Part shown: positions 1-64,000 of the stretch, one piece after another | Layout of the letters: each line of letters begins with the position of its first letter | Numbering within the stretch: the stretch's first letter is position 1 | Source of the DNA: Macrolepiota albuminosa | Taxonomy: Eukaryota > Basidiomycota > Agaricomycetes > Agaricales > Agaricaceae | Length of the DNA stretch: 64,000 nt | NCBI GenBank assembly: GCA_027475525.1 | Contig: JAMWFC010000044.1 | Coordinates: forward strand, 435,340-499,339 | Direction of reading: 5' to 3' | Program-made: the position numbers and the translations under genes | Notes under the pieces: model-generated | The model's input: only the letters and a program-made list of their open reading frames with translations | Told to the model about the DNA's origin: nothing | The model's database searches: none

Positions 1-852
1 CGCTTTGAGCATATCATCGAGCCTACTCCATACGTGAAGTTTATCTCAAATGAAGTTGCAATGAAAGACGTACACGTGTGATAGCAAAGGAGCCATACTA
101 CGCGTATTGTCATATTTAGTCTTGGGGCTAGGAAGAACTAAGACACATGAGTTCCACAAAACACGTATAGCTCACTTGTCCATGATATCCTGGCTGGACT
201 TGTGGGTGTCCATCATGCTGGAGATGCGCGTGTTGGTAAAGACATTTGGTTTGAGTTCTCGATAGATATGATTTGTGGCAAGGTAGCGCAAAAAACGCGC
301 TAAAAAAATAGGCTCGGCTTTGGAGGTCACTAAGTACAGATGCTTACCCAACTTTTGAGGGTTTTGCCCGTTCTTGGCAGCGATTTCATCAACATGAAGG
401 CCCTGGTAGATAATTAATAGATTAAGGTTATTATAGTAAACGAAAGAAGTCAACTGACGTTCGGACCTGCTTCGCGCAAGATCTCAGTGACGTTGGACTC
501 GAGACACACACGGATCGCGGCAGATTTCAAATACTTCAAGATCATGTCAGCCTAATTGGCAAGTATCGGGATAGAAAGTACATACTCCAGCAGTTGCATT
601 GGCTAACGAAACATGGGCAGGCAACAAGATAGCTTCCAGCTGTGCTGCCGCTGCACATATAATATTCACGGAGTCAGAAACATCAGAGTTGAAGCGGAAA
701 GCCTCAGACTCAGGAATAAACGGAGAATACAAATCAGGGATGGATGTTTTTGTGGTGTCGATGGTACGCTCAAGCTTGTCGGCGGCTTCCGTTATGAGGG
801 CGATGAGTTGGCGAAGAGGAGAAGCCATGGAGCTGATGTTGGCTACCTCCAA
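1..852 (-). CDS. O-methyltransferase, 5' part of a multi-exon host gene
   Basis: Resembles the N-terminal dimerisation/winged-helix part of fungal SAM-dependent class I O-methyltransferases (secondary-metabolite or phenolic O-methylation, cytosolic). Visible exons on the minus strand: 852-586, 533-459, 402-348, 299-176, about 127-79, then a few codons at the edge; introns are 48-56 nt with GT..AG ends and phases that keep the frame. Family-like motifs are RVCLESNVTEILREAG, GLHVDEIAA and RFLRYLATNHIYRE. The start may be the ATG at 852 or, eight codons on, at 828. The SAM-binding and catalytic half lies beyond the left edge. It is the only convincing host gene in the window. Family assignment is from recognition of motifs, not from a search. 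Confidence 0.75.
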
Positions 853-2192
853 AAGTCACCATTATATATTATCCGAGTCGGTCGAAGACGAATGATAATC
901 ACAAAGATGGGAATCCGCAGTCAAATCTACGATATGTAATCTGTATCTGCGATTTCCCCACGAGGAAATAATGAAACATGGAAGGGGCCCTGATCAGGAT
1001 AACAACAGGGTTGTCCTTTCTGATCGGGAGCAGACGTTGTCCTTGTCAAATTGTTCTGATTGAACAAGCATTGTTGCATCAGCAAAATATGGAATCCAGA
1101 CGATTTAAACTGATTTTAGACTAGATTTTCTTTGTTAAGAGAAACTATTCCAAAGGTTTCAATACTACATAACCAAAAAAATATGAGCTGAAGACAGGTT
1201 GAAACTCAAGGTCATGGATGCACAGGACAAAACACCCATTCTCAGCAGTTCCTTTGTATCGGAGATCTCCGAAGCTGGATAAGCGCCATTGATTTAGATC
1301 GTACGCCTGTAAGATGTGGTAAATTGCCGCTGTTCGACTGATCTGATTTTTCCTCAACATCTGTCAAATGTCGGTCGACTCCGGAGAGGGGACAGTCGTT
1401 GTCCAGTTGCAATTCCGGCACTGGCCTTGATATGATCAAGCAACTGGTTTGAATAACAGGGAGCAACACATCAAGCACTACGAGTTGAGACAATGAACGT
1501 CCGATGTAAGAATTTTCAAAATTGAAGGCAGACATATTGCTTAAACCTTTTGCAATGATGGTGACTTGTCTCAGGAAATGTTCTTGACATCATAAATCAT
1601 CTGGACAATGACTTGTATAGTGCGAATCACTTAGTCACCACAAAATTGTGACAGCGGCCAAATTGGCCAAAGGCCCAGAAAAAAAATTGGATTTTGTTGG
1701 AATTTCTTATGTCTTCTAAACTTTATTATTACAATTATCAATATATGCACTTTTACAAGTTTTTGGCTACTACTGACTACTTAAAAGTGAAAATTTATGG
1801 ATTGATGAGGGGTTTGTCAGCCGGATCACTCTGTAGGACTACTGCAACCATGAAAATATTGAAAAAAAGCTGCTATGGGTGCATGTCTAGCCAGGCTGCT
1901 CTCAAGGTATAAGCATCATTCTCCACACCAAGGTCTGACATTGAAGACTTGTCAGGAATCATACTTGCAGATGACTTATTGGGGTATTCTGGTGGTGTGA
2001 ACATGATTCTGAGTTCAGAAGTCTACTTTAGTAGATTGAGGTTTTACTACCTGCTTTGATTCACATGATCAGGTCAGCTATTGCCATGCCTTTCTATTGC
2101 CTATGTATCTTCAAAACTTGCTCTCTTCTGGCTATCTCTATCAGATAATCAATCATTCTCTTTTATGTTGAAGAATCATACTTTTGTTTCCT
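853..2192. other. AT-rich stretch, no supported gene
   Basis: Between the O-methyltransferase and the first LTR-like copy there are only short open frames. The longest, 1242-1535 minus (97 codons), has no motif I recognise and no clear promoter or splice context. It could be an exon of an upstream neighbour or chance. Composition is AT-rich, like decayed repeats. Confidence 0.4.
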
Positions 2193-2358
2193 TGTAATTG
2201 CTGATTATGAGCTAAAACAATCTTGTGTGGATTATACAGTGCTAAATCAGACTGCAGTATTGGATTTGGCTAGAACTAAGAGTGAATACAAGATGTTGTC
2301 TTACATAATACTCTACAACAGGATAATAGCATTGCTGACGCTCACAGCTAGTGTGACA
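2193..2358 (-). mobile_element. LTR-like copy H1 (166 bp)
   Basis: On the minus strand this runs from TGTCACACTAGC to AATTACA and is homologous along its length to 7766-7930, the 5' LTR of B-old. Ends are TG..CA. No internal region or target duplication is recognised on either side (ttcct versus atctg), so it is called a probable solo or fragmentary LTR. Confidence 0.5.
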
Positions 2359-3020
2359 ATCTGTTACATACCTCCCAATAAGACAAAGTACTTGGTCTAA
2401 TTGAAAAGTAAAGCCAAGAAAATGCACAGTAGTGCATAGGCAATAGGTGCAAGTGCACACTGGATATCAAACATAGGTTAGCTATGAAAAATTAGTATAT
2501 ACATGTCAGGTGTAGACATGATAATTCTCAGACTGTCCTTACACAGACTTAGTTGTGGTTGTGCAAGTGCACATAGAGGCACTGATTCTGTTCTTGGTAG
2601 GGCAGATGACTCTTTGACATCAGGCAAGTCTACAAACATGGGCTCAGTAAGCACAACCTTAATTGCAGAAGCAACAGTTGGTAGTATACCATGCACCAAC
2701 ATCAGGGTAGGGCATCACACCAGTATGTGTCATATGTTGTATGGGAGCTTGCTTTGTACTATACTATATGTGTCTAGCAGAGTCTGCTACATTGTAGCAG
2801 AGCAGTTCCCACAGTGCTATAGAATACAGAGCTGCAGATGTGTTACAATGTGCTGTATGACATGGTCCAGTGGATTGATAAAAGGCAGGCACATACATGC
2901 ACATGCAGGCCTGGCAGATGCCAGCGGATACTAGCAGATGTCAACATGTGTCAGTGGCCGCCAGCAGGCATTAGCCCATGAGTGAAAACCTCTGTTGGCA
3001 GATGTCATGGCATGAGTAAA
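2359..3020. other. Low-complexity, no supported gene
   Basis: Contains recurrent words such as GCAGATGTCA and CCAGCAG that recur at 4860-5120 and 6240-6300. A 143-codon open frame at 2503-2934 has no recognisable domain. Looks like old repeat DNA. Confidence 0.35.
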
Positions 3021-3176
3021 CCCTTCTTAAGGTTCTTCACTTTCCTCCCCGCAATAATTTAAGGCTGCACACCTCCCCTTCCCTCCTTTTCCCACCTCCC
3101 TTCTTAAGGTTCTTCACTTTCCTCCCCGCAATAATTTAAGGCTGCACACCTCCCCTTCCCTCCTTTTCCCACCTCC
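3021..3176. repeat. 77-bp exact tandem duplication 1
   Basis: Positions 3021-3099 are repeated at 3098-3176 without a mismatch, period 77 bp. One of eight with the same period; see findings. Confidence 0.95.
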
Positions 3177-3390
3177 AATGCCAGTGTACATTTACAAAAG
3201 GGCCCTGCTGACCTACACAGGCCTACTACACAAGCCACCAGCAGACATCCACACAGATCTATGTTGACCTACTCAAACCTACATGGGCCTATGCAGGCCT
3301 GTGCAGGGCACCAGCAGACATCTGCAGAGGCCTATGCAAGCCCGTGGGGGCTGGTTGGACCAAAAAAAAGAGTAACTCGTTCTCTTGGCC
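3177..3390. other. Simple-sequence-like stretch
   Basis: Irregular repeats built on CCTACAC, CAGCAGACAT and GGCCTATGCA words. No ORF or RNA gene seen. Confidence 0.4.
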
Positions 3391-3395
3391 CTATG

Positions 3396-4121
3396 TGTTA
3401 GGTTCCGCTGAGTCAGGGGCCTTCCAGGAAAGCGACGCCCTTACAATGCGGACTTGACCTACGGGTACTCGGGTGTCTGGAACTCCGGGGCTAGGACTCC
3501 GGGGTTCAAGACGTGGACAGGGGAATCCCAGGGAAGGGGATTTGGTCCGGGGGTTTTGGGTGGTAAGTAGCTGGGGAGTTCGGGTGGGGGTCGAGTCGTG
3601 AACCGGAGGTTCTAAGACGAGACCAAGTTAGCAAATTAAAGTCGCAAAGTGCGTACCAATCTTAGAGCACGTGAGTATTCAAGCATGCCAGTCAAAAGCG
3701 TGCCAGTCAATGCGTACCAGTCAAGCAGAGGGCACGCAACAATCCAAGTAAAGCAATGTAATATCAAGACTGCCGAATACAACAGGGAACTACGCTATAA
3801 ATACTACGGGGCCGGGTCTCGGGGTTCCGGGATGTCTGGGATGGTGTTCCGGGGATCATTGAGTAGCGGCAGGGGTTGCATACCGGGATCGCGCGCGTGG
3901 GGCGCGGATGGAGCCGTGATGCGTGATGCGTGATGGTCGGGAACGAGTTGCGTGATCCAATCGGTGATCGGGGCTGGTGGCGGCTGATGGCGGTCCTGAT
4001 GCGCGTGATGGCGGTGCCAGCGGTCGTGATGGCAGGGCGTGTCCTGTGGGGTCGGAGGGAGGGTCCCGGATGGTGTTCCAGGGGTGTCCCGGGATGGGTC
4101 CAGAGGGGAGGGGTCGTGACA
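3396..4121 (-). mobile_element. Solo LTR C1 (726 bp)
   Basis: Starts TGTTAGGTTCCGCTGAG and ends GGGTCGTGACA on the plus strand, matching C2-C5. It is flanked by a perfect 5-bp target duplication, CTATG at 3391-3395 and 4122-4126. No internal retrotransposon sequence is attached, so it is a solo LTR left by LTR-LTR recombination. Sense orientation (TGTCACGACC first) is inferred from C5 and lies on the minus strand. A TATA-like element sits mid-LTR. Confidence 0.9.
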
Positions 4122-4126
4122 CTATG

Positions 4127-4209
4127 CCTGTAGGGGGAAATTGAACTCCCGACCTTGAGGAAGCCTCCAGCAACAGAACATACTGACGATTTAACTGTTG
4201 CATCACAGG
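4127..4209 (-). tRNA. Possible tRNA-like pseudogene
   Basis: Read on the minus strand, the ends CCTGTGA and CTACAGG pair at about 6 of 7 positions. There is a TTCAATT T-loop with partial stem, and a GAGG/CCTC pair that could be the long variable arm of a Leu/Ser-type tRNA. The D arm is poor and the anticodon loop would have 8 nt, so it is not functional as read. Solo LTR C1 sits immediately at its 3' end. A covariance-model scan would settle it. Confidence 0.25.
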
Positions 4210-4372
4210 TCTATTACTAATAGATAGAATCAAAGGTTGGATAACTGTAAGGGGGACCTCTAGAGGCTGTGGCCCAGTCACACAGCTGGCAGAGGGAGAT
4301 CCAAAGTGTATTAGAATATATACTGACAATATCATGATAGCTACTCACCTGGCAGAGGGAGATCCAAAGAGA

Positions 4373-4741
4373 ACAAGTCTAGGGATTCCCTATGCCAGGT
4401 TGGACACTTCTGGGGCCTCTGAAGCATGGGAAACAACTGTACAGTACAACAAAACCTTAAAAACTCAAAAATTGCCTACACAAACAATTGCACAAATAAG
4501 GGGCAAACTCTGGCAAACTCTGGCTTATGTAAGCGGTCTGGAAGCGGTGCTGAAGGGCCCACACTTGTCTGAATGGTAGCTAAAGAACCAGAGCATCTCA
4601 AGAGCTGAGAATAGTACTAACAGATAGTGTTGAAAGAATAGAAACAGTAAAATGAAATAATGTCAGAAGAAATAAGAAAATGAATGAAAGGAGAGTGAAG
4701 AGATAAAGAGTGAAGAAAGGAAGAAATAAGGAGTCCCCTGA
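4373..4741 (+). repeat. Dispersed repeat D1 (about 369 bp)
   Basis: Nearly identical to 55637-56006 (D2), from ACAAGTCTAG to GTCCCCTGA. The 5' third contains a doubled GGCAAACTCTG and then a TATATAAG-like word in D2 (TATGTAAG here). No terminal inverted repeats or ORF. Could be a solo LTR or other non-autonomous element of a family not otherwise present. Confidence 0.7.
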
Positions 4742-5128
4742 CAATAACACAATAAACAGCCGCCCACCTACATCTCTGCAGGTCCCCATATGGATATTTA
4801 GAGGTGAAAGGGGGGTGGCATACCTCCCAAAAGAGTTTTCATGGCTTGAAAGGGGCGTTGGCATCATCTGCCATCAGCTGGCATCCATTGGAGTTTGTTG
4901 GCAGCTGTTTGGACCTGCTGGCATCTTTCAGCATCTATTGGCATTCACAGGAATCTGTTGGCAACCTCCGGCATCACCCAGCATTAGGGCAGGAGAGAAG
5001 AAAAGGGGGTGCATGGGCATCCACCACATGGGGTGGCAGAAAAGAGATGAAAATGGGGAAAAAGAGGGGGAAGGAGGAAGAGGAGGATGGATATCTGGTG
5101 GCATGCCAGCAGACATAGCAGATGTTAA
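4742..5128. other. Purine-rich and GGCATC-rich repeat DNA
   Basis: Consists of a GGAAAAAGAGGGGG-type purine stretch and TTGGCATC/GCCAGCAGACA words. A similar arrangement follows F1 at 6075-6290, suggesting the same old repeat flanks F1. Open frames here (for example 4710-5222) are low-complexity and not believed. Confidence 0.4.
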
Positions 5129-6038
5129 TGATAGGACCCCATACAGGCTAGGCACATCAACAGCAGGCTTAGCATTAGCTCCAGAAACCTTGCTGCACTC
5201 ATTTCAAACTTGGTGCATGTGATTTATTCATTTTAAGCCATTCTCAATGGCCACGCATGGCAAGCAACATATCCAATTAGTGATAGCGCCAATGGCAGCA
5301 TGAATGACAAGTGACAGTGGGCATTACGCCATCAGCAAGCATTGGCAGATGGCATCACTCAGGAAGCATGTGGTACCACTAGCCAGCAGCAGCGCTTATG
5401 AGTTAGAATAATGGCATTTCCCTGTGATTGACAGCTTAGCATTTCACCTTGGTGCCTGACGCTGCTTAGCACCTCCTTGTTATTTGGGACAGGCAGTATT
5501 TTTGTTAACTTCTCAGTATTTAGTTTAATGCATGGCAACTACTTACATTCTTTTTAGTTCACCACTTCTTGGCGATGCTTAGCCACTTAGCAACGGCAAA
5601 CTCAGTTTACCATAAATATTTACCATTGTCACTAGTTAGAAACAGAACAGAGTAGCCTACTTTATACCCCTCAGTTCACCTTATGATTCAGATTTCTTTT
5701 GAGCTGACTAAGTTCATAGTTGCAAATTGTCTGAACACTCTTAGCCTGCTTGCCACAGTTACGCTTATGGAACCTATGTGCCTTGCACTTATGGCAGGCA
5801 TCACGCAGCTTAGTCACTGCTAAGCCTCTAGTTTCCTTCCCACATCCTCTTGCCACACTTACCCATATTCATCTCTCTACCCTTTTTAGGTGCACTTTGT
5901 TGTTGGTGCATCCTCCTTACCACACATTCTTGCCGACTATCATTACTGACTTTCACTAAATCTTGCTGTTTAACTTATTTTCTGACTTGTTCTCTGGGAA
6001 CTGCCTGGGACTGCCTCGATCTTAGCATGCCCAACGCA
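5129..6038. mobile_element. Solo LTR-like copy F1 (about 910 bp)
   Basis: Shares with F2 (39317-40109) the start TGATAGGACCCCATACAGG, a middle with CGCATGGCAAG, and the end GCCCAACGCA, giving TG..CA termini. A TATA-like word (TTTATACCCC near 5660) is present. No coding region is attached. Target duplications are not visible, so the exact ends are approximate and the orientation is not fixed. Confidence 0.55.
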
Positions 6039-6311
6039 TTGTTACACAGGTCAGTAGCTATAAACCGTATCTGCTACTGATCTACTTTTGGACATCATCA
6101 TCGGATGTCAGATCAGGGGGAAGCAGGGAAGCAGGGTGCATGTGGTGGATGAGAGTGGCATGTGAGGTAGTGTGACGAGTGGAGAGGATGGCACTGTGGA
6201 AAAAGAGAGGAAATGGTGGAAGGGGGTGTGTGAGTATCCACTGTCTACTGGCATGCCAGCAGACAGTAGCAGACATCAGCATGTGAGCCAGCTGACATCA
6301 GCAGTGCAACT

Positions 6312-6390
6312 AGTTCCAGTGGTTCAGTGGAATATTTATGTATTGATATTCAATATTGTGTACAGCAGCAGGTTCGACTCCACCTACTCC
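6312..6390 (+). ncRNA. tRNA-like unit a (A and B boxes)
   Basis: A-box TGGTTCAGTGG at 6320-6330 and B-box GGTTCGACTCC at 6371-6381 match the internal RNA polymerase III promoter consensus, with tRNA-like spacing. The 5' half resembles Gly/Asp/Glu-type tRNAs. Stems are too poor for a working tRNA, so this is likely a tRNA-derived (SINE-like) unit or pseudogene. Confidence 0.5.
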
Positions 6391-6420
6391 ATCTTAATAG
6401 CATCTAATGGTGTGTTTTTA

Positions 6421-7168
6421 TATGGGTCAATTTGTGCACTACATGTACACTGTCCTGACTTGTAGTAAGTGCCTGTAGTACAATGGAATATTGATAAATT
6501 GATATTGCATATTGTAAACAAGAGGCAGGTTTGACTCCCACTAGTGCACATTGTATAATAGCAGCAGGCTGCTGATGTCCACTAGCATCATTAATTTGAT
6601 CTGTTTAAAACTCCAGAGATTTCTGCAAAAGGATAAAATGGACAAATTTGCACATGTGTTCATTCCAGTGAATGTGATCAGTTGATGACATGCTGTGGCT
6701 GGCTTCCTTTGTGCTGGTCTTTGTGACAAAGATAGCCAGCCCTGTATCATCACTTGTCACTATTTTTACACAGGACTGTCCACTAGCATCATTTAAGTTG
6801 ATTCGTTCAAAACTCTAGAAAGTACTGAAGAGAGATAGGATGGAAGAACTTGTATGTATATTTATTGCAACACATATAACAAGTAATAATACACCTTGGC
6901 TAGCTATCTTTTTTACAAAGACCAGCACAAAGATAGGCAGCCACAGTATATCATCAACTTATTACATGCACAAATTCATCCATTCTATTCTTCTGCAATG
7001 ATGCCAGCAGACATCAGCAGCCTGCTGCTATTATACAATGTGTACTAGTGGGAGTCAAACCTGCCTCTTGTTCACAATATGCAATATCAATTTATCAATA
7101 TTCCATTGTACCACAGGCACTTACTACAAGTCAGGACAGTGTACATGTAGTGCACAAATAGACCCATA
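6421..7168. repeat. Long inverted repeat containing tRNA-like units b and c
   Basis: The left arm (about 6421-6757) is the reverse complement of the right arm (about 6878-7168), with small indels and a loop near 120 bp. Each arm carries a tRNA-like unit: left A-box TAGTACAATGG 6476-6486 and B-box GGTTTGACTCC 6528-6538; right, inverted, B-box at 7051-7061 and A-box at 7103-7113. Unit c is therefore on the minus strand. Part of the loop also repeats left-arm sequence directly (CCACTAGCATCATT). Confidence 0.75.
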
Positions 7169-7306
7169 CAGAATTTGAACGGATAGTGTTATCAATTTTT
7201 ACTTGTAGTAAATTGACAGAGGACAGAAGCACAAATAGACCCATACAGAATTTGAACGGATAGTGTTATCAATTTTTACTTGTAGTAAATTGACAGAGGA
7301 CAGAAG
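7152..7306. repeat. 77-bp exact tandem duplication 2
   Basis: Positions 7152-7229 and 7229-7306 are identical with period 77. The junction lies at the right end of the inverted repeat. Confidence 0.95.
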
Positions 7307-7474
7307 GGTCTGCTGGAGTGGTATCCTGTACATGGACAGATCAAAGAATTTGCCACAACTGGTTCATCTGTATTGAATTGACAATATTAGACTGATATTT
7401 ATTTATACTATAGAAGTATATAAAAAAGAGGAAAACCATGAGGTGTAGTAGAATATTAGACTGATATTGAGTAT

Positions 7475-7745
7475 ACAGTAAGCATCTGTAGTGTAGTAGA
7501 ATATTCCCAATTGGTATTTCTTATATCTTGTAGTAGGTAGATTTGACTCCCACTACTGCATTTATGTCAAACTGTTGGTAATTTTTGATCTGCTTAGCTA
7601 ATTGTTATTTACTACACATGGAATATTAGACTGATATTTATTTACATCATAGCAGTATTCTGTAAGCATCTGTGATGTAGTGGAATATTATCAATGGGTA
7701 TTCATTGTGTCTTGCAGTCAGCAGTTCAACTCCTACTAGTGCATT
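7475..7745 (+). ncRNA. tRNA-like units d and e
   Basis: Two more copies of the unit: d with A-box-like TAGTGTAGTAG (7489-7499) and B-box-like GATTTGACTCC (7540-7550); e with TGATGTAGTGG (7673-7683) and CAGTTCAACTCC near 7722-7733. Both begin AAGCATCTGT and end near ACTAGTGCA or ACTACTGCA. Boxes are eroded mostly by C-to-T changes. Probably inactive. Confidence 0.45.
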
Positions 7746-7765
7746 GATATCAAACTGTAATGGAG

Positions 7766-7930
7766 TGTCACACATGTTACTAGCATCAACAACACTATCT
7801 GCATATAGTAGAGTATTATGTAAGATAACATCTTGTATTCACTCTAGTTCTAGTTAAATCTGATACTGTAGTCTGATTTAGCACTGTGTGATGCACACAA
7901 GATAGTTTTAGCTCATAACCAATGGTTACA
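7766..7930 (+). mobile_element. 5' LTR of element B-old (165 bp)
   Basis: Runs from TGTCACACATG to TGGTTACA. The end GTTACA followed by a T-tract is shared with the B1 5' LTR/leader junction at 11315-11328, and gag-like frame follows at 8014, so this is placed as the 5' LTR of B-old. Homologous to H1 (2193-2358). The upstream end is less certain than the downstream end. Confidence 0.55.
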
Positions 7931-8013
7931 TTTTTTTAAATCTTCTGCTATCAGCTTTAGACTCTAGGCTTGTTACCAACTAGGCAACTCATCACAACAA
8001 CTCTTGATTTCTG

Positions 8014-8488
8014 TTGGCATCACATCAAAAATGTACTTCCATAACTGGCTCTTTTAATCCAGACCCTCCTTTTCTAGCCCCAGATACAGGTGACCCACCT
8101 GTGTCTCAAGCTGTCAGGATGCAACCTGCATCTACTTACCAACCCCTGCCAAAGCAGGATAAAAAGCTACCTTGCAATGTTAGCACAAGCTTTGGAATGC
8201 CAGGTGGACTATCTATATCACAGATGATGTTCATTGTACGGCCTGGTGGTAGACCAGGGGAGAGATCTGCAGTCTCAGAAGTGTTGCTACCAGTGAGCCA
8301 AATGCCTTCACTGATGTACCTGGTATTACCCAAGAGCTCAGCAGTCCAGTCTGAAGGTCAACCAAACCTTACTCAGTATTTGGAAATGGTGCAAGGCAGC
8401 ACTTTCGTGCACAGCACTCTATTCTGGACTGCACCAATAGAGCAGCATTTGGAGTATGTGGTGGACACTGCCACTGAACCAGGACCAT
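8014..8488 (+). pseudogene. B-old gag, N-terminal part (split by A-old)
   Basis: Open frame without stops up to the A-old insertion; after removing A-old and one target copy, the same frame continues at 54371 into recognisable B-type gag. The protein is Pro/Ser/Gln-rich with no domain I recognise; it may be the poorly conserved N-terminus of Gag. The last codons of the open frame (to 8511) are A-old LTR and not real. Position after the LTR matches the location of the B1 gag start. Confidence 0.55.
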
Positions 8489-9558
8489 TGATAGGCTTCT
8501 ACTCAGACTGAGCGCATCAAGTGACATTATAGGCCAACCAACACTTGATGTATTGGAGACTCTAGTAACCAGTTTGGGATATAGAGCAGCCCTAGCTCTG
8601 TTACTCTACTACAGGACTTATTTATTTACCCTAATCACCAGTTACCAGTCCTTCAGCACACTCCACTCACTTATTTCAAGGACCAAGGAAGCTCAGAATG
8701 TATAGCGCCAACACAATGGCAGGAGAGGGACTCTAACCAAACCCCGATCACTTCCAGAAGGAGTCAGCAACAGGCGCTGCCATTTGACGAGGCACTTCAA
8801 TCAGAAGTCTAAAAGAATCAATGACAACAGCACAGGATATACTTAAATCCAACATCTGGACCTGTAAGAAACCAGTACAATGAGTAGTGCTGATATTAGC
8901 GCTCATGGCATCTGTCAAGGATTTTTCAACCATACCCTGGAACAGCCTGGCTATTCAGAGTTGTAGTAAAAGTGAGCAGACTCATATAATTCTAAGTCAA
9001 TTTAGAGTCGCTGTTGGTCACTGTGGGTCATAACGCCATTGGTCGCCATCATCTATGTGCAACAGGTTGCCATTGACAGGTCACCGTTAGAGAAAACCAC
9101 AAGGAGAGGCGCTAGGAGGTAGCACCGCAGATGAACTTATCTTGGAAAACACAGTAGTGCATAGTGTATAAGATAGCTACTTCACATGTATATAACAATG
9201 AATCATAACCTCTTGAGCACCCAGTTACACTTAGCGTTCAGATCACGCTAGCTTTATCTGACTTCATCACTAAGTCGGGTGCTAGCTTTGTCTATCTTGT
9301 CTTCGTTGTTTACAGTGCCACCTACAGGCATATTATGCTGCGCTACTCATCTTTTTTTCTATATCTTTGCTTAAACTATGACACTTACCATCTGCTAGAT
9401 AGCACCCAGAGCACTATCATCTAGCACATCGTTCTATCACCTCTGCTCGAGCACACTGGGACCCTGTCAAGACTCCTCACAGCTATATACACCAGGCGCT
9501 GGAGATGGCGTTGTACTGCATATACATCCAGCGCATCCAACCACAGTTGGTGTCATCA
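8489..9558 (+). mobile_element. A-old 5' LTR (1070 bp)
   Basis: Begins TGATAGGCTTCTACTC and ends GTGTCATCA; aligns throughout with A1 LTRs but is CpG-depleted. Followed three bases later by TGGAGCC, the same primer-binding site as A1. Target copies around A-old are (A)CCAT at 8484-8488 and (A)CTAT at 54365-54369, differing by one C/T change. Confidence 0.85.
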
Positions 9559-9637
9559 TTTTGGAGCCTACCATAAGAGGTTCTATTGAGACAGAATTCT
9601 GCCAGAAACTTGAGGCCAGCAATAGTGCCACCTCCTG

Positions 9638-11080
9638 TTGGAGAGCGCTTTTGAACCAAGCACCACCAATTCACCACACTTACAAGATGCACTACCAAGA
9701 CAGACTTTAGACCAGAAGCTTGAGGCTGCTCCAGACAGCCTAGCTAAAAGCTTTTTCCCTTTTTTCCGACCTTTTGAGTACTTAGCAGGCAAAAACCATA
9801 TGCTGCTTACTCCTCTAGAAGAGCTATCTAGGTTATTATTGCCAGAACCTAGTGACTCAGAGCTAACTGAGCCCGTACCCACTACATCGACACTAAGTAA
9901 CACGAGCACCACCACCCTTCCTACTTTGACACACACACCTGCTGGTATGGAGCAGCCAAATAACCAGCGCATGCCACTCAGAGCACCACCACCCTTCCTA
10001 CTTTGACACACACACCTGCTGGTATGGAGCAGCCAAATAACCAGCGCATGCCACTCAGAACCACTTCTTGTTGCCAAAATGGGACAAAACAAAGCCCCGT
10101 GAACTAACATAGTATTTCAAGGAGTTGGAGTATTTGCTATGTAACTGCCACGTGACAGACAATACACAGATGAAGGAATACACTGCCAGATACATCTCAT
10201 ATGATACAGCCAAATCATGGACAGGTTTAAAGGAGTTCCAAGGACTTACAAATGATGCCGTGCCAAGGCCTTTTACCTATAATAAATGGAAGAAGGCTAT
10301 TATTTATTCATATCTTGGTGCTGAAGAAGCTACACATTATATGTTAATGGAAATCCAGAAGTTAGTACAAGACACCTTTGTGGCAGGGATCTATACTCTA
10401 GGCACGTTATCAACTTATTATCGCGATTTTCAGTGGATAGTGAGATGGCTCATCCAGAATGGAAAGTTACATGGGAACAAGGAGTGTCGTTTGTTTTAAC
10501 AAGGATTCCTGACCTCGTTATGGACTAAGATTGCGTGACGCTTGGAGATTATTATGCATGACCATCATCCCAAGAAATCTTACAACATAGAAAAAGTCTT
10601 TGAGGCAGAAAAGTGGGTATTAAAGGGCATGGACATGGATATACCTTTGCAGCAACCTGGCTCAGACCATGGGGGGATGGCACCCAAACTAGAGTCACCA
10701 GCTCCTAGTGCCACCAATGACTGCCACAGGTTCGTTAAGAAAGAGGATTTAGAAAATGCCGTTAACAATACAGTCACTAACATCATGAATAAACTTGAAA
10801 CCTTAATCTTGACTAGTCTCTCAGTGTCTAGAAACAATGTACAGATGGGACTTTGCTATTTCTAAGGCGAGGCAGGACATATCATGACCAGGGGTTGATG
10901 CACTATCCTTGAATAGTATTTGCGACAAGGGAGAGCACACCAAGGGATGGATGGTAAATTAGTCTTATCTTTGGGTGCTAACATTTCCCTTTATTCCAAG
11001 CACAAGACTTTCCAAGAGCGCATTGATGAGTGGCACTGTCAAAACCCTGGAAACTTAGTGATAGGTAACTTGAACAGTGC
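9638..11080 (+). pseudogene. A-old gag (first part, decayed)
   Basis: Three open pieces, 9638-10006, 10125-10499 and 10542-10865, align with the A1 Gag between its N-terminal acidic/Ser-Thr-Pro region and the zinc knuckle, with many C-to-T stops. A 77-bp duplication (9904-10059) adds a frameshift. In the knuckle region the first cysteines have been lost. The frame is cut at 11085 by B1 and resumes at 35726. No function expected. Confidence 0.85.
9904..10059. repeat. 77-bp exact tandem duplication 3
   Basis: 9904-9982 equals 9981-10059, period 77, inside A-old gag. The corresponding stretch of A1 (about 12870-12960) has no such duplication. Confidence 0.95.
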
Positions 11081-11085
11081 AGCGA

Positions 11086-11320
11086 TGTAGCGTAGTCCGC
11101 TATGTGGCATTGGCCACATAGCTTTACTTACTGTATAGTAGTCAATATTATATTATATTTATTATAATATAATATTATTTACATTATTATATAAATAGTT
11201 TTACCAGCTGCTTACAAAGCAGCTTATTTTTGTGTTGATACTACATAGTCAATATACTGGACTGGTCTGATTCTGTGCAGTGTGAACCTAAGCTCTCACA
11301 ATTCCTGTAACTTCGTTACA
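11086..11320 (+). mobile_element. B1 5' LTR (235 bp)
   Basis: TGTAGCG..GTTACA. Contains a perfect 10-bp hairpin (stem 11099-11108 with 11113-11122, loop ATTG), an AT-rich stretch with TATATAAATA near 11189, and an 8-bp hairpin AGCTGCTT/AAGCAGCT (11206-11224) close to the expected transcription start. The 3' LTR matches except for about five substitutions. Confidence 0.9.
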
Positions 11321-11489
11321 TTTTTTTTTAACCGCCAGCTAGGATCTATTGCCTAGCATCCGACGTCAGTTACTGAGTTTGTTGACAGAACTCTATCAGC
11401 TTCTCGAGCTTCTTGCACAGCCACACCATACAAATTTCAAACAGGGAATCAATGAGTAATCCCATACCTGCAGTTTCCACTGACAGCGG
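11321..11489 (+). CDS. B1 leader and first codons of gag
   Basis: A T-tract of nine bases follows the LTR; no TGG primer site is evident. The first ATG of the long B1 frame is at 11452, and 38 nt later A1 is inserted. Removing A1 and one target copy restores the frame with 24863 onward, which supports this ATG as the gag start. Confidence 0.6.
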
Positions 11490-12532
11490 TGATAGGCTTC
11501 TACTCGGACTGAGCGCATCAAGGGACATTATAGGCCGACCAACACTTGACACACTAAAGGCTCTAGCGACCAGCCTTGGGTACAGAGCAGCCCTAGCGCG
11601 GGCGCTCTGTGGCAAGACTTATCCATTCATCTCAATCACCAGTATCAGCCCCTCAGCGCACTCCACTCAGTTACTTTGAAGACCAAGAAGACTCAGGACT
11701 CATAGCGCTAGCATAACGGCGGGAGGGGACTCTGACCAAACCCCGATCAGTACTGGAAGGAGTTAGCAATTGGCGCTGTCAATCACCGAGGCACCTCAAT
11801 CAGAAGTCTAAAAGAATCAATGACGACGAGACAGGATACACGCAGACCCGACATTTAAATCTATCAAAAGATGGTACAATGTTTAGCGCCGGAATTAGCG
11901 CTCACGGCGTCTGTCGAGGATTCTCCGACCATACCCTGGGATGGCATGGCCAATTAAATTACATCAAAAAGTGAGCAAACTCGTACCACTTCTAAGTAGT
12001 TTTAGAGTCGCCGTTGGTCGCCGTCACCCATGTGCTGCAGGTCGCCGTTGACAGGTGGCCGTTAGCTACAGTCACGAAGAGAGGCGCTAATCGGTAGCGC
12101 CGTCAATGGACTTATTTTGGAAATAATGTAGCGCATAGTATAAAAACTAGCTACTCGCCATGTATATAACAACGAATCGTAACCTCTTGAGCACCCAGTT
12201 ACACTTAGCGTTCAAATCGCGCTAGCATTGCCTGACTTTGCCACCAAGTTTGGCGCTAGCTTCGTCTATCTCGTCTTCATCGTTTACGGTGCCACCTACG
12301 GGCATGCTACGCTGCGCTATTCGTTTCTTTCTCTATAACTTCTCCTAAACTACGACACTTACCACTTGCTAGGTAGCATCCGAGGCGCTATTGTCTAGCG
12401 CATCCCCCTATCACCTCTGCTTGAGCACACCGGGACCCTGCCGGGACTCCTCACAAACCCGTACGCCAGGCGCTGGAGACGGCGTTGTACTGCGTATACG
12501 TCCAGCGCACCCAACCACAGTTGGCGTCATCA
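11490..12532 (+). mobile_element. A1 5' LTR (1043 bp)
   Basis: TGATAGG..GTCATCA. TATAAAAA at 12139-12146 is the likely core promoter, repeated in the 3' LTR at 24465. Compared with the 3' LTR there are only a few substitutions, one 20-bp deletion near 23880 in the 3' copy and the 77-bp duplication in the 3' copy. Confidence 0.93.
12139..12146 (+). promoter_or_regulatory. TATA box of A1 5' LTR
   Basis: TATAAAAA, conserved in the 3' LTR; in A-old copies it appears as TATAAGAT or TATATAAG. Expected start of the genomic RNA is about 30 nt downstream. Confidence 0.6.
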
Positions 12533-12535
12533 TTT

Positions 12536-12553
12536 TGGAGCCCACCGCGAGGG
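12536..12553 (+). other. A1 primer-binding site
   Basis: TGGAGCCCACCGCGAGGG begins three bases after the LTR end, the expected place and start (TGG pairs with tRNA CCA). It implies a primer tRNA ending GGGCU-CCA, that is with U as discriminator base, as in tRNA-Cys; the tRNA cannot be fixed without the genome tRNA set. Conserved in A-old at 9562. Confidence 0.7.
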
Positions 12554-12611
12554 GTTCTATTGAGGCAGAATTCCGCCGGAAACTCGAGCCCAGCGACAGC
12601 GCCGCCTCCTA

Positions 12612-15209
12612 TTGGAGAGCGCGTTTGAGCAAACCTTAACTGAGTCACCACACTTACCAGGCGCGCTACCGAGGCAGACTTTAGATCAGGAGCTTGAAGC
12701 CGCTCCAGATAGCTTGGCTGAAAGCTTCTTCCCATTTTCCTGACCGTTCGAATACTTAGCAGGTGAAAACCATACACCGCTTACTCCTTTGGAAGAGCTG
12801 TCTAGGTCATTATTGCCAGAACCTAGCGACTCAGAATTACCTGAGCCAGTACCGACTACAACCCCGCCAAGCGAAACTACCACTAACACTACTATTCCCA
12901 CCACGACGTCGACGCCAGCTAGTATGGAGCAGGCAAACACACCGCGTATGCCGCCAAGAAACCACTTTTCGTCGCCAAAATGGGACGAGACGAAACCTCG
13001 CGAGCTAACACAGTATTTCCGAGAATTGGAATATTTATTACGCGACTGCCGAGTCACCGACAACACACAAATGAAAGAATACGCCGCCAGATACGTTTCC
13101 TACGATACCGCGGAATCCTGGACGGGACTGGATGAGTTTCAAGGATTAACACGAGAGGCGGTGCCAAGGTCGTTTACCTACGAGGAATGGAAAAAGGCGA
13201 TCATTAAACTGTACCCTGGCGCTGAGGAATCCACGCGCTATACCGTCCTTGAAATCCAGAAACTGGTACAGGATACCTTCGCAACGGGCATTTATACACT
13301 AGGCACGCTATCTACTTATTATCGAGACTTCCAGCGAATTGCAAGATGGCTAGTACAGAATGGCAAACTCTACAGGAACGAGGAACGGCGCTTGTTTCAA
13401 CAAGGCATTCCAACATCACTTTGGACTCGTATAGCTCGTCGCTTAGAAATTCTTAAGTCCGACCACCATCCTGAGGAACCCTACGATATAGAAGACGTCT
13501 TTGAAGCAGGTAAATGGATACTGAAAGGCACGGATACTGGCATCCCCTTCCAGCGACCTTCTAGCACTGATAACGGAGGAAAGGCGCCACCTGTTGCGGC
13601 GCCCGCACCTAGCGCAACTAACAATCAGGGAGGTTTTGTCAAGAAGGAGGACCTGGAAAACGCAGTCAACACGGCTGTCGCAAACGTTATGAGCAAATTG
13701 GAAACGTTAATCTCGACTAGCCTTAATGCGCCACGAGGTAATATGCAATCCGGCCCTTGTCACTTCTGTGGTGAGGCAGGACATACGATGACTCGCGGAC
13801 GCTGCGCTATCCTCGAACAATACCTGCGCCAAGGAAGAGCACGCCGAGGCGCCGACGGGAAAATAGTCCTACCCTCCGGCGCTAACATCCCTCTATATCC
13901 TGAGCACCGAACCTTCCAGGGGCGAATTGATGAATGGCACCGACGTAACCCTGGGAACTTAGCGATGGGCAATCTCAATAGTACGGCCGCAGCAGAGGCA
14001 GAAACAACTCCACAACAGGCGCTAATCCATGAAGTACTCTGGCTTAACGCTGTTAGCGAGCGACCGACGTTGTCACGAGAGGAGAGGATCGAGACGTTGG
14101 AAAGGGAGCTAAAGTTGCTAAAGAATCAGGTTTTCGATGGTGTCGAGATTAAAAAGAGCAAGCAACCGTTGAAAGACTATAGACCTTCAGGCGCTACGAC
14201 CGATCCAGCACCTGCAAAGCCTTCGAATTCCAGTATCAACGACGACACACCTGATACGGCCAAAGCACCAGCTAGCACGGAACCGCCACTACACCCGTAT
14301 TCAGGACTTGCCGGTAACTACGCTCCGCCTATCAATCGAAACTTTGGAGCGCCAGACAAGCCAGCAGGAGGCTACCGACCAACAGCACCAATCTACGACA
14401 TAGAAAAATCTAAGCAAGTATTCGATCGTATTATGAAAAGTCAAGTCACGATGTCGGTAGGGGAGCTATGCAGTGTGGCGCCAGACGTCAGGAATCAGAT
14501 GCGTACAGCGGTAACCCCTCGACGGAACGTAGCTAACAATGTAACGGCGGTGGACGAATGCGACGACGCGCTACCTGGATTCGCGTACATAACCGAGACG
14601 GTCACGTCGGAAATCAAAGAAGAGGCCGCGCCACCTAAAGAAGCTACGTCCATTGACCCGGTCGAAACTTACCTTAAGTCGCTAAGATCTAGCGACGATC
14701 CCGCCATCCTCACTGTAGCCCAAGACTCTCATGCGATTCGCTCGATTATGTTGACAGTTGATGGAAAAAGCGAGATAGAATCTATAGTGGACAGCGGATC
14801 ACAGATTATTTCAATGGCTGCTGACGTCGCTAACGAGCTTGGCATCATTTACGACCCGACCATCATTCTTAATATGCAAAGCGCTAACGGCACTATTGAT
14901 CGATCCTTGGGAATGGCTCGTAACATGCCATGCGCTGTTGGCGATCTTACGTTTTACCTTCAAATACACATTCTTAGGTCGCCTGCGTACGACTTATTAT
15001 TAGGGAGGCCCTTCGACGTCTTAGCCCGATCAGTAGTCAAGACGACGTCTGAAGACGAAACGACGCTAACTATTAGCGACCCTAACTCGGGCGTCAGAAG
15101 AACGGTACCAACGTTTCCACGGGGGAAATTCCAGAAACCGGGACCGAGAAAGCGACCTTACGTTAGCGACGACCCTTGCGAGTGTTTTCCGGCGCCATCG
15201 AGGAGATGA
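12612..15209 (+). CDS. gag-pro: A1 Gag-protease polyprotein
   Basis: Structural and protease polyprotein of a Ty3/Gypsy element. First ATG in frame is 12924; the frame upstream is also conserved with A-old back to 12612 but in A1 has a TGA at 12738 where A-old reads CGA. From 12924 (762 codons): Gag capsid-like helical region (about residues 25-200), zinc knuckle CHFCGEAGHTMTRGRC (C-X2-C-X4-H-X6-C, spacing longer than the usual X4 at the end), a long linker, then a retropepsin-like domain with IVDSGSQI as active site and LLGRPF as C-terminal core motif. Ends in an ATGA overlap with pol. Without frameshift or reinitiation no Pol would be made. Start is the least certain part. Confidence 0.85.
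15206..15209 (+). promoter_or_regulatory. ATGA stop/start overlap between gag-pro and pol
   Basis: The TGA ending gag-pro (15207-15209) overlaps an ATG (15206-15208) that opens the pol frame, one base back. The same ATGA is kept in A-old at 42498-42501. The pol frame is closed by a TAG at 15164-15166, so any frameshift would have to occur within 45 nt, and no good slippery heptamer is seen there. Coupled termination-reinitiation is therefore a real option. Confidence 0.6.
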
Positions 15210-16441
15210 GTGATGAGGATCATGGAGATGAAGCGCTTATCTTGGACTATAACCATCGGACTGGGCAAGTAAACTTTATATCCTATACCCCTTTAGCCCA
15301 TGAAATCTTGAATTCTTCTTCGTCGCTTACTAGTGACGCGTTATCCTACTTATACCTCACTGCGTCAGATATTACTGAAAACCTTTCAACAGACACTTAT
15401 TTCGTTTCTACTCCCGACTCTAAAGAATCTTTGATATCAGGTTTCGCTAGAACCCATGACTCTATTTATAATACGTTTGCTAACAATAGTACCCCTAAGC
15501 GCAAAGGGGTTCAGGTCAAGAAGAAATATAAACCTGTAGCGCTTAAAACAAAACCGGTAGCAAGCGCCGTACCCGAGGAATTTCGCATCGAAAGAAAAAT
15601 AATAGGCGACCCTTTGGCTACCCTGCCAAAACTCGATCCGAATCCACCACCCTTTGAACCAACAGGACGATTTACAGAAGAACGAAAGGCGCTATTTCTT
15701 AGCGCCCACGATACCGGCTTCCTCTCGACGGAGGAGATGAACGTACTAGTCGCCATCATGCAAAAACAGAATGAGGCTTTTGCATGGGAGGACTCAGAAC
15801 GCGGTAAACTTAGAACTGACTTCTTTCCACCAGTGGTCATCCCAACCATACCGCACGTACCCTGGACTGAGCATAACCGACCCATACCCCCGGGCATCGA
15901 AGCCGAAGTCTGCCAAATTATTCGCTCCAAGATAGCGGCAGGTGTATACGAGCCTTCTAATTCGGCCTACCGCTCGAGGTGGTTCTGCGTACTAAAGAAA
16001 AACGGGAAGCTACGTATAGTTCACAGCCTAGAACCGCTAAACAAAGTCACCATTCGTCATTCAGGGGTACCGCCATTTCCCGATCACGTCGCTGAATCTT
16101 TCGCGGGACGAATATGTGGCGCTACCCTGGATTTGTACGTAGGCTATGACGAGCGCTTAATCCATCCTTCCTCTCGCGACTTGACGACATTTCAAACACC
16201 GTTTGGGGCGCTACGACTAGTCACACTTCCTATGGGATGGACAAACTCGGTACCGATATTTCACGATGATATTACGTTTATCCTACAGCCCGAAATACCC
16301 TACCATGTGCTCAGTTTCATAGACGACGTAGGAGTTAAAGGCCCGAAGGATTGGCGATTGGTAGATGGCAAGCCCGAAGTTCACCCGGAAAATCCTAATA
16401 TTCGCATGGCGCTATGGGAATTCTTTCAACTGGTTAACTGA
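15206..16441 (+). pseudogene. pol: A1 pol, part 1: reverse transcriptase
   Basis: RT domain of the Ty3/Gypsy type: RIVHSLEPLN, TLDLYVGYD (first catalytic Asp), TTFQTPFGALR, LPMGWTNS and SFIDDVGVKGP (catalytic Asp pair, FIDD in place of the usual YLDD). The FIDD/PMGWTNS combination marks an RT lineage I know from mushroom-forming fungi. The frame opens at the ATGA overlap and ends at TGA 16439-16441. A-old has CGA at this position, so this stop is a single C-to-T change in A1; the same frame goes on at 16442. Strict reading makes the element non-autonomous. Confidence 0.9.
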
Positions 16442-18310
16442 GTACTTCAGCGCATGAAGTATTGTGGCGGGACGTTTTCAGGGCACAAGCTCGTTCTTTG
16501 CGCACCGCAGTTTAAAATTTTGGGGCACGTTTGCACGCCAGAAGGCAGGATTCCAGAAAAGAGCCGATTAGCGCTGTTGGAGAAATGGGGGGTCTGTCAT
16601 AACCTCTCGGAAGTTCGCGTGTTCTTGGGCACTGTAGGGGTGCTGCGCATGTTCATACACCATTTTTCTCATCGCGCAAATGCCCTTAATCGCCTAACCC
16701 GTTCAGGGGTCCCCTTCGAATTCGGACCCAATCAAATCAATGCCCAGAAGGACTTAGTAAAGGCGCTACAGGAAGCGAAACCATTGGTACCCATTGACTA
16801 TACTACCGCCGATCCCGTTATACTTGCTGTTGACACATCATATATCGCCGTTGGCTTCTTCTTATGCCAGTGTGATAGCGCGAACCAGAAAATCAGGCGC
16901 TACAATCGTTTCGGATCGATTACCCTTAACAACCGAGAATCGCGCTACAGTCAGCCCAAGCTAGAGTTATATGGCTTGTTTCGATTGTTTCAGGCGCTGC
17001 GCATGTACCTCATTGGGGTACGAAATCTCATTGTCGAGGTCGACGCACGATACATCAAAGGAATGCTTCAGAACCCTGATATTCAACCGTTGGCCAGTAT
17101 GAACCGCTGGGTAGTAGCGATATTAATGTTTCACTTCGAGTTAGTACACGTCAGAAGTGCATTCCACGGGCCGGACGGATTATCTAGGCGACCCAGACAA
17201 CCGGAAGATGAAGCACTAGACGATAGCGACAACGATGTATTTGACGACTGGATCGATCCATTGCATGGTTTCATGCATATCATTCAGCTGCCTATTCCGG
17301 CGCTTTGCGAAGACCAACCAGTTTCAAATTGGCTTCACCCTATTGTTCCGTACCAGCCCCGACCATATCAGGCGTCATCAACTTTTTACACGGCCAGTAT
17401 CTATAACGTCGCTAAGCCGTCTAACGATCTAAAGATAGTCGAGGAACCAAGACCCTTGAGAGAAAACAGTCAGAACCTGCCATATTCGGCGGTACCTCGA
17501 AGCGCCAAAGCTAAGTCAGAAGATCAGCGAGTGGGCCAGGTTAGGAAGTGGCTACAGGATTTGCGACGACCATCAGACCTTACAGATACGGAATACGCCA
17601 CCTTCATTCGATACGCGACGACCTTCTTTATAGTGGAAAACCGACTTTGGCGACGAAATAGAGATGGCGCCCACAAGCTAGTAATTAAACCGGACAATCG
17701 AATTAGAATTCTACGCGCTATGCACGATGACTTGGGACACCGTGGACTCTACGCAACAAGAGCGAACCTTTTGGAGCGCTTCTGGTGGCCTCAAGTTAGC
17801 GCCGATATTGCGTGGTATATTCGCACTTGTCATCTCTGTCAAATCCAGCAGACACGTCAGGTTCTTATTCCCCCAACAGTAGCGACTCCAGCGCCGCTAT
17901 TTGGAAAAATATATATCGACACCATGCACATGCCCAAGTCAGGGCGCTACAAGTATATCATTCAAGGAAGGTGTTCCTTGGTACATTGGCCGGAGTTCTG
18001 TATGCTCCAACGAGAAAATACAGACGCTATAGCTAAGTGGCTCTTTGAGGACGTTATCTGCAGATGGGGAGCCCTTCATGAGATCGTCACAGACAATGGA
18101 GCGCCAATAGTTAAGGCGCTCACTTATCTTGCCAAGAAGTACAACATTCAACACATACGGGTTTCTGGTTACAACAAGCGCGCCAACGGAATCGTAGAAA
18201 GGCCTCATTTCGACGTTCGACAGGCGCTATTTAAGGCGGTCGATGGTGACGAAAGTCGCTGGAGCGAAGCGACTTATTCGGTCTTCTGGTCGGAGAGGGT
18301 TACCGTATGA
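16442..18310 (+). pseudogene. pol: A1 pol, part 2: RNase H and integrase core
   Basis: Continues the same frame. RT thumb/connection region with GHVCTPEGRIP, RNase H with AVDTSYIAVGFFLCQC and RYSQPKLELYGLF, then integrase: zinc-binding H-X-H..C-X2-C (HDDLGHRG to TCHLCQIQQ) and the catalytic D, D, E in YIDTMHMPK, VTDNGAP and GIVERPH. The frame is closed by TGA 18308-18310, where A-old keeps CGA (TGCGAAAG). Otherwise no frameshift over 1.9 kb, in line with very recent inactivation. Confidence 0.9.
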
Positions 18311-18886
18311 AAGAGGATGGGTTGTTCACCCTACTACGCGGCGACAGGCACCCATCCACTCCTCCCGGCCGACATAGTGGAAGCTACTTACTTACAGCCA
18401 CCCCCGAATTCGATACTATCTTCCACCGACATGATTGCTAGGCGCGCTATAGACTTACAGCGACGCATGGAGGATCTCGAGCGCTTACACGAAGTAGTAT
18501 TTCAAACTAGACGACAAGCTGCGCTACGATTTGAAAGCGAGCACAGCGCCACGATCAGAGACTACAACTTCACCTCTGGCGCCCTCGTACTAATGCGCAA
18601 CTCAAAGATCGAAGTTACCCATAACAAAAAGATGCGACCTCGGTATCTGGGACCCCTAATAGTGGTTTCCCGCAATAGGGGAGGCGCCTATGTACTCTGC
18701 GAGTTGGACGGCTCAGTTTTGCATCGACCAGTAGCGGCGTTTCGACTCATCCCCTACTTAGCACGGGAACACATTCCCTTACCTTCGTCGGCGCTGGACA
18801 TTGACACGGCTAAACTACGAGAACTGGAAGAAACGGAGTTAGTGGATGATGACGAGACCCCTGTTGACGACGACGAAGAACAGTAA
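18311..18886 (+). pseudogene. pol: A1 pol, part 3: integrase C-terminus
   Basis: Same frame after the second TGA. Contains GCSPYYAATGTHPLLPADI, a helical linker and a GPLIVVSRNRGG motif of the GPY/F type, then an acidic tail ending DDDEEQ and TAA. No chromodomain is visible, unlike element B1. The N-terminal part of this segment completes the integrase core helix. Confidence 0.85.
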
Positions 18887-19033
18887 ATGAAGGCGAAGGA
18901 CGAGGCGCTAGGTGTTAGCGCCCCCGTTAAGTAAACTTAGGTCATGTCTCCCTTTCGGAAGGCATATTGGATGACATAAATAGCTATGGTACAGGCGAGA
19001 ACACAAAATCAACTACGGTTACTACGTTACGAG
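18887..19033. other. Convergent gap between pol and antisense gene AS3
   Basis: 147 bp between the TAA of pol and the stop codon of AS3 on the other strand. No clear polyadenylation signal recognised. Confidence 0.4.
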
Positions 19034-19752
19034 CTATGCTGAAGAAGACCGGCGACGAGAACCTCGGACTCGCTCCCTGGGCCGCCTAAAGGAGGGAGGA
19101 CCGCCTGGAGGAGGAAGAGGGGCACCTGGTGTAGGCACCGGAGTACTCGAAGGCGGCGCGTTGCGAGATACGGCGGGAGGAATGCAGGATGAAGGTACTG
19201 GAGCGCTAGGAGTTGGCGCAGGAGGAGCGCCTGGAGGAGGGGCAGCGAGTTCGGGGGAAAGGTCCCACTCCCCGTAGGAGGGCTGAAGCGAGGGCGGGAA
19301 AGGAAAGACCACGCGGTCGAGGACTGCCCTACGGGCACGGGACTCAACCAGGAGCGGAAGGGGAAGCCACGAAAGGCTCTTGGCAACGGCATGGAATTAG
19401 CAACCCAAGGTCAGAAGGAAAGAGCTATGGACTAACCAAACTACCAGTCTCCCGAAGAAGGCTCGCCAAACTTGCTGCGCTAGGCGTAATAGTCGACTGC
19501 GAACACATGAGCAACAAACAAGATACGCGCTAACAGGAGGCGAACCGTGACCAGAGACTCATCCTGGTCTATCATCCATTCGGTGGAGGCGTCCAACAGG
19601 ATGCGATATCGGCGCACCAGGGTCATGGTATTTCCGTTTTCATGAGGGAAACCCCCCGTAGGCATAATAGCCAGGAAGTGTTCAATACGATCCAAGATCG
19701 CGGGGCGGTGAGGAAGTTCCGGATCTGGGAGAAGTATGGAGGGGGCTGGCAT
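19034..19752 (-). CDS. Antisense gene AS3 in A1 (paralogue of AS2, Pro-rich tail)
   Basis: Starts ATG 19752 with about 80 residues that align with AS2 (pattern L-[ED]-R-[IV]-x2-FL-x3-P-[AT]-G and RR..LL.A). An intron near 19510-19450 and another near 19447-19398 are needed; borders are uncertain. The last exon has LSWLPLPLLVESRARRAVLD, then a Pro-rich tail with PPPGAPP-type repeats ending SSSA, stop TAG 19034-19036. In A-old the same frame is kept at 47797-47105 with PPPGTPP repeats. Function unknown; a structural or binding role would be a guess. A weak TATTTTA word lies upstream. Confidence 0.5.
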
Positions 19753-20095
19753 GATGAAATACTAACAAACTTAAGGGCGGCAGAGCCCATAAAATATCTC
19801 TAGCTACTTGCAGGGTCGCAGCGACTTAGGAACTTTTACATGGGCGAAACAATCACGAGGGGGGGGGGCGACAACAACGATGCATTTAATATACGACGAC
19901 ATTGGAAATCAAGAATCTAAAATCTGTCAGTTCTGTGGCGCTACGGAGAAGGGAAGATCACCTTACATAAACGACACAGGAGGCGGAAGCAAATCAAGGA
20001 GCGGGCAACAGGAGGAAACGCGTCCCTCCGTCAGAGGGGCCACGAAAGAGGCGACCACCGGTAGAAGAACGAGGAGACTGGTGAAGAAGGCGCGG

Positions 20096-20498
20096 TTAGA
20101 CAGGAAAAGAAAGGAGTAACGGGGTAAGGACAGACTGGCTTTCTTCCAGCAGCAGCTCAAGACGCTCTCGCGTGGAGGTGGGAGGAAGTTGCTTTAATTA
20201 GCGACTGTCAGCAAAGAAGAGGGCGAAAAAGGCAGGAGCGCACCTGAAAAATGCGACTCCAGGCCTTCTCCATACCAAACTGCATCAGAGGTTTGCTATC
20301 CGACCAGATCTCACAGGCCGCATGCAGCAACTGGCAGCGACGACTTAATTCGAGGACGCCATCGTCCAGTTCTGGCACGCTGCCAGCAGGATAGTGGTGA
20401 AGGAAAGAGGTGACACGCTCTAGGAAAGTGGGAGGGTCCATCATGACGTGAGCACGATCACAGCGGGGAGTCCACACCAGGCCGGTCGGGCTGGTCAT
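20096..20498 (-). CDS. Antisense gene AS2 in A1 (116 aa, two exons)
   Basis: Exon 1 20498-20244 (85 codons), intron 20243-20192 (52 nt, GTGCGC..AAAG), exon 2 20191-20096 (31 codons and TAA), phase 0. A TATAAAT box lies about 40 nt upstream of the ATG. Exon 1 has PPTFLERVTSFLHHYPAGSV and RRCQLLHAACEIW, exon 2 RERLELLLEES, suggesting an alpha-helical protein. The exon 2 motif is preserved in frame in A-old (KERLELLLEES near 48210). Related to AS3, so the two arose by duplication. No known domain recognised. Confidence 0.6.
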
Positions 20499-21020
20499 CG
20501 CGAAGACTGATGAGATCCAGTTGATGCATATGCAATTTATAGGACACGGCTAGAGTTAGAACGGCGACAGCGTGGGAGGACGTTTCACAAAGAACGAGGA
20601 CCCTGACGAAGATACTAGCCAATGAGAGGCGCTTGACTCATTGTTGGACCGCGCAGAAAGGAAATCGCCATTCTAGACCTAGCGCTTATGATCACCATCA
20701 CCGAATAGCCACAAAACGATCTCTGGCACTCTATTACTTTATAGAATAAGCTTCTTGCATGGACCTACTTATTATTTTACAGACGATACCCTTTTCTTTC
20801 TAGGCTGGCGCGATAATGGCTATTGGGCAGCGCCGGCAACAGGGGTTTTTGCGCCATGATGATCTACTGAGCGTTTCCCCTTTTTACTTATTTTCTGTTG
20901 ATTACTTACAAACTGACGATTTGAAGCCAAGGGAGGCGTTTATTTTAGTATCACACTACAAAGTTCGTATAAAAAAAAGACAAAGTCCATAAAAAGTTTA
21001 AAAGCGCTGATGGTTGGCAA
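20499..21020. other. Spacer between AS1 and AS2
   Basis: About 520 bp between the stop of AS1 and the ATG of AS2, holding the AS2 promoter and presumably the AS1 terminator. AT-rich in the middle (20930-21000). No ORF believed. The same spacer is present in A-old at 48561-49077. Confidence 0.5.
20535..20541 (-). promoter_or_regulatory. TATA box of AS2
   Basis: TATAAAT on the minus strand, 37-43 nt before the ATG at 20498; kept as TATAAAT in A-old (near 48595). Confidence 0.55.
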
Positions 21021-23614
21021 CTACGGATCATACTCGGGAAGGGCGGGATCGCCCAAAGGAAGCAAGTCCCCGTCCTGGATCAAGTTACTCGCTTGCCACT
21101 CAAGTGCAGCGGTAATATCGTCATGGAGCTCGAGAAGGAGGCGCTTGCGGCGAGCTAAGGTGGAAACGCGAGGACGCAGGTTTGCAAGTTCGCAACCAAC
21201 GGCTTCGGTCGCATCCTCGATATGGCGGAGTTGCTGGCGAAGGTCGGCAGAAGGGCGGAGAGGGGTAACAGGATAGGAGAACTCGTCCCCGAGCCAAGGG
21301 AAGGCGTCACCAGAAACTCGCATGGCGGGAGGGGGAGTCCAAAAGGGATCGAACTTATGGAAGGTTAGAAAAGGGGAGAAAAAGGGGAACAAACAAAAAC
21401 GGACGTACCTGGACAGTTACAGGCGCACGGGGTGTCCACTCATGGCGCTCGTCGCCGGGGGACATAGCTCTGGCGGAAGAAAGATGGATGCCGTAGGGAG
21501 GCAAGTATCTCCAGCGGCGACGACGCTCACCTTCCGGCACCAGGGTTCCTTCGGATTCCGGCGCCGCAGAAGTCTCGCGACTACTAGGAAAAGAAGAGGA
21601 GCTGTGGGGAGGAGTAAGGGACGGAGTGATAGGGAGAGCAACCGGAGTGTCGCTAGCCGCAACCGACTCGGGGGCGGGGGTAGCGCCAGCGTCAGACATA
21701 ACGACATCTTCGGCAGCAGGGATAGCCACGACGACGGGAACGGGAGTGGGGGACCTATCAGTCAAGAAGTTAGCACGCGAAGAAAAGAGAAGTTAGGAAA
21801 ATGCGTACTGGTTACCACTGGGGCCACTCTGACGAGGGTTAGCGGCGATAGGGGGAGTAAGGCGAAGCAGGAGAGCGCGTACCGCCAATAGCGCATCGGC
21901 ATCAACAACGGGCTCAGCTTCATCATCATCCTCTCCCTCGGCATCCCTCTCAGTGCCCTCCCCCTCATCCGTAGAAGACTCGGTCGAAGACAAAACCACA
22001 GGCGTAGCAGGCGCTAGCTCGCGGCGCTTACCAGGGCTCTTGCCAGGAGACGCGACAACAGGCTTACGTTTCGAAAGAACGGGACGACGAGGAGAGCGAG
22101 CAAAAGGTGCCGCCACGGTAGTACCATCCTGGGTAGTCGGCAGCGCCAGGCTGGCTGCGCTGATTACCGTGGGTTGGTGAGTAGCCGCCAGATCACGTTG
22201 CTGCAGCACGAAGTCCCGGGCGTTATAAACCAACACCGCGCGCTCATAGTTCCTTTGCATAATGGCGTCCCTACCACATTCGCGAGTACGAATCCCGTTG
22301 AAGGCGCAGCCTCGTTTCAGCGCATCGCACCGATAGCAAGGCAGAGACGCGGTAGGAAACCAGCAGCCCTCAGGGTCGTTCTCAGACCAACACTTGTCAC
22401 ACTAAGAAAGAAGTCAACGACGGCATGAACCTACTAAGGGGCAAACCAGTGCTTACAGCGCCAATCTTTGCCCTAAACGCGCGACGCTCCAAGGGCGCAA
22501 CGGTAACCTTCTTCTTGCCGCCCAGCACTTGGACACCAGCCGGGACGCCGGTATCAATAACGGTAGTATCACGGCGAAGACGCAAAAGGTCGCGAAGCTC
22601 CACGTCGGTGAACATGGTCTGGTTAGGCGCCTATCGACATTAACATTTAGGCGCTAAAGTCTAGCGACAACGAGCAAAGCACTTACGACATACAAAGGGG
22701 GAACACGAGCAGGGAGATTGATCTGGAAGGGGGAGAAGTCAGAAAAATGGAGTAAGGAAGATAGGAAAAGAACACATGGTACGTTTGGGAGGAGAACTAG
22801 CACGAGCAGGAGGCGCTCGTTCAATAACAATGGCGAAATTACAAAAGAACACATGGTACGTTTGGGAGGAGAACTAGCACGAGCAGGAGGCGCTCGTTCA
22901 ATAACAATGGCGAAATTACGGAGGACCATGAGAAGTTGGGCGCGTCGGGCCGGGTCGTGGCTCGCTACGAGAAACGGCAATACGTTTGATGGCCGAATGG
23001 GGAGGGGCAGTACGGACGGGAGAAGCAGCGCTTGGGGCAGGGCGAGTGGAAGAAGCAGCGCCACGAAAAGGGCTGCCAAGAACGGAAGGAGGCGGAACAG
23101 AAGTCGAAGAAGGAGGGGCGGTAGGAACAGAAGGGACAGTAGAGGCCGAGGGGGCAGTAGGAAGACTGGCGACGGTGGGAGACGTGGCAACCGACTACTC
23201 AAGGATTAACAGTGGAAAAAGGGGGAGAAGGAAGGACTTACTTTGCTGACCTTGGTACTAGCCAACAACGCGTCGATCTCGTCAGATAAGGAGGGAGCCT
23301 AGTATGGGCGCTGAACCTTAGCGCCACAACGCCAAAATCAAACTTAGAAAACTTACGAAAAGGTCCGCGAAAGGGCGCAACCAATCGGCACCCTCATACT
23401 CACGGTACCGGGCCACGCACCACTCGCGAACCTCGTCACCCCGCTCCCAGGAACTGTCGGAGCCGCGGACCACGAGCCAGCGCCGATAGAGTTGCATAAT
23501 ACCAGGGACGGTTTGTGGCGCATCGGCGGGACCGACAGACTTAGCGCGATCAAATAAATAGGAGGCCTTAGCCAGGAAATTGCGGAGAGCAGAGGCGTCG
23601 AAAGAAGTGGACAT
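21021..23614 (-). CDS. Antisense gene AS1 in A1, Zn2Cys6-like protein (about 686 aa, eight exons)
   Basis: Modelled exons (minus): 23614-23357, 23298-23242, 23194-22920, 22722-22687, 22618-22457, 22401-21809, 21754-21409, 21353-21021. Introns are 47-68 nt except the third (197 nt, inflated by a 77-bp duplication), and phases agree except at exon 3, where A1 lacks one base that A-old has. Exon 6 starts with a cysteine cluster C-X2-C-X8-C-X8-C-X2-C-X6-C (CDKCWSENDPEGC, then PCYRCDALKRGC), close to fungal Zn(II)2Cys6 spacing but with X8 for X6. Ser/Pro-rich linkers and an acidic stretch follow; the last exon is predicted coiled coil (LRQQLRHIEDA). A TATAAAAAG box lies upstream. Conserved with the same exon order in A-old. 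DNA or RNA binding is inference; a capsid-like role is an alternative. Confidence 0.6.
22766..22919. repeat. 77-bp exact tandem duplication 4
   Basis: 22766-22842 equals 22843-22919 exactly; absent from the homologous place in A-old (50820-50900). It lies in the third intron/exon border zone of AS1. Confidence 0.95.
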
Positions 23615-23663
23615 ACTGGAAAGATGGGAAGGAAAACACGGGGAGGTGAAGTACGGAAAACGA

Positions 23664-23672
23664 CTTTTTATA
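23664..23672 (-). promoter_or_regulatory. TATA box of AS1
   Basis: TATAAAAAG on the minus strand, 50-58 nt before the AS1 ATG and between it and the 3' LTR; kept as TATAAAAT in A-old (near 52345). The antisense gene therefore seems to have its own core promoter inside the element. Confidence 0.6.
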
Positions 23673-23752
23673 AGGCGCCGGCGGCATTATACGGACCGTA
23701 GCGCAGTCAAATTAACGACGGTGTTTGACTGAGGACAGTCAATTTTTCAGTT

Positions 23753-23761
23753 GGGGGGAGA
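23753..23761 (+). other. A1 polypurine tract
   Basis: GGGGGGAGA directly before the 3' LTR; the plus-strand DNA primer site. Identical in A-old at 52430-52438. Confidence 0.8.
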
Positions 23762-24858
23762 TGATAGGCTTCTACTCGGACTGAGCGCATCAAGGGACAT
23801 TATAGGCCAACCAACACTTGACACACTAAAGGCTCTAGCGACCAGCCTTGGGTACAGAGCAGCCCTAGCGCGGGCGCTCGATCTCAATCACCAGTATCAG
23901 CCCCTCAGCGCACTCCACTCAGTTACTTTGAAGACCAAGAAGACTCAGGACTCATAGCGCTAGCATAACGGCGGGAGGGGACTCTGACCAAACCCCGATC
24001 AGTACTGGAAGGAGTTAGCAATTGGCGCTGTCAATCACCGAGGCACCTCAATCAGAAGTCTAAAAGAATCAATGACGACGAGACAGGATACACGCAGACC
24101 TGACATTTAAATCTATCAAAAGATGGTACAATGTTTAGCGCCGGAATTAGCGCTCACGGCGTCTGTCGAGGATTACCTGACATTTAAATCTATCAAAAGA
24201 TGGTACAATGTTTAGCGCCGGAATTAGCGCTCACGGCGTCTGTCGAGGACCCGACCATACCCCGGGATGGCATGGCCAATTAAATTACATCAAAAAGTGA
24301 GCAAACTCGTACCACTTCTAAGTAGTTTTAGAGTCGCCGTTGGTCGCCGTCACCCATGTGCTGCAGGTCGCCGTTGACAGGTGGCCGTTAGCTACAGTCA
24401 CGAAGAGAGGCGCTAATCGGTAGCGCCGTCAATGGACTTATTTTGGAAATAATGTAGCGCATAGTATAAAAACTAGCTACTCGCCATGTATATAACAATG
24501 AATCGTAACCTCTTGAGCACCCAGTTACACTTAGCGTTCAAATCGCGCTAGCATTGCCTGACTTTGCCACCAAGTTCGGCGCTAGCTTCGTCTATCTCGT
24601 CTTCGTCGTTTACGGTGCCACCTACGGGCACGCTACGCTGCGCTATTTGTTTCTTTCTCTATAACTTCTCCTAAACTACGACGCTTACCACTTGCTAGGT
24701 AGCATCCGAGGCGCTATTGTCTAGCGCATCCCCCTATCACCTCTGCTTGAGCACACCGGGACCCTGCCGGGACTCCTCACAAACCCGTACGCCAGGCGCT
24801 GGAGACGGCGTTGTACTGCGTATACGTCCAGCGCACCCAACCACAGTTGGCGTCATCA
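23762..24858 (+). mobile_element. A1 3' LTR (1097 bp with duplication)
   Basis: Begins TGATAGG after the PPT and ends GTCATCA. Near-identical to the 5' LTR apart from a 20-bp loss near 23880, a small difference at 24250 and the 77-bp duplication 24098-24249. Confidence 0.93.
24098..24249. repeat. 77-bp tandem duplication 5
   Basis: 24098-24172 recurs at 24175-24249, period 77, 75 matching bases; the 5' LTR of the same element has a single copy. Confidence 0.9.
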
Positions 24859-27362
24859 GCGGGCGGAATGCCCACGACCTACGGGGAGACCCAGCAGACA
24901 CCCAGGACACGTCAGCGTCCAATGCGGGTCAGGCAAGACCCGAGGCTCGAGACCGGGATCAGAGCACCGATCTGGCCAGGAATGAAAGCGAGGCCCGGAG
25001 AGCTGAAAGCTCACAGCAGGATGGTCAGCAATGCCTCCAGGACAAGATGCCAGGGGGATTAACGCCCCCAGTTACGCAGCTGCCAGGAGGACTGCGACGG
25101 TCTAGCCAATTGGCTTCCAAAGGACCCCCTGAGGACGGCTGACAGTCAACAGGTGCCTATGGCGCCCCAGGAGACACCGAGTCGTCAGTACAGACTGGAA
25201 GAGCCCTCCCTCTGAGCCGGAGTAGTGGGACCAGGTGGTCCACCATGGGCTCAATGCCTTTTAAAATAGCGGAAGCCCGCATAGAAGAGGTACCAGAGGA
25301 GGCTGCAAGGCCTGAAGTATCCCGTGCGGAAAACCAATTCCCGCACACACCAGCAGTGGAGGAAGCTCCAGAGGTTGTAGAGCTTCCAGAGGAGGTGATG
25401 GAGTTGTCAAGTGACGATGACGCCAGAGCAGAGGAGCAGCAGCTGAAAACCGCATACACCGTGCGCTTGCAGGTGTTCTGGGACTTGCACCCAGAGGTGA
25501 TGAAATACACCACCCAAGCGCAACTCAAGCGCTATGCGTCAGCACATATAGTAGCACTTAGGCGACAAGGGCACGAAGTGCCCAATGTATTCAGTACAAA
25601 ATATACTGATTTGATGGTGAGAGTGCTCACGATGGAGCTGCAAATGTATGTGCAGCGGAAGGCCACACGGCAATCAGGGGCCTCGACTCCCTGGAGCCAC
25701 ACGTCCAAGGAATGCTCAGCATGGTGCAATCAAGATGTCGGAATTGAGCTAGTGGAGGCACTAGCACGGGCACAGGAAGTGCCCGAAGTAAGACCGGTGA
25801 GTACTTTCTATACTCCAGCAGGACAAGAGTGGCGTGAGGAGCCTCCACACATGCGTAACCAAGACTGTAGGACAGATATGTCAGGTCCAGATGGGCACAA
25901 TAGTACCGTGCTCAAGGTGGAGAGCGAGGCATCTGTGATGCCGCGCATGCCCATGGCTGAAACATTGAGCGACAGAGTCGTGTATCAACGTATGCGCAAT
26001 GGCGACCTCAGGACTAAGGGACAGTCCCTTATCAACAATCAGGGCATCGTATTTGAGGGCACTAAGCCCATTGACAAGATGCGTCGTCAATTCGTCACGC
26101 AGGGTCAGGAGAATCAAGCTTCTCCAGTCCCAGGGTGGTGCAACGATCATAATCGAGGAGACTTCCTCAATTGAGATGGCACCACAAGACATGATGCCCC
26201 TGGTAACGGCTGGGATGACGGCCCTAGGTCAACTCCTCAAGACGAGGGCAATTATGCCCACAGTCGAGGAGGCTTGGGACTTCCTCCGCAAGGTGGACGA
26301 GAGAAGTCACTTCCCCATGCCGCCGATTTGGTGACTAGATCCCCGGATCAGCAGGAGGCCATTCGAATGCATCGTGAAGCCATGCACAATCGCCTGCATC
26401 GAGTAGTCGATGATGCCCTGGGTGTAACCTTATGGTTACCAGACGGGGTGAAGCTGCGTAAAGCAGACAGTAGGCATATTTGCGCCTATATAGGCGTGTC
26501 CAAGTTCAGCGACCTGGAAGATTGGGCGATGGATGTATGCACCCATCTCACCATGTGCTTATACGGAGGCGACCATATGGAACGAGAACAAATCTTTGTT
26601 CTTCCTGAGTTCTTGGCCGGAGAGGCCATGGGGTGGTTTTGGCAGGCAGTACTGCACGTCAACCGTGTCCAATATGACTGGACATTCAAAGGAGTCCTTA
26701 CAGGACTGTACAATTGATTCGTGCACCTCTCAACGCTCCAGAATGCAAGGCGGGACTTCCAGTCCACCAAGTACACTGAGAAGTTGGGAGTGCAAGGGTT
26801 CTATGATACCCTTAATGACCATGCCCAGAACATGGCAGTATACCCGGACAGGTATACAATGCTCAAAACGTTCTTGGATGGCATTCCAGCGGATATGCGC
26901 CGCTATTTGATACGTGAGGACGGATTGTCCCCAGAAGTCAACGATGTGGAAGAATTTGTGGCATATGCCATCCGGTATGAGCAGTCTCTGAAGACTGCTA
27001 ACCACTACAAACATCGGAGTGGACACAAAGGGGGACCCAGGCGACTACCGCCTGGTGGGACACCCTCATGGGGTCAGCATGTGGGGACCTTCCTGGCCAA
27101 AAAGACCGATTTGGACCATGACTGCAACATGCGGTTTGTGGTACGCAGAACCCCTGCTGCGAACCGAGGGTGGAGCTGCCCACGCCCAGATCGGGCGCCG
27201 GATGGAGAACGTCCTAAACCAAGGCCGGACTTCAAACTGGCCAACCCACCAGGTCAGACGGGGACTTCTTTTGCGTGTGGCCAACCAGGCCACTACGCTA
27301 CCAACTGCCCCGCAAAGCTGGGAGCCCTGAGGAAGGGGTATACACCCCATGCCCACCTTTGA
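24859..27362 (+). pseudogene. gag: B1 gag (one frame, C-to-T stops)
   Basis: Continues the frame started at 11452. N-terminus is charged (acidic, Arg/Gln-rich), then a Gag capsid region (HICAYIGVSKFSDLEDWA to EFVAYAIRYEQ, about 26480-26990) and a zinc knuckle. In-frame stops lie at 25140, 26172, 26715 and 27360; all are TGA and consistent with CGA to TGA. No frameshift is found over 2.5 kb. The knuckle reads SFACGQPGHYATNC: the first Cys is Ser (27267-27269), whereas B-old keeps CYNCERAGHFAKEC. Structural protein of the particle in the intact ancestor. Confidence 0.8.
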
Positions 27363-28094
27363 GCTGCACATACTGCAGCCACGAGTGGGAGTGACGGAGA
27401 CGTATCTGCTGAGTCTGAGGCAGAGCACCCCACAAACAACCAGGAGCCCCCAGAGGAGGCATCGGGCGCCGAGCCCAAGAGTGTGGTCGTGGAGGGGGAG
27501 GAGTACGTCACAGTCGACGTATATAACAACGTCTATGACAACAAGTACTACAGTCGCAACAGTGACTCCGAGTGCCTAGCGGTGATGACGGATTGGCCGT
27601 CCACAAATGATCCCAAAAAGAATAACGTGGTTCGGATGAAGGTGACTCTTCATTGTGCAGAGGGCACTTTGCAGCACCCTACATTGAAACGGGCAGACAA
27701 GGAGTGCCTGGTCTCGTATGTGGACGTAGATGGCCACAAGACATGGACCCTATGGGACTCTGGGAGTACTACATCAGGCATAACGCCCCAGTTCGCCCAT
27801 GTGTACGGAATATCCGTGCAGGAGTTGGATACTCCATTGGTGTTACAGCTGGGCACCGTAGGGAGCCGAGCCATGGTGCAGTATGGGACAAATGTGACTG
27901 TCCAAACACCGGGCTCACATAGCCGGGAATACATGGATGTAGCAAACTTTGATCGCTACGATATGATACTGGGAACGCCATTCATGCGGCGTAACAAAGT
28001 CATATTAGACTTTGACCATTGTCAGGTGCTAGTGAATGGGAAAGTGATCCCAGCCAAACAAGCTACAGCAGACGACACTGATAATCGTCTGTGA
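27363..28094 (+). pseudogene. B1 protease region
   Basis: Same frame. Retropepsin-like domain with TLWDSGSTTSGI as active site (DSG, 27756-27764) and YDMILGTPFM as the C-terminal core motif. Preceded by an acidic linker. Ends at TGA 28092, where B-old reads a sense codon in the same context. It would cut Gag-Pol in the particle. Confidence 0.8.
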
Positions 28095-29361
28095 TGTCAT
28101 CGCACTATGGAGAAACACAAGGAGTCTCCATGACTTGGCCGGCGCAGAGTGCTGGCCGTGGAGGATGTGGAGGAGGAAGTGCAGGCTATGCCTGGACTGA
28201 GCGCAGACCACAACGTGGTGATGATGAGCGAGGAGGAGTATCAAGCCTCCAAGAGGAGCAACGAGCGAATAATCGCTCCTGATATTTGAGGCACAAAGCC
28301 TCCAGACAAGCACCATCAAAAGGCGAGACAACGGGAGGACTCAGTGGATGTATGTCCACCTATGTCCTCACGAGTCAAGTTGGAAGACTTGAGAGACAGC
28401 ATCCGAGAGGCGGAAGCCTCAGGAGAGGGGGACACACGGTCCCTATGGGAGCGACCAGCACCTCTGCCAGAGTATGACTGGGCATACGACCCCCGAATGC
28501 CGCCAGAGTGGAACAAGCTGGTGGCAGCCATGTGTGCATGAAATGCGCACCAGAGACAGATGACCGTCAAATCAGCGTATCGCCAGCCAGCCACGGACGA
28601 GGTGTCCATAGCATACTCACTTGTATGTGAGGGGAAAAGCCTTGTGGCTTGTAAGGCAGCGGCAGTGGGTGCTCTGCTGAGACTACATATACCCAGTGAC
28701 AGTGTCAATCAGGTGCTCGCAATGCACGAGCAATATGCACCACCGCCTCGGCCACCCTCAGAGACGGTGGAAGTACTTCCCCCGGTGGGTATGAAAAGCC
28801 TTCGTGAGGAAGATATACCTCGGTTGCATCAGCAATGGCAAGAAGAATTTGCTGACATGGTCAACGGGACCAAGGAGGAGCTCCTGCCATGGCGGGAGGT
28901 GAACCATGAGATCAATCTCATAGACAAGAGCAAGCAATATAAGTAACACTTGCCGCGCTGCCCACACGCACTCCAGGAGCAACTACGCGATAAAACTAAT
29001 TGCTACTTGAATGCTCAATGGTGGTCCCCATGCACCACCGCACAAGCTGCACCATTATTGTGCATACCGAAGAAGGATGGATCTCTTCGAACAGCTCTTG
29101 ATGCATGTCAGCGCATTGACAACACTATAAGGGATGTAACTCCTTTACCAGATCAGGAGGTGATCTGGGAAGATGTGGCTTGGGCGAAGTATCGCTCGAA
29201 GATTGACCTTACTGATGCTTACAAGCAGGTGCACATTCACACCGAAGATGTACCCAAGACCATATTTGCATCGATCATGGGCATGTTTACGAGCAACATA
29301 ATGCAGATTGGAGACTGTAACGCTCCTGCAACCTTCCAGAGGCTAATGACCTCTATCTTTT
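28095..29361 (+). pseudogene. pol: B1 linker and reverse transcriptase, N-terminal half
   Basis: Same frame, open pieces 28344-28541, 28560-28946 and 28950-29363. Motifs: EEFADMVNGTKEELLPWREV and HEINLIDKSKQYK (conserved RT lead-in), CIPKKDGSLRTALD, KIDLTDAYKQVHI (first catalytic Asp) and GDCNAPATFQRLM. Stops within it are TGA at 28539 and 29361 and TAA at 28944. At 29361 B-old has CAA: both TGA and CAA derive from one ancestral CGA. 28095-28343 is a poorly conserved, Glu/Arg-rich spacer. Confidence 0.82.
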
Positions 29362-30695
29362 GAGACGTAATAGGACGTTTTATGCACGTCTACTTAGATG
29401 ACATATTCATCTACTCGGATTCTATGGAGGAGCATGAGCAGCACCTCAGAGTCGTATTCGAACGACTACGCAAGTACAAGTTGTACTTGAAGTGGAAGAA
29501 ATGTGAGCTTTACGCTCAGAGTATAGACTGCCTAGGGCATGTCATAGATGAGCAGGGTATCCACCCCGATCAGGACAAGCTCGATCGCATTCGGGAGTGG
29601 CAAACGCCCCAAAACTACAATGACATCCAATGGTTTGTTGGTCTTGTCAACTACATATCGAGCTTCTTGCCCAATGTCACAGCCTATACTGGGCCACTTA
29701 TGGCCATGACGCAGAACAGGTCACTGTTCAATTGGAGGCCGTTGCACCAGCGGTGCTTCAAGATGGTCAAACGGATCTGTACAAAGACTCCAGTGATTTG
29801 ACCAATCGACCCTAGACGGGACGAGCCGATATGGCTCATTTGCGACGCATCCAAGACAGGCGTCAGAGCCATGTATGGTCAGGGAAGCAGCTGGCAGACG
29901 TGCCACCCAGCAGGGTTCATGTCGAGGAAGTTCACAACAGCCCAGCAAAACTATGCGGTGCACGAGCTGGAGACTCTTGCCATACTCGAGGCCCTCCTCA
30001 AGTGGGAGGATAAGCTGATGGGATATCCCATCCACATCATAACGGACCACAAGGCCCTTGAGTTCTTCAAAACTCAGGTGAACTTGTTGCCGCGTCAGCG
30101 ACGGTGGATAGACTACATGTCAAGATACCAGTTCAACATCACCTATGTTAAAGGTGAACTCAACAAAGTGGCAGACTGCTTGTCACGCTACTTTGAGAGT
30201 GATGTAGTTGGGGAGGCTCACAAGCCTCATGAGTATGTGCAGGCAGACTGCCGCATAGACCCTGATGGAGAGAATTTACCTCTCCACCAATACCAGGAGC
30301 TCAGGAAGCATGTTCTGGAAGTGCGCGCTATGCGTGATGATGAACGGAGGCGAAGCACTCACCTCAGGGAGCAGCGTGAAGAGCGGGACATAGCCGCCCA
30401 GTTGCTCAAGGAGCATGAAGCCGTAGACCCAGCACCCACTAGGAAGCACGAGTGCCCCAATATACCCATTACGCTTGCGGAGATGCTCGAAGGCGAATTG
30501 CCTTCATTCCAGCCCCCTAGCCTGGTCAACGACGACTTCCGGAAGGAAGTGGTGCAGGACTATGGCAATGATTCTCTCTTTGCTGAGATACTCGCCAATC
30601 CTGACGACCATCCTTGGTTCAGGCATGAGCCTGGTGGACTGATCACGACAGAGAACCGTCAAGGGGTGGCAGTGGTATGCCTCCCCCGTACATGA
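29362..30695 (+). pseudogene. pol: B1 reverse transcriptase C-terminal half and RNase H
   Basis: VYLDDIFIYSDS carries the canonical YLDD pair (about 29391-29402), followed by the thumb (CLGHVIDEQGIHPD) and an RNase H domain with LICDASKTGVRAM, AVHELETLAILEAL and HIITDHKALEFF. After it comes a charged linker (EREDI-type, 30340-30560). Stops at 29799 (TGA; B-old TGG) and 30693. Converts genomic RNA to DNA in the intact ancestor. Confidence 0.85.
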
Positions 30696-31568
30696 ACCAT
30701 TATTACGCGGGTCTTGGACCAGGCCCATGCACTGGTGGGGCATTTTGGTGCAGCCAGGACGTTGGGCTACATCCGGAGATGGTATTGGTGGCCACGTATG
30801 GCCCAAGAAGTGACTAAGTTCTGCGCTTCATGCGCAGCGTCTCAGAGGGCAAAGCTGCCCCCTGGATCCCCTCCCAGGAAGCTACACCAGCCACCCGTGC
30901 CGGTGAAACCTTGGGATTCCATTGGAATGGACTTCGTAGGTCCCTTTCCCGAGTCCAGAGGGTTCAACTACCTCTGGGTGGTAATATGCCACATGACGAG
31001 CATGGTGCACCTCATACCAGTGCGAACTACGCTAATGGCTAAGGAGCTGTCATGGATCTACCTTAGGGAGATTGTTAGGCTGCATAGGCTGCCTAGCACC
31101 ATTGTGAGTGACCGTGACTCGAAGTTCACATCTCAATGGTGGAGGGAACTCCACAAACTGCTAGGAGCGCAACTCCTCATGTCGACATCCTTCCATCCTC
31201 AAACGGATGGGCAAACAGAGCGGGCTAACCGCAGTATAGGCCAGATTCTGAGGGCAGTTGTTCACCCTGACCAACGAGACTGGGTAGACTGGTGCCCACT
31301 CACTGAGTTCGCGATTAATGCAAGTATCTCAGATACGACAGGGTATGCGCCCTTTGAGCTCAACGGAGGGTACTTGCCCTCCATGCTGCACGAAGTTTGT
31401 GCTGATACGGTGGCCCACTGAGGAGTTGTCGAGTTCGCCAGGCAGGCCCTGGAAAACATTGCGGTGGCACATGACGCCATCATAGAGGCGCAAGTCTTTC
31501 AGGCAAAAAACGCCAATCACCGTAGGCGAGCAGAACCGCCGATAGCAGTTGGAGCGTTGGTTTAACTA
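30696..31568 (+). pseudogene. pol: B1 integrase
   Basis: HHCC zinc domain (HALVGHFG to CASCAASQ), catalytic core with GMDFVGPFPES, VSDRDSKFTS and DGQTERANR supplying D, D and E, and FAINASISDTTGYAPFEL. Stops at 31419 (TGA) and 31563 (TAA, where B-old has TAT). Frame otherwise intact. Confidence 0.87.
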
Positions 31569-32018
31569 TCAACACGTAACCTGAGACTCCCAAAGGGTCG
31601 GGCGAGTAAACTCTGCCCGAAATGGGTAGGCCCATACCACGTTCTAGACGCAGAGCCAAGTACCTCCAACTACGTGTTGGAGCTGCCTCTGGCATTACAG
31701 GAACAACACATTGTTCCAAAGTTTCACGTGTCGCTGTTGCGACCATACAGCGCATCTGATGATGTACTATTGCCTAACAGGGCGACCCCGGGCCCCTATG
31801 ATTTTGGGGCTCAAGACGATGACAAATGGTTCATCGAGTGCATCATTGGGCACCGGTGGACTGAGCGTAACATGCTTGAGTTTGAAGTACGCTGGTCTCT
31901 TGGGGACGCAACATGGGAGCCACACTCCCATTGCTCCAAGTTGGCAGCACTTGACCGTTATTTGGAGTTGAAGGGCGTTAAGCGCCCACATCAATTAAGT
32001 AAGCATGCCAGCACTTAA
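31569..32018 (+). pseudogene. pol: B1 integrase tail with chromodomain
   Basis: GPYHVLDAEPSTSNYVLELP and HVSLLRPY form the integrase C-terminal module, followed by a chromodomain-like segment, WFIECIIGHR to EFEVRWSLGDATWEPH (about 31826-31935). This identifies B1 as a chromovirus-type Ty3/Gypsy element. Such chromodomains are known to direct insertion to marked chromatin, which fits the heterochromatic nest here. Ends at TAA 32018. Confidence 0.85.
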
Positions 32019-32036
32019 TTTGATTGGCAGTGCCGA

Positions 32037-32282
32037 TTGTGGCTTGGCTGAGTTGGTCAGCAGCTGTGGCTGAAACACGTCTTAAAAGGCGAAATTTCTT
32101 TTTCGCTTTTTTCTTGTGGCTTGGCTGAGTTGGTCAGCAGCTGTGGCTGAAACACGTCTTAAAAGGCGAAATTTCTTTTTCGCTTTTTTCCTCAACCATG
32201 GACAAGTTGGTCAGCAGCTGTGGCTGAAACACGTCTTAAAAGGCGAAATTTCTTTTTCGCTTTTTTCCTCAACCATGGACAA
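32037..32282. repeat. Triple 77-bp tandem repeat (duplications 6 and 7)
   Basis: 32037-32113 equals 32114-32190, and 32128-32205 equals 32205-32282, period 77 each time. Each unit holds GGCGAAATTTCTTTTTCGCC-like hairpin arms (GCGAAA and TTTCGC) followed by a T-run. Located between pol and ORF3 of B1. Confidence 0.95.
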
Positions 32283-32301
32283 CATGCCTGTGGACCAGAA
32301 T

Positions 32302-32336
<35 letters not shown>

Positions 32337-35300
32337 CATTGAGTTTGCACCGTCGGTCTTACCATCAGCTGAAGGGGGGGGCAGATGGCTCCCCCGCTGA
32401 CCCAAAATGCACCCCAGTGGGGACAATCGCAACAAGCTATGGGCTTCCCACAGCAGCAGCAACCACCAGCGGTGGGCTACCTGCCACAGCAGCCGGTAAT
32501 CAGTGGCTATCTGCCACTCCAACCCATGCAGGGCAACTTCATGCCCCAGAATGCACCTATGGGTAGCTATCAGCCCCAACAACCAGTAGCAGGCACTTAT
32601 GCACCACATCATGCAGAAGGCCAATCCCAGCAACAGGCCTATGGGGGGCTAGTCAGCCCCCAAGCAGCGCCAGAATGGAGGCAGTTTGCCCCTGCTATGG
32701 CAAGAGGGGCTATGGGCGCACATCTTTTGCCTCAGTTTACCGCCCCGGCGCACTACCCTGGCATGGGTGGTGTGCCCATAACAGCGACTCGCATGAGGTG
32801 CCAGCCAAGGGAGGCCGGTTGATTTCCCTGTCAACCACAGCACCAATTGACAATCTAGAGGGACGCCAAGCATCCCTCGTGCAGGCCACCACGGCTATTG
32901 AGAGCACAGAAACTCTCAGTCCAGAACAGAGCATCAGTTCATCGGCTGATGCGCCGACGGAGAGCTTGGCCAAGCTCTCCTTGCTACAGCGGCTGGAAAT
33001 GCCGCACCAATCTGAGCCCAGCTCGGAAGAAGAGTCGCATCCTCGACGTGACAAAGGAAAAGCACGGGCTGTCGAGCCCAGTCGCAACCAGGACTTAGTC
33101 CTGGCTACCCTTCTCCAACGTCTGGGAGACAACGGGTACGATGTACCTGCAGAGTCATCATTCCTCCGCGATGCAGAGGCGGTCGTCCTCATCAGCCGGA
33201 TGATGGACGACATGGATCATATGCGCACCCAGCGCAAAACTGATCTCCTTGCCCTATTGGCCGCTCGTAAGCGGCAGACTACACCCCCGAGTCGGGACAC
33301 CGACTCCAGCAAAAGGGTGTGTCGGCAAGGAGTGGAGGACGTGCCCTCCCGCTCAATTAAGTCGAGCATTGTTGCCCTTGGCTGGGAGGCTGGCCTAGGA
33401 CGGGACATCCTTCCCTATAAAGATGTCCCTGCTCCAGCTGCCCCCGGGTTATCCAGCGCCTTGCCAGCGGCGCGTCTGAGGTCGCATCTTTGCGACCAGT
33501 ATCTGTGGTTTCCACCACGTACTCTGGGGAGCAGAGTTCCAGGGGTGTGAGCACACGCCTCACTGAGGCTAAGACCTCACAACCCCGAAAGGATCGTTGG
33601 GGTAAGCAACCGAAAGGGCACGCATACATCAACGTGCACTTCCCCGAGGATGCCCTGAAAGGGGCCCCAGGGGCTAACATCCCCTTTTTACCCGCAATAC
33701 TAGTAGAGGGCCTGCCAGCCCAACTCTCGCGGTGTGTGTGGGCAATGGACCCACGGTCTGATAAGTTGGAGCCAGAGAGGCTGCCATCCCCGCCCTCCGA
33801 TGATGATTGGTATGAGGAGCCTGAAGAGGCTTGTATGGAATCCCCTGTGCCGCACGAGACGGCGGCACAACGTATGGCGCGCGAACGGCACAACAGCAAT
33901 CAACGGGCCAAGATGGACCGTTGGGCGCAGGATAGCGCCAAGCAAGGAGCAGCCCTCCTCGAGGACCAAACCGGGTGCATCCCTGATGCACTCGGTGTTG
34001 TGATCTACTATGATCACACTGTTGAGCGCCAGAACTCATTCTTTGGCGTGGGGTTAGCTCCCCAGTTCTATTGGTCGCCAGTGACCAATACCATATTCAT
34101 TGGGCAAGAAGCCCGCGCAGCCAGGTCCTTCGAGACCAATAAAGAGGGCAACGCCGCATCAATGCCCCACAACAGTAAGGTGTACCAAGTGGCACCTCGC
34201 GGGTTTTCCCGCAGGCTTCATGCACTGGTTAACAACCAGTTTATGCCAATTTGTCAGCGTCAGTTGGGCTACCTATTGCTCAATGAATTCAAGCGGGTGG
34301 CGCTCAACTGCCACCCTACTGCCCAAGACAGAGCCATGTCTCACTTACTCGACGAGGTCGCATATAGGACCATCGCGGTACCCTTTGCGAGTTCAGAGAA
34401 GCGGGAGAACATCCCGCAAATAATTGTTCCAACGCGGATCTATTGCCGCAAAGAGAGAGGGAGAATTGCCTTCGTCGGCCTTACTCCCTCTGATCCAAAG
34501 CAACCATTTGCTTTGGACTACCTGGGCTCATATGCCCTCCTTTATGGACGTCCTGGGACGTCCAACGTATGGACCAGTCTGGCCATGGACCGAGCCATAC
34601 GCATTCATTGGCGCAGCCTCTTTGGGTTTGCGCTTGTACGTGTCCTCAGCACCAGCCGCCCCTCCAAGTCCACGGTACACAAGTACCTGGCCTATGTCTT
34701 TGCAAGGCCAGGCCTCTACAAAGAGGCCGTGGCTGAGTACGAGGCGGCTACGGGGCAAGTCTTTGTGCCCCTCCACACCGATGACCCTAACTTCAAGGCT
34801 CGGGCTGTGGACATCCTGGAAGCATCAGCTTCCGTATTCACCACTTCAGATGCGTTACGCATCCTTCTTCACAATCAAATTCTGGTCAGCTGGGCTGACC
34901 ATGCGTACACCTATGGGGTCACCTACTTGGCCCATCTCTTCTTCAGCGACAGCCAGCTCTACAATGAGGTGGCCGCTATCGACGATGAGAGGCTACAACG
35001 CCTTGACCATTACAGTACACCCCAGTCCATCGCTCAGTGGGATGGGTGGTGCGAGGCCACCATTGGCGATCGACAATGCCTGATGCTCCAGCAGCAGGAC
35101 AGTCATCGTGCTTACGACGATGCGCTCACCAAGGGGATGTACCTCCTCATCAGGCAAGACATTCATGCCCGCAAGATCTGGATGCGCCAGTACCTGTCCG
35201 ACACTGGGGATCTTCCTGATCCCCAACCACCTATCCCGGGGTCGATCATTGACCCCAATCTCACACTGTCCCCCCTCCAGGACTATGACGACTCCCTGCC

Positions 35301-35445
35301 AGTAGCAGGGCCTTCGGGCACTTCCTATGTGCCCGCACCCAAGGATGAACTCCTCGACTACGACATGGACGACGTGACTGCCAATCCATTCCGGGAGCCT
35401 GGGGACTCTCCCATTGCCCCCGTCCCTGACTTACCGACGGCATGA
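32275..35445 (+). CDS. B1 ORF3, large protein of unknown function behind pol
   Basis: In the place where env would be. The first part (ATG 32275) has a Gln run from CAG codons (32302-32337) and Pro/Gln/Tyr-rich repeats (YLPQQPV, SYQPQQPVAG); frame shifts near the G8 run at 32372-32380, near 32800 and near 33500, so it is broken or partly spliced. The C-terminal 630 codons (about 33550-35445) are fully open: FPEDALKGAPGANIPFLPA, IYYDHTVERQNSFFGVG, FKARAVDILEASASVF, acidic Pro-rich end. No signal peptide or membrane helix is seen, so not an envelope protein as judged by eye. Unlike pol it has no C-to-T stops in 1.9 kb. I do not recognise the family. Confidence 0.6.
32302..32337 (+). repeat. CAG/CAA microsatellite coding poly-Gln
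   Basis: Run of about twelve CAG/CAA triplets in frame with the ORF3 start, giving the N-terminal Gln tract. Confidence 0.85.
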
Positions 35446-35482
35446 CCGTCGTATTATCTCAAGACCGTAGCTCGGTCTGATT

Positions 35483-35490
35483 GGGGGGTG
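35483..35490 (+). other. B1 polypurine tract
   Basis: GGGGGGTG directly before the 3' LTR. Confidence 0.7.
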
Positions 35491-35725
35491 TGTAGCGTAG
35501 TCCGCTATGTGGCATTGGCCATATAGCTTTACTTACTGTATAGTAGTCAATATTATATTATATTTATTATAATATAATATTATTTACATTATTATATAAA
35601 TAGTTTTACCAGCTGCTTACAAAGCAGCTTATTTTTGTGTTGATACTACATAGTCAATAGACCGGACTGGTCTGATTCTATGCAGTGTGAACCTAAGCTC
35701 TCACAATTCCTGTAACTTTGTTACA
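35491..35725 (+). mobile_element. B1 3' LTR (235 bp)
   Basis: Same length and ends as the 5' copy. Includes both hairpins; the first has one mismatch here (GGCCATATAGC). Confidence 0.92.
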
Positions 35726-36741
35726 AGCGGCAACAGAAGCAGAAGTGACTTCCCAACAAGCGCTAATTCACAAAGTACTCCAGCTTAATGCTGTTAGTGA
35801 CTGACCTACATTGTCACATGAAGAGAGAATTGAGATGCTGGAAAAGGAACTGAAGTCGCTAAAGAATCAGGTCTTCAATGGGGTAGAGATCAGAAAGGGC
35901 AAGCAGCCTTTAAAAGACTATAGACCCTCAGGCGCTATAACAGACCCCACTCTAGCAAAAGCTTCAACTTCTAGCGCTAATGATGATGTACCAGAAGCAA
36001 CCAAGGCGCCTGCCATTATGGAGCCACTGCTGCATCCTTATGCTGGCCTTGGGGGCAACTATGCCCCACCCCTTAATTGCAATTTTGGAGCACCAGACAA
36101 ACCTATGGGTAGCTATCAACCAATGGTGCCTATATACGACCTAGAAAAGTCAAGGGTAGTTTTTGATTGCATTATGCAAAGCCAGGTTACACTATCAGTG
36201 GGAGAGCTATGCAGTGTGGCACCAGACATCAGGAATCAGATGCCTACCATGGTAACCTCTTGACAAAACATAGCTAACAACGTAACAACAGTGAACGAAT
36301 ATGATGATGTGCTACCTGAATTCACGTACATCACAGAAACTGTAACTCTGGAGACCAAAGAGAAGGCTGCACCACCTAAAGAAGCTACGTCTATTGACCC
36401 GGTTAAGACCTACCTTAAGTTGCTAAGATCTAGCGACAATTCTGCCATCCTAACTGTAGCCCAGAACTCTCATGCTATTCATTCAATCATACTGACTGTG
36501 GATGGCAAAAGCAAAATCAAGTCTATTGTGGACAGTGGATCTCAGATCATTTCTATGGCTGCTGACGTCGCTAATGAACTTGGCATTATTTACAACCCGA
36601 TGATTATTCTTAATATGCAAAGTGCTAACAGCACTATTGATCGATCTTTGGAAATGGCCCAGAATGTGCCATGTGCTATAGGTGACCTTACATTCTATCT
36701 GCAAATTCACATACTTAGATCACCCACATACGACTTACTAT
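35726..36741 (+). pseudogene. A-old gag-protease (second part)
   Basis: Resumes the A-old frame after B1. Open pieces 35811-36263 and 36291-36741 align with A1 Gag-protease from the post-knuckle linker to the protease, including IVDSGSQIISMAADVANELG. One TGA (36261) is CGA in A1. Cut at 36742 by copia element E, with about 70 bp of A sequence missing at the junction. Confidence 0.85.
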
Positions 36742-36898
36742 TGCCACTGTCTCTGTTTCCGATCCATATTCTTGGAACTGTATAGTTCTATTATTTTCTT
36801 CTCCATGTTTCCCTCTGAGGCACACTATCGGTTGGTCACGTATCTTCTATGCATGCCATGATTCCCAACCAATACTCCCCCAGACTCGCAGGGCACAT

Positions 36899-39311
36899 CA
36901 CTTGCACAGCTGCAATGCAAGGCAGAGCTTGTAGTGTTGTGGCCATGGCAGTGGCTTCATGAATAAGTCTGCAGGGCTATTGTTGCTCGGTACATAGTTG
37001 ATTTTGATTTTCCCTTCCTCAACTGAGTGGCGTATGTAATGGTGCTTGATGTTGATGTGCTTGACTCGATTGCGGTTCCTTTTATTTTTGGCTATTGCTG
37101 TCAAGCCGCTATTGTCCCTCTGTAGTGACACTGGTGCTGGGACAGCGAATCCAATTTCAGACAGGGTGGCATGCATCTATTGGATCTGCTCCCTGGCTTT
37201 TGCAAGGGCAATGTATTCAGCCTCCGTTGTTGACGTGGAGACCATGTCCTGGTACTTTGCACTCCAGCATGTCAGGCCGCTGGCTTGGAGGTACATGCCA
37301 CCTGATATGGATTTCCTGGTGTCAATGTCTGTGGCAAAGTCTGAGTCATAGTATTTCTGTGGGATGTAGTCATTGTACCCAGGGCCACCGTACTGTAACT
37401 TGTGATCGAGTATACCTTTTACATACTGCATGACGTGGAGTAATGCAAGCCAGTGTGGTTTGCTGGGGTTCAACATGAACTGGCTGAGGGATGTGATAGC
37501 AAACACAATATCAGGCCTTGTGCCTACTTGAGCATACATGAGGGATCCTAGAACTTTGCAGTATGGTTTATCCTTCATGTATTGGTGGTCCTCATCAGTC
37601 GATGGGGACTGGGTTTGGCTGAGCATGATGCCAGGTGGGAGCAGTGTGTACTTGGGGGTGCAGTTCATCATTCTGAACTTCTTCAGGGTTCGTTTCAGGT
37701 ACTCCTTTTGGTTGAGCGTGGTGAGCTTCTGTTCCCTATTGTGCGTAATCCTTATTCCCAGCACAAATTTGATGTCCCCTAAGTCTTTTATCTCGTACTT
37801 TTCTCCCAGTTCTCTCTGCGCTCTCTCTGTGCTCTCTCTGTCTCCTCCTTTGACAAGGACATTCCAGATGTGTTGTCCGTGTATGTGCTTGTTACAGTTC
37901 ATTTGCTGTCCTGGTCTCTGGACCTTACTGACTGATCTGCCTCTGACCTTTGGTACCTGAGTTGTTTCATGTCATTGTCAAGCACGTGCCACCAGTTGTT
38001 TGTGCCGTCTATGGTCCCATAGATTGCCTTGTCAAGCAATGAAACTAGACTTTTCTCATTGTCTGCCCTTTCCACCTCGCATGCACTTCCCTGAACCTGC
38101 TCACCCACAGTGATGTCAACTCAGCAGACCTTGCTTGGTTGGACTTCATACCCCTCTGGCTGCTCCATCAGGATAGGTGCCTGTGTCAGTGCGTTAAGGT
38201 AGGCACTCATGTAATCGATCTGCCACATCTTGTAGTCACAGATGGTTCTGACCACTAGGTTCATCCACAGCAACTCATATTTAATGACAGATGCATATGT
38301 GACAAAATAGTCCACTCCAGGGATCTGCGAGAAGCCCTTGGCCACAAGTTGTGCCTTCCTCCCCACCACCTTTCTGTCCTCATTGTACTTCAGCGTGAAG
38401 GTCCACCGGTTCTTCAGCATCCTCGCTCCTGCCAGTCTCTCAACAAGTTACCATATCTTCCATTCCTGGTCCATCAGTGCCTTCCACAGGTCTGGTTGTT
38501 GCATGGCCTCCGAGTACAATTTTGGCACTCAGAGGTTGTCAGGGTCCTGTGTTCCAGTTGTGAGGGTGCTGGGCATGCTGGCATATGTCTCCTCCTCACT
38601 CTTGGGGTTGTCCAAGTCATCATGCGGGTTTATGACATGCATGGTGGGGTCAGCAACTTTAGCCGCTGGCCTTGCCAATTATCAGGGCTCAGAGACTGCA
38701 TCAGAGTTGGCATTTGGGGCAATTTTGGTCTGTATCTCAGTTCCGGTGTTGGAAACATTGGCTGGCTGCATACCGTGGGGTTTCATATCATGTGTATTGC
38801 TTGGTCGCACATTCAGGATATCGAGTAGGTCAGCTGGGTCTCCATTACGCCCATCAGGTAGTGTGTGGTAAGCCATACCTTCCTTGAATACAACATCACA
38901 GGACCTAAACATCCTGCCAGTTGCTCATTCAAGTAGCTTGTAGTCCCCCTTCCCGAAGTATCCCACAAGGACTGACTTGATTGATCAGGCATCGAGTTTG
39001 CTTCCGCCCTCTTCCCTGGGTACTTTCACGTACACGAGGCAGCCAAAGGGTCACAAGTAGGACATATTGGGCTTCATGCCAGTACGTATCTAGTGCAGTG
39101 TCTTGCCCGGGTGTCTGGTGCTCGGGACCAGGTTGAGGATGTAAGTGGCGGTGGCAGTTGCTTCCCCCCAGTAGTGCGCTAGGAGTTGGGAATCACTCAG
39201 CATGCTCCTGCCCAGGTCCAGAATGGTGCAATTTCTGCGCTCTGCCACTCTGTTTGCTGGGGATGAATGCAAGGCTGTGGTCTCATGAATGATTCCCCTC
39301 TTTCAGCAGTA
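36899..39311 (-). pseudogene. E pol: integrase end, RT and RNase H
   Basis: Minus strand, from 39311 down: integrase SSPANRVAERRN (with the E of the DDE triad), RT with RWTFTLKYNEDRKVVGRKAQ and VDYFVTYASV, catalytic box read as YTDN (second Asp lost by G-to-A), IKDLGDIKFVLGIRI, GSLMYAQVGTRPDI, and RNase H ending DNSGLTAIAKN and INYVPSNNSPADLFMKPL. Many frameshifts and stops. Dead copy. Confidence 0.85.
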
Positions 39312-39316
39312 TGCGT

Positions 39317-40109
39317 TGATAGGACCCCATACAGGATCAGTGCATCAACGGCAGGCTACAGCAACATGCCACAGGCTCAGAATACCTTAGCGCATGCTAA
39401 TTAACCAATTTTGGTGATATTTGACAGCCGCGCATGGCAAGAAGCAGATCCGATCAATGATAGCACTGACGGCAGACAGAATGACAACTGACAGATGGCA
39501 TCAGTCACTGACGACAGCGCTTAGCAAGAAGATTGACGATCTATCAAAAACTGACGGACAGCTTGGCGTTTGACCTTGGCAGCTGACATCGCTAAGCATT
39601 TTAAACAGACAGAAGGGTGATGGATTGATGGTTTAGCACTGTGATCTGCCGCCTGGTGTCACTAAGGTTCTTGAATAGACGGTAGGGATCTGAAACCGTT
39701 GGAGCTACCCCTATAAAATTTTCTAGTTTACTGCACTTTGGCAATGGTTGGTCACTGGCGACAGTGAAGTCCTTGTAGTATATAAAGTACTTACCGACTT
39801 GTACATACCCATCAAATCAGAGAACAGAGTTTCCTGCTCCCCTTACTTCAGTCTTCCTTACGCTCAAGACCTCATTTACGGTCGGCAACGTCGAACTTAT
39901 TGGCAGTTGCAGACTATTGCCAGCCTTTGACCTATTCGTGCCTTGCAGTTACGGCAGGCATTAACAACGCTTAGACTTTGCTAAGCTTACCATGCTTTAC
40001 CTTAGCGCTTGGCACTTGCCAACCTTTTTTGGTTTCACTTTATTTTCATAGGCGCGTTCTCTGGGACCTGCCCGGGACTCCTCACATCACTTATAGTGCG
40101 CCCAACGCA
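39317..40109. mobile_element. Solo LTR-like copy F2 (793 bp) inside E
   Basis: Interrupts the E integrase between NKYIN.. and ..KRGIIHETTA. Homologous to F1, with ends TGATAGGACCCC and CCCAACGCA and a CCTATAAAAT box near 39710. Target copies are not clear (TGCGT versus AGCTT). Confidence 0.65.
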
Positions 40110-41976
40110 AGCTTTTGGTACGGTAACACTATTAATATATTTGTTACTGACCAAACTTTGGGTGTCATCAGCATCCCACAACTCGTTCTTGAACTCGGTG
40201 CCTCTGTCTGTCCTGACTCGTTTGACCCTCCACCCCCACTGGTTCTCCACACGCATGTCAAAGGCCTCAAGGCACGTTATGGTTGTCTTTGGCGGCCTTG
40301 TTTGATAAGTACCAGGTTGCACACTCTGCTCTGGCATGGTCGGTCACCATGAGCATCAAGCTTTTTCCTTCTGTGGTCTGTACATGGGCTGGTTCTCAGA
40401 CATCAAACACCATGTGCTTGTAGGGGACCATCTCAGGGTCATGGCTCATGTCAAAGGGGTGGCATGACTGTTTGCCCATAAAGCAGTCCTCGCAACATCC
40501 ATTTGTTGACAGTCTCGAGACGGACAGGCCGGTCACCATGCCCATGCACATCATATCATGCAGAATCTCCTCATTGATGTGCACGAGTTGTTGGTGCCAT
40601 GTTTCAAGGTCAACAGGGTGGTTGAGCAAGCGGGCTGCTATTGCCAGCGGAGGCTGGATCAAGTCAACTATAAACATTGACCCTTCCATGCTGCAGCACA
40701 GGAATGGTTTCCCATCTGGTGCATGCATCACTGCTTCCCTGCTTCCCAGGTCGATTCTTACCCCTTTTTGCACTAGAGATCCAAGTGAGATCAGGTTGTA
40801 GGACAGGTCAGATGCATGTAGGGTGTCCTCAAGAGTTATTTTGATCGTTTCCCCTCCATAGTTCACCCATTTTTGGACTTGTTCGCACCCCAGAACCCTG
40901 AAGGTGCATCTCTCTGCTGTCACTCTCACCATGTCAGCCATGTCAGGGGGGCCATATGTTACAAAATCCCCTTGGTCAATGAAGAAATGCCTGCTGGCAC
41001 CAGAGTCCGCATATGTCATAACGTCACGCTTCCTGGATGCCTGTGTCAGGGTCAAGAAGACTAGGCATCTGGGGTTTGCAGCATTGTCTGCAGTAGTTAT
41101 GGTTGCAGAGTTAGCTTGGGGGGTCATGGATGTTGATGCAGTGGCAGGGGTTGATGATGTATTGTTGTTGCTGTTTGTAGTTTTGCTTTTCTGCCACCAT
41201 TCTGGATACTGACCCTCCATCCCCCCACCCTTCCAGAAGCACCTTTCCTTGGTGTGGCCTATGTGTCTGCAGTTAGAGTTTTCGCACTTTGCATTCCTGT
41301 CATTGCATGTTGGGACAACTTGTGCCATGAGCATGTTCATGGAGTTAGTTGGGGCAATGACTGATGGTCCGTGCATCAGCAGTGCATGTATAGTGAGTCT
41401 GACAATTACTTCTGCTGACATTGAGCCCCAGTGACTGAGGCCCACATGCTTGGCATCGACTTCAAGATATAAGCCCTGAACCGCTTATTATCAATTCCAG
41501 CTCCTTGGTTGTTTGCCTTAAACTAGGCTGTGTGAAGTGTCTTGAAGTGTGCCTCGATATTTAACCCATCCCTGTACTTGATGGAGCTGAGTTCTTCCTC
41601 CACTCTGATCAGTCCCAGGTCTGATTTTGTGTCATATAGTGTTGTTAGTGAGAACCAGGCCTTGGGTGGCCATCCCGTTGAGCTTTACACCTGTGCTGAT
41701 GGGGTTGATGACATTTAGGATTATTATACTGCGGGCATAGGCATCACGCTGGGTCCATTCATCAAGGGTAGGGTTGGGTGCTCTCCACCAGGATGTGGGG
41801 GGTCTAGTTTCTCTGGTTTCAGTCTTTGTATTGCTGGGTTTCTCAATTCCTCCAGTAAGATAGTCTAACAGGCCACAGCTGTGGGCTGCTTCAGTGATCA
41901 TTGTTTTAAACGATGTCCAGTTGGACCCATCAAACTTTTCCTCTGTGGGTAGCAGAAATAGTGTTGGGTTTGTCAT
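40110..41976 (-). pseudogene. E gag, protease and integrase N-terminal region
   Basis: From 41976: copia-type Gag (EEKFDGSNWTSFKTMI and WWRAPNPTLDEWTQRDAYA), gap, then zinc knuckle CENSNCRHIGHTKERC, protease with TYADSGASRHFF, integrase zinc region (LVHINEE..CCEDCFMGKQSC) and core motif RTDRGTEFKNELW near 40220. The long piece 40396-41445 is open for 349 codons. Stops and frameshifts elsewhere. Confidence 0.85.
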
Positions 41977-42221
41977 ATTGTTTTCAGTTTGGTTTGTCTA
42001 CAGTTTGATGGTTGTTTTTTTTTTGGTGAGTCATCTAAAAAATTTACTGAGTGTCAGGGCCCATAACCTGTTTGACACAAGACTCAGTCGGGTAGTAAAT
42101 GACTATATTGCATGCCTAGCTACCTGTTTGACACAAGACTAATATGTATAAGTTAGTGGATGTGATATTGTATTGTAGGGTAATTTAGTACACACCTTAG
42201 TTGGGTAGTAAACAACTGAGA
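41977..42221. other. E leader
   Basis: Between the E 5' LTR (right side) and gag. Contains a 19-bp word (ACCTGTTTGACACAAGACT) twice, 56 bp apart. No gene. Confidence 0.5.
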
Positions 42222-42351
42222 TGCCACTGTCTCCGTTTCCAATCCGTATCCTTGGAACTGTATAGTTCTATTATTTTCTTCCCCGTGTTTCCCTCTGAGG
42301 CGCACTATCGGTTGGTCATATATCCTCTATACATGCCACAATTCTCAACCA

Positions 42352-43892
42352 ATAACACTAACTATTAGCAACCCTAACTCGGGTGTCAGAAGAATGGTCC
42401 TGACATTTCCATGAGAGAAATTCCAGAAGCCAGGACCAAAAAAGTGACCTTACATTAGCAACAACCCTTGCAAGTGTTTTCTGATGCCATCAAGGAGATG
42501 AGTAATGAGGATCATGGAGATGAAGCACTTATCTTGGACTATAATCATCGGACTGGGCAAGTAACCCTTATATCACATACCCCTTTAGCCCATGAAATTT
42601 TGAACTCTTTTTCGTTGCTTACTAGCAAAGCTTTATCCTACTTATACCTCACCACGTCTGATATTACTGAAAACCTTTTGACAGACACTTATTTCATTTC
42701 TACTCCTGATTCTAAAGAACCTTTGATATCTGGTTTCTCTAGAAGCCAAAATTCCATTTATAATATGCTTGCTAACAATAGTACCTCTAAGCACAAAGGG
42801 GTTCAGGTCAAAAAGAAGTACAAGCCAGTAGCGCTTAAAACAAAACTGGTAGCAAGCACTGTACTCAAGGAATTTTGCATTGAGAGAAAGACCATTGGTG
42901 ACCCATTAGCAACCATTCCTGAACTCAATCCGAATCCACCACCCTTCAAACTTACAGGGCAATTTACAGAGGAGCAATGGGCACCATTCCTTAGCACCTC
43001 CAATACAGGCTTTCTATCAATGGTGGAACTAGACATATTAGTTGACATTATGTGGAAACAAAATGAAGCATTTGCTTGGGAGGATTCAGAGTGCGGTAAA
43101 CTTAGAACTGACTTCTTTCCACCAGGTGTTATACTGACAATACCCCATGTACCTTGGACCAAGCATAACCGACCTATACTACTGGGCATTGAAGCTGAAG
43201 TTTGCCAAATTATTTGCTCCAAGATAGTGGCAGGAGTTTACGAGCCTTCTAATTTGGCCTACAGATAGAGATGGTTTTGCATACTAAAGAAAAATGGAAA
43301 GCTACATATAGTTCACAGTTTGGAGCTGCTAAACAAAGTCACGATTTGTCATTCAGAGATACTGCTCTTCCCCAATCACATTGCTGAATTTTTTGCAGGA
43401 CAAATATGTGGCGCTACTCTGGATTTGTACATTGGCTATGATGAGTGCTTAATCCACTCTTCCTCTTGTGACTTGACAACATTTCAAATGCCATTTGGAG
43501 TGCTATGACTAGTTACACTTCCCATGGGATAGACAAATTCAATACCTATATTCCACCATGACATTACGTTTATTCTACAATCCAAAATACCTCACCATGT
43601 GCTTAGTTTCATCAACAATGTAGGTGTTAAGAGCCCAAAGAATTGGTGCCTTATAAATGGCAAGCCTGAAGTACATCCAGAAAATTCTAATATCCGCATG
43701 GCACTATGGGATTTTTTTCATTTGGTCAACCGAGTGCTGCAGCACATGAAGTATTGTGGCGGAACGTTTTCAGGACCCAAGCTGGTTCTTTGTGCACTGC
43801 AATTTAAAATTTTAGGGCACGTTTGCATGCCAGAGGGCAGGATCCCTGAGGAGAGCCAATTAGCGCTTTTGGAGAAGTGGGGAGTCTGTCAT
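42352..43892 (+). pseudogene. A-old pol, reverse transcriptase part
   Basis: Resumes A-old after E. 42498-42501 is the same ATGA overlap as in A1. Open pieces 42468-43268, 43320-43508 and 43599-43892. At 43730-43732 the codon is CGA where A1 has the TGA that ends its RT frame. Own stops include TAG where A1 has CGCTCG. Interrupted by C2 at 43893. Confidence 0.87.
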
Positions 43893-44662
43893 TGTCAGGT
43901 TCCGCTGAGTCGGGGGCTTTCCGGGAAAGCAATTGCCCTTACAATGCGGACTTGACCCATGGATACTCGGGTGTCTGGAACTCCGGGGCTAGGACTCCGG
44001 GGTTCAAGACGTGGACAGGGGTACTCCCGGAAGAGGGGACTTGGTCCGGGGGTTTTGGGTGGTGAGTAGCTGGGGAATTCGGGTGGGGGTCGAGTTGTGA
44101 ACCGGAGGTTCTAAGACGAGACCAAGTCAGTAAATTAAAGTCACGAAGTGCGTACCAGTCTTAGAGCATGCGATTATCCAAGCGTGCCAGTCGAGTGTGC
44201 CAGTCAATGCGTACCAGTCAAATAGAGGGCACGCAACAATTCAAGTAACCAAGTGAAAACAGTGTAAGCAGTGTAAAGCAGTGTAATATCAAGACTAGCG
44301 AATACAACGGGGAGCTATGCTATAAGTACTACGGGGCTGGGTCTTGGAGTTCCGGAGTGTCTGGGATGGGTTCCAGGAGTCATTGAGTAGCGGGCAGGGA
44401 CTGTATACCTGGATCACACGTGTGGGGTGCGCGATCAATTGGCATGGAGGCAGCTGTGATGCGTGATGCGTGATGGCCGGGAGCGAGCCGCATGATCTGA
44501 TCATTGATCGGGGCTGGTGGCAGCTGATGGCGGTCCTTGATGCGCGTGATGGCAGTGTCGGTAGTCGTGATGGCGGGGCGTGTCCTGTGGGGTCGGAGGG
44601 GGAGTCCCAGGTGGTGTTCTGGGGGTGTCTCGGGGTGGATCCGGAGGGGAGGGGTCGTGACA
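43893..44662 (-). mobile_element. Solo LTR C2 (770 bp)
   Basis: TGTCAGG..CGTGACA, flanked by perfect target copies GTCAT (43888-43892 and 44663-44667). Removing it restores the A-type sequence CTGTCATAACCTCTC exactly as in A1. Sense strand is minus. Confidence 0.95.
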
Positions 44663-46933
44663 GTCATAACCTCTCAGAAGTTCACGTGTTTCTAGGCACA
44701 GTAGGCATTCTTTGCATGTTCATACACTATTTTTCACATCAGGCGCATGCTCTTAATCGCTTAACTTATTCTGGGGTCCCCTTTGAATTTGGACCCGACC
44801 AAATTAATGTCCAAAAGGATTTAGTGAAGGCATTGCAGAAAGTGAAGCCATTGGTTCCCATCAACTATACTACTCCCGATCCCATTATACTTGCCATTGA
44901 CACTTCATACATTGCGGTCAGCTTCTTTTTATGTCAGTGCAATGGCACAAATAAAAAAATCAGGCACTCAATAACCCTTAATGACAGAGAATTGTGCTAC
45001 AGTCAGCCCAAGCTAGAGTTGTATGGCTTGTTTTGATTGTTTCAGGTGCTACAAATGTATCTCATTGGGGTTCAAAATCTGATTGTCAAAGTCAACACAC
45101 ACTACATCAAAGGAATGCTTCAGAATTCAGATATTCAACCTTCAGCCAGTATGAATCACTGGGTAGTAGCAATATTAATGTTTCACTTTGAGCTTGTTCA
45201 CGTCAAAAGTGCATTTCATGGATCTGATGGACTATCTAGATGACCAAGGCAGCCAGAAAATGAGGCGCTAGACAAAAGTAACAATGACATATTTGATGAC
45301 TGGATCAACTGGCTGCACGGTTTCATACATATCATTCAATTATCTATTCCAGCACTTTGTGAAGATTGACCAGTCTTGACATGGCTACACCCTATCATCC
45401 CATATCAATCTAAGCCATATCAGGCATCATTGACTTTTTACATGGCCAGTATCTATAATGTCGCTAAGCCATCTGATCTAAAGATAGTTGAAGAACCCAG
45501 ACCTTTACAGGAAGACAGTCACAACCTACCATATTTGGTGGTACCTTGTAGTGCCAAAGCTAGGTCAGAAGACCAATGAGTTGACCAGGTTAGGAAGTGG
45601 CTACAGGATTTGCACCAACCATCAGACCTTACAAATACGGAATACACCATCTTCATTCAATATGTGACAACTTTCTTTATAGTTGAAAATTGACTTTGGT
45701 GATGAAATAGGGCTGGCACTCACAAATTAGTAATCAAACCAGACAGTCAAATCAGAATTCTGCACGCTATGCATGATGACTTGGGACACTGGAGACTCTA
45801 TGTGACAAGGATGAACCTATTGGAGTGTTTTTGGTGGCCTCAAGTTAGCGCTGATATTGCATGGTATATTTGCACTTGTTATCTTTGCCAAATACAGCAG
45901 ACACATCAAGTTCTTATTCCTCCAACAGTAGTGACTCCAGCACTGTTGTTTGGAAAAATATATATCGACACTATGCATATGCCCAAGTCAGAGCACTACA
46001 AGTACATCATCCAGGAAAGGTGTTCCTTGGTACATTGGCCAGAGTTCCATATGCTCCAGCAAGAAAATACAGATGCTATAGCTAAGTGGCTCTTTGAAGA
46101 TGTTATTTGCAGATGGGGAGCCCTTCACAAGATTGTTACAGACAATGGAGCATCTATAGTCAAGGTGCTTAACTATATCATGAAGAAATACAATATTCAG
46201 CACATTCGAGTCTCAGGATACAACAAACATGCTAACGGTATTGGAAAGGCCACATTTTGACGTTAGACAGGCATTATTCAAAGTGGTAGACGGTGATGAG
46301 AGTCGCTGGAGTGAAGTGACTTATTTGGTCTTCTGGTCTGAATGAGTTATAGTGCGAAAGAGAATGGGCTGTTCTCCTTACTACGCTGTGACTAGCACCC
46401 ATCCACTGCTCTCAGCAGATGTTGTGGAGGCAACATACTTACAACTCCTGCTAAACTCAATACTGTCTTCCACTGATATGATTGCTAGGCATGCTATAGA
46501 CCTACAACAATGCATGGAGGATCTTGAGCGCTTATATGAGGTGGTATTTCAAGCTAGACAACAGGCTGCACTATGATTTGAAAGTGAGCATAGCATCACG
46601 ATCTGAGATTACAACTTTGCAGCTGGTGCCCTAGTACTAATGCGCAACTTGAAGATCAAAGTTACCCATAACAAAAAGATGCAATCTCGGTACCTGGGAC
46701 CCCTCATAGTAGTTTCCCGCAATAGGGGAGGCACCTACATACTCTGCGAGTTGGATGGCTCAGTTTTGCATCGACTGGTAGCAGCATTCCGACTCATTCC
46801 CTACTTAGCACATGAACACATTTCATTGCCTTTGTCAGTGCTGGACATTGACATGGCCAAACTTCAAGAACTTGAAGAGACTGAGTTAGTGGACAATGAT
46901 GAGACCACTCCGGATGACAATGAGGAGCAGTAA
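44663..46933 (+). pseudogene. A-old pol, RNase H and integrase part
   Basis: Pieces 44668-45036, 45037-45243, 45376-45579, 45769-46260, 46352-46576 and 46640-46933 align with A1 pol to its end. The position of the second A1 stop reads CGA here (GTGCGAAAG near 46348). Decay is mostly C-to-T. Ends EEQ and TAA as in A1. Confidence 0.87.
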
Positions 46934-47104
46934 ATGAATACAAAAAACGAGGTGCTAGCCATTAGCGCCTCTTGATCAGACTTAGGCAATGCAACAATCA
47001 TAAAAGAATAAAATTAAATAAATAAGCTTGGACAAGTACAAGAGGAACTATTAAACTGACTACAACTACAACTGAACAAGCTATGCTATCAAAGAGGACC
47101 TACA

Positions 47105-47797
47105 ACAAGGACCTTTGACTCGATCCTTAGGTCACCTATAGGTGGGAGGAGTGCCTGGAGGTGGCATGTTAGAGGATGGTATGGGGGGTACAGGAACGCT
47201 AGGAGGAGGCACGGGAGGAGTGCCTGGGGGAGGAGCATGAGGAGTGCCTGGAGGTGGAGTATGGAAAGTGCCAGGAGGAGCGGCGGAAGGATTAGGGGAA
47301 GAATATCACCTGTTCTTGTCAGGATGAGACTCTACAGATGTGAAGGAAAAGGCCATGCATTCAATCATTGCTCTACAAGCATGGACGTTAACGAGAGGTG
47401 GAAGGGGGAGCCATGAGAGGCTTTTAGAAACAGCATGGAATTAGCAACCTAAGGTCAGGAGAAAAGAGATAAGAACTAACCAAACTTCCTGTTTTGTGGA
47501 GAAGACTGGTCAGACTCAAAGTGGTACCTGTAATAGGCACCTACAGAATGCATGAGTATTACTCAAGACATGCACTAATGGGAGGCATACAGTGACCAAG
47601 GATTTGTCCAGGTCAATCATCCACTCCTTGGATGCAGCCAGCAGGATTCAGTATCTGTTTACTAGGATTATCACGTTGCTGTTTTCATGGGGAAATCCGC
47701 TGGTAGGCATTAAAGCTAGGAACTGTTCTAGGTGGTCTAGGATTACAGGGCGGTAAAGAAGTGCAGGCTCATCAAGAAGAAGAGAAGGTTCTGGCAT
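47105..47797 (-). pseudogene. AS3 copy in A-old
   Basis: ATG at 47797; first exon aligns with AS3 (LDHLEQFLALMPTSGFPHEN) with one TAG, middle LSWLPLPPLV, and a last exon with PPPGTPP repeats. Shows that AS3 was part of the element before the A-old and A1 copies separated. Confidence 0.55.
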
Positions 47798-48149
47798 GAT
47801 GTGATAATGATCAATTTACCAGTGCCAGAACCCATAAAATACCTCAAGCTACTTGCAGAGTTGCAGAGACTTGGGAATTCTTACATGTGCAAAACAATCA
47901 TGAGGGGAGGGGGTAACAACGTCAATGCAATTCATACAACTATGACACAGGAAATCAAATACCTAAAATCTGTCAGTCCAGTAGTGCCACAAAAAAGAAG
48001 GAGTCAGCTCATATAAGCGATATGGGAGATGGATGTGCATCATGGACTAGGCAAAAGGAGAGGCCAGGGAGGCCTCCATCCTTTGACGGGACCGCAGAAA
48101 AGCCAACCACCAGTAGACGAGCAGAGAGCCTAGTGAGGTGACATGTTTA

Positions 48150-48560
48150 GCTAAGAAGGGAGGAAAGAGGTAATGAAGTGATGAACCAGGTAATGGCTTT
48201 CTTCCAGCAGCAGCTCCAGACGCTCTTTTATCTCCTCAGTCAAGATTTGCTTTATTTGGTGACTATTAGAAAAGAAGAGGTACAAAAAAGACAATAGCGC
48301 ATCTGAAAAATCCAACTTCAGTTCTTCTCCATACCAAAACGGGTCAAAGGTGCATCATTGTTCCAAATTTTACAAGCTGCATGCAGTAGCTGACAGCAAC
48401 GACCTAACTCAACGACTCCGTCAGTCAGTCTGGGCATGCTGACAGCTAGGTAGTGGTGGAAGAAGGAGGCAGCGCGTTCTAGGAAAGTGGGAGGATCAAT
48501 CATAACATGAACACAATCACAGCAGGGAGACCACATGATGCCGGTTGGGCTTTCCATCAC
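48150..48560 (-). pseudogene. AS2 copy in A-old
   Basis: Exon 1 48560-48310 approximately (PPTFLERAASFFHHY), intron of similar size, exon 2 with KERLELLLEES. TATAAAT upstream. Slightly longer C-terminus than in A1. Confidence 0.55.
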
Positions 48561-49077
48561 AGAGACTGATGAGATTCAGTTGAGGCATGGGCAATTTATA
48601 GGACTTGGGCAGTGTTTCAACTAGCAATAGCATGGGAGGACACTTCTCAAGGGACTTGGACCCTGAAGAGGATGTGAACCAATAGAATGCGCTTGACTCA
48701 TTTTTAGATCACGTAAAGAGGAAGTTAACCTTCAAGATCTGGCACTTATATCCACCATCACCAAATAACCACAAGCAATCAGTGGCACTCTATTTCTTAT
48801 ACATCAAACTTCTTGCATGAACCAACTTATTTTTCTACAGACGATACCTATTTCTTCCTAGGCTGGCACGATATTGGCTATTGAGTCGCGCTGGCAAAGG
48901 AGTTTTCTATGCTATGATATACTGAGTGTTTCCCCTTTTTCTTATTTTGTATTTGATTACTTACAAACTGACGATTTCAGAACAAAGAGGGGAGCATTTA
49001 TTTTTAGTACCAGCTACAACAAACTATGTATCAAAATTGACCAAGTCCACAAAGTTTGAAGTGCTACGGGCCAGCAA

Positions 49078-52000
49078 CTATGCATCAGACTTGAAGGGAG
49101 CGGGATCACCCAAAGAAAGCAAGTCCCCGTCCTAAATGGTGTTACTCACTTGCCACTCAAGCACATCAGTGATGTTGTCATGAAGCTCGAGCAGGAGGAG
49201 CTCACGGCATGCTAAGGTAGAGACATGAGGACACAGGATGGTGAGTTTGCTACCAATGATGTCAGTCATGTCCTTGATATGGCAAAAATGTTGGCAAAGA
49301 TTGGTGGCAGGACAGAGGGGAGTGACAGGATAAGAGAACTTGTCTCTGAGCCAAGGGTAGGCATTGCCGGAAACACATAGTAGGAGGAGGAGTCCAGAAG
49401 AGATCAAACTTAGCGGAGGTCAGAGAGGGAGAGAACAAACTAATGACAGACTTACTTGAACAGTTATGGGAGCACAGAGAGTCCATTCATAGTGCTTGTC
49501 ACCTGGAGACATGGCCCTAGTAGAGGAAAGGTAAATGATATAAGAAGGCAAGTACCTCCAGCAATGACAGCGCTTGCTCTAGGCCACTAAAGTCCCTTCA
49601 GACTCAGGCGCAGTGGAAGACTCACGAGTACTGGGGAAAGAGAAAAGACTGTGGGGAGGAGTAAGGAACAGAGTCATAGGAAGAGCAATGGGAGAGGCGC
49701 TAGCCACAGCTGGCTCAGGAGCAGGGGTAGCACCGGCAACAGACATAACAACATCCTTGGCAGGAGAAATATCCACAACAATGGGAAACAAAGGAGTAGG
49801 GGACCTGGTGACAAAGGGGTTAGCATGAAAGAAAAGAAGACATGAAGACCACTCACCAGTTACCACTAGGACCGCTCTGATAAGGGTTAGCGGCGATAGG
49901 GGGAGTAAGGTGAAGCAGAAGAGCACATACCACCAACAGCACATTGGTATTGACTACAGGCTCAGCCTCATCATTGTCCTTACCCTCAGCATCCCTCTCA
50001 GTATTCTCTTTTTCATCAGTAGATGAAGTAGATGACTCAGTAGTAGATAAGACCATGGGAGTAGCAGGTGCTAGCTCATGGCGCTTACCGGGACTCTTGC
50101 TAAGAGAGGCAATGACTGGCTTACATTTCAGAGGAGTGGGACAACAAGAAAAGCAGGCAAAAGGTGCCACCACAGTAGTGCCATCTTGGATAATAGAAAG
50201 CACTAGACTTGCAGTGCTAATCACAGTAGGCTGGTGAGTAGCTGCCAGATTGTGTTGCTGCAGCACAAAGGCCTGGGCGTTACGAACTAAGACTGCATGC
50301 TCATAATTCTTCTGCATGATAGCATCTCTACCGCATTCACGAGTAGAAATCCCATTGAAGGCACAACCCCGTTTCAACACATCACATTGGTAGCAGGGAA
50401 GAGAGGCAGTGGGAAACCAGCAGCCCTCAGGATTGTTCTCAGACCAACATTTGTCACACTGGAAAAGAAGTTAGCAACATCATCAACCTATTAATGATGA
50501 ACAAGTACTTACTGCATCAATTTTTGCTCTAAAAGTGCGACGCTCTACAGGCACAACCGTAACCTTCTTCTTAGCACTGAGTACTTGGACACCAGGCAAG
50601 AGGCCAGTATCAATGATGGTAGTATCATGGAGAAGGTGTAACAAGTCACGAAGCTCTGTGTTGGTGAACATAGTCTGGTTGGGCACCTAAGGATGGCAAG
50701 ATCAGGCACTAAAGTCTAGCAATCTTAAAAAAAAAACACTTATGACATACAAAGAAGCAACACAAGCAGGGAGATTGAGCTGAGAAGCAAAGTTAGTAAA
50801 GAATTAGAAGCAGGAAAGCAAGGATGCATAGTACATTTGGGAGGGCTGGCACAAGCAGAGGGTGCACAATCAATAACAATGGCAAAGTTACAGGGGGAAG
50901 GTGAGAAGTAGTATGAGTAGGTCTGGGCCGAGGCTCACTGGAGGTAACAGCAATTTGTTTGATGGCTGAATGAGGAGGTGCAGTACGAGTAGAAGAGGTA
51001 ACACCATGAAAAGGACTGCTAAGAACAGGAGGAGGCTGGACAGAAGTAGGAGCAGCAGGAGCAGAAGGGACAGTAGAGGCCGATGGAGCACTAGAGAGAC
51101 TGGCGATAGTGGGCAACATAGTGGCTGACTATTAAAGTCAACATTGAGAATATGGAGAAGAGAAGGAGATACGTACTTTGCCAACCTCAGTACTAGCCAA
51201 CAAGACATCAATGTCAGGTTCCGCTGAGTCGGGGGCTTTCCAGGAAAGCAATGCCCTTATGAGGCGGACTTGATCTACGGATACTCGGGTGTCTGGAACT
51301 CTGGGGCTAGGACTCTGGGGTTCAAGATGCAGACAGGGGTAGTCCCAGGAGAGGGGACTTGGTCCGGGGGCTTTGGGTTTTGGGTAGCTGAGGGTCGGGT
51401 GGGGGTCGAGTCGTGAACCGAGGGTTCTAAGATGAGACCGGGTTAACAAACTATAAGTCGCGAAGTGCATACCAAACTTAGAGCACGCAATTATTCAAGC
51501 ATGCCAGTCAAAGCGTGCCAGTCAGTGCATACCAGTCAAGCAGAGGGCACACAACAATTCAAGTTAATATCAAGACTAGCAAATACAACGGGGAACTACG
51601 TTATAAGTACTATGGGGCCAGGTCTCAGGGTTCTGGGGTGTCTGGAATGGGCTCTGGGAGGCATTGAGTAGTGGGCAGGGACTGTATACTTGGATCGCGC
51701 GTGTGGGGCGCACGATCAATTGGCGCAGAGGGAGTTGTGATGCGTGATGCATGATGGCCAGAAGTGGGTTGCATGATTCAATCATTGATGGCAGTTAATC
51801 CCAGGGTCTGTGATGCAGGGTTCCCAGGAGAGCTGGCTGATGGCGGTCTTTGATGCACGTGATGGCGGCATCAGCAGCTGTGAGGGCGGGGCGCGTTGTG
51901 GGGTTGACAAAAGAGGGCTCCAGGGATGTCCCAGGGGGGTTCCGGAGGGGAGGGGTCATGACAATTGATCTCATCAGATAAAGAGAAAGCTTAGAATGGG

Positions 52001-52293
52001 CGCTGAACCTTAGCGCCATGAAACTAAAATCAAACCTAAAAACTTATGAACAAGTCTGCAAACGAGTGCAACCAATCAGCACCTTTGTATTTGCGGTACC
52101 GGGCCATGCACCACTCACAAACCTCAACATCCTGTGCTCAGGAACTGTCAGAGCCATGGACTATGAGCCAAAGTGGCATGATGCCAGGAACGGTTTGTGG
52201 TGCATCTGTGGGACTAACAGACTTAGCACAATCAAATAAATAAGAGGCCTTAGCCAGGAAATTGTAGAGGGCAGAGGGATCAAAATTAGACAT
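49078..52293 (-). pseudogene. AS1 copy in A-old, split by solo LTR C3
   Basis: ATG 52293, stop TAG 49078-49080. Exon order matches A1, with the Cys cluster (CDKCWSENNPEGC, PCYQCDVLKRGC near 50355-50460) and final coiled-coil exon. The exon 6 donor is GTGAGT and in the same phase as A1 GTACGC; the exon 1 donor is destroyed (ATAAGT). C3 sits in exon 2. Exon 1 has an internal loss. Confidence 0.6.
51212..51963 (-). mobile_element. Solo LTR C3 (752 bp)
   Basis: TGTCAGG..CATGACA. Flanks ATCAA (51207-51211) and ATTGA (51964-51968) are both one or two transitions from GTCGA, the word present at this place in A1, so a decayed 5-bp target duplication. Confidence 0.9.
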
Positions 52294-52438
52294 GCTGAAA
52301 AGATGGGACAAAAAACACAAGAAGGAGAAGTGCTGAAAACGATTTTATAAGGTGCCGGCAGCATTATACAGACCATAGCGCAGTCAAATTAATGACGGCA
52401 TTTGACTGAGGACAGTCAATTTTTCAGTTGGGGGGAGA

Positions 52439-52465
52439 TAATAGGCTTCTACTTGGACTGAGTAC
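52439..52465 (+). mobile_element. A-old 3' LTR, first 27 bp
   Basis: TAATAGGCTTCTACTTGG after the PPT GGGGGGAGA (52430-52438); continues at 53314 after insertion G. Confidence 0.85.
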
Positions 52466-53313
52466 TGTAGTACTTGGTTGCAAGTAGTACTGATAGTTCT
52501 GGGACTTGATGGTGTAGAAGGTTACTTGTAGTGCACACTGACTTGATGATAAAATTGATATATTTGAAGGCTTTCAATAATCTTCCTGAAAGCAGAGGGT
52601 TCTCAACAAACTCCAGCCTAAATGATTCACTCCCTGGGAACCACCGAGCCTTTGCCTATCAATTGCCTGTCTATTCTCTACTAAACTTGGGCTATTTATA
52701 CTGTTTTTCTGGTGCACAGACCACTATCTACACATGACTCTTTTGTTGTCAACTCCCCAGCCTCCAGAACATATTTGATAGTCCAATTTCCCTTTTGGGA
52801 GGCATGTTTTGGTGCCACCAGTTCCACCATCCAACTTCTTGTTCCACCCTTCCTCCAGATGTCTCTGATTGCCACTTCCCCATTTGCTTCAGCTACATTT
52901 AGCACGATCCCATTCATAGATCCTTCTTTCCCCTTTTAGCGCTTCCCTGCATTCCATGCTTCTTTTGACATCCCTCCATGCTTCTTTTCCTTTCCTCTTT
53001 CAGTCATGTCAAATCAGGCATTGTCAGATCTGATCTTGATCTAGATCATCACAAATTGATCCCATTTTGTCACTTCTGCCAGCTCCCATGCTTCCCCTCC
53101 CCATTACAGTGGTTGGACTATTGTTGAGTGGATAGCTTGAGCTGGTCCCTGCCCTTTGTTCTGTACTGTCTGTGTATTTATTGGGGTGTTTTTGGAGATA
53201 TAATTTGTTGAGACTGCTACCAGGAGGCTTACAGTTTTCAGCCTTATGATTAAATATTTATTTTGACTTCTGGTGCATGTTGTGTCCCTGACTGCTGGTA
53301 CAGCATTGTATCA
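52466..53313. mobile_element. Insertion G (848 bp), probable solo LTR
   Basis: TGTAGTACTTGG..TTGTATCA inside the A-old 3' LTR. Left flank AGTAC and right flank (A)GCGC are both derivable from AGCGC, the word in the A1 LTR at this place, so a decayed 4-5 bp target duplication. TATTTATAC near 52695. No ORF. Confidence 0.7.
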
Positions 53314-54365
53314 GCGCATCAAAAGACATTATAAGCCAACGCCAACCAACACTTGACGTACTAAAGACTCTAGTGACCAGTTTGGAATATAGAGCAGCCC
53401 TAGCTTTAGCACTCTACTACAGAACTTATCCATTTACTCTAATCGCCAGCTACCAAGCCTTTAGCACACTCCATTCACCTATTCCAAGGACAAAGGAGGC
53501 TCAGAATGTATAGCACTAACACGATGGCAGGAGGGGACTCTAACCAAACCCCAATCACTTTCAGAAGAAGTCAGCGACAGGTGCTGCCATTTGACGAGGC
53601 ACTTCAATCAGAAATCTAAAAGAATCAATGACGGTGGCACAGGATATACTTAAACCTGACATCTGGACCTGTCAGAAACTGGTACAATGAGTAGCGCTGA
53701 CATTAGTGCTTACAGCATCTGTCAAGGATTTTCTGACCATACCCCAGAACAGCCTGGCCAATCAGAGTTATAGTAAAAGTGAGCAGACCCATATAATTTT
53801 AAGTCAATTTAGAGTCACCGTTGGTTGCTGTAGGTTATAATGCCATTGGTTGCCATCATCCATGTGCAACAGGTTGCCATTGACAGGTCACCATTAGAGA
53901 AAACCACAAGGAGAGGCGCTAGGAGGTAACACTGCAGATGGACTTATCTTGGAAAACACAGTAGCACATAGTATATAAGATAGCTACTTCACATGTATAT
54001 AACAATGAATTGTAACCTCTTGAGCACTCAGTTACACTTAGCATTCAAATCACACTAGCTTTATCTGACTTTGTCACTAAGTTGGACACTAGCCTTGTCT
54101 ATCTTGTCTTTGTTGTTTGTGGTGCCACCTATGGGCACATTATGCTACACTACTCATTTTTTCTTCTATATCTTTGCTTAAACTACGATGCTTACCATCT
54201 GCTAGGTAGCACCCAGGGTGCTATCATCTAGCGCATTGTTCTATTACCTCTGCTTGAGCACACTGGGACCCTGTCAGGACTCCTCACAACTATGTATGCC
54301 AGGCGCTGGAGATGGCGTTGTACTGCGTATACATTCAGCACACCCAACCACAGTTGGCGTTATCA
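53314..54365 (+). mobile_element. A-old 3' LTR, remainder
   Basis: Aligns with A1 LTR from GCGCATCAAGG to the end GTTATCA. Confidence 0.88.
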
Positions 54366-55136
54366 CTATTGTTGTCAACAACACATGGACTGCAGCAAGG
54401 ACCAACTATAATGGTCAGTAGGGAGGATAACAATGTTGTATGGCCAGGAAAGGTGCCATTGGCACCTAGAACTCAGGAGTCGCATGAAGGAGTCAGCAAA
54501 TAGCCGCAGGTGAGGCATGAAGGCCTCAGGAGAGTTCTGGACTTAGAGTCCAAACTAGAATCCTCAGATGATGAGGAAAGTAAGAGGCTGCATTTGATCC
54601 TGTCTATCCAGTTACAGCTGGTACTGGACCAGTATCCATTGGTCATGAAAGAATCAACATGAAAGTGTCTGCAGCTTTACGTAGTAAAGCATCTACAGTT
54701 ATTGGCTACTAGGAGCCACAATGTACCCCATGCAGATTTGATAGAATATATCAAATTATTTGTGCATATCTTCAAACTCAAAGTAGTGGAATATCTAAAG
54801 TGCAAAGCAGCATGGGGGTCAGCAGTCTCAACAGCCACACTGGCCAATTCAGTGGAATGTGAAATAAGTGTGTGCCAATAAGCACCATTGATTGTGGATG
54901 CCATGAAGTTGTTAAATGCATCTTGTCAGACCAATGAGTCTCAGCAAGACTATGTCAGGCATCAGAACACTGCAAACCATCAATGCAATGTTAGCAGAGT
55001 GCCTCAACAGGCATTGTCTGAAGTGGAGACTATGACAACAACTCCAGCAGAGCCAGAGGTGAGTCATTGATTGACAACTAGAAGATAGCCTTTGAAGGGC
55101 ATGAAGATGTAATGCCTGTCAATGATATGCAGTGAC

Positions 55137-55291
55137 AATTTACTGCTCAAACTGCTGAGCTGGACAGAGATCCAGAGGGTAGTGATGATAGTAGTAATCA
55201 CTATGATAGGAGGAATTTACTGCTCAAACTGCTGAGCTGGACAGAGATCCAGAGGGTAGTGATGATAGTAGTAATCACTATGATAGGAGGA
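55137..55291. repeat. 77-bp exact tandem duplication 8
   Basis: 55137-55214 equals 55214-55291, period 77, in B-old gag. Confidence 0.95.
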
Positions 55292-55636
55292 GCAGAATCA
55301 TTGCAATAATGATGGTGGGGGTCGTGATCATAAACAGAACAATTGAGATGATAATAATTGTTGTAATAGTGGCAGGCAGGCTGGTAGATCACCAGCAAAT
55401 TGAGAAGTTAGGCAACAGCCTACTCCATGGCCAGAAAGAATGGCCAACAAACACCTGTTTCGCAGTCCCCAGGCATTCTCAATGCCAGCACCTCATGATT
55501 TGCATAAAAATATGCCTGGAATGAATGAGGCAGTCCAGACCCATATAGATCATATGCATGACCGTCTCACTTAACTAGTAGATGACTCTCTTGGAGTCAG
55601 ATTTAAATTTCCTGCTGGGGTAAGTCCCTGCAAATC

Positions 55637-56006
55637 ACAAGTCTAGAGATTTCCTATGCCAGGTTGGACGCTTCTGGGGCCTCTGAAGCATGGGAAACAA
55701 CTGTACAGTACAACAAAACCTTAAAAACTCGAAAATTGCCTACACAAACACTTGTACAAATAAGGGGCAAACTCTGGCAAACTCTGGCTTATATAAGCAG
55801 TCTGGAAGCGGTGCTGAGTGGGCCCACACTTGTCTGAATGGTGGCTAAAGAACCAGAGCATCTCAAGGGCTGAGAATAGTACTAACAGATAGTGTTGAAA
55901 GAATAGAAACAGTAAAATGAAATAATGTCAGAAGAAATAAGAGAATGAATGGAGGGAGAGTGAAGAGATAAGGAGTGAAGAAAGGAAGAAATGAGAAGTC
56001 CCCTGA
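55637..56006 (+). repeat. Dispersed repeat D2 (370 bp)
   Basis: Second copy of D1, inserted into B-old gag: B1 homology stops at GCAAATC on the left and resumes at ACTGATGATAAGCAC on the right. A clear target duplication is not seen. Confidence 0.75.
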
Positions 56007-57251
56007 TACTGATGATAAGCACATATGTGCATATGCTGGAGAGCATAGATTCTCTCAGCTGGAGGATTGGGCCATAGATGTCTGTTATCATCTGGCAGCC
56101 TGCTGCTATGGTAGAGATGACATGGACCAAGAGAGAATATTTGTGTTACATGAATTTATAGAAGAAGAGGCTCAGAATTGGTTCTGCCACCATATCCTTC
56201 ATATCAATCGCAATAAATTGCATTGGACATTTTAAGAGGTCTTAATAGGACTATATAATCATTTTGTCAACACTGCAACCATGCAGAAAGCTTGGAATGC
56301 CTTTAGAAAGGCGGTGTATGATGCCAAGACTAGTGTCCAGACATTTTATGATGATCTAATAGGTCATACACAGAATATGGCTGTCTATTCAGACAAATAC
56401 ATCATTTATGAGACATTCCTGGATAGAATACTAGCAGAGATAAGAAGAGCATTGAAACACAATGACAATATGTCTCCAGAAGTCGATATAGTGACTGAGT
56501 TCTTGGCATATGCTATTCAGTATGAGCAGTTGACACAAACTGCAAATTATTATAACCAGTGTAGTTCATGCTGAGGGCCTGTGAACCATCAGGCAGTGAA
56601 AGTGGGAACCTTCCTTGCTAAATGGTCGGAGATGGAGAACAATCACAATCTGCAATTTGTTGTCCACAAGACAATTCCTGAAAGCCAACAGCCTCGACCA
56701 AAACCTGCTGGATATTTGCCAGCAAAAGATAGTTGACCCTCTTTGAGTCAAAACCAGATAGCAGCTAGAGGGGGTGTAGTGTTTGCAGTGTATATGGCTA
56801 GCAAACCCAATGTGAGTTCTGGAGTGGCCCAGAGAAGACCTGCAGGAGATTTCTCAGTGTGCTACAATTGTGAGAGGGCTGGACATTTTGCTAAAGAATG
56901 CCCTGCTCTGCCCAAGGCACATATCCAAGCAGCCCATATGGCTGCAGCCTCCAGTGATGTTGTCAGTGACAATGAGGATGAGGAGGTTGTCAAGGAGGTT
57001 GAGGAAGAACTGCAAGATGTGGCTGAAGGCTCAGAAGTGGATGACACTGAAAGCGTCCAGATTGATGGCAATGAATATATTGCAGTAGACATGTATGACA
57101 GCAACTACTACACTTGTAATGATGAGGATGAACACCTGTTTGCACTGACAGAGTGCCGTGGAGATCAACATGTCTGAATGAGACATGTAACTCTGCAGAA
57201 GGCAACTAATAAGTTGCAGCAGCTAAGTTATACTCCCAAGGAGAAGGAGTG

Positions 57252-58009
57252 TGTCATGACCCCTCCCCTCCAGATCCACCCTGGGACACCCCTGGAACCC
57301 CATCTGGGACCCTCCCTCTGACCCCACAGAATGCGCCCCGCCATCACGACTACCGACACCGCCATCACCCGGCACCCTCCGGCAACTCTGCATCACAGAC
57401 TCAGGATCAACCACTATCAACTCCTGATCAATGACCGGATCACGCCAACCGCTTCCGGGCCATCACGCATCACGCATCATGGCTCCCTCCATGCCAATTG
57501 ATCACGTGCCCCACATGTGCAATCCTGGTATACAGTCCCCCTCCCGGTACTCAATGCCTCCTGGAACTTATTCCAGACACTCCGGAACCCCAGGAACCTG
57601 GACCCGGCCCTGTAGTACTTATAGTGTAGCTCTCCGTTGCATTTACTAGTCTTGATATTACACTTGTTTGCTTGCATGCCCCTTTGACTGACTGGTATAC
57701 CTGATTGGTATGCTTTGACTGGCACGCTCCAATTGTTTGCATGCTCTTAAGACTGGTACGCACTTTATATCTTAAACTTACTAACCGAGTCTCGTTCTAG
57801 AACCTCCGGTTCTCAACTTGACTCAAACCTTCTGATCTTTTTGCTCCCACCCAATCCCCGGACTAAGTCCTCTATTCCGGGAATCCTCTGTTTGCGTCTT
57901 GAACTCCAGAAGCTCAGTCCGGAGTTCCAGACACTCAAGTACATAGATCAAGTCTGCTTAATAAGGGCGTTGCTTTCCCAGAAAGCCCCCGACTCAGCGG
58001 AACCTGACA
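57252..58009 (+). mobile_element. Solo LTR C4 (758 bp)
   Basis: TGTCATGACCCC..GGAACCTGACA, perfect target copies GAGTG (57247-57251 and 58010-58014). Removal restores GGAGTGCTTGGTCACC, matching B1 protease region. Confidence 0.95.
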
Positions 58010-58443
58010 GAGTGCTTGGTCACCTATATTGATGTCAATAGACATCCAGCCTGGACTCTGTGAGACTCAGAGAGTACAACTATGAGCATTATACCCCAGT
58101 TTGCTCATGTCAACATGATATGCGTTCATGAGTTGGAAGAGCCATTGATGCTCCAGCTGGAGACCATAGAAAGCCATGCCATGATGCAATTTGGTGCTGA
58201 AGTAAAGGTAAAGATGTCAGAGACATTGACTAAGGAGTATGTGGACATAGCAAATTTTGATTGCTATGATATGATTATTGGTATGTTGTTTATGTGTAAG
58301 AATAAGGTGTCCCTGGATTTTGTGAATGACATGGTTGTTGTGAATGGTAAGCCTATGAAGACAGAGAGAGTTGTATTAAGCAACATGGACAGTCATTTGA
58401 GACGCTATTACATGACAGAGAAACATCATAATGAATGTGACTG
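58010..58443 (+). pseudogene. B-old protease region
   Basis: Aligns with B1: IIPQFAHVNMICVHELEEPL and CYDMIIGMLFM. The DSG active site reads with substitutions near 58060. Confidence 0.75.
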
Positions 58444-60580
58444 ACTAAATGGTCGCAAGAAAGCAACTGTATACAAATAGAAAGCCTAATCAGGCTAGAC
58501 AGCATAAGAATGAGCGTGATAAACATGTGGTGGAGTTGCTGGAATGTTAGCTGACTAGCTTTCAAGTAAGGGTGGAGGATCTCATCAAGAACAAAGTATA
58601 TAGTACAATGAGAACTGTGGGAAGCACAAGATCACTAATGGATTGACCAATGTCTTGGCCAGGAGTGCAATGGGCATACAACCCATGAATGCCATGAAAG
58701 TGGAATGAGTTGGTAGCGTCAATAGTGATGCATACTATAGAATAGGTGCAGTTGACCCAGATGGGAGAAGTATACTGTTACACATGAGAAGACAAGATCT
58801 CTGAAACATTGGATATTGTGTTTGATGGAGATGAGAATAGCAAAGATGCAACCAGTCATAAGGTTGAATCTGGAGAATTTCACAGAAAAGCATGTACGTG
58901 CCTTATAGAAGCAATTTAAACCAAAGGCTCAGCTGCATGTAGCATGTGTAGTGAAGAGAAAAGGTAAGGCTATGAGCCTTACCAAGGAAGATATTTCTTG
59001 ATTGCGCTAGCAATGGCAACATGAGTTTGCTGATATCATCAATGGGACAAAGGAGGAGCTTCCTCTGTAGAGGGAGGTTAATCATGAGATTAACCTCATT
59101 GACAAGAATAAGCAGTACAAGTACCACTTGCCTCACTGTCCATGAGCATTGCAAAACCAGCTTCATAAAAAGACAAACAAATATATAAATGCAAAATAGT
59201 GGGAACTATGACCAGCGGTGCAAGCTGCACTCTTACTTTGTATTCCCAAGAAGGATGGGACATTACAAACTGCATTGAATGTGCAACAGCACAATGATAA
59301 TACAGTTAAGGATGTGATGCCCCTCCTAGACCAGGAAGTCATATGCAAGGATGTCACTAAAGCAAAATACAGGTCAAAAATTGACCTAACAGATATATAC
59401 AAACAAGTTTGCATATGCAAAGAAGACATACTGAAGATGCTGTTTTCATTCCTGATGGAGACATTTGTGAGCAATATCATGCAGATTGGTGACTGTAATG
59501 CACTAGCAACATTCCAGAGATTAATGACCTCAATCTTCCAAGACATAGTTGGGAAGTTTATGTACATTTATTTAGACGATATATTCATCTTTTCAGATTC
59601 AATCGAGGAGCATTAGCAGCACCTACAAGTTGTATTTGAATAACTGCATAAGGCCAGCCTCTATCTCAAATGGAAGAAGTGCAAGTTGTATGCACTGAGA
59701 TAGACTGTCTTGGTCATGTTATTGATGAGAAAAGTATCCACCTAGACACAGATAAACTTGATCAAATTCAAGAGTGGCGTACTCCATGCACATATAATGA
59801 TATCTAGCAATTTGTTGAATTAGTGAACTATATTGATAACTTTTTGCCAGATATCACAGCATATACTGGGCCACTGATGGCCATGATTCAATATGGATCC
59901 CTCTTTCACTAGAGACTGCTGCATCAGCAGTGCTTTGAAATGATTAAGCACATTTGCACAAAGATGCTAGTGATCTGGCCAATTGACCCACATATTGACA
60001 AGCCTATTTGGCTCATATGCAATGCATCAAAGACAGGGATTGAGGCCATGTTTGGCCAAGGTAAAATGTGGCAAACTTGCTAACCAGCAGGATTTATGTC
60101 CTGTAAGTTTACTACTGCACAGCAAAATTATGCAGTACACAAGTTAGAAACACTCACTATCTTAGAAGCCCTTCTGAAATAGGAGGATAAACTGATGAGA
60201 TATAAGATCCATATTATCACAGATCACAAAGCACTCAAGTTTTTCAAGACTCAAGTGCACCTATCACTGCAACAATGTTGCTGGATTGACTACATGTTGC
60301 AATATCAGTTCAACATCACTTATATAAAGGGTAAATTGAACAAGGTCGTAGATTGCCTATCTCAATATTTTGAGAGCAATACTCAGGATGATGTCCATGA
60401 TGTGCATGATTATGTCCAAAGGGACAGATGCATTGATCTGAAGGGCAAGGACTTGCTCTTGCATAGGTTCCATGAAATCAAGGAATATTCAGTCAAACTA
60501 CATGCCATGCAAGCACAGGAGTCACATTGCAGTAAGCAACTGAAAGAACAGCAAGAAGCTTGAGATATTGAGGGTCAGAT
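58444..60580 (+). pseudogene. B-old RT and RNase H
   Basis: Pieces 59218-59616 (CIPKKDGTLQTALN, KIDLTDIYKQV, IYLDDIFIFSDS with intact YLDD) and 60195-60563 (HIITDHKALKFFKTQV) align with B1. 58444-58900 corresponds to the variable linker and has no open frame. Stops are frequent. Confidence 0.8.
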
Positions 60581-62208
60581 GTTGGTAGACCATGAGGCTC
60601 CCCAGCCTGGTGAAGAGATGAGGCAAGAGGCACCTCCTAGTGGTGCTGAGATGACTTTCCAGCATGGGCTAGACTCATATGATTATCAGCCCATACCAGT
60701 GGATTTAGGCAATGTGCAATTTTGCACATGTATCTAGCAAAGATACAAGGATGACAATCTCTTCCTTGAGATTATGAACAATCTCCAGGTGCATCTACGC
60801 TTCAAGGTGGAGCAGCAACTCGTCTATCTCACCAGACCTACTGGGTCCAAAGTCATCTGCATTTTCCAGAAGAGGTTGTTGATCATCACTATCCTAAAGC
60901 AGGCCTACAAAGTAGTAGGCCACTTTGGAACTCAGAAAATGTTGGATTACATGCAGCGCTGGTACTTGTAGCTGCAAATGGCCAAGGAGACGAGTCAATT
61001 CTGCTCAATATATGAGCTATGTCAACAGTTGAAAGTATCGATGTTGAAGCCACCAGAGAAGCTTCATTTGCTTCCGATACTAGTCAAACCCTGGAATTCA
61101 ATTGGGATGGACTTTATTGGTCCATTCCTGGAGTTGAAGGGTTTCAACTACCTGTGGGTAGTAATCTGTAAAATAACCAGTATAGTCCATTTCATTCTTG
61201 TAAGAACAACTATGACAGCCTCGGACTTGTCTTGGATCTATCTCAAGGAGATAGTATGCCTTCATGAATTGCCCAGCTTGATCATAAGTGATCAAAATGC
61301 TAAGTTTACTTCTAAATAGTAGAAAGAGCTGCACAAGCTGCTCAGAGCTAAGTTGCTCATATTGATGTTGTTTCATCTGCAAATAGATGGCCAGACAAAA
61401 TGTGTGAATAGAAATATTACACAGATACTGTGAGCATTTGTATATCCTGATCAGAAGGACTGGGTAGATAGATGTCCACTCATTAAATTCACAATAAACG
61501 CAAGCATATCCAAAATCACAGGGTACTCACCCTTTGAACTCAATAATAGCTATATGTCATCCATGATTTGTGAACTTCACACTGACAAAGTTATTCATGT
61601 TGGAGTTAAACAGTTCACATGCAATGCACTAAGAAACTTAGCAGATGCCTATGGTGTAATTATAGAATTGTATGTATGGCAAACGAAACATGCAAATAAT
61701 TGCAGGCATGAGGAACTGGACATCAAGAAAGGGAACCTAGTGTATCTTTCAACAAAGAACTTGAACTTGCTGAAAGGCCGAGTGAGTAAGCTATATGTCA
61801 AGTGGATTGGACCATATAGGGTCCTCAAGGCTGAGCTGAGCACATCTAACTATGTGCTGGAACTTTTCCATATGCTGCAGACATATAAAATAGTGTCTAA
61901 GTTTTATGTGTCACTGCTGCAACCGTACTTGGCCAATAGTGATGCGCTATTTCCTAATTGCATGACTTCAGAGCTGTATGACTTTGAAACTGGCGATGAC
62001 TAGAAATAGTTTGTAGATGACCTCATAGGTCATAGGTAGACAGGAGGAAACCTCAAATTCAAGGTGAGGTGGAGCTTAGGTGATACCACCTGGGAGCCGC
62101 TAGTAAACTGCAAGAACCTTACAGCACTAAACCAATACCTAAAGCTGCAGGGCATGAAACACTCTCAACAGCTGGCCAAAACATATATAGAGCACATAAG
62201 ATGGTGAA
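60581..62208 (+). pseudogene. B-old integrase and chromodomain
   Basis: Pieces 60774-60971, 60978-61319 and 61554-62003: HHCC region, GMDFIGPFLELKGFNYLWVV, catalytic second Asp read as SDQNAKFTS, GPYRVLKAELSTSNYVLEL, and a chromodomain remnant FKVRWSLGDTTWEP (about 62060-62100). Confidence 0.8.
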
Positions 62209-62763
62209 ATGTGGACAAAGTCCACTTTGATACCTGGTTATTGACCAGGTGGCTACTAATTGTAGCTGTTTACATAACTCTGATAACCAGTAAAAGACTG
62301 GGTGGTGAATATTTGTAGTTGTTTATACCACTAGCAGAGTTAGGAGATTTTTTTTCTCTTTTCTCCTCCTAAGTCCCAATACACATAGTTGACATGTCTT
62401 TGAGTAATGGCCTATTGGAGGCCTAGTAAAACTGATCAGAGCCTGCAAGGCTCTGGTGGAAAGAAGAGACCCCCTAACATACAAAAAAAATTACCCAGAT
62501 TAACTAGACTATCAGAGGCAGCTGCCATATCCAGTGGATAGCCAATATCAGACAGCGGGTGTGGTCTATCCAGGTTGTGAGGAACCGCTACCATATCAGA
62601 CACCCCTCCACTGGCAAGAGATTGAAGTAGACGATAAGGGGCGCTATGAGTGCCTAGAAGACAGCATGTGCTATGAGTGCTATTATCAGGTACCACCACC
62701 ATGTCTGCTGCAGTCGATCCCAACATATGCAGGTGCAGTGACAGGACCACAATCGGTGCCATA
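62209..62763 (+). pseudogene. B-old spacer and start of ORF3-like frame
   Basis: The spacer corresponds to the pol-ORF3 gap of B1 and has no triple repeat. From 62520 a Tyr/Pro/Gln-rich frame (SQYQTAGVVYPG, LPYQTPLHWQE) resembles in composition the ORF3 start of B1. Cut by C5 at 62764. Confidence 0.4.
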
Positions 62764-63500
62764 TGTCACGACCCCTCCCCCCCGGATCTACTCTGGGACA
62801 CCCCTGAAACACCATCTGGGACCCCCCCTCCAACCCCACAGGACGCGCCCCGCCATCACGACTACCGACACCGCCATCAAGCGCATCAAGGACTGCCATC
62901 AGCCGCCATCAGCCCCGATCAACGATCAGATCACGCGACTCGCTTCCGGCCATCACGCATCACGCATCACGGCTCCTTCCGCACCAATTGATTGCATGCC
63001 CCACACGCGCAATCCAAGTATACAGTCCCGGCCCGCTACTCAATGACCCCCAGAACCCATCCCAGACACCCCGGAACCCCGAGACCCGGTCCCGTAGTAC
63101 TTATAGCATAGTTCCCTGTTGTATTCGTTAGTCTTGATATTACACTGCTTACACTGTTTTCACTTGGTTACTTGAATTGTTGCATGCCCTCTATTTGACT
63201 GGTATGCATTGACTGGCACGCTTTGACTGGCACGCTTGAATACTCGCATGCTCTAAGATTGGTATGCACTTCACGACTTTAATTTGCTAACTTGGTCTCG
63301 TCTTAGAACCTCCGGTTCATGACTCGACCCCCACCCGAATCCCCCGGACCAAGTTCCCTCTCCCGGGATTACCCCTGTCCACGTCTTGAACCCCGGAGTC
63401 CTAGCCCCGGAGTTCCAGACACCCGAGTATCCATGGGTCAAGTCCGCATTGTAAGGGCAATTGCTTTCCTGAAAAGCCCCTGACTCAGCGGAACCTGACA
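62764..63500 (+). mobile_element. C5 5' LTR (737 bp) of an element leaving the window
   Basis: TGTCACGACCCC..GGAACCTGACA. Unlike C1-C4 the flanks do not form a target duplication (CCATA versus TAATA), and the sequence to the right is GC-rich and undecayed, so the right flank is read as element interior. TATA-like CTTATAGC at 63100-63107; expected RNA start near 63130. Confidence 0.75.
63195..63235 (+). repeat. Three 14-bp repeats in LTR C
   Basis: TTGACTGG[TC]A[CT]GC at 63195, 63209 and 63223, downstream of the inferred RNA start. The motif is present, with spacing variation, in the other C copies. Confidence 0.65.
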
Positions 63501-63513
63501 TAATATCAAAACT
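63501..63513 (+). other. C5 self-priming primer-binding site
   Basis: TAATATCAAAACT directly after the LTR. Its reverse complement matches LTR positions 63130-63142 (AGTCTTGATATTA) at 12 of 13 bases; that word lies about 30 nt after the TATA box in this and the other copies. This is the arrangement known for self-primed Tf1-type elements. Confidence 0.65.
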
Positions 63514-63519
63514 CCCTCC

Positions 63520-64000
63520 TTGGCTACGTATACTCACACTTACTACCCCACGGGCTACCAAACCGACCCCTACGGGTGCCCGGTACCCGATCATTACTCT
63601 GCACAGATCCCCCGCCCTGTCTATCCACTCCTCCTGTACGAACCTCCGTATCTCCACTGCCACTGGGCCCCTGACCCATCCCTCTATGATCTGGGGCCCT
63701 CAGCCAGCTGGGCCCCTCCGCCCAACTTCGCCATGGCACGACCCGTAGAGGTCCCCTTGTACCAGAGCATCCCTAGAGGCCTGCCAGAGACCCCACCAGT
63801 ACCCAGTGGACCTCACCCGATTCCCCCCAGCGAGGGCCCCTTTGCACCCACCCCCTACTACGGCTACCAGCGCCCCGTTCTCCAACCCCAAGAACTCTGA
63901 GGACCCCCCTACCCCAACTACTCCCCTCGTCACTACCTGGCCACCGCTCTACCTGCCCAAACCCCTCCCTTGCCAATGGGACGACGACGCCTCAAGGAGT
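63520..64000 (+). CDS. C5 Gag-like N-terminal frame, partial
   Basis: Frame open from at least 63520 with one TGA at 63898-63900 (likely CGA) and open again to the window edge. Protein is Tyr/Pro-rich (THTYYPTGYQ, PVPDHYSAQIPRP, PTPYYGYQRP), as in many Gag N-termini. First ATG in frame is near 63733, so the start is uncertain. No domain recognised; remainder lies outside. Confidence 0.45.

Follow-up and report, generated by a model that had tools for sequence, protein, structure and literature searches.

Antisense genes are known from the LTR elements of plants, their functions being unknown (in the sections of PMC7264820 that treat them). Among them, the aORF-3R of Gypsy elements (Retand/TRP28, Grande gene23, RIRE2) are coding antisense frames in the interval between pol and the 3' LTR; the aORF of Grande has its own promoter and a nuclear protein, and DNA binding is considered possible for TRP28 (in the relevant parts of PMC7264820 and PMC11963269). 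A fungal Gypsy lineage, the Boty-like elements of Botrytis cinerea, likewise possesses an extra antisense gene, brtn (reported by Zhao 2011, as cited by others), and HTLV-1 carries HBZ, whose promoter lies in the 3' LTR (according to a passage of PMC7264820). Antisense genes in Gypsy elements (plant aORFs, Boty brtn) are hence already known; what is new here is the abundance of short dispersed motifs in the elements, and in the literature consulted we found no multi-exon antisense Gypsy genes with such motifs.

The window (the whole 64,000-nucleotide stretch of DNA analysed) contains A1, a Ty3/Gypsy-type LTR retrotransposon with an LTR pair (TG..CA ends), a target-site duplication, a polypurine tract, and the pol order protease, reverse transcriptase (RT), RNase H and integrase (the RT match, E 0.012, being below the cut-off). 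Its pol is broken between 16441 and 16454.

11486..11489 (left) and 24859-24862 (right), unstranded: target-site duplication GCGG
11490..12532, plus strand: 5' LTR (TG...CA), ~1.04 kb, 10 mismatches and small gaps against the 3' LTR
12789..15209, plus strand: gag-protease frame (Pfam Asp_protease_2, E 9.8e-7)
15176..16441, plus strand: RT frame (RVT_1, E 0.012, below the curated cut-off)
16454..18310, plus strand: RNase H and integrase frame (RT_RNaseH 4.4e-12, Integrase_H2C2 4.2e-16)
18317..18886, plus strand: integrase C-terminal part, end of pol
23750..23761, plus strand: polypurine tract GTTGGGGGGAGA, just ahead of the 3' LTR
23762..24858, plus strand: 3' LTR, holding a 77-bp duplication at 24098

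The preliminary description stands, with corrections. Behind the integrase of A1 lie, on the minus strand, the three genes announced by the preliminary description (AS1, AS2 and AS3), with positions 19034-23614 running exactly from the AS3 stop to the AS1 start. As in the plant aORF-3R (so far as the cited sections describe them), an antisense coding gene is thus found between pol and the 3' LTR, in many copies and conserved across related elements; introns go unmentioned in the accounts of PMC7264820 and PMC11963269, whereas AS1 to AS3 are multi-exon. The host of brtn is an ascomycete, and we set that gene beside AS1 by its description (in a passage citing Zhao 2011) rather than by sequence or splicing. 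The eight exons proposed for AS1 were borne out by exon alignment against intact copies; the A1 copy of AS1 has GT-AG at 6 of its 7 introns, its exon 3/intron 3 zone being disrupted by a 77-bp tandem duplication and a changed donor (other copies are intact there).

23667..23672, minus strand: TATA box of AS1, ~90 bp inwards of the 3' LTR border
23357..23614, minus strand: AS1 exon 1, helical N-terminal part
23242..23298, minus strand: AS1 exon 2
22778..23194, minus strand: AS1 exon 3, bounds from alignment with intact copies (the A1 exon is longer by the 77-bp tandem duplication and has lost its donor)
22766..22919, unstranded: exact tandem duplication of 77 bp, probably an assembly artefact
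22687..22722, minus strand: AS1 exon 4
22457..22630, minus strand: AS1 exon 5, conserved FTDAELRDLL region
21809..22401, minus strand: AS1 exon 6 (six-cysteine cluster, helix, basic and acidic stretches)
21409..21754, minus strand: AS1 exon 7
21021..21353, minus strand: AS1 exon 8 (conserved WLG..YP..LRP motif, C-terminal helix, stop)
20939..20944, minus strand: AATAAA downstream of AS1
46500..53500, minus strand: decayed AS1-AS3 of A-old, at corresponding places

The AS1 alignment comprised 42 rows representing 40 distinct copies (A1 recurs as L001 and L002 as L031), and the full frame of 709-712 amino acids with seven GT-AG introns is present in 16 of the 40. The TATA boxes reported for AS1 (23672) and AS2 (20541) were both located, and TATAAA stands upstream of all 36 AS1 starts caught by the search pattern (42 rows searched, 6 missed by the pattern). 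AS1 resembles HBZ, which has a spliced form, as a 3'-end antisense gene for a putative nuclear regulator; however, A1 has three genes and no bZIP match was found here. Unlike that of HBZ, the predicted promoters of the AS genes are internal, with the conserved AS1 TATA box ~90 bp from the LTR border.

AS2, previously given two exons, was corrected to three, all with GT-AG borders in A1 (product of 132 amino acids); AS3 comprises three exons (203 amino acids), its introns being all GT-AG in A1.

20536..20541, minus strand: TATA box of AS2
20244..20498, minus strand: AS2 exon 1
20132..20191, minus strand: AS2 exon 2
19994..20077, minus strand: AS2 exon 3 and stop
19546..19752, minus strand: AS3 exon 1
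19437..19496, minus strand: AS3 exon 2
19034..19378, minus strand: AS3 exon 3, proline-rich, with stop

Across 12 rows, AS2 intron 1 has GT in 11 and AG in 12, while AS2 intron 2 keeps AG in all 12, and in the 11 non-A1 rows its GT comes three bases later, after codon CTG; AS3 intron 1 shows GT in 11/12 and AG in 11/12, and AS3 intron 2 GT in 11/12 and AG in 10/12. The rows that fail are those of A-old and of L037, in which the AS3 frame is interrupted. All three genes do sit at corresponding places in A-old, as first described, but they are decayed there: AS2 and AS3 each carry a stop in their first exon, and AS1 is interrupted. Comparison by hhalign shows AS2 and AS3 to be homologues of one another (E 1.4e-7), and the kinship of AS1 to them (E 0.047 and 0.091) is suggestive only.

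A dN/dS near 1 would have told against genes; instead, we recovered strong purifying selection. The omega values of AS1 ranged from 0.10 to 0.29 in 8 pairs (context-matched null ~0.6; 0/300 permutations each) and those of the sister subfamily's AS1 from 0.09 to 0.19 (7 pairs); AS2 exon 1 gave 0.11-0.18 (4 pairs), AS3 exon 1 0.26 (the single pair with measurable dS, of 3) and the integrase tail 0.055-0.139 (the 4 measurable pairs of 6). Selection on AS1 is strong and comparable to that on integrase. Chance open frames were ruled out, since dN/dS and stop counts both beat the trinucleotide-context permutations that served as their null.

That the element itself carries the genes, as originally put forward, is upheld by co-location with integrase, by purifying selection and by a sister subfamily that has AS1 in the matching position. 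Within the own genome (best 150 matches per list), integrase stood on the expected side and strand at 102 of 150 AS1 places. The sister integrase is ~84% identical to that of A1 and its AS1 far diverged (~32-48%); AS1 was present at both sister loci picked by integrase (2/2), and at those picked by AS1 match the integrase lay behind, on the other strand, in 4/4. A separate nested transposon was ruled out, since the copies read all have the genes in one position. The presence of the reading frames in related elements thus holds for AS1, while the sister subfamily yielded neither AS2 nor AS3. The captured gene set envisaged earlier is hence better recast: the homology of AS2 and AS3, together with their absence from the sister finds, makes an AS1-first history, with AS2 and AS3 added later, fit better than a single capture of three genes.

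The anatomy of AS1 includes a conserved six-cysteine cluster (C-x2-C-x8-C-x8-C-x2-C-x6-C), basic and acidic stretches and a C-terminal helix, features from which we infer that it may be a nuclear, sequence-specific DNA-binding protein. Fungal Zn2Cys6 transcription factors have six cysteines in the pattern C-x2-C ... C-x2-C-x3-K-x2-C; the number is the same in AS1, but the spacing differs and AS1 has no Pfam match to Zn_clus (PF00172). The HMM and structure search advised for known relatives of AS1 returned no significant match in Pfam, among PDB sequences (best E 8.2) or among folds (Foldseek, best E 3.5, at low confidence, with a poor model of mean pLDDT 54 and a low zinc part); Pfam and NCBIfam yielded insignificant matches only for AS1 to AS3. 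None of 7989 candidates scored against full-length AS1 in the protein collection was significant, and narrowing the search to the zinc region reached homologues in Termitomyces, among them C0992_007505, C0992_009312 and C0992_009841 of T32_za158, with matching architecture and a zinc region 53-62% identical. Unlike the plant aORF-3R, the A1 side shows a six-cysteine cluster and dispersed motifs and no TRP28 match (PF04195 scanned against AS1, provisional AS2 without its final exon 3, AS3 pieces and AS1 homologues).

The leading short motifs are TAGCGCC in A1 and CGSYAAG in the sister subfamily; they occur on either strand and, when pooled, occupy every reading frame, coding DNA included.

11490..24858, either strand: dispersed motif, 136 AGCGC, commonly as part of TAGCGC or AGCGCC, with the highest density in the LTRs

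Against synonymous-codon shuffles (0/500 as high in each case), the A1 motif was counted 19 times in RNase H-integrase (6.8 expected) and 13 times in RT (3.8 expected), and the sister motif 35 times in sister pol of L044 (6.2 expected); enrichment also exceeded the dinucleotide null. The motif excess thus exceeds what protein sequence and codon use give, though the subfamily motifs partly overlap: the A1 motif is enriched too in 5/5 sister pol frames tested (e.g., 18 vs 7.4), and A1 gag is enriched for the sister motif (18 vs 6.5). The AS1 coding sequences of L034 and L037 are motif-enriched, that of L003 is not (15 vs 10.9), and three frames of element B gave no clear excess. Over 5-kb stretches the best A1 words reached z 8.0 and 7.0, and one control 6.4. 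This may recall VANC of the Arabidopsis VANDAL transposons, an element-encoded, diverging protein with short family-specific motifs in its own element, but VANDALs are DNA transposons and their motifs are tandem repeats in non-coding DNA, whereas those of A1 are dispersed and also coding; moreover, binding and methylation loss were demonstrated for VANC, whereas for AS1 such activities are putative (all for VANC as presented in part of PMC5735166). On the family specificity of a VANC-like motif the findings point both ways: enrichment is strong and the leading words differ per subfamily, yet each motif is also enriched in parts of the other subfamily.

We give an even chance to the reading that these are genuine antisense multi-exon genes with promoters of their own, AS1 being a regulator that binds self-motifs and AS2 and AS3 its helpers. 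AS1, AS2 and AS3 would be protein-coding genes of an abundant Ty3/Gypsy lineage, transcribed on the strand opposite gag-pol; AS1 would bind short motifs dispersed through its own family (TAGCGCC in the A1 type, CGSYAAG in the sister type) and raise element expression or counter silencing, possibly as an anti-silencer like plant VANC, while AS2 and AS3 would be later, paralogous helpers with a common first-exon architecture. The CpG loss in A-old, read as host pressure, is counted in favour of this reading. A role in regulating or assisting the element, suggested at the outset, is favoured because the genes are conserved on a mobile element and because of the AS1 anatomy; it stays inferred.

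The strongest rival, which we find rather unlikely, accepts the genes and takes the motifs as a by-product of CpG mutation or repair bias unrelated to AS1. Both motifs include CpG, and CpG decays in old copies (observed/expected 1.1 in A1 against 0.36 in A-old); the subfamilies share the two motifs in part, and motif sites are only weakly more conserved than their surroundings (z 0.7-2.6 for noncoding DNA in 6 pairs; z 0.2-1.5 for sister LTRs in 5 pairs), a cruder test having A1-type words kept in a sister pair as well. Such a bias, however, sits poorly with an excess above both dinucleotide and synonymous-codon nulls, with leading words that differ between sister subfamilies of one genome, and with the three element B frames. 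A bolder form of the self-binding regulator, which we likewise find rather unlikely, would have an intron-bearing antisense anti-silencer for which the whole element, synonymous codons included, was rewritten as a dense array of binding sites, with protein and motif diverging together (motif and protein differences were compared across two subfamilies) and AS1 versions swapped between elements.

It is improbable, in our judgement, that AS1-AS3 restrain the element instead (copy-number control, like HTLV-1 HBZ or the Ty1 Gag-derived restriction factor), slowing its jumping in loaded genomes. The HBZ-like anatomy (antisense, 3' end, nuclear-type protein; partly after a section of PMC11963269) and the very high copy number (852 and 1239 candidates at first look) would suit such restraint, but a repressor is hard to maintain by selection among competing copies, and motifs in coding sequence resemble a self-tag that helps the copy bearing it. 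Still less probable is a role for AS1 in integration or in entry to the nucleus, where it would target the pre-integration complex, and not in transcription or chromatin: it is integrase-linked in both subfamilies and a DNA-binding cluster could tether cDNA, yet expression from the integrated antisense gene alone would part AS1 from the particle, and self-motifs within the element do not predict target choice. We scarcely credit host genes captured by chance and merely hitchhiking; gene capture by LTR elements is known (touched on in PMC7264820) and the sister type yielded no AS2 or AS3, but young and old copies alike, and the different subfamilies, keep one place for them under selection. Least credible of all are transcripts working as RNA (dsRNA, small-RNA feedback) with incidental frames, a role proposed for antisense transcripts of plant elements (in part of PMC7264820) but strongly disfavoured because of dN/dS, selection being strong at the amino-acid level and the frames kept between proteins ~32-48% identical.

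Introns whose splice signals lie antisense survive retrotransposition, not being removed from genomic RNA. As the splice signals of AS1-AS3 oppose the genomic RNA, their introns would be kept and the product made from integrated copies only, and A1 illustrates a way for introns to persist in a retroelement. A very large recent family and a diverged sister family of the same genome carry AS1 alongside a testable motif code; with spliced genes, selection, sister family and motif code at hand, the function of an antisense retroelement gene becomes directly testable, and there is a place beyond plant DNA transposons in which to seek self-tag anti-silencing.

Exact period-77 duplications were encountered in the window and at 26 of 40 loci. 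Of the 24 AS1 copies without the full frame, 15 have one or more exons lengthened by 73 bases or more (mostly 75-77), which is the mark of 77-bp duplications. We rejected the frame breaks in many copies as biology, and read these exact, one-period (77) duplications as assembly artefacts, presumably of k-mer origin.

We consider the antisense, intron-bearing genes AS1, AS2 and AS3, which lie between the integrase and the 3' LTR of the Ty3/Gypsy element A1, to be the element's own. The element and the longest of its antisense genes are placed in the window as follows:

11490-24858: element A1, with gag, protease, RT, RNase H and integrase frames present
23614 to 21021, minus strand: AS1, eight exons

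The LTRs of A1 measure 1043 and 1097 bp (a 77-bp duplication is included in the 3' one) and differ by 10 mismatches plus a few gaps in their aligned parts; GCGG flanks the element at both ends, and a polypurine tract is found just before 23762. The pol of A1 is interrupted, and several other copies have a 1239-aa pol frame. A second retroelement (element B), with protease, RT and RNase H-like frames recognized by eye, adjoins A1 at 24859-35400. The stretch at 8489-9441, which is ~80-88% similar to A-type LTRs and has no evident body alongside, is perhaps a solo LTR.

The eight exons proposed for AS1 in the preliminary description were borne out by 16 aligned copies having seven GT-AG introns and a full frame, while the two exons proposed for AS2 had to be replaced by three, the number also found in AS3. 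The AS1 alignment comprised 42 rows (A1, its decayed relative A-old, 30 loci and 10 further loci), two places being duplicated among them, and thus 40 distinct copies; the complete frame (709-712 aa) was recovered from 16 of these 40, a proportion that is not a genome-wide rate, as the loci had been selected for ranking among the top matches or for their identity class. Among the 24 non-intact copies, 15 had at least 73 (mostly 75-77) extra bases in one or more exons, and the other nine were affected mainly by stops, small shifts, insertions or a lost end. In A1 itself the exon 3/intron 3 zone is disturbed by an exact 77-bp tandem duplication and an altered donor. Intron positions of all three genes were retained in the rows with readable sites, and a long first exon followed by a second of 19-20 codons is common to AS1, AS2 and AS3. 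Splice signals of the minus strand are no signals in the plus-strand genomic RNA (a logic exploited in retrotransposition reporters), and therefore the introns would be copied by retrotransposition. In one locus (L037) AS3 is broken by other sequence and AS1 and AS2 exon 1 are still open; in A-old, AS1 is split at 51200-51960 by a repeat with relatives elsewhere in the window.

The linkage of the genes to the element was assessed by searches of the own genome (100.1 Mb in 129 contigs, the window being C1:435340-499339). Exon 6 of AS1 (852 candidates), the integrase tail (1138) and the first exons of AS2 (386) and AS3 (286) served as queries, and the ~150 best places for each were compared (for AS2, 151 matches were reported and 150 entered the comparison). 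The claim that the element carries the genes held: among the best 150 of 852 AS1 places, at least 102 were accompanied by integrase in the predicted position and on the other strand, at least 97 by AS2 and at least 94 by AS3, and AS3 accompanied at least 129 of the best 150 of 386 AS2 places. Nearby but discordant pairs numbered 1 to 3 per comparison among the matches listed. For 30 of the best 150 integrase places, none of the antisense genes was among the matches listed; a far-diverged AS1 was present in both of those inspected (L041 and L042) and, by eye, in at least 10 of the 30.

These two loci, picked via integrase, and four others (L043-L046), picked via their match to the Termitomyces protein P0003 (so that their new finding is the integrase, not AS1), form a sister subfamily in which an A1-like integrase tail and an AS1 on the opposite strand occur in 6/6 loci. 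The integrase tails are 83-87% identical to that of A1 over 168-189 aa in five loci (in L042 the tail is cut to 53 aa, 91% identical), and AS1, matched piecewise, shares ~32-48% identity with the A1 type. No match to AS2 or AS3 was obtained by tblastn in L041 and L042, and the gap of ~430-490 bp between AS1 and integrase, in the five loci where the integrase end is present, leaves no room for both genes. As the sister cysteine cluster and C-terminus fall within one exon (360-423 aa), the number of AS1 introns varies between subfamilies. A search of the own genome with the L042 frame returned four 100% identical places (counting L042), a sign of recent spread. L041 and L042 are 89% identical from the LTR to AS1 exon 1 (77% in exon 1 alone) and 91% near the pol end, while their AS1 has a dS of ~2 from the cluster to the stop; with such flanks, the simplest reading of this mosaic is that elements may swap AS1 versions.

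Selection was gauged by Nei-Gojobori dN/dS (omega), against a null in which the observed changes were moved to other sites of the same trinucleotide context. Rather than lying near 1, the value that the preliminary description had named as evidence against the genes, omega ranged over 0.101-0.288 in AS1 (0.101, 0.288, 0.142, 0.101, 0.136, 0.134, 0.161 and 0.165 in eight pairs, a ninth being left out for frame reasons) and 0.110-0.184 in AS2 exon 1 (0.184, 0.121, 0.110, 0.178), with 0/300 permutations as low for either. The null means for AS1 were 0.56-0.65, and 0-1 stops were observed against null means of 0.6-9.2. For AS2 and AS3 the tests covered exon 1; of the three AS3 pairs, two had a saturated dS and the remaining one an omega of 0.260. 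The integrase tail yielded 0.055, 0.139, 0.083 and 0.111 in four of six pairs (the other two saturated), and the antisense genes are therefore constrained on an integrase-like scale. In the sister subfamily omega was 0.089-0.186 for AS1 (seven pairs, 0/100 permutations as low) and 0-0.174 for its exon 1 (four pairs).

The sole protein homologues found were from Termitomyces sp. T32_za158. One of them, the independently annotated P0005 (626 aa), matches AS1 in parts of exons 1, 5, 6 and 8 and has in common with AS1 a helical N-terminal part, an FTDAQLRNLL region, a cysteine cluster (CDKCW-x7-CWxPTxxxPCYRCxxLKRxC) with a helix and then a basic and an acidic stretch behind it, and, at the C-terminus, a WLG..YP..LxP motif accompanied by a long helix. 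Its helices at 129-188 and 541-608 were predicted with pLDDT mostly ~90 or above, the remainder of the model being poor. No significant match turned up in family collections, PDB or folds. Comparison with hhalign identifies AS2 and AS3 as homologues (probability 94%, E 1.4e-7); AS1 exon 1 reached only E 0.047 and 0.091 with them.

Short words are dispersed over the elements. Against dinucleotide-type shuffles, TAGCGC is the top over-represented 6-mer of the A1 LTR (13 vs 0.9; AGCGCC is third), and the two words also top the ranking in gag-pol and in the pol-to-LTR part. The 13.4 kb of A1 contain 136 copies of AGCGC (10.2 per kb, vs 0.8-2.4 elsewhere in the window). One or other word ranks first in 9/10 A1-type loci (L031-L040; best rank 4 in L035), and their ranks in A-old, which is decayed, are 26 and 14. 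The sister loci are led by CGGCAA, CGCCAA, CGGTAA and CGCTAA, i.e. CGSYAA(G), with z of ~10-12 for the leading 6-mer. Best-word z was 8.0 and 7.0 in two A1 stretches and ~11 in L041 and L042, vs a maximum of 6.4 among ten control stretches taken from the window with some overlap, a few of which include A-type remnants.

Shuffling synonymous codons within frames (protein and codon use preserved) left the A1 motif (TAGCGCC) in excess in gag (13 vs 4.5, 1/500 shuffles as high), RT (13 vs 3.8) and RNase H-integrase (19 vs 6.8; 0/500 each) and the integrase tail (6 vs 2.4, 9/500) of A1. The sister motif (CGSYAAG) was in excess in five sister pol frames (8/1.7, 8/1.5, 35/6.2, 28/4.4 and 16/2.6, observed/shuffled) and four sister AS1 frames (13-16 vs 3.2-5.3), with 0/500 shuffles; three frames of element B had no clear excess of either motif (highest 4 vs 1.6, 48/500). 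AS1 was enriched in L034 (20 vs 9.5) and L037 (14 vs 6.7). Counting against a clean motif code are the AS1 of L003, with no enrichment (15 vs 10.9) in this shuffle, and the excess of each motif in the other subfamily: the A1 motif in 5/5 sister pol frames (e.g., 18 vs 7.4), and, within A1, the sister motif in gag (18 vs 6.5) and weakly in RNase H-integrase (8 vs 4.0). Part of this overlap is built in, because TTAGCGCC includes TTAGCG. The sites occur on both strands and, when pooled, in all frames, which fits recognition of double-stranded DNA over RNA. Extra conservation of the sites had the expected direction in 6/6 A1 pairs (weak in noncoding parts, z 0.7-2.6) and was uninformative in five sister LTR pairs; a cruder earlier test gave bigger contrasts in 5/6 A1 pairs, and a sister pair also kept A1-type words.

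We reason that the most likely role of AS1 is to bind, in the nucleus, the DNA of the family that encodes it; it may activate the element, protect it from silencing or restrain it. The loss of CpG in an old copy (observed/expected ratio 0.36 vs 1.1 in A1) suggests methylation-type pressure, which favours protection. Titles and abstract openings revealed no earlier description of a fungal Gypsy element with a set of spliced antisense genes, and as these covered few subscription journals the negative falls short of proving novelty. In function, the closest parallel is the VANC protein of VANDAL transposons, for which short family-specific motifs were demonstrated by ChIP and EMSA (PMC5735166), and in anatomy the closest are the plant antisense aORFs (PMC7264820, PMC11963269) and brtn of Boty (known from a cited title and PMC8365987).

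Exact or near-exact tandem duplications were found in the window at 3021, 7152, 9904, 22766, 24098, 32037, 32128 and 55137, as well as in 26/40 loci, with a period of 77 throughout except for one of 30 and one of 154 (2 x 77). This near-uniformity casts suspicion on the assembly, and the duplications are probably an artefact of k-mer joining; they disrupt frames and can mislead annotation.
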